This document shows, one piece after another, positions 1-36,135 of a DNA stretch of 36,135 bases. Each line of letters starts with the position of its first letter. Positions within the stretch are counted from its first letter, which is position 1. Below the pieces are notes generated by a model that saw only the letters and a list, made by a program, of their open reading frames with translations, was not told where the DNA came from and searched no databases. This stretch comes from a virus. The stretch is from the IMG/VR virus record IMGVR_UViG_3300031977_002441, positions 1 through 36,135 of that record; one strand, given 5' to 3'. A program made the translations under genes and the position numbers.

Positions 1-230
1 TGAGCTTGAGCGCGGACATTATGGCCTCTGGCGAGGCTTACGTTCTGTACGCCGACGTCAACCCGGGCTGCGTGCTTTACGTGGGCGGCGCCGGCAACGT
101 TCGTGTTCTGACCAGCAGCGGTGCTGACTTGACGTTCGTAGGCATTGCGGCGGGCACGTTCATGCCTGTTCAGGTCAAGCGTGTTTTCGCTACGGACACC
201 ACGGCTACGGACATTGTAGCGTTGTGGTGA
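1..230 (+). CDS. Probable virion-associated protein, C-terminal part
   Basis: The frame is open to the left edge of the window, so this is probably the 3' end of a longer gene. Internal starts exist (TTG at 6, ATG at 21) but neither has a ribosome binding site. The visible ~74 residues are small-residue and beta-rich, end in ATDIVALW, and include the stretch FVGIAAGTFMPVQVKRV. Similar endings occur on small phage virion or decoration-type proteins, which is recalled and not searched. It lies one base upstream of the first tail-appendage gene and probably belongs to the same operon. I cannot assign a molecular function. Confidence 0.55.
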   Translation, partial: SLSADIMASGEAYVLYADVNPGCVLYVGGAGNVRVLTSSGADLTFVGIAAGTFMPVQVKRVFATDTTATDIVALW

Positions 231-231
231 C

Positions 232-1890
232 ATGTGGATTGCGATTAGCAACGCCATTGGGTCCAGACAGCTTGTAGGCGGTGGTCCCGGTCCGGGTCCG
301 GGGTACACGCCGCCTCTTGACACCTTTACTGGTGCGGTAGCGGCCTTTTCTGTTCGCAAGCTTAGTTCTTCGTACAGTGGGCCGTGCATCGAGGCATACC
401 GCGTTAGCGATGGAGCTACTCAAAACATCGGGTTCGATGCCGACGGTCTCATCGATACGGCGGCTATCGCTACGTTCGCCAGCGGTTCTGACGTTCGGGT
501 GTCTGTGTGGTACGACCAGAGCGGCTCTGGCAATGACGCTATTAATAATAATACCGTCACTATGCCCATCATCTATAACGGCACGGCGGTAACTACTGAG
601 AACGGGAAGCCGGCAATAGATTTCTTGCTAAATGATGATAGGATTTTTAACTCGGTCACCGGCTTAAACTTCAATACAAACGACGTAGGCATTTTTGTAG
701 TCTGCACGGCAGTTACGGGTCACAATCCATACGCTACTGCGGTGAACATAGCTCCGGGGGTAAGCACAGAGATTATCATGGCCTACCGCACCGAGCAAAT
801 ATCTTACACTGGGACACAATTAGGCACAGGCACCTCCGACACAACTCAAAATTTGGTGAGCCTCTACGCTGACAATGCCAGCAACGACGTGCGCGGGTAC
901 ATTGACGGTACAGAATTAGGCACGACCACGACTTCGAGCAATGTGGGAACGTCCTTCCAAATTGGAAGTCTACGCGGCATCGGTTCGGCTTATTGGGAGG
1001 GGACGATTCAGGAAGTAATTTTCTATCCAAGCAGCACAAAGAGCAACCACACCGCCATCGAGAGTAATATCAACGGTTACTTCAACGTCTATACGGAGTA
1101 CAACCCCGACGCTCCTACGAGCGGGTTCTTGTTCGACTACTCCGGTGCTGCTGTAGCCTACTCGGTTCGTCAGTTGAACGACAACGCTACGTACGCTATG
1201 CGCGTGCGGCGTACCGTTGCTCCGTTCGATGAGCAAGACATTGGCTTTGACGGTAGCGGCAACCTCGACACTACGGCCATCAGCACGTTCGGTGGCTCAG
1301 ACAGCTTGACGGTGTCCCGCTGGTATGACCAGACGGGCAATCAGAACCACGCTACTCAGGGCACGGCGGGAAGCCAGCCGCAGATTTATGATGGGTCTAC
1401 TGTGACTGACGTTATCGGGCGCCCGGGTGTCGACTTCTACAACGTGATTGACAGGTACATGCAGTTCAGTGAAATCGCAAGTTCTGGTAGTGACTTCACT
1501 GTCTCGTATGTCGGTGCTTTGAATGGTGATAGTAGAAACAGTATCGTTGGACTTCGAGGCACAGGAACAAGCAATACCCGATACATAAGGACGTCTTTCC
1601 AAAAGATTAACGTCAGTGGATACCAAAGTGCCTATGGCACTATCGCTTCAGGGTTGAATGAGTACTCTATTATTGTAACCAACCAATCTCAGGCTGGAAC
1701 GGTATATAGGAACAACTCCTCCATTGTAACTGGTACGACTGACAGTGCTTTAGCGTTCGACACTATCGGCGGCACAGACACTGGTAACGCTGGTGTACAC
1801 AGCGAGATTGTTATCTGGGAGAGCGTTTTGAGCACGACAGATAGGACCGGCGTTTACAACAACCAAGACACATATTATTCCATCCCATGA
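232..1890 (+). CDS. Tail appendage protein with two arabinofuranosidase-B-like (lectin-fold) domains
   Basis: 552 aa. After a Pro/Gly-rich N-terminus there are two copies of a domain, at about residues 35-290 and 300-552. Each has the signature AxxYSVRxL, then DIGFD/NIGFD, then WYDQSG/WYDQTG and NHAT or NDAI. This is the recognisable pattern of the arabinofuranosidase-B-like domain (PF09206-type, concanavalin-like fold), which is common in phage tail fibres and spikes. I infer binding to, or possibly trimming of, a host surface glycan. I cannot confirm catalytic residues, so lectin-like binding is the safer reading. The start ATG at 232 follows the upstream stop by one base and has no Shine-Dalgarno sequence. 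The second domain is nearly repeated in the protein at 4431-6209. Confidence 0.75.
   Translation: MWIAISNAIGSRQLVGGGPGPGPGYTPPLDTFTGAVAAFSVRKLSSSYSGPCIEAYRVSDGATQNIGFDADGLIDTAAIATFASGSDVRVSVWYDQSGSGNDAINNNTVTMPIIYNGTAVTTENGKPAIDFLLNDDRIFNSVTGLNFNTNDVGIFVVCTAVTGHNPYATAVNIAPGVSTEIIMAYRTEQISYTGTQLGTGTSDTTQNLVSLYADNASNDVRGYIDGTELGTTTTSSNVGTSFQIGSLRGIGSAYWEGTIQEVIFYPSSTKSNHTAIESNINGYFNVYTEYNPDAPTSGFLFDYSGAAVAYSVRQLNDNATYAMRVRRTVAPFDEQDIGFDGSGNLDTTAISTFGGSDSLTVSRWYDQTGNQNHATQGTAGSQPQIYDGSTVTDVIGRPGVDFYNVIDRYMQFSEIASSGSDFTVSYVGALNGDSRNSIVGLRGTGTSNTRYIRTSFQKINVSGYQSAYGTIASGLNEYSIIVTNQSQAGTVYRNNSSIVTGTTDSALAFDTIGGTDTGNAGVHSEIVIWESVLSTTDRTGVYNNQDTYYSIP
1102..1395 (+). repeat. Duplicated tail-domain DNA, copy 1 (partner at 5393-5687)
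   Basis: This segment encodes the start of the second lectin-like domain and matches 5393-5687 closely at both DNA and protein level. Shared blocks include GCTGCTGTAGCCTA and the peptide VRRTVAPFDEQDIGFD. Differences are mostly at wobble positions, which suggests a recent duplication or ongoing gene conversion. Confidence 0.7.
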
Positions 1891-2297
1891 GCGTAGTTTA
1901 CCTCCCCGTCGAGCCCATTACGGACTACGACAGCAAGCAGCGCGCCGACGCGCTGGACCGAGAGTGTTGGAGCCTGTACCGGCCCGACAGCATCAAGAAC
2001 CCCAACGACGCCACGCGGCGGTTGTTCCCCGAGCTGGAGCACCCGACGACGGGTCAGTGGGCCATCATCGGCGAGACGACCGAGCAGGTTTACATCAGTC
2101 CCGAGGTGGACTTGACGAACCTGTTGGCTTTGATGCCGGAGGTCCCGCAGGTCGAAAAAGACATGCTGGTCGCGTACATCGAAGCGAACAAGGGCGGCTA
2201 TGTGCCGTTTGAGAATTTGGTACCTTCAACGTCAGAACAACTGACGGAAGCTGAGGCCGTTGCGGCGGGCTGGCCTCCCGTCACACCAGAAGAGTAA
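1887..2297 (+). CDS. Small protein of unknown function between tail-appendage genes
   Basis: 136 aa, acidic, with no membrane segment or signal peptide. The ATG at 1887 overlaps the preceding stop in an ATGA arrangement, so translation is probably coupled. The first half has YRPDSIKNPNDATRRLFPELEHPTTG and a WAIIGETTEQVYISP segment. The second half is helical (VEKDMLVAYIEAN) and ends in a Glu/Ala/Pro-rich tail. I do not recognise a family. Its place between two virion-appendage genes suggests a chaperone, adaptor or minor structural role for the upstream fibre protein, but that is inference only. Confidence 0.7.
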   Translation: MSVVYLPVEPITDYDSKQRADALDRECWSLYRPDSIKNPNDATRRLFPELEHPTTGQWAIIGETTEQVYISPEVDLTNLLALMPEVPQVEKDMLVAYIEANKGGYVPFENLVPSTSEQLTEAEAVAAGWPPVTPEE

Positions 2298-2300
2298 GCT

Positions 2301-2440
2301 ATGGCAACCATCCCCAGCGGACAGAAATTCCACACCGTTCCCGCCAACGTAGATACCGACGACAAGGGCTCGGCGCGTGCGAATGCGGACCGAGAGATTT
2401 ACACGATGCAAGACATCATCGACACGGCCGGTGGCGGTGG
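2301..2440 (+). repeat. N-terminal tag repeat, copy 1 (partner at 3887-4023)
   Basis: The first ~47 codons match those at 3887-4023. The shared DNA includes ATCCCCAGCGGACAGAAATT, followed by a near-identical YTMQDIIDTAGGGG-coding segment. This is a domain-level duplication in which only the N-terminal tag is shared and the downstream parts differ. Confidence 0.75.
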
Positions 2441-3776
2441 CAACGTGTACGAGTCTAGTATCGGCGTCGCAGCTTCTGGGGAGCTTACCTTCAGTGGCGT
2501 TCCTGCTGACGGGGATACGGTTACGATTGGCGGCGTAGACATCTACTATGTCACTGCCGTCAACACGGCAAACAACCGCAACGAGATTGAGGTCGCGGGA
2601 CTTACCACGGCTACTCAGGTCGGGCAGATAACGAGGTCATTCCTTCTCCAATCTACTCTTCAGCTCGTCATTACAGACCCCGTTACAGGCAACGACTACT
2701 ATAAGTATACGGAACCTTTCGCCACTGCCACTGAAAGTTCTGGCGTGCTCACTGTTTCGACTGAATTGTATGGCGAGTCCGGCAACTCTGTTACTACGAC
2801 GACCACCTCTTCGGCCGCGTCTTGGGCTGCCGCGACTTTGTCCGGGGGCACCGACGTAGTGGTCGATACCTCTGCCAATAGGTACATTACGGTAGAGTCT
2901 CTCGGCGTCATCAACAAGGGCGGTATGGTGTCCATTGTTGGCGTGAATCCAGTTACGGGAAGGTTTCGGGTCGACGACAACCAGCCAAGTGTCCGAACTA
3001 GTAACGTTCTGGGATTGTATAGTGACGGGCCTAGGATTTTCCCCGGCGATGTTTTTGACGTCCTCGTTTACGGCGTCGCCGAAGGCATTTACGTATATCC
3101 AGACGATTCTGGAAATAATAATTTTGGTCCCGGTACGCCTATCTATCCCATGTTGAATACTGAGGCCTTCCTTTCCGTTGGCAACGGAAACTGGAACTAC
3201 TGCGGGTTTTTGATGAGCCATGGCGCGGGGTTGGGCACATTTGACAACGTCATATTTTTTGTTTCTCCGCTCTTCAATGGATTGGCTAGCCACCACGACG
3301 CTACCAATACCTCTTCTAGCGTCCGCTTGGGCGGACACGCGAGCACTGGCGTCAGCATCCCTCAGTACAGTCTCGTCGTAATCGACCCTGTCGAAGGCAG
3401 CTTCAACAACGGCTCTGCCACCACTGTCGACCTTTTCAGCACCCCTACCTACGCGGCTTCCGACATCGTGGGTATTACGACCTCTGCTACCGACGGCGGC
3501 GGCGGCGACGAGTGCGGCTTTGTTATGGACGGTATCGTGGGCCGCTGCATCATCTATAACGCCTCTGGCAACGTCATCAAAGAGCCTGTAGACGGAGACG
3601 TTACTGGCAGCGTCATCTATGCTGGCGACGGCACGGTCAACGCCCAGCACCTTTTGACCACCGACCCGACCTCTGGCATCGCCGTCGGCCGTGTAGTCAG
3701 CGTTTCGTTCGACATCGGATTCTTTGAGGAGGGCTCTCGCTGGGACGTCTTGTTCCAACCCGGACGGTTGTTCTGA
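2301..3776 (+). CDS. Virion structural protein with shared N-terminal tag and beta-rich phage domain
   Basis: 491 aa. Residues 1-50 (IPSGQKFHTVP, then ADREIYTMQDIIDTAGGGG) are almost identical to the start of the protein at 3887, and I read them as a common attachment or assembly tag. Residues ~55-185 carry the pattern ASGELTFSGVPADGDTVTIGG, then GNSVTTTTT, then AATLSGGTD, a beta-rich module often seen in phage tail and appendage proteins. The rest is Gly/Ser/Thr-rich with no recognised enzyme motif. The start ATG at 2301 lies 3 nt after the previous stop. I infer a tail-appendage or decoration role. Confidence 0.7.
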   Translation: MATIPSGQKFHTVPANVDTDDKGSARANADREIYTMQDIIDTAGGGGNVYESSIGVAASGELTFSGVPADGDTVTIGGVDIYYVTAVNTANNRNEIEVAGLTTATQVGQITRSFLLQSTLQLVITDPVTGNDYYKYTEPFATATESSGVLTVSTELYGESGNSVTTTTTSSAASWAAATLSGGTDVVVDTSANRYITVESLGVINKGGMVSIVGVNPVTGRFRVDDNQPSVRTSNVLGLYSDGPRIFPGDVFDVLVYGVAEGIYVYPDDSGNNNFGPGTPIYPMLNTEAFLSVGNGNWNYCGFLMSHGAGLGTFDNVIFFVSPLFNGLASHHDATNTSSSVRLGGHASTGVSIPQYSLVVIDPVEGSFNNGSATTVDLFSTPTYAASDIVGITTSATDGGGGDECGFVMDGIVGRCIIYNASGNVIKEPVDGDVTGSVIYAGDGTVNAQHLLTTDPTSGIAVGRVVSVSFDIGFFEEGSRWDVLFQPGRLF

Positions 3777-3883
3777 TGAACTGGACGGCATTCGAGTGGA
3801 CCCGGGTCGTCTTGGACCTTTTGGCCGACGGATTGGTTATTATCTTTTGCGCGGTCGCGATATCATTTTTAGTTAGGAAGTAA
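3776..3883 (+). CDS. 35-aa single-pass membrane protein
   Basis: A short ORF starts on an ATG that overlaps the previous stop (TGATG) and ends 3 nt before the next ATG, so it fills the gap exactly. The peptide begins MNWTAFEWTR, continues into a hydrophobic stretch (about residues 11-32, LVIIFCAVAISFL core) and ends in VRK. This gives one predicted transmembrane helix with a basic C-terminus. The tight packing with both neighbours supports a real gene. A holin-like or other small membrane role is possible, but nothing in the sequence decides it. Confidence 0.6.
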   Translation: MNWTAFEWTRVVLDLLADGLVIIFCAVAISFLVRK

Positions 3884-3886
3884 GAC

Positions 3887-4023
3887 ATGGCAATTATCCC
3901 CAGCGGACAGAAATTCCATACGGTCCCCGCCGGCGTAGATACGGCTGACCGGGGCTCCGCGAAATCCAACGCGGACCGCGACATCTATACGATGCAGGAC
4001 ATCATCGACACCGCTGGCGGCGG
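3887..4023 (+). repeat. N-terminal tag repeat, copy 2 (partner at 2301-2440)
   Basis: This is the second copy of the ~47-codon tag. Most differences from copy 1 are silent (CACACCGTTCCC versus CATACGGTCCCC), so the protein sequence is under selection in both copies. Confidence 0.75.
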
Positions 4024-4438
4024 TGGCGGTGCTACCGAAGGCATCGACGTTTCTTTCATCGTCCGCGAGGACCCATACAGCTCTATCGGCGACCACGAGG
4101 GCACGGTCCTTACCATCGGTCCTGTCGGTGCTTTGGCTCAGGCCCACTACTGGGACGGCACGGGTTGGGTTCTGGCCAACGCTAGTGCTGCGGCCTCGGC
4201 TGACGGCTTGTTGTGCTTGGGCACCTCTGCTGCTGGCGACGCTTTGGTCGAAGGTATTATGCAGCTCGGCTCTGCCCCGGGCTCTGCTGGCGACGTGCTG
4301 TACCTGAGCACGACGAACGGATTGTTTACGGCCACGCCGCCTTCTGGCAGCGGAGAGATTGTCCGTGTGGTAGGCTACAACCTCGGCGGCAACCGCGTGT
4401 ACTTCAAGCCTAGCGCAGACTTCATCGAAATTGCCTGA
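3887..4438 (+). CDS. Virion-associated protein with shared N-terminal tag
   Basis: 183 aa. Residues 1-46 repeat the tag of the protein at 2301 (IPSGQKFHTVP, YTMQDIIDTAGGGG). The remainder is beta-rich and small-residue-rich: a segment with YWDGTGWV, then GDVLYLSTTNGLFT, and an end reading RVVGYNL...VYFKPSADFIEIA. That kind of ending is familiar from phage tail-fibre-associated proteins. The upstream GGAAG at about 9 nt is one of the few sites that resembles a weak ribosome binding site. I infer a tail-appendage or decoration component; no enzymatic motif is visible. Confidence 0.7.
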   Translation: MAIIPSGQKFHTVPAGVDTADRGSAKSNADRDIYTMQDIIDTAGGGGGATEGIDVSFIVREDPYSSIGDHEGTVLTIGPVGALAQAHYWDGTGWVLANASAAASADGLLCLGTSAAGDALVEGIMQLGSAPGSAGDVLYLSTTNGLFTATPPSGSGEIVRVVGYNLGGNRVYFKPSADFIEIA

Positions 4439-6209
4439 TATCAGTAAGTTCAGCGGGACCCTTATTGACGGTGTCAGTAAGGTTGACGGGGTGCTCAAGG
4501 ACAGTATCTCGACCATCGACGGCATCACTTTGCCGCCGCTGCTCCCGTATACGCCCCCCCTTGACGTCTTCTCCAACGCTGTCCTTGCGTACAGCGTCCG
4601 CAAAATCCGTACGGACTATGCGGGCCCCTGCCTCGAAGCGTATCGCAGCAGCGATGGCGCAACCCTAGACATCGGATTCGATGCTAACGGTCTTCTTAGC
4701 GAGGCTGAGCTAGCAGCTTTCTACGACGGCAACCCCATCCTCGTCTCCCGCTGGTACGACCAGAGCACCTCGGCCAACGATATGGTTCAGGCTACGCCTG
4801 CCGATATGCCTACTGTCTACCAAGACTTCAGTGCGAGCTGGGCTGCTGGCGGCGTTACCGTAGGCCGCTTGCGTCCGGCGGCCCTGAGCAGCCTAGACCC
4901 CCTGAACTCTTCGTTTACGATTACCGCTACCGGCGCTGTCCACACCAAGCGAATGGATGTGGTTACGCCCATCACTTCTGTTGGCCCTACGTATAGCGCC
5001 CTAGCCATTTCCAACGGAAATAGCAACAGCAGCCATATCTACGGTAACACGGGTGGCCAGACCCTTATTACGACCATCAACTCCACTCGATGGAACTTGC
5101 AGGGAACTGGCGGTGGCAACTTCGCCATTGCCGACAACTTAAACGGACAGAACAGTCTTTTGGTCCGGCGCTCTTCTAGCGCCGACCTGAACTTCAATGG
5201 CCTGACCCCGCCCTCCGGAACCATTACGGGGGGTAGCGGCACCCTCGGCGACTTCCACCTTTGGGACAGTCAGTTCATTACTCAGTATAACGGCAATATC
5301 TCGGAGTTCATCCTGTTCAGTGACGACAAGTGGTCCAATATGGGCGCCATCGTCAACAACAGCGGCTCCTACTTCAACACCAGTCTGGTGGTCAACCCCG
5401 ATGCGGCTACGAGCGGGTTCCTGTTTGATTACCCGGGTGCTGCTGTAGCCTATTCGGTCCGTCAGCTCAACAACAACGCTACGGCCTCTATGCGAGTACG
5501 GCGTACTGTGGCGCCGTTTGACGAACAGGACATCGGCTTCGATAGCAATGGAGAGCTTGACACGTCCGCCATCAGCACGTTCGGTGGCTCGGACCCGTTG
5601 ACGGTCTCGGTGTGGTACGACCAGACGGGAGGCTGCAACCACTCTTCTCAGACTATTGAAATTCGCCAGCCTGAGATTTACGATGGCGTCAGCGTAAACC
5701 TAGACAACGGCAAGCCCGCCGTACGGTTTACCGACCCGGGTCAGGATAGCAATAGGGACACTCTTGATTGGGGATACGACGTCGACACCCAACTGTTTAG
5801 TTGGAGCTGCGTCGCCGGATTTTCCCCATCGGGAGCTGTCCGAACGATTATCCACCGAGACAACACTGGTGCAGGCAACTACCTTAGAGTTGACACTAAC
5901 GGATATGTTATCGTTAAGCCCAACGATTTCGACGGCCTCAGTGGCAGTACGTTCGACGGCACTCAGAAGTTGAACACCGTTATCCGTTCAAGTGCAACCA
6001 CGGCCACCAGCTATCAAGACGGTTCACAAACAGGCACGATTTCTACGCTTGACGCCAGCAATATTGTATGGGGAAATACCGACGCCAATATCACTGGTAC
6101 GGGAGTCCTTAGCTTCAATGTTCAGGAGATTGTCCTTTGGACTTCGGATGAGTCGACCAACCGCACCGGCATCGAGACCAACATCAACGGTTATTACTCT
6201 ATCTACTAA
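4431..6209 (+). CDS. Tail appendage protein, paralogue of the 232-1890 product
   Basis: 592 aa. The chosen start is a TTG at 4431 that overlaps the end of the upstream gene by 8 nt. It yields MPDISKFSGTLIDGV followed by SKVDGVLKDS, a short repeat of the ISK(V)DGV type often found at phage fibre N-termini. Two arabinofuranosidase-B-like domains follow, at about residues 45-310 and 325-592, with AYSVRK/AYSVRQ, DIGFD and WYDQS/WYDQTG signatures. The second domain is the near copy of that in the gene at 232. I infer glycan binding at the host surface. Having two paralogous proteins may widen receptor range or form a hetero-oligomeric spike. The exact start is less certain than the frame. Confidence 0.75.
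   Translation: MPDISKFSGTLIDGVSKVDGVLKDSISTIDGITLPPLLPYTPPLDVFSNAVLAYSVRKIRTDYAGPCLEAYRSSDGATLDIGFDANGLLSEAELAAFYDGNPILVSRWYDQSTSANDMVQATPADMPTVYQDFSASWAAGGVTVGRLRPAALSSLDPLNSSFTITATGAVHTKRMDVVTPITSVGPTYSALAISNGNSNSSHIYGNTGGQTLITTINSTRWNLQGTGGGNFAIADNLNGQNSLLVRRSSSADLNFNGLTPPSGTITGGSGTLGDFHLWDSQFITQYNGNISEFILFSDDKWSNMGAIVNNSGSYFNTSLVVNPDAATSGFLFDYPGAAVAYSVRQLNNNATASMRVRRTVAPFDEQDIGFDSNGELDTSAISTFGGSDPLTVSVWYDQTGGCNHSSQTIEIRQPEIYDGVSVNLDNGKPAVRFTDPGQDSNRDTLDWGYDVDTQLFSWSCVAGFSPSGAVRTIIHRDNTGAGNYLRVDTNGYVIVKPNDFDGLSGSTFDGTQKLNTVIRSSATTATSYQDGSQTGTISTLDASNIVWGNTDANITGTGVLSFNVQEIVLWTSDESTNRTGIETNINGYYSIY
5393..5687 (+). repeat. Duplicated tail-domain DNA, copy 2 (partner at 1102-1395)
   Basis: This copy encodes the same peptide blocks as 1102-1395 (AAVAYSVRQLN, RRTVAPFDEQDIGFD, ISTFGGSD) with mainly synonymous changes. 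Similarity falls off downstream, so the C-terminal halves have diverged more than the N-terminal half of the domain. Confidence 0.7.
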
Positions 6210-6571
6210 TGCGGGTAGCAGCATTCCTTCTGACCGTTGCGGTCGGGTTGGTGCTGATTCCGATTGGGTTGCTTTTCGAACTAGGTGTTTCCATCCTTAC
6301 CGTGCATTGGATACCTGACCTTCCGCGATACGCTAAGGGCGTGGGTGTGGCCCTGTCTCAGCTCCTGAATGTTACGTGTGGGCGCCTCCTGACGGACCTC
6401 TGCACCCGGCCGTATGGGAAGGCGTTTGGTGACCCCGACTACACTACCTCTGCGGTGTTGGGTTGGAACCAAGCCCACGGCACCCTGACCCATTTCGGCC
6501 TTTGGCTTGTGCAGTGGCTGGACGTTCTCGAAGAGGACCATTGCCTCAAAGCGTACCGGGCCTACTTTTAA
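6209..6571 (+). CDS. Small membrane protein at the head of the lysis cluster
   Basis: 120 aa. The ATG overlaps the preceding stop (TAATG). Residues ~3-33 are strongly hydrophobic (FLLTVAVGLVLIPIGLLFELG), giving one or two transmembrane passes. The rest is soluble and contains GKAFGDPDYTTSAVLGWNQ and THFGLWLVQWLDVLEEDHCL. I recall similar proteins in phages next to lysis genes but cannot name a family. The position directly before a TM/coiled-coil protein and an M15 peptidase suggests a membrane role in lysis or superinfection control, which is inference. Confidence 0.7.
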   Translation: MRVAAFLLTVAVGLVLIPIGLLFELGVSILTVHWIPDLPRYAKGVGVALSQLLNVTCGRLLTDLCTRPYGKAFGDPDYTTSAVLGWNQAHGTLTHFGLWLVQWLDVLEEDHCLKAYRAYF

Positions 6572-6579
6572 TTCGTAAG

Positions 6580-6738
6580 ATGCGTCTGAATTATCTTTAT
6601 CGGAATAACAAGCACGAGCAGTATTGGATTTACTGGGACGAGCCCGATTGGGATAACAACGCATCATGTCTAGCACCATCACCCTATTCGAAATCATCAC
6701 TCTCGCAGGAGCCCTCATCGGGGTTTACGTCAAGCTGA
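6580..6738 (+). CDS. Possible 52-aa small protein overlapping the next gene
   Basis: An ORF starts at ATG 6580 in the gap after 6571. Its first ~29 residues (MRLNYLYRNNKHEQYWIYWD, then EPDWDNN) look like a genuine aromatic-rich peptide. The last ~23 are Ser/Pro-rich and overlap the gene at 6666 in another frame. An AT-rich TACTTTTA element lies 9 nt upstream. The real product may be only this short ORF, or the segment may be a leader. Confidence is low because half the ORF behaves like an out-of-frame shadow. Confidence 0.35.
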   Translation: MRLNYLYRNNKHEQYWIYWDEPDWDNNASCLAPSPYSKSSLSQEPSSGFTSS

Positions 6739-6875
6739 GCGGGGAGGTGGGCAAGCTCAAGAGCCGCATCATTATGCTGGAGCGTCAGGAGAGCGAGGTC
6801 AAGGCTATGCTGACGGCCCTTACCGAGGCGGTACAGGAGATTAAGATTCTGCTGGCACAGACGGGCATCAAGTGA
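6666..6875 (+). CDS. Small membrane-anchored coiled-coil protein, lysis-accessory type
   Basis: 69 aa. An N-terminal hydrophobic helix (about residues 5-24, LFEIITLAGALIGVYVKLSG) is followed by a heptad-like amphipathic region to the C-terminus (VGKLKSRIIMLERQESEVKA and on). This mirrors the layout of XhlA-like phage membrane proteins, with the order of TM and coil reversed. The stop overlaps the start of the endolysin gene by 4 nt, so the two are probably coupled. I infer a holin-accessory or spanin-like role. It could also be a minor membrane protein with no lysis function. Confidence 0.7.
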   Translation: MSSTITLFEIITLAGALIGVYVKLSGEVGKLKSRIIMLERQESEVKAMLTALTEAVQEIKILLAQTGIK

Positions 6876-7225
6876 AGTACTTCACCTACGACGAATTCGA
6901 CAGCCCGGACCAGCCGGGGTCCGGCCACGAGATGGAGCCCATCTTCTTGGAGAAGCTGGATTTGGCTCGCGAGTACAGCGGCGTACCGTACGTCATCAAC
7001 TCTGGGTACCGGACGGAGTACTGGAACCAAAAGGTTGGGGGGCGAGTGGGAAGCAGCCACCTTACGGGCTGGGCGGCGGACATCCGTGCCGAAAGTTCCA
7101 ACCGCCGGTTCCTTGTTCTGAAGGGCCTTATCGAGGCCGGCTTCAACCGCATCGGCGTCGGCGCCAACTTCATCCACGCGGACTGCGACCCGAGCAAAGC
7201 GGGCAACGTAACGTGGTTGTACTGA
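6872..7225 (+). CDS. Endolysin, peptidase M15A family (zinc D,D/L,D-peptidase)
   Basis: 117 aa, the normal size for single-domain phage M15A enzymes. The start is a GTG at 6872 overlapping the upstream stop. The zinc site is complete: H63 and D70 in the SSHLTGWAAD motif and H102 in FIHAD. SGYRTEYWN (44-52) is the usual preceding segment. There is no signal peptide, so export would need a holin, and small membrane proteins lie on both sides. The enzyme cleaves peptide stems of peptidoglycan to release progeny. It has no separate cell-wall-binding domain, which fits a host with a Gram-negative wall. Confidence 0.92.
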   Translation: MKYFTYDEFDSPDQPGSGHEMEPIFLEKLDLAREYSGVPYVINSGYRTEYWNQKVGGRVGSSHLTGWAADIRAESSNRRFLVLKGLIEAGFNRIGVGANFIHADCDPSKAGNVTWLY

Positions 7226-7243
7226 ATTGCGTAACTTGGTTCC

Positions 7244-7402
7244 ATGATTGATTTTATCACTGAGTTCTGGGCTGAGCTTTTGCTCGCCGCTCTGGCCTTT
7301 GCGAAAGTTGTCGTGAACCTCACTCCGACCGAGAGCGATAACCAAGTCTTTGGCTACATCGACCTCCTCATCACCGCTATCACCGGAGACCGCCGGAAGT
7401 AA
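7244..7402 (+). CDS. 52-aa membrane protein, holin candidate
   Basis: The ATG at 7244 opens a 52-codon ORF whose stop overlaps the next ATG (TAATG). The peptide MIDFITEFWAELLLAALAFA continues into KVVVNLTPTESDNQVFGYID, then a second hydrophobic stretch (LLITAITG) and a basic end DRRK. One clear transmembrane helix lies at about residues 8-25, with a weaker amphipathic helix near 36-48. A TAACTTGG element lies 4 nt before the start. Size, charge and position right after the endolysin make it a holin candidate; no family match was possible. Confidence 0.65.
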   Translation: MIDFITEFWAELLLAALAFAKVVVNLTPTESDNQVFGYIDLLITAITGDRRK

Positions 7403-8748
7403 TGGCTAAGATTAGCAGTCCTAACGGGGAATACCCCGTCAAGCAAAACCCCGAAGGCGGGGATAAGGTCATTGGTACGGATGTCAGCAACGACAACGCC
7501 ACCAAGAACTTTACTGTTCAGGGGATTGCTGACTTCGCCACCGACCCGAACAACGTAGACATCGTCAACTCTGTTACGGGCACTACCCCTGTTCAGGTTA
7601 CGCCCGGCTCTGGAGACGTCAATGTCAGCCTTCAGGCTGTATACCCTCAGCCTCCGGGCACGGTTACGTATGCTGACGTTACGCTAGACCAGTACGGTCG
7701 TGTCATCAACTTCAGCCAGAACACACCTGTCGAGTCTGCCAGCGCACCCGACTCCGGTGGCGGTACCGCTACCCTTACCGGCGATATCACGTTCGTGTCT
7801 GGAACGAACACGATTATCACGGGCGACGCGACCAACAATACGATTACGATTGAGTCGACCCCGGCCGCTACTGGTCCCGGCGGTACGGTCACTCAAATCC
7901 TGACGGCTGGTGGCCTTACGGGAGGTCCTATCTCTACCACGGGCACTGTTTCCATGGAGGACCTTTCTGCGGCGCCCGTGAACCTCGTTCCCGGCACGTA
8001 CGACAACGCTCAGGTTACCGTCGATGAATACGGCCGCGTAACGGCTGTGAGCGTAGGCAGCGGCCAGCCCGACCAAGGGCTTCAGTCTGTCTTGAACGTT
8101 GACGATACCGCACTCAACTCTCAGGTCATCTTGAACGGCGCGGCCTCTGGCTTCTCGGCTCCGGACGGCTCTCTGGGCGTACAGGACGCTAACGTCACGA
8201 ATCTGGCTACGATTAATCGTGCTACGATTCAGGACTACATCAAGATTGAGCACGAGCTTCAGGACAGCGCGGGCAATACGGGCTCGCAGGGCGACATCCT
8301 CATCTCCGACCCGACGTACAACGGCGGTGCCGGCGGGGTCTTGTGGACGAACCAGCCGGTTCAGGCTGCTCGGATTTCCATCCTCGCTGCTGAACTGAGT
8401 ACACTCAGCAATACCGTTGGCATTGAGATTGTGCCTGCCACGGTGGGCGGCGCCATCAGCGTCATCTCGGCTACGTTCGGTTACAGCTACAACTCTGCGG
8501 TATACACCTTCAGCAACGACCTTGCTTTGTTCTGTGGACTCCCCAGCCTGTCTGTCAACCCTCAGTATACGGTCCCTACATCCATCATCAATGGTTCTGG
8601 CAACAGGGCCGTCAATATGGACGCTGCGCCCGCCGGTCGACTCCTTACTAGCCAGCCGCTGGAGCTGTACACTACGGGTGGGGGCACCTCTACGGTAGGC
8701 GACGGCACCGTGATTATCGAGGTTGTATACAGGGTAGTAAGCATCTAA
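7402..8748 (+). CDS. Tail-fibre-like virion protein with DQYGRV repeats
   Basis: 448 aa. The N-terminus (MAKISSPNGEYPVKQNPEGG) is Gly/Pro-rich and may be an attachment segment. Two copies of the phage-fibre motif occur, VTYADVTLDQYGRVINFS (88-105) and TYDNAQVTVDEYGRVTAVS (199-217), embedded in Thr/Gly/Ser-rich beta sequence typical of trimeric fibres. The C-terminal ~180 residues form a different beta-rich domain ending in VIIEVVYRVVSI. I infer a trimeric fibre or appendage, probably at the host-contact end. The start overlaps the stop of the 52-aa gene, and the stop overlaps the next start. Confidence 0.72.
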   Translation: MAKISSPNGEYPVKQNPEGGDKVIGTDVSNDNATKNFTVQGIADFATDPNNVDIVNSVTGTTPVQVTPGSGDVNVSLQAVYPQPPGTVTYADVTLDQYGRVINFSQNTPVESASAPDSGGGTATLTGDITFVSGTNTIITGDATNNTITIESTPAATGPGGTVTQILTAGGLTGGPISTTGTVSMEDLSAAPVNLVPGTYDNAQVTVDEYGRVTAVSVGSGQPDQGLQSVLNVDDTALNSQVILNGAASGFSAPDGSLGVQDANVTNLATINRATIQDYIKIEHELQDSAGNTGSQGDILISDPTYNGGAGGVLWTNQPVQAARISILAAELSTLSNTVGIEIVPATVGGAISVISATFGYSYNSAVYTFSNDLALFCGLPSLSVNPQYTVPTSIINGSGNRAVNMDAAPAGRLLTSQPLELYTTGGGTSTVGDGTVIIEVVYRVVSI

Positions 8749-8966
8749 TGCGCGACATCCGGAAACTTTGCGTCGGTCCGAACTACAAGGACTCGATGTG
8801 TTACGTGGTGGGGCAGCCAGTTCTTGGCGGGTCCCACCATGTGCATTTAATTAAATACGTAGACGGCAACTTCCTCATCTTCATTGAGCAGGACGACGTG
8901 GTGATTCTTTGGAAGGAGTTCACGTCTCCGATGCCGATTTCAATAGAGTACAATATCAACTTTTGA
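8748..8966 (+). CDS. Small conserved-looking phage protein of unknown function
   Basis: 72 aa, no transmembrane segment. It begins MRDIRKLCVGPNYKDSMCYV and has alternating hydrophobic strands (HHVHLIKYVDGNFLIFIEQ, VVILWKEF), followed by PISIEYNINF. I recall this kind of small beta-rich protein upstream of terminase genes in marine phages but know no function. Both ends overlap neighbours (TAATG at the start, TTGA at the end), so it is co-translated with the fibre gene and the co-chaperonin gene. Confidence 0.7.
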   Translation: MRDIRKLCVGPNYKDSMCYVVGQPVLGGSHHVHLIKYVDGNFLIFIEQDDVVILWKEFTSPMPISIEYNINF

Positions 8967-9514
8967 GGGCAGTAGAGCAATTCATCGTAAGGGGAGAGAG
9001 ATACGCAAATACCAAAGGAGACCTCATCGTCAGTGCGAACGAGGAGGACCACCGATTTTCGAATCGGGAGGGCGAGGTAGTTGCGTTACCCTTGGGCTAT
9101 GACGGCCCCATCGCCGTGGGCGATACTCTGCTTGTGCACCACAACGTGTTCAAGTACTACAACGATATGAAGGGTCGCCGACAAAGCGGTAGGAGCTTTC
9201 TCAAAGACGACCTCTTCCTCGTAGACTTCGACCAGTTCTATATGTGGCGTTCGGATGGGGACTGGCAGCCCCACGGCAGGTTTTGTTTTGTTAAGCCTGT
9301 ACCCCCGATTGAGTCAACAATATTCAAGCCGTTGACGGAGGAGCCACTGATGGGTATAATGAGTTACCCAAATGATTATCTTATGGCGCAAGGAATCAAG
9401 TCTGGTGACACGGTCACCTTCAGACCCGAAAGCGAGTACGAGTTCATTATTGACGGGGAGAAGCTGTACCGAATGTTCGACCACCAAATCACATGCAAGA
9501 TTCAAGGAAGCTAA
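8963..9514 (+). CDS. GroES-like co-chaperonin (T4 gp31-type)
   Basis: 183 aa from a TTG at 8963 overlapping the upstream stop. I prefer this start over an upstream TTG at 8909 because the protein then begins like Cpn10: MRAVEQFIVRGERYANTKGD, with LIV (21-23) at the place of the hydrophobic tripeptide of the GroES mobile loop. GEVVALP (37-43) and VGDTLLVHHNVF (52-63) match the core strands. The C-terminus (SGDTVTFRPESEYEFIIDGE, then KLYRMFDHQITCKI) matches the GroES end. Residues ~64-125 are a large insertion. It probably caps host GroEL to fold the capsid or another large virion protein, as gp31 does in T4. Confidence 0.75.
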   Translation: MRAVEQFIVRGERYANTKGDLIVSANEEDHRFSNREGEVVALPLGYDGPIAVGDTLLVHHNVFKYYNDMKGRRQSGRSFLKDDLFLVDFDQFYMWRSDGDWQPHGRFCFVKPVPPIESTIFKPLTEEPLMGIMSYPNDYLMAQGIKSGDTVTFRPESEYEFIIDGEKLYRMFDHQITCKIQGS

Positions 9515-9774
9515 AGGAACGCATCATCGCTGCCGGCCGCGTGGCCGTGGAGCAACTCATCAAGGTCGCTCAGGAGGATATCTTGAAGCCGGGTGAGGAT
9601 GACGACTTGGCTGCCGACAGGCTAAAGAACGCGGCGGCTACCAAGAAGCTGGCCATCTTCGATGCCCTTGAAATCTTGAATCGCATCGACTCCGAAGAGG
9701 AGGAGTTGGAGCTGGCGTCGACCTCCACCAAGACAGAAACTAAGGTGGGGTTTGCAGAGCGACGTTCCAGATAA
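9493..9774 (+). CDS. Putative small terminase subunit
   Basis: 93 aa, mostly helical and charged, with RLKNAAATKKLAIFDALEIL as its core. The ATG lies inside the end of the upstream gene (22-nt overlap), and the stop lies 23 nt inside the large terminase gene. Position immediately before the large terminase is the main argument for TerS. There is no clear helix-turn-helix, and the protein is short for the family. It would recognise phage DNA and regulate the large subunit. An alternative is a small packaging accessory or a head protein. Confidence 0.5.
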   Translation: MQDSRKLKERIIAAGRVAVEQLIKVAQEDILKPGEDDDLAADRLKNAAATKKLAIFDALEILNRIDSEEEELELASTSTKTETKVGFAERRSR

Positions 9775-11971
9775 GCTATATACCGTTCGGTACGACTACG
9801 TATCGAAGGGTGTGGTATCCAACAAGAACCGCGCGAAGACGTGGATGTATGGATACAACGAGAAGTACGATATGGTCGTCATCTCGAAGACGGGCCAGAT
9901 TGGCGACATCATCGAAGTCAACGGCCTCGTTATCGCGCTGCCTTTGGCGCCTAAAGACTTGCCGGCAGGAAAGAACAAGTGGGTCCGCGAGGACCTCCCC
10001 AAGGCGCTCTCTCGCATCCAGAGCATCTTCCAATGGAACGATATGCCCAAGGCGTTCAAGGCGCAGTGGGTGGACTATATCGAGGGCGAGTTCGACAGGA
10101 GGGAGGAGGGCCACTGGTTCGTCAACGGCGGCGTCCCGACGTACATCACGGGTGCCCACTACATGTACTTGCAGTGGACGAGCATCGATGTGGGGTACCC
10201 GGACTACCGCGAGGCCAATCGGATATTCTTTATCTTCTGGGAAGCGTGCAAGGCGGACCCCCGCAGCTTCGGTATGGTATACCTGAAGATTCGTCGTTCG
10301 GGCTTTTCGTTCATGGGGTCTTCGGAGTGCGTCAACACAGGAACTCTAGCCAAGGACTCACGAGTTGGGATACTCTCAAAGACAGGTGGTGACGCCAAAA
10401 AAATGTTCACCGACAAGGTTGTGCCTATCGCCAACCGCCTCCCTTTCTTCTTCAAACCGATACAGGACGGCATGGATAAGCCGAAAACGGAACTGGCGTT
10501 TCGTATACCTGCTTCGAAGATTACAAAGAAGAACATGTACGATGTGGAGGACGAAGAGATTTTCGGACTGGACACGACCATCGACTGGAAGAACACCGAC
10601 GACAACTCCTACGACGGAGAGAAGCTCCTCCTCCTCGTCCACGACGAGAGCGGAAAGTGGGTCAAGCCCAACAACATCCTCAACAACTGGCGAGTTACCA
10701 AGACGTGCTTGCGGCTGGGTAGCAAGATTATCGGCAAGTGCCTTATGGGCTCGACTTCGAACGCGCTGGCGAAGGGAGGCTCAAATTTCAAGAAGCTATA
10801 CGACGATTCCGACCCGCGTGTACGCAACGCCAACGGACAGACCAAGAGCGGCATGTACTCCCTCTTCATCCCGATGGAGTACAATATGGAAGGCTTCATC
10901 GACGAGTTCGGCCACCCGGTGTTCCACGCGCCGGAGAAGCCGGTGATGGGCGTCGACGGTGAGAAGATTCGTAGCGGGGCGGTAGACTATTGGGAGGCGG
11001 AGGTCGAGAGCATGAAGAACGACCCGGACGCCCTCAACGAGTTCTACCGGCAGTTTCCGCGTACTGAGTCGCATGCCTTCCGGGACGAAAGCAAGCAGAG
11101 TCTATTTAATCTGACCAAGATTTACCAGCAGATTGATTACGCCGACAGCCTTGTCAAAGAGCACTACCTCACGCGCGGTTCATTCCGATGGGAGAACGGC
11201 ATTCGCGACAGCAAAGTCATCTTCAGTCCCGACAAGCGGGGCAGATTCAATGTGTCTTGGACGCCACCTAAGCACATGCAAAACCGTTGGATAGAAAAAC
11301 GTGGCATCAAGCACCCCGGCAATGAACATATCGGCTCCTTTGGATGTGACTCCTATGACATTAGTGGCACTGTTGGTGGTGGTGGTTCTAATGGCGCTCT
11401 GCACGGAATGACCAAGTTCCACATGGACGACGCGCCGACCAACGAGTTCTTCCTTGAGTATGTCGCCCGCCCGCAGACGGCGGAGATTTTCTTCGAGGAG
11501 GTGCTTATGGCCTGCGTCTTCTATGGCATGCCCATTCTGATTGAGAACAACAAGCCGAGGCTGCTGTACCACTTCAAGAACCGTGGGTATCGCGGGTATT
11601 GCATGAACCGCCCCGACAAGCACTTCAATAAGTTGAGTAAGACCGAGCGCGAGCTCGGCGGCATCCCCAACAGTTCCGAGGACGTCAAGCAGGCCCACGC
11701 CGCCGCCATCGAGAGCTACATCGAAAAGCACGTGGGAGTCCTAGAGGACGGGGAGATTGGCAGTATGCCATTCGTGCGAACCCTTGAGGACTGGGCGCGG
11801 TTTGATATTAGCAACCGTACTGCATTCGACGCTACGATTAGCAGCGGACTGGCGGTTATGGCCAACCAAAAACACCTCTATCTGCCTGAGCAGAAGAAGA
11901 GTTCAATAAGCATTACCTTGCCGAGATATAACAATCGTGGTTATAGGAGCGAGCTGAATGAAGGACGTTAA
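9752..11971 (+). CDS. Large terminase subunit (packaging ATPase and nuclease)
   Basis: 739 aa from a TTG at 9752. The ATPase part has a divergent P-loop region KIRRSGFSFMGSSE (179-192) with no canonical GK[ST], a Walker B LLLLVHDES (292-300, D298/E299) and a coupling motif LMGSTSN (331-337). The C-terminal RNase H-like nuclease has GCDSYDISGT (531-540, D533/D536), PILIENN (594-600, E598) and an acidic residue in FDATISSG (692-699). The enzyme pumps DNA through the portal and cuts concatemers. It overlaps the small subunit candidate upstream and the portal downstream (14 nt). The length is at the long end for the family because of an extended N-terminus (~100 residues). Confidence 0.88.
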   Translation: MQSDVPDKLYTVRYDYVSKGVVSNKNRAKTWMYGYNEKYDMVVISKTGQIGDIIEVNGLVIALPLAPKDLPAGKNKWVREDLPKALSRIQSIFQWNDMPKAFKAQWVDYIEGEFDRREEGHWFVNGGVPTYITGAHYMYLQWTSIDVGYPDYREANRIFFIFWEACKADPRSFGMVYLKIRRSGFSFMGSSECVNTGTLAKDSRVGILSKTGGDAKKMFTDKVVPIANRLPFFFKPIQDGMDKPKTELAFRIPASKITKKNMYDVEDEEIFGLDTTIDWKNTDDNSYDGEKLLLLVHDESGKWVKPNNILNNWRVTKTCLRLGSKIIGKCLMGSTSNALAKGGSNFKKLYDDSDPRVRNANGQTKSGMYSLFIPMEYNMEGFIDEFGHPVFHAPEKPVMGVDGEKIRSGAVDYWEAEVESMKNDPDALNEFYRQFPRTESHAFRDESKQSLFNLTKIYQQIDYADSLVKEHYLTRGSFRWENGIRDSKVIFSPDKRGRFNVSWTPPKHMQNRWIEKRGIKHPGNEHIGSFGCDSYDISGTVGGGGSNGALHGMTKFHMDDAPTNEFFLEYVARPQTAEIFFEEVLMACVFYGMPILIENNKPRLLYHFKNRGYRGYCMNRPDKHFNKLSKTERELGGIPNSSEDVKQAHAAAIESYIEKHVGVLEDGEIGSMPFVRTLEDWARFDISNRTAFDATISSGLAVMANQKHLYLPEQKKSSISITLPRYNNRGYRSELNEGR

Positions 11972-14393
11972 GGTTAACATCTCTACTGCTGGTTTCCCAA
12001 GTCAGTTCGTTTCTGACGCGGAGAAGGCATCGGACGAGTACGGCCTTATGGTCGGACAAGCCATTCAATACGAGTGGTTCAAGAAGGACGGCAACCAGTG
12101 CCGCTTCTACAACCAGTGGCGCGACTTCAACCGCTTGCGCCTCTACGCTCGCGGAGAGCAAAGTATCGGCAAGTACAAAAACGAGCTCGCCATCGACGGC
12201 GACCTTTCGTATTTGAATTTGGACTGGACCCCGGTCCCTATCCTCCCTAAGTTCGTTGACATCGTCGTCAACGGTATGTCCGAGCGTGTCTTCAAGGTCA
12301 AGGCTTACGCTCAAGACGCTTTGTCGCAGAGCAAGCGCAGCAAGTATCAGGACATGATTGAGGGACAGATGGTCGCCAAGCCTGTCCTCGAGCTCATCCA
12401 GCAGAAGACGGGCGTAGACCCGTTCACCATGGACCCGGGCGACCTCCCGAACAACGACGAGGAGCTGAGCCTGTATATGCAGCTCAACTACAAGCCTGCC
12501 ATCGAGATTGCTGAGGAGGAAGCCATCAACACCATCCTCGAGGAGAACCACTACTCGGACCTGCGCAAGCGCCTCGACTACGACCTTACGGTCTTGGGCA
12601 TCAGCGTCGCCAAGCACGAGTTCTTGCCCGGCGCGGGCGTACAGCTTTCGTACGTCGACCCGGCGAATGTCGTATACAGCTATACGGAAGACCCTCAGTT
12701 CAAGGACTGCTTCTACTGGGGTGAGATTAAGACTCTGCCCATCACTGAGCTGATGAAGATTGACCCGAGCCTCACCAACGAGGACTTGGAGGAGATTAGC
12801 AAGTACAGCCAGAGTTGGTACGACTACTACAACGTGGCCCAGTTCTACGAGAACGATATGTTCTATCGTGACGTGGCTACGCTGATGTACTTCAACTACA
12901 AGACAACCAAGAAGATTGTCTACAAGAAGAAGAAGCTCGACGGCGACGGAGCCCGGATGATTGAAAAGGACGACCAGTTCAATCCGCCGGACGAGATGAT
13001 GGAGGAGGGCAACTTCGAGAAGGTCGAGAAGACCATCGACGTCTGGTACGAGGGCATCATGGTTATGGGCACCAACATCCTGCTGAAGTGGGAGGTGGCC
13101 GAGAACATGGTCCGCCCAAAGTCGGCCAGCCAGCACGCGCTGCCCAACTATGTGGCTACGGCCCCCCGCATGTACAAGGGCGTCATCGAGTCTCTGGTCC
13201 GACGCATGGTTCCGTTCGCGGACCTCATCCAGATTACGCACCTCAAGCTCCAGCAGGTCATCGCACGTACGGTACCGGACGGGGTGTATATCGACGCTGA
13301 CGGCCTCAACGAGGTCGACCTCGGCACAGGCAACGCCTACAACCCTGAGGACGCCCTGCGGCTATACTTCCAAACGGGTAGCGTCATCGGCCGGTCCTTC
13401 ACTCAGGACGGAGAGTTCAACCACGGCAAGGTCCCCATTCAGGAGCTGGCTTCGAACAGTGGTGCTGCCAAGACGCAGATGCTGATTGGCAATATGAACC
13501 ACTACCTGCAAATGATTCGCGACGTCACAGGTCTCAACGAGGCCCGCGACGGTAGCACTCCCGACCCGCACAGTCTGGTCGGCTTGCAGAAGCTGGCTGC
13601 GGCCAACAGCAATACGGCCACCCGCCACATTTTGGACGGCAGCCTGTACATGTTCCGGTCTTTGGCTGAGGCCCTGACGTATCGGGTCAGTGATATCCTT
13701 GAGTACGCTGACTTCAAGGAAGAGTTCGCCAACCAGATTGGTAAGTACAACGTCAGTATCCTCGGTGAGATTAGCGACCTGTACATCTACGACTTCGGCA
13801 TCTTCATCGAGGTCAGCCCCGACGAGGAGCAGCGTGCGCAGCTCGAGGCCAATATCCAAATGGCTTTGAGCAAGGGCGACATCAACCTCGAGGACGCCAT
13901 CGACATCCGAGAGATTAAGAACCTCAAGCTCGCCAACCAACTGCTCAAGGTCAAGCGTATCGCCAAGCAGGAGCGGGAGGAGCAGATGGCTATGCAGCAG
14001 CAGGCTATGCAGCAGCAGGCCAACCTACAGTCTCAGGAGATGGCTGCACAGACGGCCATGCAGAAGATTCAGGCCGAATCGCAGGGCAAGATGCAGGTCA
14101 AGCAGGCCGAGATTGCATTTGAGATTGAGAAGATGCAGGCCGAAGCGCAACTGAAGGCACAGCTTATGGAGCGCGAGTTTCAGTATCAGTTGCAACTGGC
14201 TGGCATCCAAGAGCAGGGCTTGCAGCAGCGCGAGGACAACCGCGAGAAGGCCAAGGCCAGCCGCATTAGTCAACAAAATACTGAGCAGAGCAAGCTTATC
14301 GACCAACGGAAGAATAACTTGCCGCCCATCAATTTCGAGTCGAATGAAGACAGCTTGGACGGCTTCGACTTGGCAGAATTTAGTCCGAGATAA
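11958..14393 (+). CDS. Portal protein
   Basis: 811 aa, directly after the large terminase and before scaffold and capsid, which is the standard place for a portal. The N-terminal two thirds have portal-like features: an early RLYARGEQ segment, LNLDWTPVPILPKFVDIVVN, then a long mixed alpha/beta body with YVDPANVVYSY and a crown region after it. Residues ~674-780 form a long Gln/Met/Ala-rich coiled coil (MQQQAMQQQANLQ), the kind of C-terminal barrel or crown helix seen in large podovirus portals. AGGAG lies 8 nt before the start, one of the few plausible Shine-Dalgarno sites. It forms the dodecameric DNA gate of the head. Confidence 0.85.
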   Translation: MKDVKVNISTAGFPSQFVSDAEKASDEYGLMVGQAIQYEWFKKDGNQCRFYNQWRDFNRLRLYARGEQSIGKYKNELAIDGDLSYLNLDWTPVPILPKFVDIVVNGMSERVFKVKAYAQDALSQSKRSKYQDMIEGQMVAKPVLELIQQKTGVDPFTMDPGDLPNNDEELSLYMQLNYKPAIEIAEEEAINTILEENHYSDLRKRLDYDLTVLGISVAKHEFLPGAGVQLSYVDPANVVYSYTEDPQFKDCFYWGEIKTLPITELMKIDPSLTNEDLEEISKYSQSWYDYYNVAQFYENDMFYRDVATLMYFNYKTTKKIVYKKKKLDGDGARMIEKDDQFNPPDEMMEEGNFEKVEKTIDVWYEGIMVMGTNILLKWEVAENMVRPKSASQHALPNYVATAPRMYKGVIESLVRRMVPFADLIQITHLKLQQVIARTVPDGVYIDADGLNEVDLGTGNAYNPEDALRLYFQTGSVIGRSFTQDGEFNHGKVPIQELASNSGAAKTQMLIGNMNHYLQMIRDVTGLNEARDGSTPDPHSLVGLQKLAAANSNTATRHILDGSLYMFRSLAEALTYRVSDILEYADFKEEFANQIGKYNVSILGEISDLYIYDFGIFIEVSPDEEQRAQLEANIQMALSKGDINLEDAIDIREIKNLKLANQLLKVKRIAKQEREEQMAMQQQAMQQQANLQSQEMAAQTAMQKIQAESQGKMQVKQAEIAFEIEKMQAEAQLKAQLMEREFQYQLQLAGIQEQGLQQREDNREKAKASRISQQNTEQSKLIDQRKNNLPPINFESNEDSLDGFDLAEFSPR

Positions 14394-14412
14394 ATAATAT
14401 AATTTTACAGCA
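14391..14412 (+). promoter_or_regulatory. AT-rich promoter-like element before the scaffold gene
   Basis: The gap between portal and scaffold is almost entirely A/T in a GC-rich genome and contains TAATTTTA (14400-14407), 5 nt before the ATG. It resembles the Bacteroidota -7 box (TAnnTTTG) with a final A. No convincing -33 TTG at the right spacing is visible, so it could instead be an A/T-rich translation leader. Confidence 0.3.
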
Positions 14413-15480
14413 ATGGAAATCAAAGTCCGTGAGGTGAACGAGGTAGAATCCAAGTCCACCCAACAGGTGGAGCAGGAGCTCCTTGAGAAGCATGAGGCAG
14501 AGCAACAAGCTGACGAGCAGCCTGTTGCGGAGGAGCCCGTCGAAGAACCCGCTGGGCTCTCCGAGGACGACGTGCGCTTGTTTCTGAGCGAGCGTTACGG
14601 TCGGGAGATTGGCTCGTTGGACGAGCTGAACGAGGCGCGGGAGACTGCGCCGGAGCTGCCCGAGGACGTGGCGGCGTACTACAAGTACAAGCAAGAGACG
14701 GGCCGTGGGCTCGAAGACTTTATGAAGGTGAACCGCAACCTCGACGAGGCTGACGGCGATAGCCTACTGAAGGAATACCTCCTCATCACTGAAGACGGTC
14801 TCGATGCCGAGGACGTGGAGATGATGATGGACGATTATAAATACGATGCCGACCTCGATGACGAGGCCGATATCAAGAAGGCCAAGCTGGCCAAAAAGAA
14901 AGCGATTGCTAAGGCGAAGAAATACTTCGCGGAGCAGAAGGAGAAGTATCAGGCCCCTCTTGAGTCAAGGGGTGCCGGGTCTCTGGAAGACTCCGAGGAG
15001 TACCAAGCGTACAAGCAATACGTTGAGCAGGCGAAGACGTACCAAGAGGAACAGAAGCGCAGGAAAGAGTGGTTTGACGAGAAGACGAATGAGGTCTTCT
15101 CCGATGGATTCAAAGGTTTTGAGTTCAGTATCGACGACAAATCCTACGTGTACACTCCCGGTGACCGCACTGAATTGAAGAAGCTCCAACAGACTCCGGA
15201 GGCTTGGTTGAACAAGTATCTGGATGACAAGGGCCTCGTCAAGGACGCTGCGGGATACCATAAGTCTTTGGCTGTCGCCATGAATCCCGAGAAGTTTGCC
15301 CGGTTCTTTTACGAGCAGGGGCAGGCTAATGCCGTGGATGATGTCATGCGCAAGACGAAAAACATCAACATGTCTGAGCGCCCGGCACCACAGTCTACGA
15401 CGAAGGGAGGATTGAAAATCCGCGCCGTCAATCAAGATTCGGGCCGAGGCTTGAAGATTAAGACGCGGCGCAGTTCCTAA
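14413..15480 (+). CDS. Head scaffolding protein (putative)
   Basis: 355 aa, highly charged, with an acidic Glu/Gln-rich N-terminus (QQVEQELLEKHEAEQQADEQ), long predicted helices in the middle (KKAKLAKKKAIAKAKKYF) and a basic C-terminal tail (LKIRAVNQDSGRGLKIKTRR). Such composition, together with the position between portal and major capsid protein, is typical of scaffolding proteins, whose basic C-terminal segment binds the capsid shell. No protease motif is visible, so a head maturation protease is unlikely here. Translation begins at an ATG after a 19-nt AT-rich gap. Confidence 0.68.
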   Translation: MEIKVREVNEVESKSTQQVEQELLEKHEAEQQADEQPVAEEPVEEPAGLSEDDVRLFLSERYGREIGSLDELNEARETAPELPEDVAAYYKYKQETGRGLEDFMKVNRNLDEADGDSLLKEYLLITEDGLDAEDVEMMMDDYKYDADLDDEADIKKAKLAKKKAIAKAKKYFAEQKEKYQAPLESRGAGSLEDSEEYQAYKQYVEQAKTYQEEQKRRKEWFDEKTNEVFSDGFKGFEFSIDDKSYVYTPGDRTELKKLQQTPEAWLNKYLDDKGLVKDAAGYHKSLAVAMNPEKFARFFYEQGQANAVDDVMRKTKNINMSERPAPQSTTKGGLKIRAVNQDSGRGLKIKTRRSS

Positions 15481-15499
15481 CTCTTAGAAAACAGAAAAC

Positions 15500-16915
15500 A
15501 TGGCAGGTTCATTGCAAGCCACACCCGGGTTCGATTTGCAACCCAGTGCAGAGCAGGTTGCTCTTAGCACGAACTACATCACCAACTTCGACTTCCTCAA
15601 CCAGTATCTCCCCGATACTTACGAGAAGGAGTTCGAGCGTTACGGCAACCGGACCATCTCCGGCTTCCTCCGCATGGTTGGTGCCGAGATGCCGTCCAAC
15701 TCTGACCTCATCAAGTGGGCAGAGCAGGGACGTCTCCACACGAAGTACACCAACTGCACCTCCGCAGCCGCCGCAGCTCAGGACACGGCTACGTGGACGG
15801 TGAACGACACCCTTGTCCCCGGTACTGGCGGTATCGCCATCCGCGTGGGTCAGACGGTGTTCATCACCGACAACACCGCTGCCAGTGGCCTCGTCAACAA
15901 GGCCATCGTGACGGCTGTCGACACCGCCGCTGGTACGTTCAACGTGGCTTACTACGAGGCTGGCGGCCAGACCGTGGCTGCCGGCGTTGCTTGTACCGTG
16001 ATGATTTACGGTTCCGAGTTCAAGAAGGGCACCAACGGAATGACTGGCTCCCTCGAGGCTGACGATGTCATCTTCGACAACAGCCCCATCATCATCAAGG
16101 ACAAGTACGCTGTCTCTGGTTCCGACATGGCTCAGATTGGCTGGGTTGAGGTGACGACCGAGAACGGTGCTACGGGATACCTGTGGTACCTGAAGTCTGA
16201 GCACGAGACCCGTCTCCGCTTCGACGACTACCTCGAGACCGCTATGATTGAGGCTGTCCCGGCTGAGGCTGCTAGTGGCGCTATCGCTGCTGGTGGTGAC
16301 GTGGGCAACAAGGGTTCCGAGGGTATCTTCTACGCTGTCGAGAATCGCGGTAACGTGTGGTCCGGTGGTATCCCCTCCACCCTCGCCGACTTCGACTCCA
16401 TCATCGGACGTCTGGACAAGCAGGGCGCCATCGAGGAGAACGTCCTCTTCGTGAATCGTGAGATGAGCTTCGATATCGACGACATGCTGGCTGCACAGAA
16501 CAGCTACGGTGCCGGCGGTACGAGCTACGGTCTCTTCGACAACGACGAGCAGATGGCTCTCAACCTTGGCTTCACGGGCTTCCGCCGTGGTTACGACTTC
16601 TACAAGTCTGACTGGAAGTACCTGAACGACCCGACGATGCGTGGTGACCTCACCAACGGTGTCATCAACGGTCTGCTGGTTCCGGCTGGTAGCACCACGG
16701 TCTACGACCAAGTGCTCGGCAAGAACGCCAAGCGTCCGTTCCTCCACGTCCGCTACCGCGCTAGTGAGACCGAGGACCGTCGGTACAAGACGTGGATTAC
16801 CGGTTCCGCCGGAGGCGCTATGAACAGCGACCTCGACGCGATGGAAGTCCACTTCCTCTCCGAGCGTGCTGTTTGCACCATGGGTGCCAACAACTTCTTC
16901 CTCTTCGAGGGATAA
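15500..16915 (+). CDS. Major capsid protein
   Basis: 471 aa. It follows portal and scaffold, is preceded by an A-rich leader (AGAAAACAGAAAAC) and is followed by a strong hairpin, all expected for the most abundant virion protein. Codon use is the most uniform of the window. The N-terminal arm and first helices (NYITNFDFLNQYLPDTYEKE) lead into a core with DKYAVSGSDMAQIGWVEV and a C-terminal VHFLSERAVCTMGANNFFLF strand. Residues ~98-172 are a separate small beta domain inserted near the N-terminus (WTVNDTL to CTVMIYGSEF). I infer the HK97 fold from context and size. The insertion may be a surface decoration domain. Confidence 0.85.
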   Translation: MAGSLQATPGFDLQPSAEQVALSTNYITNFDFLNQYLPDTYEKEFERYGNRTISGFLRMVGAEMPSNSDLIKWAEQGRLHTKYTNCTSAAAAAQDTATWTVNDTLVPGTGGIAIRVGQTVFITDNTAASGLVNKAIVTAVDTAAGTFNVAYYEAGGQTVAAGVACTVMIYGSEFKKGTNGMTGSLEADDVIFDNSPIIIKDKYAVSGSDMAQIGWVEVTTENGATGYLWYLKSEHETRLRFDDYLETAMIEAVPAEAASGAIAAGGDVGNKGSEGIFYAVENRGNVWSGGIPSTLADFDSIIGRLDKQGAIEENVLFVNREMSFDIDDMLAAQNSYGAGGTSYGLFDNDEQMALNLGFTGFRRGYDFYKSDWKYLNDPTMRGDLTNGVINGLLVPAGSTTVYDQVLGKNAKRPFLHVRYRASETEDRRYKTWITGSAGGAMNSDLDAMEVHFLSERAVCTMGANNFFLFEG

Positions 16916-16923
16916 TCTGAATC

Positions 16924-16965
16924 GGATATGGGGGCCACAAAGGGTGGTCCCCCTATCCACTTTTA
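16924..16965 (+). terminator. Hairpin after the major capsid gene
   Basis: The left arm GGATA-T-GGGGGCCAC (16924-16938) pairs with the right arm GTGG-T-CCCCC-TATCC (16944-16958). That is 14 base pairs with one bulged T on each side and a 5-nt loop AAAGG. It is followed by ACTTTTA, a weak U-tract. It probably attenuates read-through or protects the 3' end of capsid mRNA. The two bulges are unusual. Confidence 0.7.
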
Positions 16966-16977
16966 ATTACAATAGAT

Positions 16978-17712
16978 ATGAGTGTAGACAAGACCTACCG
17001 TCTGAAGCGCGACGTCGCGCCCCTAGCCTTTATGATTCCCGGCCGTGGCAGCCGGAACAAGCCGCTCCTGTACTGGGACGAAGAGAAGGGTGAGAACCGC
17101 GTTATGCGGTACGCCCGCAACCAGAAGAGTCCTTTCGAGGACGAGCAGGACGGCAACGCCATCGTTGAGCCCATCATCTTTGAGGACGGCCTCTTGCGCG
17201 TTCCCCGCACAAACCCTGTGCTCCAACACTTCTTGGACATCCACCCCATGAACGGCAACCGCTTTGAGGAAATCAACCTCGAGCGCGACGCCGAAGCTGA
17301 GGTGGAGCAGTTGAACCTTGAGGTCGACGCTCTCATCGAGTGCAAGGCTTTGACGCTGGACCAGCTTGAGTCTATGGCTCGCATTATGCTTGGCGTAGAC
17401 CCAACCAAGTACACCACGGCTGAGCTTCGCCGCGATATGCTGGTGGCTGTGCGCCGCGACCCGGGCCAGTTCTTGGACTTGGTCAACGACCCCGACGTGA
17501 AGTTGCAGGGTCAGGTGCAGCGGTTCTTCGACGACGGTCACCTTTCCTTCCGCCGCAACAAGACTGAGATTTGGTACAACGGTCCGTCCAACAAAAAGAA
17601 GTTGGTGACGGTACCGCACGGCAAAGACTATCTCGCCGTTGCGATTTCCTATCTACTTAGCGACGAGGGCCTCGAGCACCTCCGAGCCCTCGAAGCTTTG
17701 ACCTCAGAGTGA
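16978..17712 (+). CDS. Conserved-looking protein after the capsid gene, head-completion candidate
   Basis: 244 aa. It begins MSVDKTYRLKRDVAPLAFMI and has RYARNQKSPFEDEQDGNAIV and RVPRTNPVLQHFLDIHPMNG, then a charged helical middle and a C-terminal domain with FRRNKTEIWYNG. I recall proteins of this type directly behind the capsid gene in uncultured marine phages, but no function is established that I know of. It lies between the capsid hairpin and a rho-independent terminator, so it can be a separately tuned transcript. Head completion or a capsid-associated role is inferred from position. Confidence 0.72.
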   Translation: MSVDKTYRLKRDVAPLAFMIPGRGSRNKPLLYWDEEKGENRVMRYARNQKSPFEDEQDGNAIVEPIIFEDGLLRVPRTNPVLQHFLDIHPMNGNRFEEINLERDAEAEVEQLNLEVDALIECKALTLDQLESMARIMLGVDPTKYTTAELRRDMLVAVRRDPGQFLDLVNDPDVKLQGQVQRFFDDGHLSFRRNKTEIWYNGPSNKKKLVTVPHGKDYLAVAISYLLSDEGLEHLRALEALTSE

Positions 17713-17723
17713 CACCCCCTGAC

Positions 17724-17760
17724 AAAACAAAAGGCCACCTCCGGGTGGCTTTTTTGTTTC
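17724..17760 (+). terminator. Rho-independent terminator
   Basis: GCCACC (17734-17739), loop TCCG, GGTGGC (17744-17749), then TTTTTT (17750-17755). The flanking AAACAAAA and TTTTGTTT extend the stem with A-T pairs and make it usable in both directions. It separates the head genes from the tail genes. Confidence 0.9.
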
Positions 17761-17776
17761 CCGTTATCTTTAGAGG
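17761..17776 (+). promoter_or_regulatory. Promoter-like TATCTTTA element before the tail operon
   Basis: After the terminator the only sequence before the ATG at 17777 is CCGTTATCTTTAGAGG. TATCTTTA (17765-17772) fits TAnnTTTA, close to the Bacteroidota -7 box. The same octamer occurs at 6592. A new transcript must start near here if the terminator works, which supports a promoter, but no -33 element is visible within the terminator arm. Confidence 0.35.
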
Positions 17777-18499
17777 ATGATTAACTCGGTCCGTCAAACC
17801 GTACTGTCGATTCTCAACAAGAACAACTACGGGTACATCTCCCCTTCGGACTTCAACCTGTTCGCCAAGCAGGCGCAGCTCGAAATCTTCAACGGATACT
17901 TCAAGGAGCTCAACCAAGTCATCAACGCCGAGAACGCCCGCATGTCCGGCACCGACTACGCGGATATGAACAAGGGCATCCGCGAAGCCATCGACGTCTT
18001 CTCCGTCAGCAGGAACTTGACTCAAGATGGCGTCAACACCAACACGTTTTTTGCGCCGAGCCAAACCACGACTGGCGACGACTACTACCTTCTGAACAAG
18101 GTGTTGTTGAATCTCGTCGAGGCCGAGCCCGTCCACCATAGCAAGATTACGCTTCTCAACAGCAGCCTGTTGACGGCGCCTTCGGCGCAGTACCCTGCGT
18201 ACACCCTCGACACCGGCACTGGCGGCGCTCAGATTTTGACTCTGTACCCCGCTGAAAACTACGGCCCCCTCGACGTTACGTGCCAGTACATCCGCTATCC
18301 CCGAGACCCGCAGTGGACTTACGCTACGCTGGTCGGGGGCGAGCCCGTATTCAACCAGAGCGCCACGGACTACCAAGACTTCGAGCTACCCATCGAAGAC
18401 GAGACCCGCCTCGTGTACCGCATCTTGCAGATGGCTGGCATGAGCATCCGCGAGGGTGACGTGTACCAATACGCTAACGCCGAGGAAGCCCAGAACTGA
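17777..18499 (+). CDS. Connector or neck-type structural protein
   Basis: 240 aa. It starts MINSVRQTVLSILNKNNYGY and is followed by SPSDFNLFAKQAQLEIF, a pattern I recall from structural proteins downstream of the capsid in marine podovirus-like genomes. The middle has DDYYLLNKVLLNL and a beta region (GAQILTLYPAENYGPLDVTC, YIRYPRDPQW). No enzyme motif is visible. The stop overlaps the next start by one base (TGATG), and the two products probably act together at the head-tail junction. Confidence 0.65.
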   Translation: MINSVRQTVLSILNKNNYGYISPSDFNLFAKQAQLEIFNGYFKELNQVINAENARMSGTDYADMNKGIREAIDVFSVSRNLTQDGVNTNTFFAPSQTTTGDDYYLLNKVLLNLVEAEPVHHSKITLLNSSLLTAPSAQYPAYTLDTGTGGAQILTLYPAENYGPLDVTCQYIRYPRDPQWTYATLVGGEPVFNQSATDYQDFELPIEDETRLVYRILQMAGMSIREGDVYQYANAEEAQN

Positions 18500-19425
18500 T
18501 GCCATATCTAGCCAACGACTACGCGTATTACGAGAACAGCGGTGCAACGCCTGAGGATGCCAATTGGGGCAGCTATCAGTACGTTACGCTACAGGACATC
18601 GTAACCAACTACCAGCTCATGTACATGGGCAACCACTCCTTGGTCAACAACGAGGAGCGGTACAAGGTCTTGTTCCACGCCAAGCGTGCTATCCAAGAGC
18701 TCAACTACGACGCGTTCAAGGAGGTCAAGGTCCTCGAGCTCAACGTCTGCGACCAGCTCCGCTTCGTGCTGCCTCCCGACTACGTCAACTGGGTTCGCAT
18801 CAGCCTGTACAAGGACGGTCTCCTCCGCCCGATGACGGAGAACATCCAGACCAACTTCAGCAACGCGTACCTGCAAGACAACGAGTGCCGCATCCTCTTC
18901 GACGAGAGCGGCAATATCCTGCGCCCGCAGAACTCGACCATCGATTTCGACCGGATTTCGGGAACCAAGAAGAGCATCTACCTCAACGACAACAGTGAGT
19001 TCGACGGTCAGCTCGGATACGAGTACGATGGGGATTGGTACTTCGACTACAACATCGGAGCTCGGTATGGACTGAATACCGAGACGGCCAACGCGAACCC
19101 GACGTTCAGTATCGACCGCAAGGGTGGCGTTATCAACTTCAGCAGTGGCATGGCCGACGAGCTGGTCATCCTTGAGTACGTCAGCGACGGCATGGAGGCC
19201 GGCGACAATACGGCCATTACGGTCAACAAGCTTTTCGAAGAGTACGTCTACGCGTACATCAACTACGCTATCCTCGACGCCAAGCTGGGCGTACAGGAGT
19301 ACATCGTGAACCGCGCTCGGAAGAAGAAGAACGCCTTGTTGCGTAACGCCAAGATTCGCATCAGCAACATCCACCCGGGACGGTTGCTTATGAACCTACG
19401 CGGTCGCGGCAAGTGGATTAAGTAA
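18499..19425 (+). CDS. Tail tube A-type / head-tail connector protein
   Basis: 308 aa. LFHAKRAIQELNYDAFKEVK and LRFVLPPDYVNWVRISLYKD resemble the connector or tail-tubular-A family of podoviruses (T7 gp11 role). Further on there is a long beta region and a basic C-terminus (NRARKKKNALLRNAKIR). Its partners are the adjacent 240-aa protein and the 1581-aa protein, the usual gp11-gp12 order. It would form the ring below the portal. Start and stop both overlap neighbours (TGATG, TAATG). Confidence 0.65.
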   Translation: MPYLANDYAYYENSGATPEDANWGSYQYVTLQDIVTNYQLMYMGNHSLVNNEERYKVLFHAKRAIQELNYDAFKEVKVLELNVCDQLRFVLPPDYVNWVRISLYKDGLLRPMTENIQTNFSNAYLQDNECRILFDESGNILRPQNSTIDFDRISGTKKSIYLNDNSEFDGQLGYEYDGDWYFDYNIGARYGLNTETANANPTFSIDRKGGVINFSSGMADELVILEYVSDGMEAGDNTAITVNKLFEEYVYAYINYAILDAKLGVQEYIVNRARKKKNALLRNAKIRISNIHPGRLLMNLRGRGKWIK

Positions 19426-22400
19426 TGGCAAATCTGGTAAGGAACTTCATCAAGGGCCGGATGAACAAGAGCGTTGACGAGCGCCTTGTTCCCAACGGAG
19501 AGTATATCGACGCCCGCAACATCCGCATGGGTTCCACCGAGGACTCAGAGATTGGCGCCGTAGAGAACACCAAGGGCAACGAGCGCCTCACGACGCTGGT
19601 ATACCCACCTACGGGCACGGCGTTGAGCGACCAAGCCACGTGCCTCGGTTCCTATGCTGACGGAGCCAACGAGACCATCTATTGGTTCGTCCACGACCCG
19701 GCGTTTACGGAGGGCGCTACTGGCAAGCTGGACCTCATCGTTTCGTTTGACGTCCGTAGTGAAATCCTCACGTATCACGTGGTGTCTATCGATGATGGTG
19801 GGGGCGCTAATACCACCCTAAACTTCGACCCTCAGTACTTGGTTACTGGCGTCGATTTGGTCGAGAGCCTCCTGTTCTTTACTGACGATACAAACCCACC
19901 ACGCAGAATCAACACCCTCAAGGGTTACGCGCAGCCTACAGCATTCATTGACGAGGCCACCTTGTACGAGGACCTGTTGGTTTTGAAGAGGCCGCCAAGC
20001 AACTCTCCTCGCATTTTCTCGTTCAACAACGGTCAGCCGGGCCAGCCCGGGCCGGACAACTATCTCGAAGAGCGATTCATTTGTTTCGGGTATCGGTACC
20101 GATACGCAGACGGAGAGTACTCGGCTACCTCTCAGTTCAGTGCCCCGGCCTTCATCAGCAAGCCGTTCAGTTTTACCGACGAGGCTTTCCTCAACGAGGG
20201 CATGATTAATGCCATCAACGCCTGCGAAATCACGGTCAACACCGGCGGTCCCCTCGTAGTTGGTTACGACCTCTTGTTCAAGGAGATGGATGATAGTATC
20301 ATCCGGGTCATTCAAAAAATTGACAAGTCTGACGACGGCATCGCGGACAACGCTGAGCAGACCTACACGTTTGACAAAAGCAAAATCTACACCATCCTTC
20401 CCGAGAGTGAGATTCTGCGTCTGTACGACAACGTACCTCGGCTGGCCAAGGCTCAAACCGTGCTTGGCAACAGGCTTGTCTACGGCAATTATTTGGAGGG
20501 GTATGACCTCCGCGATGACAACAACTCTCCGGTCAATATTGACTACACCGTAGAGCAAACCCAATCCGAAGTCTTCGCTCGCGATGCGGTAGCCATTTCC
20601 GTAGACAGCTCTTATACGTACACGTTCCCCACTCCGAACCAAACTCCGGAGATGGTGGTGACGCTCACGTTTGACAACCCGCCATTGATTCAGGGTGACG
20701 TCATTTCGTTTCAGCTTCTCGCAAGGCACAATGGATACATCCCTACCGCAGGGGCACCTACGGCGCAGTACCCTCAGTCAAACCTGACTTTCTCTCACGT
20801 CCTAGACTCTAATTACGCCAGCCTTTCTGACTTGGTTCAAAGCCCTGCATTCCAGTCTCGCGTGGGTACATCGGCGAATATCGAAACCACCCCCGCCGAC
20901 TTTGCTGGGTCCGACCTGACTGTTTGGACTAACGCGTGGAACGCTACGTTTCCGCTAGAGCGCACGGGCGGGACGGTTAGCCCGGCCGACTTGACGGCAA
21001 CGGGTGTAGACGTGGGCGCGGAGCCCATCAAAATCGTGTCGTTTTCGGACACCGAAATTGTTCTGGCTTTCCCTGTGGCGTCATACGTCGGCGGCGCCAA
21101 TACTTGGTACAACATGCTGCGTGTCTTTGCGCTAAGCGCCACGTATGCCAGCAACTCTCCGTCCAATAGCCTGCATAGCAACCGTGGGTATCAGGTGGGC
21201 ATCGTGTATATGGACGAGTACGGGCGCTCCAGTACGGTTCTAACAAGTCCGGACAACGAGATTGACATCCCGTGTCTCGACTCTGTTTTTGCGAATGGCA
21301 TCCGTTGCACCATCCCAAACAGTCAGCGCCCTCCATCTTGGGCTGATAGGTACAAGTTCGTCATCAAACAAGACGAGGCGGGATACGAGTCGATATACTC
21401 CAATCTTTTCTTTGATTTCCAAGGCGACGTCTACTTCCTCTTGGAGGGAGAGAACGCGGCTAAGGTTCAAGAGGGGGATAGGTATATCGTAAAAAGCGAC
21501 CGTGCCGGAGCCATGCAGTCGTGCAAGTACGCTACGGTTTTGAGCAAGCAGAGCCTTGCGGTGGATGAACTCGGGGGCGAGGGTTCTGACCTGCCATCCG
21601 TTGCGGGTACATATATGCAGGTCAAAAAGACCTTTGACATTACTGACTGTACCGACTGCGTATTCAATTTCTCAGAGCTTTCCGCCAGCTCCACCATCGA
21701 CCCGCAGACATACCAACAAGAGGGGGAGTACCCAACTCTGCTTTACGCTCCGTCAAACCCGTCGCTTGCCTCAATAGGGACCATCACGGCAGGCACGACG
21801 ATAGAGATGAACCTGAGCTTCACCCGTCCCGGCGGTGCTGGTGGTGGCGGAGCTTGCGAAACTCGAACCATCGAAGAGACATTCAACTTCACTGCGACGT
21901 CGAACTACGACAACATCGCGGAGTGGTTCTATGGTCAGCAGGGCGTTATCAGTGCTATTGAAGGACTGTCTGTTCCGTCTGGCAACCCCAACCAACCAGA
22001 AGTTACCATTGAGGTCCTACCCCTGTATACTGGTGAGCCATTAGATAGTAGCGATGATTTGCCGGTAGACGAGTTCGTCAACAAGTTCGGATTTGGAAAC
22101 TATAACGGAAACATTTTCGTTAGGGCCTCGGGCACAAAGGAGTGCAACTCCCTGCTGGACTACGCCCAGTTTACTGGCCTTGGGACGTACCTAGGTGTCA
22201 ATATAACAGAGGCTGTATTTGGAGACTTGACCTCGGCCGGCCGTACTGCCAAGGTGACCTTCAGCATGAAGGTCGTTAAGTTCAACAACGCTGGGGTCAC
22301 CTTCGAGACTTTGCCGCAGCCCACGTTGCCCGACGTGTGGTACGAGTCGAGTCAGTCCTTTGCCATCACCAATGGCTTCCATGAAGGAAACGTACAGAAC

Positions 22401-24170
22401 CAAGCCGTGGGCCAGCCGGCAATTATTGACACGGCGTTCTTCAATTGCATTAGCTACGGAAATGGCATCGAGAGCTACAAGATTCGTGACTCCGTAACGG
22501 GTAAGCCCATCTTGCTTGGCAACCGTGTCACTACGGTCAGTGCTCAGGACTACAAGGAGGTTCGTCGCTTCGCGGACCTGACCTACAGCGGCGTATACAA
22601 CGACGAGACGAACGTAAACAAGCTCAACGAGTTCAACCTTGGGCTGCTCAACTTCAAGCCACTAGAAGACAGCTATGGCCCTGTAGAGAAGCTGTTCGCT
22701 AGGCGTACCGATATCCTCACGTTGCAGGAGGACAAGATTAGCTACGTCTTGGCGGGCAAGAACCTGCTCACCGACTCCACTGGCGAAAGCGTGGTTTCGT
22801 CTGTGCCTGAGGTGTTGGGCACGCAGGTGGCAAGGACTGAGGACTACGGCATCAGCAACAACCCCGAGAGCTTTGCGGAGTGGGGGCCACACAAGTTCTT
22901 CACCGACGCCAAGCGGGGGGCCGTCATCCACCTGTTCGGCGATGGCACGAACGAGCGGCTCGAGGTCATCAGCGAGAGCGGTATGCGGAGCTGGTTCCGC
23001 GATATGTTCATCGAGGACTTCAACACGCAGAAGATTGGTGGATACGACCCGTACATGGACGAATACGTGCTCGCCAATAACGAGACCCAACTTCCCGAAG
23101 AGGAGGAGTGCCTTGGCTGCGGCCCCATGCAAACCTTTTCGCTTTCTTCTCCGGGAATCAACTACTGCGTTGACGTAGGCAACTCGGTGGGTGCTGTTTC
23201 GGTAGAGTATGAAGTCACACAAGCCTCCAACGGTGAGACGGCCAATCTATCTCTGACCTACAACAACGTTTCCCTTCCAGTCGGAAACATCGGTGATGGC
23301 GACTCCGGCACGTTTATCGTGCCCAAAGGAGTTGTTAGCGCCGGGGAGGTTGGTGTCAACCTGCTTTTCTCTGGAACCGAAGAGTTTTTGGTGAACGTCA
23401 CCGTCAACTGTGTTGATGCTGATGACATTACCATTCGCCTTATAACGCTAACCAACAACAGCGACGCAGGCAGGAAGATTCATAACGAGTATCAGTGGGA
23501 AGACACTGACTATGTCTCTCCTGTCCACAGCTCGGAAGTCAAGTTCCTTAACGGCGACCAGCAACGGGTGGTATCGCAGTACGACGAGGTTGAAGGCCCG
23601 CAGGGTGGCGCCCTTATCCCTACAGACACGTCTACGGTTACGATGTTGTACAACCGCTTTGGGTCTGACAACTACATCCTGAAGGCCAGCGACAGGTTCA
23701 GGTACCTGCGAACCAATACTGACTACGCGAATACGCCTGCCGGTATCGCTCAGCTCCTCGCGGACATCGAAGCCACGGGGCCGCCACCGAACATCATCAC
23801 TCCCGCCGGTGGGCCTACGATATACACCGGACAGTTCGATATGGACGGGACGTATACGGGCACGGGAGAGTACCTCTACTTGGTTTGGGACTACTCGAAT
23901 ATTGAGCCCACGGCCCTCTGCTATGATGCCACGCGTGCGGAGGAAGCGTGCTGCGGGTGTACGTGCGACCCCGCCAACTGCCAAGAGTACACGATTTTCA
24001 ACAACAACAATCCAGATGCCACGGTGGAGTACACGGAGTGTGGGGGCTCTACTGCTTACTACACCCTCGCGGGGAAAGAAACGGTTACGATTTGTTCTGA
24101 CTCGTACCCCACGGTGATTGACGGGGATGCCGCCTACGTAAACATTACCCTAACCGATTGCGACTGCTGA
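19425..24170 (+). CDS. Giant tail nozzle / stabilization protein (T7 gp12-like role)
   Basis: 1581 aa. The N-terminus NLVRNFIKGRMNKSVDERLV, then NGEYIDARNIRMGSTEDSE, matches what I know as the tail stabilization or tubular-B-like protein of marine and crAss-like podoviruses. The body is a chain of beta-rich domains. Late segments include a CLGCGP cluster (near residue 1230) and a Cys-rich C-terminal domain starting ACCGCTCDPANCQ (C1509, C1510, C1512, C1514) and ending TDCDC. The protein is much longer than T7 gp12 (~794 aa), so it probably adds receptor-proximal domains. Disulfides or metal binding in the tail tip are possible. It forms the tail tube or nozzle. Confidence 0.72.
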   Translation: MANLVRNFIKGRMNKSVDERLVPNGEYIDARNIRMGSTEDSEIGAVENTKGNERLTTLVYPPTGTALSDQATCLGSYADGANETIYWFVHDPAFTEGATGKLDLIVSFDVRSEILTYHVVSIDDGGGANTTLNFDPQYLVTGVDLVESLLFFTDDTNPPRRINTLKGYAQPTAFIDEATLYEDLLVLKRPPSNSPRIFSFNNGQPGQPGPDNYLEERFICFGYRYRYADGEYSATSQFSAPAFISKPFSFTDEAFLNEGMINAINACEITVNTGGPLVVGYDLLFKEMDDSIIRVIQKIDKSDDGIADNAEQTYTFDKSKIYTILPESEILRLYDNVPRLAKAQTVLGNRLVYGNYLEGYDLRDDNNSPVNIDYTVEQTQSEVFARDAVAISVDSSYTYTFPTPNQTPEMVVTLTFDNPPLIQGDVISFQLLARHNGYIPTAGAPTAQYPQSNLTFSHVLDSNYASLSDLVQSPAFQSRVGTSANIETTPADFAGSDLTVWTNAWNATFPLERTGGTVSPADLTATGVDVGAEPIKIVSFSDTEIVLAFPVASYVGGANTWYNMLRVFALSATYASNSPSNSLHSNRGYQVGIVYMDEYGRSSTVLTSPDNEIDIPCLDSVFANGIRCTIPNSQRPPSWADRYKFVIKQDEAGYESIYSNLFFDFQGDVYFLLEGENAAKVQEGDRYIVKSDRAGAMQSCKYATVLSKQSLAVDELGGEGSDLPSVAGTYMQVKKTFDITDCTDCVFNFSELSASSTIDPQTYQQEGEYPTLLYAPSNPSLASIGTITAGTTIEMNLSFTRPGGAGGGGACETRTIEETFNFTATSNYDNIAEWFYGQQGVISAIEGLSVPSGNPNQPEVTIEVLPLYTGEPLDSSDDLPVDEFVNKFGFGNYNGNIFVRASGTKECNSLLDYAQFTGLGTYLGVNITEAVFGDLTSAGRTAKVTFSMKVVKFNNAGVTFETLPQPTLPDVWYESSQSFAITNGFHEGNVQNQAVGQPAIIDTAFFNCISYGNGIESYKIRDSVTGKPILLGNRVTTVSAQDYKEVRRFADLTYSGVYNDETNVNKLNEFNLGLLNFKPLEDSYGPVEKLFARRTDILTLQEDKISYVLAGKNLLTDSTGESVVSSVPEVLGTQVARTEDYGISNNPESFAEWGPHKFFTDAKRGAVIHLFGDGTNERLEVISESGMRSWFRDMFIEDFNTQKIGGYDPYMDEYVLANNETQLPEEEECLGCGPMQTFSLSSPGINYCVDVGNSVGAVSVEYEVTQASNGETANLSLTYNNVSLPVGNIGDGDSGTFIVPKGVVSAGEVGVNLLFSGTEEFLVNVTVNCVDADDITIRLITLTNNSDAGRKIHNEYQWEDTDYVSPVHSSEVKFLNGDQQRVVSQYDEVEGPQGGALIPTDTSTVTMLYNRFGSDNYILKASDRFRYLRTNTDYANTPAGIAQLLADIEATGPPPNIITPAGGPTIYTGQFDMDGTYTGTGEYLYLVWDYSNIEPTALCYDATRAEEACCGCTCDPANCQEYTIFNNNNPDATVEYTECGGSTAYYTLAGKETVTICSDSYPTVIDGDAAYVNITLTDCDC

Positions 24171-24171
24171 T

Positions 24172-25107
24172 ATGGGTGTTATCTCTGACTACTATCTGAA
24201 CGGAGCCACGCTGGCCTCTTCGACCCACGTTTACACCGACGCGACTTTAACCACTCCCGCTCCGGCGGGGTGGTATGCTGCTGACGGCGTGTACCGTCAG
24301 GTTACCGGCTCCTCCGGACAGCTTGTTGCCGGCGTCTCCTCATGCCCGAGCTGCATTGACAAATGCCCTAAAACCATAACGGGCTCCCTGTCTGGTTCGG
24401 GCCTTTACTCTCTCAATGTCTCGCTGACCGTGGGTACTGGGGCCGTATTCGTGTACTTGACTCCCGGAGCCACGCCTCACGGCATCCGCGCCACCTTGGG
24501 CACCACCGTATACAACGCCGTTAGTGCTACTGCCGATGGGTACCACGCCTCTACCGCTTCGGGCAATGCCACTTACTTGGGCAATGACGCCGACGCGTGC
24601 TCTGTCGGATTCCTTGCGGGGGCTCCATACGCGGCCGTTACGGACTACAACTTCTACGACGGTAGCTTCTATGACACCGGCAACACCGCCAACGTCTTCG
24701 TTGCTCCCGGCGATATCAGCTTCAGCTCTGGCGTAGCTCCGGGGCTGTGCCTTATGGTGATACCGAAAACGACCTCCCCGGCCGCTACGCTCCTTGTCGA
24801 GATTGCGTCTCCAGCGTCGTGTATCGGTACGGCTGCCTCCCTTCAAGTCCAGTGTGCGACGAAGCTGTCTGGCTTTGGTGGCACGCCCGTCGGTGGCGCT
24901 TGCGGCGACCCGTTTGCCAATACCTACTACAACGCCCCCGTAAATGGCTCCGCCGGCAACCCGGGTCTGTACGACTGGGTGTTCAGCGATGCCAACGGAG
25001 CAACAACGCTCGACGACGGCACGTACATCTTCGATGTGGGAGCTACCGGAACGCCGTATACCATTGCCAATGGCGTAGTAACTTCTATTGGAACAGCCTG
25101 TCCATAA
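24172..25107 (+). CDS. Tail-associated beta-rich protein with CPSC/CPK cluster
   Basis: 311 aa. The N-terminal part has YYLNGATLASSTHVYTDATL followed by APAGWYAADGVYRQV, a short module often seen at phage tail-protein ends. CPSCIDKCPK follows at residues ~58-67. The middle (FVYLTPGATPHGIRATLGTT, VYNAVSATADGYHAS) is beta-rich, and a second YTDATL-like module appears near the C-terminus (WVFSDANGATTLDDGTYIFD). The Cys content links it to the Cys-rich end of the upstream 1581-aa protein. It probably decorates the tail tip. It starts one base after the upstream stop. Confidence 0.65.
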   Translation: MGVISDYYLNGATLASSTHVYTDATLTTPAPAGWYAADGVYRQVTGSSGQLVAGVSSCPSCIDKCPKTITGSLSGSGLYSLNVSLTVGTGAVFVYLTPGATPHGIRATLGTTVYNAVSATADGYHASTASGNATYLGNDADACSVGFLAGAPYAAVTDYNFYDGSFYDTGNTANVFVAPGDISFSSGVAPGLCLMVIPKTTSPAATLLVEIASPASCIGTAASLQVQCATKLSGFGGTPVGGACGDPFANTYYNAPVNGSAGNPGLYDWVFSDANGATTLDDGTYIFDVGATGTPYTIANGVVTSIGTACP

Positions 25108-25898
25108 TGCCTACCTACACCCTTACATACAGTCCCCCGGCCGAGGGTTGGCCTTCGTTCTACTCGTACTACCCGGAGTGGATTCAGGGCATGAACCAGT
25201 ACCTGTATACGTTCAGTGGCGGCAACCTGTGGCGTCACAACACCAACGAGGAGCGTAATACGTTCTACGGCACCTACGACCCGGACCTCGACTCCAGCCG
25301 CATCGAGAGCGTATTCAACGACGAGCCTATCGTCAATAAGGTTTTCAAGACCCTGTCCATCGAAGGCAACCGCCCTTGGGCCGCTACGTTCGTTTCGGAC
25401 CAGCAAGACGGAAGGTTCATCGACGCCTCATACTTCGAGGAGAAGGAAGGCGACTTCTTCGCTTTCGTACGCACCGAGAACAACAACCCGGCCAACCCCG
25501 ACGAATACGCCCTGCGGTCCTTGAGCGGTATCGCGGTCAGCCTCAACGTGGTTGGCGGCGTGGTGACGTTCCCTATGACGGTAAACATCGGAAGCATCCT
25601 CAGTGTTGGCGACTACCTGTACTACGCCCTGCCTCCCAGCTACGACACGATTACGTTCGCCGGCGTGGTGACGTCTATCGCGGTCGACAAACCCAACAAC
25701 ATCAACTCAATCATCCACGACAGCAGCGGCACTCCTCCCGCCGTAATCGACCCCCTTTGGCTTGGCATCAAAAACCAAGTGGCTGAGTCCAATGGGCTGC
25801 TTGGGCACTACGGTGTCTTCACCCTGACCAATACCGACACTACGGCGGTGGAGATGTTCGTGGCCAAGAGCGAGGTCATGAAGTCGTATCCGGGGTAA
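25107..25898 (+). CDS. Tail-associated structural protein of unknown fold
   Basis: 263 aa from the ATG at 25107, which overlaps the preceding stop (TAATG). An in-frame extension back to 24747 exists but lies wholly inside the upstream gene and has shadow-like composition, so I reject it. The protein starts MPTYTLTYSPPAEGWPSFYS and has YPEWIQGMNQYLYTFSGGNL followed by WRHN, the kind of WPSF/WRHN pattern found in phage neck or tail proteins that interact with the nozzle. The C-terminal half is beta-rich. I infer a tail or tail-fibre attachment component. Confidence 0.68.
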   Translation: MPTYTLTYSPPAEGWPSFYSYYPEWIQGMNQYLYTFSGGNLWRHNTNEERNTFYGTYDPDLDSSRIESVFNDEPIVNKVFKTLSIEGNRPWAATFVSDQQDGRFIDASYFEEKEGDFFAFVRTENNNPANPDEYALRSLSGIAVSLNVVGGVVTFPMTVNIGSILSVGDYLYYALPPSYDTITFAGVVTSIAVDKPNNINSIIHDSSGTPPAVIDPLWLGIKNQVAESNGLLGHYGVFTLTNTDTTAVEMFVAKSEVMKSYPG

Positions 25899-25916
25899 AT
25901 CGTACTTTTATAGTTG
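25899..25916 (+). promoter_or_regulatory. AT-rich promoter-like element before the cupin-like gene
   Basis: This 18-nt gap holds TACTTTTA (25903-25910) and TATAGTTG directly before the ATG. TACTTTTA is identical to an octamer at 6563-6570 ahead of another gap. Both fit TAnnTTTA or TAnnNTTG, again without a clear -33 box. Confidence 0.28.
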
Positions 25917-26396
25917 ATGGAAGAGATTCTGCACAACATCCACACCCAGCGGGGTCTGCTTTGGGAATCCATTGAGGATTTGCACAAAGCCATCACGGGT
26001 GTCGAAGGTTGTGTGGAGCACCATACCGACGCCATGCAAGCGGTGTGTCCAGTTACCCATCACCTTGAGAACGGCCTGTATACGCGTGAGATTTTCATGC
26101 CTGCCGGTCAGCTCGTCATCAGCTTCATCCACAAGCAGAACCACCCTTCGTTCTTTATGGAGGGCGATATGTCTTTGCTGATGGATACGGGCGAGGTCAA
26201 GCGCGTCAAGGCGCCTATGACGGTACATACCGAGGTGGGTACTCAGCGCGTGGCATACATCCACGAGGACACGCGGTGGGTGTGCGTATACCGCACCGAT
26301 GCGGAGACGGTGGAGGAGGCCGAGAAAGAGGTGTACACCATGGACTTCCGTGAGCTTCCGGAGGCCGTAATCCAAAAGAAACTATGTCAGGTTTAA
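25917..26396 (+). CDS. Cupin-like small protein
   Basis: 159 aa from ATG 25917 (a TTG sits directly upstream). Residues ~45-125 have a cupin-type sequence: VTHHLENGLYTREIFMPAGQ, LVISFIHKQNHPSFFMEGDM, then a central strand, TVHTEVGTQRVAYIHEDTRW and a final YRTD. The PAGQ and H/H pattern fits a beta-barrel. The expected metal-binding histidines are only partly present (H in IHKQNH, H in YIHED), so catalysis is uncertain. Cupin-like proteins of this type are known in phages next to tail genes without a settled role. The stop overlaps the start of the next gene by 13 nt. Confidence 0.65.
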   Translation: MEEILHNIHTQRGLLWESIEDLHKAITGVEGCVEHHTDAMQAVCPVTHHLENGLYTREIFMPAGQLVISFIHKQNHPSFFMEGDMSLLMDTGEVKRVKAPMTVHTEVGTQRVAYIHEDTRWVCVYRTDAETVEEAEKEVYTMDFRELPEAVIQKKLCQV

Positions 26397-27214
26397 TTGC
26401 AGCTATCGCCACTGGCACTGCCGCAGTAGCGGGGTCTATCTCCTCGTTCAGTCAGGCGGCAAAGCAGAAGAAGAAAATGACCGCCGCCGAAGAGGAGGCC
26501 CGCAAGGCTATGGCTGAGGCCCGCAAGCGCCTTGAGGTAAACGTTATGGAGGGGCTGTCCATCCAGAAGGAGCCGTATGAGCTGGCCCGTGAGGCAGCTT
26601 TGGTTGCAGGCACGCAGGCTTTGCAAGCTGGTGTTGAGGGTGAGGAACGCGGGGCAGCGGCTACGGCAGGTCGCGTCGCTATGGCCCAAGCGGCGGAGCA
26701 AGCCCGCATCCGTTCAGCTATGGGGCAGGAGCTCAGTGCTATCGAGAAAGCTGTAATTGCTGAAGAGGGTCGCCTCGCCGATATCGGCATGGGCATTAGC
26801 CTTGAGGAGGCGGCTGGCGCTCAGCAGGCTGCGGCTGACGCGGAGAAGATGCGGGCACAGGCCATCCAACAAGGTTTCCAAGGTCTGGTGCAGGCGGGTT
26901 CAGCCATTGCTAGTGCCGCCCCGCTGTATAGCGGAAAGACAGCGCCGACAGGAGCGCCGGATGTTCTTACACCTAAGCAGGCGACCGGAGTTCAAAGTTC
27001 GGTCGTACCACTAGAGCAAAGAGGGTTGATGACAGGGCCACCGGTCATTACGCAGAGCGGACAGTTGGCTCCGCCTCGGTCTATGTCTGTGCTTCAAGCA
27101 TCGCCTTTCGCTCCACAGGCATCCCCCACCTTGCAGCAGCCCATGGATTACAGTCAGCTCAATCCATACGCCCAGATTTTTAGTCCCTTCGGCGGCACAC
27201 TTCCCACGCCATGA
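26384..27214 (+). CDS. Internal virion (ejection) type protein with N-terminal hydrophobic helix
   Basis: 276 aa. Residues 3-24 are hydrophobic and small (LIAAIATGTAAVAGSISSF), followed by a Lys/Glu/Ala-rich helix (AKQKKKMTAAEEEARKAM) and long Ala-rich helices to ~185, then a Pro/Gln-rich tail. The pattern is that of T7 gp14-type internal virion proteins, which sit in the head and are ejected to form a pore in the envelope. It is followed by two more large proteins in the same order seen for gp14-gp15-gp16. Function is inferred from order and composition. Confidence 0.6.
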   Translation: MSGLIAAIATGTAAVAGSISSFSQAAKQKKKMTAAEEEARKAMAEARKRLEVNVMEGLSIQKEPYELAREAALVAGTQALQAGVEGEERGAAATAGRVAMAQAAEQARIRSAMGQELSAIEKAVIAEEGRLADIGMGISLEEAAGAQQAAADAEKMRAQAIQQGFQGLVQAGSAIASAAPLYSGKTAPTGAPDVLTPKQATGVQSSVVPLEQRGLMTGPPVITQSGQLAPPRSMSVLQASPFAPQASPTLQQPMDYSQLNPYAQIFSPFGGTLPTP

Positions 27215-29169
27215 CCTATTACAAGTATGTAGAGCGCGACGCCACGTCGCAGGTCAACTGGGCTGACGTCAGCAAGAAGTTCTCCGATGAGATTGAACGG
27301 ATTGGCGGCGAGCGCGATAAGAAGCGGGCGGAGATAGACAAGGCCACCGATGAGTTGGTGACCAAGATTAATGAGGCCCCACTCGGGCAGCATAAGAACG
27401 CCAACCTCTTTACCTCGCAGCTCGTAGACCAAGCCACGGAGGACACCCTGCGTATGAACAGGCTCCTCAAGTCCGGCGATATCAAGCCGTCGGAGTACAT
27501 GAACTATATCGAAAACCAGAAGTCCAGCGTGACTGGCATCTACGATATGGTCAAGGGGTATCAGGACGTGTACACCGATAAGATGACCCGGTTGCAGAAC
27601 GGCGATTCTTTGAGCATGGAAGCTGACGGCATGGCTGTCGTAGAGGGCTTTGGCAACTTCGCCAACATCACCCCCGTAATGGATATGTACGGCAACGTCA
27701 CCATGTACAACAACAGTACTGGCGATACGATGAGTGCTGCACAGATGAACGCCATCACCAAGCAGTACTTCAACGCCTACGACCTAGACGGGGACCTGAC
27801 CGCAAAGGCGGGACAGCTAGGGGAGTATACCAAGTCCATTATGGAGGACGGCGTCAAGACCCGCGAGGACGTGACCGCCTCTCCGGCATACCAAAAGGTG
27901 AAGAACGACCTCATCGCCGCCACGCTGGAGGGCAACCTCGCTGTGAGTACCGTGCTGGACAGGAAGCTCCCGGGATACAGCACGTCATATTCTGCTAAGA
28001 CCGCCGGGGCCAACGACATCCTCATGATTGACGACCCGCGACAGCCGGGCAGCGGAGCGCAGATTCCTCTGGTCGAGGTGGTCGAGCAGGTGGAGCGCAT
28101 GACCGAGGACCAGCGCCGAGAGATTTTCCCTGAAGGCGCCGACGTAAGTGGCTTGATTAAGATTGCCAAAGACCAACGGGAGGCGGCACGCAACTGGGCT
28201 GAGGCGGACCTCACCAGCCGGTTCAATATGATTGAGACGGCCATGCCCCAGCAGAGGGAGACGGAGACCCAGCGCAAGACGCGCCTCGGTGCCGAGCGCA
28301 CCGTCGATGTGGTCACCAATATCCGCAAGCTGCACTCCTTGAAACCGGATGAGTCGCAGGAGGACGTCGACGCTGCCACGAGCTATGTCCAACAGCTCAA
28401 CCCCAACGTCCGCAAGATTGAGTTGGGTGACGAAGAGATTGTCATCCGCATGAAAGACGGAGACTTGATTCCCATCACCAAGGGCGACCAAGCCGACTTG
28501 TTCGTGGAGTCCATCATCAACGCGGTGTACAAAGACAAGGCCGTCAACCTCCCCGACGCACTAAAGAAGGCGGGCGTATATGACGAGGGTCTGACCCGCC
28601 ATACCCTTGGCTCTGTCGCGGGCATCGACGAAACCCTTGACTTCGATGAGGTGAAGGAGGACCTTGTCATCAAAGACCCCGAGACTGGAGAGACTGGTTC
28701 TGGTTCGCCCAAGTCTTTGTTCATTGCCACTACCACGTCCGACGAGGAGGCCGAGAGCATCGCCCCAAAGCAAACGACGGTGATGCAGCAGATGGGCATC
28801 GAGGACGCCGAGGTAGGGTACGAAGAGATGAGCACGAGTTTCCTTGGGTTTGGAGCCAGCAATGCCCTTCGGCTGAACGTCCCGTCGATGTTCCCGCAGG
28901 CCGTCCTGATTTCTGAGGAGGCAGACCTGCAACAAGTGTTGCTCAACTTGAACCAACTCATCAGCGACAACCGTGGTTCGCGCCTCACCGAGGAGCAACT
29001 CAAGGCGGTCATCCCGTCCTACGACGCTTTCAATAATGAAGAGCAGCGAGCCCGCTTTGGTATCGAGCCCAACGTAATGGAGGAGGAGAAGATGACGTGG
29101 ACCCAGTGGTCGTCGAAAAACCCCGGCGGAACAGCAGCAGAATACCGAGCGTATTTTAGTGGACAATGA
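27211..29169 (+). CDS. Internal virion (gp15-position) structural protein
   Basis: 652 aa, mostly helical and charged. It begins MTYYKYVERDATSQVNWADV followed by SKKFSDEIERIGGERD. It has no signal peptide, no transmembrane segment and no enzyme motif that I recognise. Its length is close to T7 gp15 (~747 aa), and it lies between the gp14-like protein and the giant protein. The start overlaps the upstream stop (ATGA) and the stop overlaps the giant gene start, so the three are translated as a set. I infer a role in the ejected complex. Confidence 0.58.
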   Translation: MTYYKYVERDATSQVNWADVSKKFSDEIERIGGERDKKRAEIDKATDELVTKINEAPLGQHKNANLFTSQLVDQATEDTLRMNRLLKSGDIKPSEYMNYIENQKSSVTGIYDMVKGYQDVYTDKMTRLQNGDSLSMEADGMAVVEGFGNFANITPVMDMYGNVTMYNNSTGDTMSAAQMNAITKQYFNAYDLDGDLTAKAGQLGEYTKSIMEDGVKTREDVTASPAYQKVKNDLIAATLEGNLAVSTVLDRKLPGYSTSYSAKTAGANDILMIDDPRQPGSGAQIPLVEVVEQVERMTEDQRREIFPEGADVSGLIKIAKDQREAARNWAEADLTSRFNMIETAMPQQRETETQRKTRLGAERTVDVVTNIRKLHSLKPDESQEDVDAATSYVQQLNPNVRKIELGDEEIVIRMKDGDLIPITKGDQADLFVESIINAVYKDKAVNLPDALKKAGVYDEGLTRHTLGSVAGIDETLDFDEVKEDLVIKDPETGETGSGSPKSLFIATTTSDEEAESIAPKQTTVMQQMGIEDAEVGYEEMSTSFLGFGASNALRLNVPSMFPQAVLISEEADLQQVLLNLNQLISDNRGSRLTEEQLKAVIPSYDAFNNEEQRARFGIEPNVMEEEKMTWTQWSSKNPGGTAAEYRAYFSGQ

Positions 29170-32100
29170 ACGAGACGGAAGAGCTGATGGCACTGGTCCC
29201 CGAGGGGATGTTCGCCAATGCAAGTGAGTTGCAATCTTTCATCGACCAGCAGGGTATGCGGGGCGTCTACGACCTGATTCCCTCTGGCATGTTCGCTGAC
29301 GTCACCGAGCTAGAGGAGGCGTTTGGCTCAAAAAAAAAAGAACCTTCACCCTCGGAGGTTATGCCGTCACTATCTCCCGAAGAGGTGGCGGCAGGCGTGC
29401 AAGAGGCGGTTGGTGCCGTTCCCTTTGGCGCCGAGCCCAATCCGTTTGCTCCTGACGACCCGTACGGATACACGCAAGACGCCCCCATCCAGACGCGGGT
29501 GGAGGCGGTCCGTGAGGTAGACACCGACTTCAAGCCCATCGCCGATACTGAGTCTACGCGCGTAGACATCAAAGGTCCCGGAGAGAAGATTGAAGAGCCC
29601 GAGCCAGAGCAGGACCAGTTCTTCGAGATGTCGATGGCGGCGGTTACGCCCGACCTCATCGATGCCCCCGACGATAGGGATACGGCCAAGGAATTGAACT
29701 ATCAGTTCGGGCGCTATGGCTTTGAGTTTACCACTACGCCCCTCGACTTCCACGACCAAGTCACGGTAAAGGCGGCCAACGGGAATGAGATTACGGTCAA
29801 CCTCGACCCGGTGCTGGATATTGGAAAAGAGGAAGAGACCGAAAAGCTCCGCGATTTCCTGCGCAAAAACAAGATGCAGAGCGAGGCCCTGACTCGCGCC
29901 GAGGAGGGCTACAAGGAAGCTCGCATGCAGTTCGGTACGCGGGAGCAGATTGACCAAGAGGTTACGCGCATCAATACCGCAGAAAACGACTTCCGCAATC
30001 TGGTCAACTCCTACGCCGCTCGCAAGGATGCCATCGAGCAGAAGCACGCGGGGCTACTGAAGTACACTCAGGAGTACCTCGACGCCAACCCCAATGAGTT
30101 TGAGGCGTACAAGGCCGCGTTCAAGATGTACCAAGACGATATGGCCACCCTCGAGGAGGACCGTATCAAGCTTATGGGCATGGGCGACGACCTCGAGTAT
30201 CAAGTGGAGGAGCTCAACCGCGCCGCTGGCGAGTTCGTCAAGCTCAAGGCAGAGCAGTCTACCGTCCTTGGATTTAGCCGTGAAGCCTTGTCTCGTGGTA
30301 CGGCTGGCATGTTTGGAGAGCCGGTCAGTCAACTCATTGACATCGTGTCTCAAGTCATGCCGCTCGGCTCCGGCCGTGGGTATGAGCAGAAGTTCATCGA
30401 CATCGCTCAGGGCATGGGGCTTGTTGGAATCCCCGAGGCTTTGACTACGGAGGCGCCGGAGGGGTCCCGTCCCGGTGACGAAGCGTATACACAGTGGCTT
30501 AGTACCTATCGCAAAACGTACGACGATTGGTACGACAGCCTGCCCAAGCAACTTATTGATGAGGTCCGCGATGAGATGCGCGACCAGATGGCGAAGGGCC
30601 TGAAGTACAACCCGGAGATGGGGGGCATGGTAGACGCCGCCTACGAGGGCGTATACCGTACCCTCGGCGACCGCAAGTTCAACGAGGAGGCGTACGCCAA
30701 AGCGCAAGAAAGCTTCTTGGGTCGTACCGCCCTGTCTTTGCTGGAGTCGGTGCCCGCGTTCATTGGGCGCCCCGGGGGGAGTGCGGCCGTGAAAGCTGCG
30801 TCTCGCTTTGCGCGGATGGAGAATCAGGTTGCAGGACAGGTGGACCGAGAGTTCCGTGCCGACCCTGAGCTGGCCAAGGTGAGCGAAGAAGAGAAGCTTG
30901 TTCTCAAGAAGGGTATCGGCATTGTCGTTGGTGCATTGGAGCAGTTTGGTTTCCGTAACGCATTGGGCCGCAGTGGTGTTGTCAATAGCATCTTGATGCG
31001 CGCCATCAACAAGGCTCCGGTAGGCGTCAAGGGTAAGGCTTTCCGCGACCTTGTACAGCAGGAGATTAAGAGTGCGGCCGCTCGTGGCTTAATCGCTACG
31101 GGTACGGCAGCTTTGGGTGAGGCTGAGACGGAGTTCGTACAGACCTATGCTGAGGTCGGAGCCAAAGACATCTACAACGCCATGAAGGGCAAGGAGATGT
31201 TCAAGGAGGCCGACACGTTTTCCAAGGAGACGTTCTTCCAAGCCATGGAAGCTGCGGCCAGTGGAGCTATCGGAGGTGCGGTCTTGGGCGTACCCGGAAG
31301 TATTGCGGCTGCCTCTACGACCTACGACTTCACCAAGCTCGACGATGCCACGATGGCTACGTTCGAGTTCTTGGCCAACCCCGGCAACCGTGGTGCGAGC
31401 AAGCAGATGTTCGTCACCGACCTGAAGAACAAGGTCAACCGTGGTGAGCTGACCGGACAGCAGGCCAAAGAAGCTGAGGCCAACTACGAGAAGGTGGTGC
31501 AGGCATACGACGGTATGCGCGAGGTGGAGGGTATGACCATGGAGGAGAAGAAGCAGGTGCTGGGACTGGAGGTCCGGCGCCAAGAGCTGCTCCGCCGCAA
31601 GGAGGCTACGGCAGCTCCGTTCCAAGGCCGTATAGACAGAGAGATTTCAGACCTAAACCTAAAGATTCAAGATGCCCTTCAAGAGCGAGAAGCAGCGCCG
31701 GTGGATGTGGGCGAACGAGCCCGAGCTGGCGAGAGAGTGGACGAAGAAGTACGGGAAGAAGAAGCCGTCGTTACTCCGGAAGCGGAAGAAGAAGTAATCC
31801 CCGAGGCCGCCGCAGCCACAAACCAAGACCGCAGGGCGTATGACGGTGGAACCCTCGAGGCCCCGCGTCTGGAGCAACTGCTCAGTGGCGTAGCCGATAA
31901 GCTACGTGCCAAGGGGCGTATGACCGCGTTCCAGTCCCGGCTCCTGACCGAGAATCGGGAGCGGGTGGACACGCTGGTCGAGCTCAAAGACAGGGCCGAG
32001 GCCGAGGCGTTGCGCGAAGAGGCCGCGTTGGACGAGACGGTAGAGACGCTGGCTCCGAACGTAGAGTCACGCCGTGTCACTACAGTGGACCTGAACCCCA

Positions 32101-35100
32101 TCCAAGAGCGGGTGGTATCGCGGGCGCAAGCTGCGGCGAAAGCGGTGTCTCAGGTCGCACCGAACGTCAAGTTCGTACTGCACGAAACGACGGCTCAGTA
32201 CAATCGCGCTACTGGATTTACGGGCGGTGGCGTATTCACCGACGGAACCGTACACATCAACCTCGAGCGTGCCGACAACCGTACCGTAGCTCACGAGACG
32301 CTGCACGCGATTATGCTCAGCGCCGACGGTATGACCCTCCCCGTGGCGCAGCAGGTGACCAAGCGTATGGCCACCTCGTTGAGCAAGTCCTTGGACAAGG
32401 GCACCGAGCTGAAGAAGCGGCTCGATAAGTTCATTGCCCGGTACGACGAAAACGTCCGCGACGAAGAGAAGGTAGCCGAGCTGTTCGGGTATATGGCTGA
32501 CGGATATGCCAACCTCGAGGCCCCACAGAAGAGCCTCATCCGCAGGTACGTAGAGAGGATTGCCGAGACCTTTGGCGTCAAACTCCCTTCGGGCTGGGGT
32601 CAGCAGGACCAAGACGTCATCGACTTCCTCAACACCGTGTCACGCAAGGTCGCTGCCGGCGAGGTCATCACCGAGGAGGAGGTGGCCGTCACTCGTGCAA
32701 CGAGGGAGGAGCAACGCGCCAAGACGGACGAGAACCTCCGCGCTGCCGAGCAGCGGGTGGCTGACTTCTCCGACGAGCAGCTTCAGGCCATGGCTGACGA
32801 GGGGGTTATCTTCCACTTTGGCCCGGTTGACATTACGAGGGTCATACCGGAGAAGCTCAAGCGATTTGGTTTGGGTTATGGATTCTACTTCACCGACTAC
32901 GCCCTCGAGGACTCTGTCTTCAGGAGTCTGGGAGAAAGGGTGACGATGGCCGACTCCAACGAGTTGAACCTGCTCGATGGGGATACAGCGATTACTGAGG
33001 AGCAAGCCAAGGCCCTGCGTAGTGCAGCCAAGACCGAGTTGCAGGAGGCTGAGGAGTACGGAGACGACCTTGGTTTTGAGGAGAGCCAAGTGCTAATGTC
33101 CATCGCAGAGACGAGGGCAGGGGAGCAGTGGTATGCGTACTTCACCTCCAGCTTGGACGACAACAGAAAGGTTGAGTCCGAACTGACCGACGAGCAAAAG
33201 GCAACTGCCGCTCGATTGGTACAGGAGATGCTGGGCTTCGACGGAGTGACCTATGGTAGTGACCAAAGGAACACCGGCGTCATCACTTCCGCTTGGAACT
33301 TCAACAAGCTCAACCGCGCCATCATTCCGCCGACCCGCGCCGCAGAGCAGCGGGTGGACATCAAGACCGATGGAACAAGCATTGACATTGAAGGCAATGA
33401 GCCAGTCAAGGCTGGGCAGATTAGCCCCACGGTAAGAATTGATGCCACTGAAAAGAGGGACGCATCCCTTGAGGACGACTTCCGTCTTGACGATATCGAC
33501 GGGACCATCACGTCTCGCGCCTCTGCTGCCGTAGGTACCGCTAGGCGACTGGCGTCAGGCAAAGTCGTGTATACCAAAGATGGCGTCAAGTACACCATCG
33601 AGCTGCCGTATGAGAACAAGAGACTGCTATCGCTCCTGAATCGCAGGAGCAATGCCGTTGCTGCCGTAAAGGGAAGCACCGATAAAGCCAAAGCGAAGAG
33701 GGCGAAGCTGCTGGAGCGCGTCAAGGAGACCACCAACGAAATCCTTTCCGATGCGGTGGAGGTGATGACGCAGAACATCCTCGCCGTCTACGACACGCTG
33801 ACCCCAGAGTTTGTGGCGGCGTCGAAGGAGTGGTACGTAGGGGCCAACAGGGTAGCGAACCGCATGGCGGAAATCTATGGCGTTACTGTAGAGGAAGCCG
33901 CCGGAGTTCTTGCTGCCCTTAGCCCGCAGAACGATTGGTTTAACAACATCGCTGTTGCTGAGCGCACGTTCGAGGTTTTGGAAAACCACTCAGACACGCC
34001 GTTCTCGGAAGAGATATTCAGGAAGGCATACGAAGCCAACACGCAGCGCGGCAAGCCGAGCAAGTGGGCGCTACTTCTGGCGGAGACGTTCGAGCAGTAT
34101 GGCGGCATGACGCTCAACGAGATGGAGGCTCAAGGGGTACCGGTAACTGTGCAGACCAACCTCTTGCGTGCCATAGACCAAGCTATGTATCCCGGCAATG
34201 TGCTGATGACTACGCCCGATGGCGACTTCATTGGTTTCGATAGCACCCCGATACGTTGGAGCTCTCCGGTAGAGATAGCCAAGGCTATGGACATGTACCG
34301 CAACCCCTCGATAGAAAATATCCGAGAGCAATTGGGCGGGGGAAACAAGGTCCGGAACTTCTACAACAATATCGTAGACCCCAACTCTACCAGTCCATAT
34401 GTCACCGCCGATACCCACGCTGCTTCGGTGGCGCTGGGCATCCCTATGTCCGCCAATGATGCCGGCGGCTTTGGTGTGTTCAAGGGTGGGCGCGGTATAG
34501 AGTATGCGCTCATCAAAGAGGCGTACATCAACGCAGCAGAGATAGCTGGAATACTGCCACGCGAGATGCAATCCATTACTTGGGAGGCACAGCGCACGGG
34601 CATCAACAACAAGAACCGTACTGCATCTGAAATCAAAGCCAATGTTGAACTGCTCAAGCGGTTGCTCAACGACGAAACACTAACGCCATATGAAAGGACA
34701 AGACGAATCATCGCCGAGAACCCAAGCGAAAACCCCGGGTGGGCAACAAGCAGAGGAATTGAAGCGCAACTATCTGACTTACTCGAAGGCATTGAAGCTC
34801 AAGCCGAATCAAGAGGACGCGAAGTTCTTTCTCTACGGAGAGGCGCCGGAAGAGACGTGGGAGACGCCGCTGCCCGAGTGGGTGAACCGGCTGCCGAAGA
34901 AGGCGCCCGTGAGCAGGCGCGTGCGCGAGCTGCTGAGCAACGCGTAGCCGACGTAGTAGAGCGGTACAAGTTCCGTCCGGACGGAAGCTTGATTGGGGAC
35001 AGCCGCCTTGCGGCGGAGCTGGGCCGGAACCTTGAACGCTATGGCTTTGGTGTAGAGCAGTTCGGGGACCGCATGAACCGGTTCTTCATCGTCGATGCTG

Positions 35101-36135
35101 ACGGACGACGCGTAGACCCGAAGAAGCTGGTTGCCGAAGACCGTGCCGACGAGCGCGAAGAGATGCAAATGCGGGCCGAAGAGCGAGCCGCACAAGAGGC
35201 GCGCGAGCTGGCCGAGCGGGAGCAGGAGCTGTTCGAAACCGAAGAGGCACCGTTCCTTGAGACCATCTTCCCCGAGTCAGACCTGCCCGCTAGGGAACAG
35301 AAGGACGACCTCGATAAGTCGGGCCCCACAGAACTCGACCGACTGGTGGCATACGCCAAGGAGCGCGGATACTCCAACGCCGCTATCCTCCTCGCCCGAC
35401 CCGAAGCGCAGGACGCAATCGATGCCTACGAGGAATCCGAGAAGCGGATGCTCAAGGAACTCAACGGGGTCATCAAGATGGCGCAAGCCCGAACTGATTT
35501 CACTCCCAAGCGTGTCCTAGAAAGTGCATTAATATATCTGCAAGGCTCCAAGTTCTACGCTGACGCTACCGACTTAGGCCGAGAGCTTATGGTGCGTGGC
35601 CTCAGGGAGAAGCTCGGCGTGAGGGAGAAGCGTGCCCCATCAGCCAAGCGGATTGTCTCGGGACCGGTAGAGCGGGTGACGCTGACCGTAAGGGAGGCGC
35701 TCAACAACCAGCTCAAGTCCGAAGCGCGTGGCGCAAGGGCCGCTGCGGCGGCATCTAAGGCAGTGCTGAAGCAGATGGCTGCCGATATCACCGAGTTGCA
35801 GCGCGAGGGCAAAATCACCGCCAAGCAGGCCGCGACAGTAATCAGGAGGTTCGCGTCCGTAAACGTATTCAACCCCGTTGCGGTAGACAACTTCCTTGAC
35901 TACATGGCCAAGGTGTTCGCCGACGCAGAGTATGCCAACGACATGGCTCGCCTGCGGAAGATGCGTCCCACGGCAAAGAAGAACGTGAAGCGGAAGCTGG
36001 GTCGCCAGCCGGAGCTCATCTCCGATATCCTGACCGTACTGGCCATAGACCCGACGCGCATCCCCGTCGATACGCTGCCACAGTACCGCAACCTGCTCGA
36101 TATCATGAGCAAGCGCCGCGCCGTACTGGAGCTGC
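29166..36135 (+). CDS. Giant polyvalent/ejected protein with peptidase and ADP-ribosyltransferase-like domains (3' end outside window)
   Basis: I read this frame codon by codon from ATG 29166 to the right edge without a stop: at least 2323 codons. N-terminus: a short tandem repeat (VPEGMFANASELQSFI, IPSGMFADVTELEEAF), then linker, coiled coil (~215-320), and a helical region with GEAETEFVQTYAEV and a hydrophobic stretch (~690-718). HETLH (1043-1047) with downstream E1101 or E1105 marks a zinc metallopeptidase. H1217 in IFHFG, GFYFTD (1239-1244) and GFDGVTYG (1357-1364) resemble an ADP-ribosyltransferase. EWYVGANR (from 1555), ALSPQNDW (1584-1591) and ADTHA (1748-1752) mark another domain. A charged helical region follows. 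It probably enters the cell with the DNA (gp16-like position) and acts on host targets. Linkers hold two nested ORFs. Confidence 0.75.
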   Translation, partial: MNETEELMALVPEGMFANASELQSFIDQQGMRGVYDLIPSGMFADVTELEEAFGSKKKEPSPSEVMPSLSPEEVAAGVQEAVGAVPFGAEPNPFAPDDPYGYTQDAPIQTRVEAVREVDTDFKPIADTESTRVDIKGPGEKIEEPEPEQDQFFEMSMAAVTPDLIDAPDDRDTAKELNYQFGRYGFEFTTTPLDFHDQVTVKAANGNEITVNLDPVLDIGKEEETEKLRDFLRKNKMQSEALTRAEEGYKEARMQFGTREQIDQEVTRINTAENDFRNLVNSYAARKDAIEQKHAGLLKYTQEYLDANPNEFEAYKAAFKMYQDDMATLEEDRIKLMGMGDDLEYQVEELNRAAGEFVKLKAEQSTVLGFSREALSRGTAGMFGEPVSQLIDIVSQVMPLGSGRGYEQKFIDIAQGMGLVGIPEALTTEAPEGSRPGDEAYTQWLSTYRKTYDDWYDSLPKQLIDEVRDEMRDQMAKGLKYNPEMGGMVDAAYEGVYRTLGDRKFNEEAYAKAQESFLGRTALSLLESVPAFIGRPGGSAAVKAASRFARMENQVAGQVDREFRADPELAKVSEEEKLVLKKGIGIVVGALEQFGFRNALGRSGVVNSILMRAINKAPVGVKGKAFRDLVQQEIKSAAARGLIATGTAALGEAETEFVQTYAEVGAKDIYNAMKGKEMFKEADTFSKETFFQAMEAAASGAIGGAVLGVPGSIAAASTTYDFTKLDDATMATFEFLANPGNRGASKQMFVTDLKNKVNRGELTGQQAKEAEANYEKVVQAYDGMREVEGMTMEEKKQVLGLEVRRQELLRRKEATAAPFQGRIDREISDLNLKIQDALQEREAAPVDVGERARAGERVDEEVREEEAVVTPEAEEEVIPEAAAATNQDRRAYDGGTLEAPRLEQLLSGVADKLRAKGRMTAFQSRLLTENRERVDTLVELKDRAEAEALREEAALDETVETLAPNVESRRVTTVDLNPIQERVVSRAQAAAKAVSQVAPNVKFVLHETTAQYNRATGFTGGGVFTDGTVHINLERADNRTVAHETLHAIMLSADGMTLPVAQQVTKRMATSLSKSLDKGTELKKRLDKFIARYDENVRDEEKVAELFGYMADGYANLEAPQKSLIRRYVERIAETFGVKLPSGWGQQDQDVIDFLNTVSRKVAAGEVITEEEVAVTRATREEQRAKTDENLRAAEQRVADFSDEQLQAMADEGVIFHFGPVDITRVIPEKLKRFGLGYGFYFTDYALEDSVFRSLGERVTMADSNELNLLDGDTAITEEQAKALRSAAKTELQEAEEYGDDLGFEESQVLMSIAETRAGEQWYAYFTSSLDDNRKVESELTDEQKATAARLVQEMLGFDGVTYGSDQRNTGVITSAWNFNKLNRAIIPPTRAAEQRVDIKTDGTSIDIEGNEPVKAGQISPTVRIDATEKRDASLEDDFRLDDIDGTITSRASAAVGTARRLASGKVVYTKDGVKYTIELPYENKRLLSLLNRRSNAVAAVKGSTDKAKAKRAKLLERVKETTNEILSDAVEVMTQNILAVYDTLTPEFVAASKEWYVGANRVANRMAEIYGVTVEEAAGVLAALSPQNDWFNNIAVAERTFEVLENHSDTPFSEEIFRKAYEANTQRGKPSKWALLLAETFEQYGGMTLNEMEAQGVPVTVQTNLLRAIDQAMYPGNVLMTTPDGDFIGFDSTPIRWSSPVEIAKAMDMYRNPSIENIREQLGGGNKVRNFYNNIVDPNSTSPYVTADTHAASVALGIPMSANDAGGFGVFKGGRGIEYALIKEAYINAAEIAGILPREMQSITWEAQRTGINNKNRTASEIKANVELLKRLLNDETLTPYERTRRIIAENPSENPGWATSRGIEAQLSDLLEGIEAQAESRGREVLSLRRGAGRDVGDAAARVGEPAAEEGAREQARARAAEQRVADVVERYKFRPDGSLIGDSRLAAELGRNLERYGFGVEQFGDRMNRFFIVDADGRRVDPKKLVAEDRADEREEMQMRAEERAAQEARELAEREQELFETEEAPFLETIFPESDLPAREQKDDLDKSGPTELDRLVAYAKERGYSNAAILLARPEAQDAIDAYEESEKRMLKELNGVIKMAQARTDFTPKRVLESALIYLQGSKFYADATDLGRELMVRGLREKLGVREKRAPSAKRIVSGPVERVTLTVREALNNQLKSEARGARAAAAASKAVLKQMAADITELQREGKITAKQAATVIRRFASVNVFNPVAVDNFLDYMAKVFADAEYANDMARLRKMRPTAKKNVKRKLGRQPELISDILTVLAIDPTRIPVDTLPQYRNLLDIMSKRRAVLEL
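31672..31797 (+). CDS. Nested 41-aa gene (KSEKQRRWMWANEPE type) inside the giant gene
   Basis: An ATG-to-TAA ORF lies in the +1 frame of the giant gene. The peptide MPFKSEKQRRWMWANEPELA, then REWTKKYGKKK and a basic tail, is a type of small phage protein I recognise by its KSEKQRR(W/Y)MW pattern; its function is unknown to me. Its codons (AAG, GAG, CTG, CGC, AGC, GCG) are those of normal genes in this window. The giant frame here reads an acidic low-complexity stretch (EEEAVV, EAEEEV) with CGA and AGA arginine codons rarely used elsewhere. Strongly basic, it could bind nucleic acid. Confidence 0.65.
   Translation: MPFKSEKQRRWMWANEPELAREWTKKYGKKKPSLLRKRKKK
32739..32765 (+). repeat. RAAEQRVAD border motif, copy 1
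   Basis: Encodes R1192-D1200 of the giant protein, just before the ADP-ribosyltransferase-like domain. The DNA CGCGCTGCCGAGCAGCGGGT is nearly the same as at 33336. The other copies are at 33336-33359 and 34926-34952. Confidence 0.6.
33336..33359 (+). repeat. RAAEQRVD border motif, copy 2
   Basis: Encodes R1391-D1398, just after the ADP-ribosyltransferase-like domain. It differs from copy 1 at two synonymous positions over the first 22 bases. Confidence 0.6.
34690..34947 (+). CDS. Nested 85-aa gene inside the giant gene
   Basis: An ATG-to-TAG ORF in the +1 frame of the giant gene. After a polar start it reads AEELKRNYLTYSKALKLKPN, QEDAKFFLYGEAPEETWETP and LPEWVNRLPKKAPVSRRVRE, which is a coherent soluble protein sequence. 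Its codon use (CTG, GAG, AAG, CCG, GCG, CGC) is normal for this genome, while the giant frame over the same bases uses atypical AGA, GGA, CGA and CTA codons and reads as Ala/Arg/Glu linker. This argues that the nested frame is the older coding frame. I do not know the family. Confidence 0.6.
   Translation: MKGQDESSPRTQAKTPGGQQAEELKRNYLTYSKALKLKPNQEDAKFFLYGEAPEETWETPLPEWVNRLPKKAPVSRRVRELLSNA
34926..34952 (+). repeat. RAAEQRVAD border motif, copy 3
   Basis: Encodes R1921-D1929 after the ADTHA domain. It overlaps the 3' end of the nested 85-aa gene and is more diverged at DNA level (CGAGCTGCTGAGCAACGCGT), although the peptide is identical. Confidence 0.55.

Follow-up and report, generated by a model that had tools for sequence, protein, structure and literature searches.

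A predicted dual-coding small gene nested out of frame in unrelated phage host genes

Introduction

The usual explanation of overlapping genes is that a new gene arose within an older one. The classical out-of-frame nested genes of phages are phiX174 E within D and lambda Rz1 within Rz, and the gene described here resembles them in that it lies wholly inside a larger gene, is read in another frame and begins at an internal start. It differs in that E/D and Rz1/Rz each have a fixed host gene, whereas this gene, which belongs to the KSEKQRR family, is found in at least two unrelated hosts in the same relative frame, and non-nested relatives survive. The window, that is, the whole stretch of viral DNA analysed here (36,135 nucleotides), carries one such copy within a giant gene.

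The closest described relatives of the small protein are phrog_1375, a family of unknown function, and separately encoded KSEKQRR proteins, with which it shares the N-terminal pattern MPFKSEKQRR..(W)AN.PE.A..W...YG, a basic tail and a similar size. These separately encoded genes lie outside longer genes, whereas the window copy lies wholly inside another gene, in a different frame. No report of the KSEKQRR motif or of a nested phage scaffold gene was found in the literature covered, which mostly excludes subscription journals.

For the giant host, the nearest counterparts are the polyvalent-type phage proteins, whose packaging and injection have been suggested (Iyer, Burroughs, Aravind and colleagues 2017, PMC5512222). 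Like these, the giant is modular and encoded after virion genes, and a homologous giant has an ART-PolyVal domain; nested genes are not mentioned in the passages of that paper on polyvalent proteins covered here, whereas the giant of the window contains them.

Results

A small gene within the giant frame

The giant is the last gene of the contig and reaches 3269 amino acids in the near-identical contig L006. DUF7178 is its only Pfam domain in the window, the homologous giant L032 having ART-PolyVal and GNAT, and a DNA-level search of the giant against a phage collection gave no match.

29166–36135, + strand: giant gene hosting the small gene, running off the contig; modular, possibly polyvalent-type (DUF7178 in Pfam; ART-PolyVal in the homologue L032)
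33750–34031, + strand: match to DUF7178 (PF23802, Pfam) in the giant, with a second nested ORF at its 3' end
31672–31797, + strand: small KSEKQRR-family gene, out of frame within the giant gene (ORF, phrog_1375 match, homologues, dual-coding signature, codon use)

The small ORF runs from ATG to TAA, encodes 41 amino acids (MPFKSEKQRRWMWANEPELAREWTKKYGKKKPSLLRKRKKK) and is located wholly within the giant frame (29166 to beyond 36134), which is open across it, reads ALQEREAAPVDVGERARAGERVDEEVREEEAVVTPEAEEEV and begins its codons at the third position of the small-ORF codons. The preliminary description of this locus, made from the sequence alone, had pointed to a complete 41-codon ORF with native codon use and a recognisable small-phage-protein sequence, overlying a stretch where the giant frame uses rare arginine codons, and each of these points is borne out. 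The relative-usage score of the small ORF (0.23) falls inside the range of true giant-frame windows (median 0.13, 95th percentile 0.30), and the giant frame across the same positions scores -0.29, under its own 5th percentile, with three CGA codons and one AGA. The peptide matches the phrog_1375 profile (E 6e-5); no Pfam family was matched, and sequence and fold searches of the PDB gave no meaningful match. In the diverged relative L007 the small peptide is 73% identical over its full length, with 24 of 29 residues matching in the ungapped portion. A chance ORF is ruled out by the phrog_1375 match together with separately encoded homologues found by tblastn, the search that the preliminary description had proposed for stand-alone relatives.

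A widespread family in several states

Separately encoded homologues are present in the Streptomyces phage FlowerPower (gp48), 023Pt_psg01, Prochlorococcus phage P-RSP2, Synechococcus phage S-CBS2 and uncultured phages, and a profile scan of IMG/VR yielded at least 566 confirmed relatives. Among the IMG/VR relatives listed, many are small genes outside longer ones and some form the N-terminus of longer proteins, while out-of-frame nesting is seen in about 33 of the best 80. As judged by sequence similarity, the 41-residue ORF is a member of a family of small basic proteins that is widespread among phages. We collected 262 distinct copies, some of them added by two DNA-pattern scans that favour copies with TTC as the third codon and AGC or TCG as the fifth, and hence nested copies; 192 are nested, 51 are not nested and 19 lie at the N-terminus of longer proteins. 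An alignment of 48 sequences has invariant P17, A20, W23 and Y27 and an invariant MPFKSEKQ start, the latter being biased because it coincides with the scan pattern.

The hosts of the 192 nested copies comprise one main family (187 copies), giants (3) and hosts of unknown kind (2). In the main family all nested copies share one relative frame; their host gene is located between those for the portal and the major capsid protein and encodes an acidic protein of approximately 400–430 amino acids. This is probably the scaffold, a name given from position and acidic composition; PHROGs labels it unknown or structural, and in phage elemoE it is annotated as 'structural protein'. One scaffold-nested copy matches the phrog_1375 family with E 5e-6. 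The relative frame is again the same in four giants, each of a different phage, in which the small gene is nested. Metagenome-assembled genomes (MAGs) contribute one more giant-nested copy (Cytophagales) and a scaffold-nested copy (labelled Pelagibacter). We also note a diverged copy in a Nitrospirae-labelled MAG contig (L350), in the same relative frame inside a 1251-codon frame (positions 3–3755) that is possibly a third kind of host gene.

The window has its own homologue of the probable scaffold gene, in the corresponding position.

11958–14393, + strand: portal protein (PF16510 P22_portal, E 2e-8)
14413–15480, + strand: homologue of the probable scaffold gene, without the small gene (31–36% identity to nested-copy hosts)
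15500–16915, + strand: virion structural protein; its position points to the major capsid protein (phrog_13704, E 9e-107)

This homologue aligns with the nested-copy hosts downstream of the nested segment; its N-terminus is shorter, and it contains no KSEKQRR ORF. In the contig of L007 (G002) and in a 64.9-kb contig (G015, L338), too, the scaffold homologue lacks the small gene, whose single copy lies in the giant. In the parts covered of the scaffold-nested contig G006, no ORF longer than 860 amino acids was found besides one 1731-codon frame overlapping known genes.

Both frames of the nested segment are constrained

Across 18 distinct scaffold genes, third-position diversity of the host frame is 0.48 but drops to 0.16 over precisely the nested part; in 290 other windows of these genes it goes no lower than 0.42. 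Same-amino-acid pairs in the host frame use a different codon in 3.6% of cases in the nested part versus 38% elsewhere, and the small frame undergoes normal synonymous change, with 31% of such pairs using another codon. Amino-acid differences in the small frame amount to 24% in the nested part, compared with 62% for that frame elsewhere. The giants behave in the same manner: over the nested gene, host synonymous differences among the window, L007 and L032 number 1/15, 0/18 and 1/17, as against 54–61% outside it (P 4e-9 to 5e-10 in the third-position test).

The choice of small-frame codons bears a complementary mark. T-ended codons that would create a stop in the host frame are absent from nested copies (0/418) but common in copies that are not nested (173/588). 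T is also depleted at the other third positions of the nested frame, where no stop would arise (0.14 versus 0.48), which shows some amino-acid preference of the host frame as well. With silent host sites frozen and stop-making endings absent from nested copies, both frames are constrained. This combination of frozen host-frame silent sites and a conserved alternative frame is the signature of overprinting, and it upholds the overprinting claimed in the preliminary description, which had named an absence of stand-alone homologues, or selection on the giant frame alone, as what would speak against it. Since homologues exist and the synonymous-site comparison in both frames points to selection on the small frame too, neither objection applies. 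We therefore regard 31672–31797, on these comparisons of aligned copies, as a predicted true dual-coding gene with both frames under selection.

A second ORF of this kind occupies the same relative frame further downstream in the giant.

34690–34947, + strand: second nested out-of-frame ORF, 85 amino acids, in the relative frame of the first; conserved in L007 and L032

Its ATG is the same in L007 and L032. Its 93% identity between the window and L007 was dropped as evidence of selection and the comparison with L032 used instead, because the surrounding module was recently exchanged, which makes that identity uninformative. Against L032 the nested frame is 64% and the giant frame 53% identical, and giant third-position differences are reduced over the ORF (0.29 versus 0.57 outside, P 7e-5). 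The ORF appears from this comparison to show a dual-coding signature, milder than that of the first nested gene. The scans made found relatives of it in giants only, with no separately encoded one.

Start context and choice of frame

31654–31671, + strand: A-rich start context with no good Shine-Dalgarno site (50% A; giant background 24%)

When the 146 distinct upstream sites of nested copies are pooled, A is present at -3 in 84% and at -5, -6, -8 and -11 to -13 in 86–94%, an enrichment that is partly explained by Lys and Glu codons of the host frame. In Flavobacterium an A at -3 promotes initiation (PMC6847099), and the A-rich start of the nested copies may fit initiation of this style. We propose that ribosomes would start at the internal ATG, from an A-rich site of Bacteroidota type inside the host mRNA, such that the small protein would be made alongside the host protein.

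The shared frame is the harder of the two to keep open, so ease of staying open was rejected as the reason for it. When the window peptide is randomly recoded with synonymous codons at low, even and high GC3, the used host frame is open in 0.02%, 2% and 26% of cases; for the other frame the figures are much higher (37%, 52% and 68%). Rather, we infer that the acidic product of the used frame explains the choice: the net charge is -10 for the host-frame shadow, +12 for the nested peptide and +11 for the shadow in the other frame. An acidic, hydrophilic shadow of a basic gene may be tolerated by a scaffold or linker, and we propose that the nested state persists because of this tolerance.

Discussion

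Whereas overlapping genes are commonly seen as births within old genes, the KSEKQRR case is one of an old small gene overlaid by other coding sequence, in two unrelated hosts and in the same relative frame. In each of two different host genes, a single stretch of DNA appears to be under selection to encode two proteins. Because nesting in the same frame recurs in two hosts and non-nested copies are available for comparison, the cost, direction and frame preference of overprinting become directly measurable. A conserved gene of the head region, present in a large group of marine phages, would go unseen by gene callers, which do not allow overlaps of this kind. Our overall explanation, which we hold to be quite likely, is that of a dual-coding small gene, overlying the giant's acidic linker and predicted to be translated from an internal start, with a product of the head module and a tolerated acidic shadow, carried on a movable segment.

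The preliminary description held that the small gene is older and that the giant was extended across it. Greater age is supported, given the homologues outside longer genes in many unrelated phages; the data do not establish extension. That the giant lost a stop and fused with its flanking genes across a stand-alone small gene, with no movement of the segment, seems improbable to us. The family is indeed common outside longer genes, and L007, L032 and L343 align upstream up to the nested gene, L007 and L032 on both of its sides, so nesting in giants is old. However, non-nested copies are seldom stop-free in the host frame (7/47), and no relative was found with the small gene alone between two giant halves. 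Furthermore, nested copies share frame and shadow in two unrelated hosts, the second being the portal–capsid gene whose version in the window lacks the small gene, and the window copy is closer in DNA identity to a scaffold-nested copy (86%, L023) than to the nearest giant-nested one (81%). These last observations make insertion of an already dual-coding segment at least as likely, and movement of such a segment is favoured over extension of the giant. What the giant of the window has in common with L007 is confined to the nested gene and the sequence after it, and the small-gene tree, with 84 columns, is weak and too short to resolve the direction of movement. Once stop-free in both frames, the segment could move between host genes as a dual-coding unit. 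We give roughly even odds to the stronger form of this proposal, in which the unit is portable because its alternative frame provides a usable acidic linker, lands in unrelated genes with its relative frame the same each time, and is then kept.

Two readings that deny coding by one of the frames are very hard to reconcile with the comparisons above. Were the nested frame an untranslated relic of a captured small gene, used as linker and kept by recent descent, the near-identity of the window, L006 and L008 across the region would be accounted for, but diverged giant pairs conserve the small frame while the giant silent sites are frozen, the reverse of what a relic predicts, and 18 diverged scaffold genes repeat the pattern. 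Equally remote is the reading in which the shadow peptide in the host protein is alone functional and the small ORF a by-product; the depletion of T at third positions where no stop arises does reveal a host amino-acid preference, yet the host frame varies at first positions with its silent sites frozen, and the conserved peptide is one that is encoded outside longer genes elsewhere, without such a shadow.

The role of the product is the weakest step of the dual-coding explanation. From its neighbourhood and from L038, we infer that the small protein is a basic member of the head-assembly module, predicted to fold as a two-helix hairpin (mean pLDDT 80), and the nested product would act as a small head-assembly protein. 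Non-nested copies also sit between portal and major head protein genes. In L038 (6421–6900), downstream of an AGGAGG, the small frame is continuous with that of the scaffold body, and the former scaffold N-terminus, in the other frame, terminates at a stop; an indel could have produced this fusion naturally, or the assembly may be in error. A different role, as an injected or early-acting small basic protein, for example a DNA-binding one, carried near late genes, is somewhat doubtful, but would suit the strong positive charge and the possibly polyvalent-type giant host, a class for which packaging and injection have been proposed (PMC5512222). Against it stand the several contigs that place the small gene between portal and capsid genes and, again, L038 with the small protein at the scaffold N-terminus.

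Several further features of the window were observed. The giant module with DUF7178, at about 33339–34890, is nearly identical in L007, whose giant is otherwise far more diverged, indicating recent module exchange with the L007 lineage. A linker, AAEQRV or AAEQKV, is repeated at the borders of swapped modules (giant residues 1193, 1392 and 1922, about 32742, 33339 and 34929), is also present in L007 and L008, and may represent a seam left by recombination or else a processing site. Further same-strand out-of-frame ATG ORFs occur in the giant at 29785, 30094, 32977 and 33253, and a metalloprotease-like HETLH motif was spotted by eye in the window. At the 5' end of the contig, two proteins (232–1890 and 4431–6209) match the arabinofuranosidase catalytic family (PF09206).
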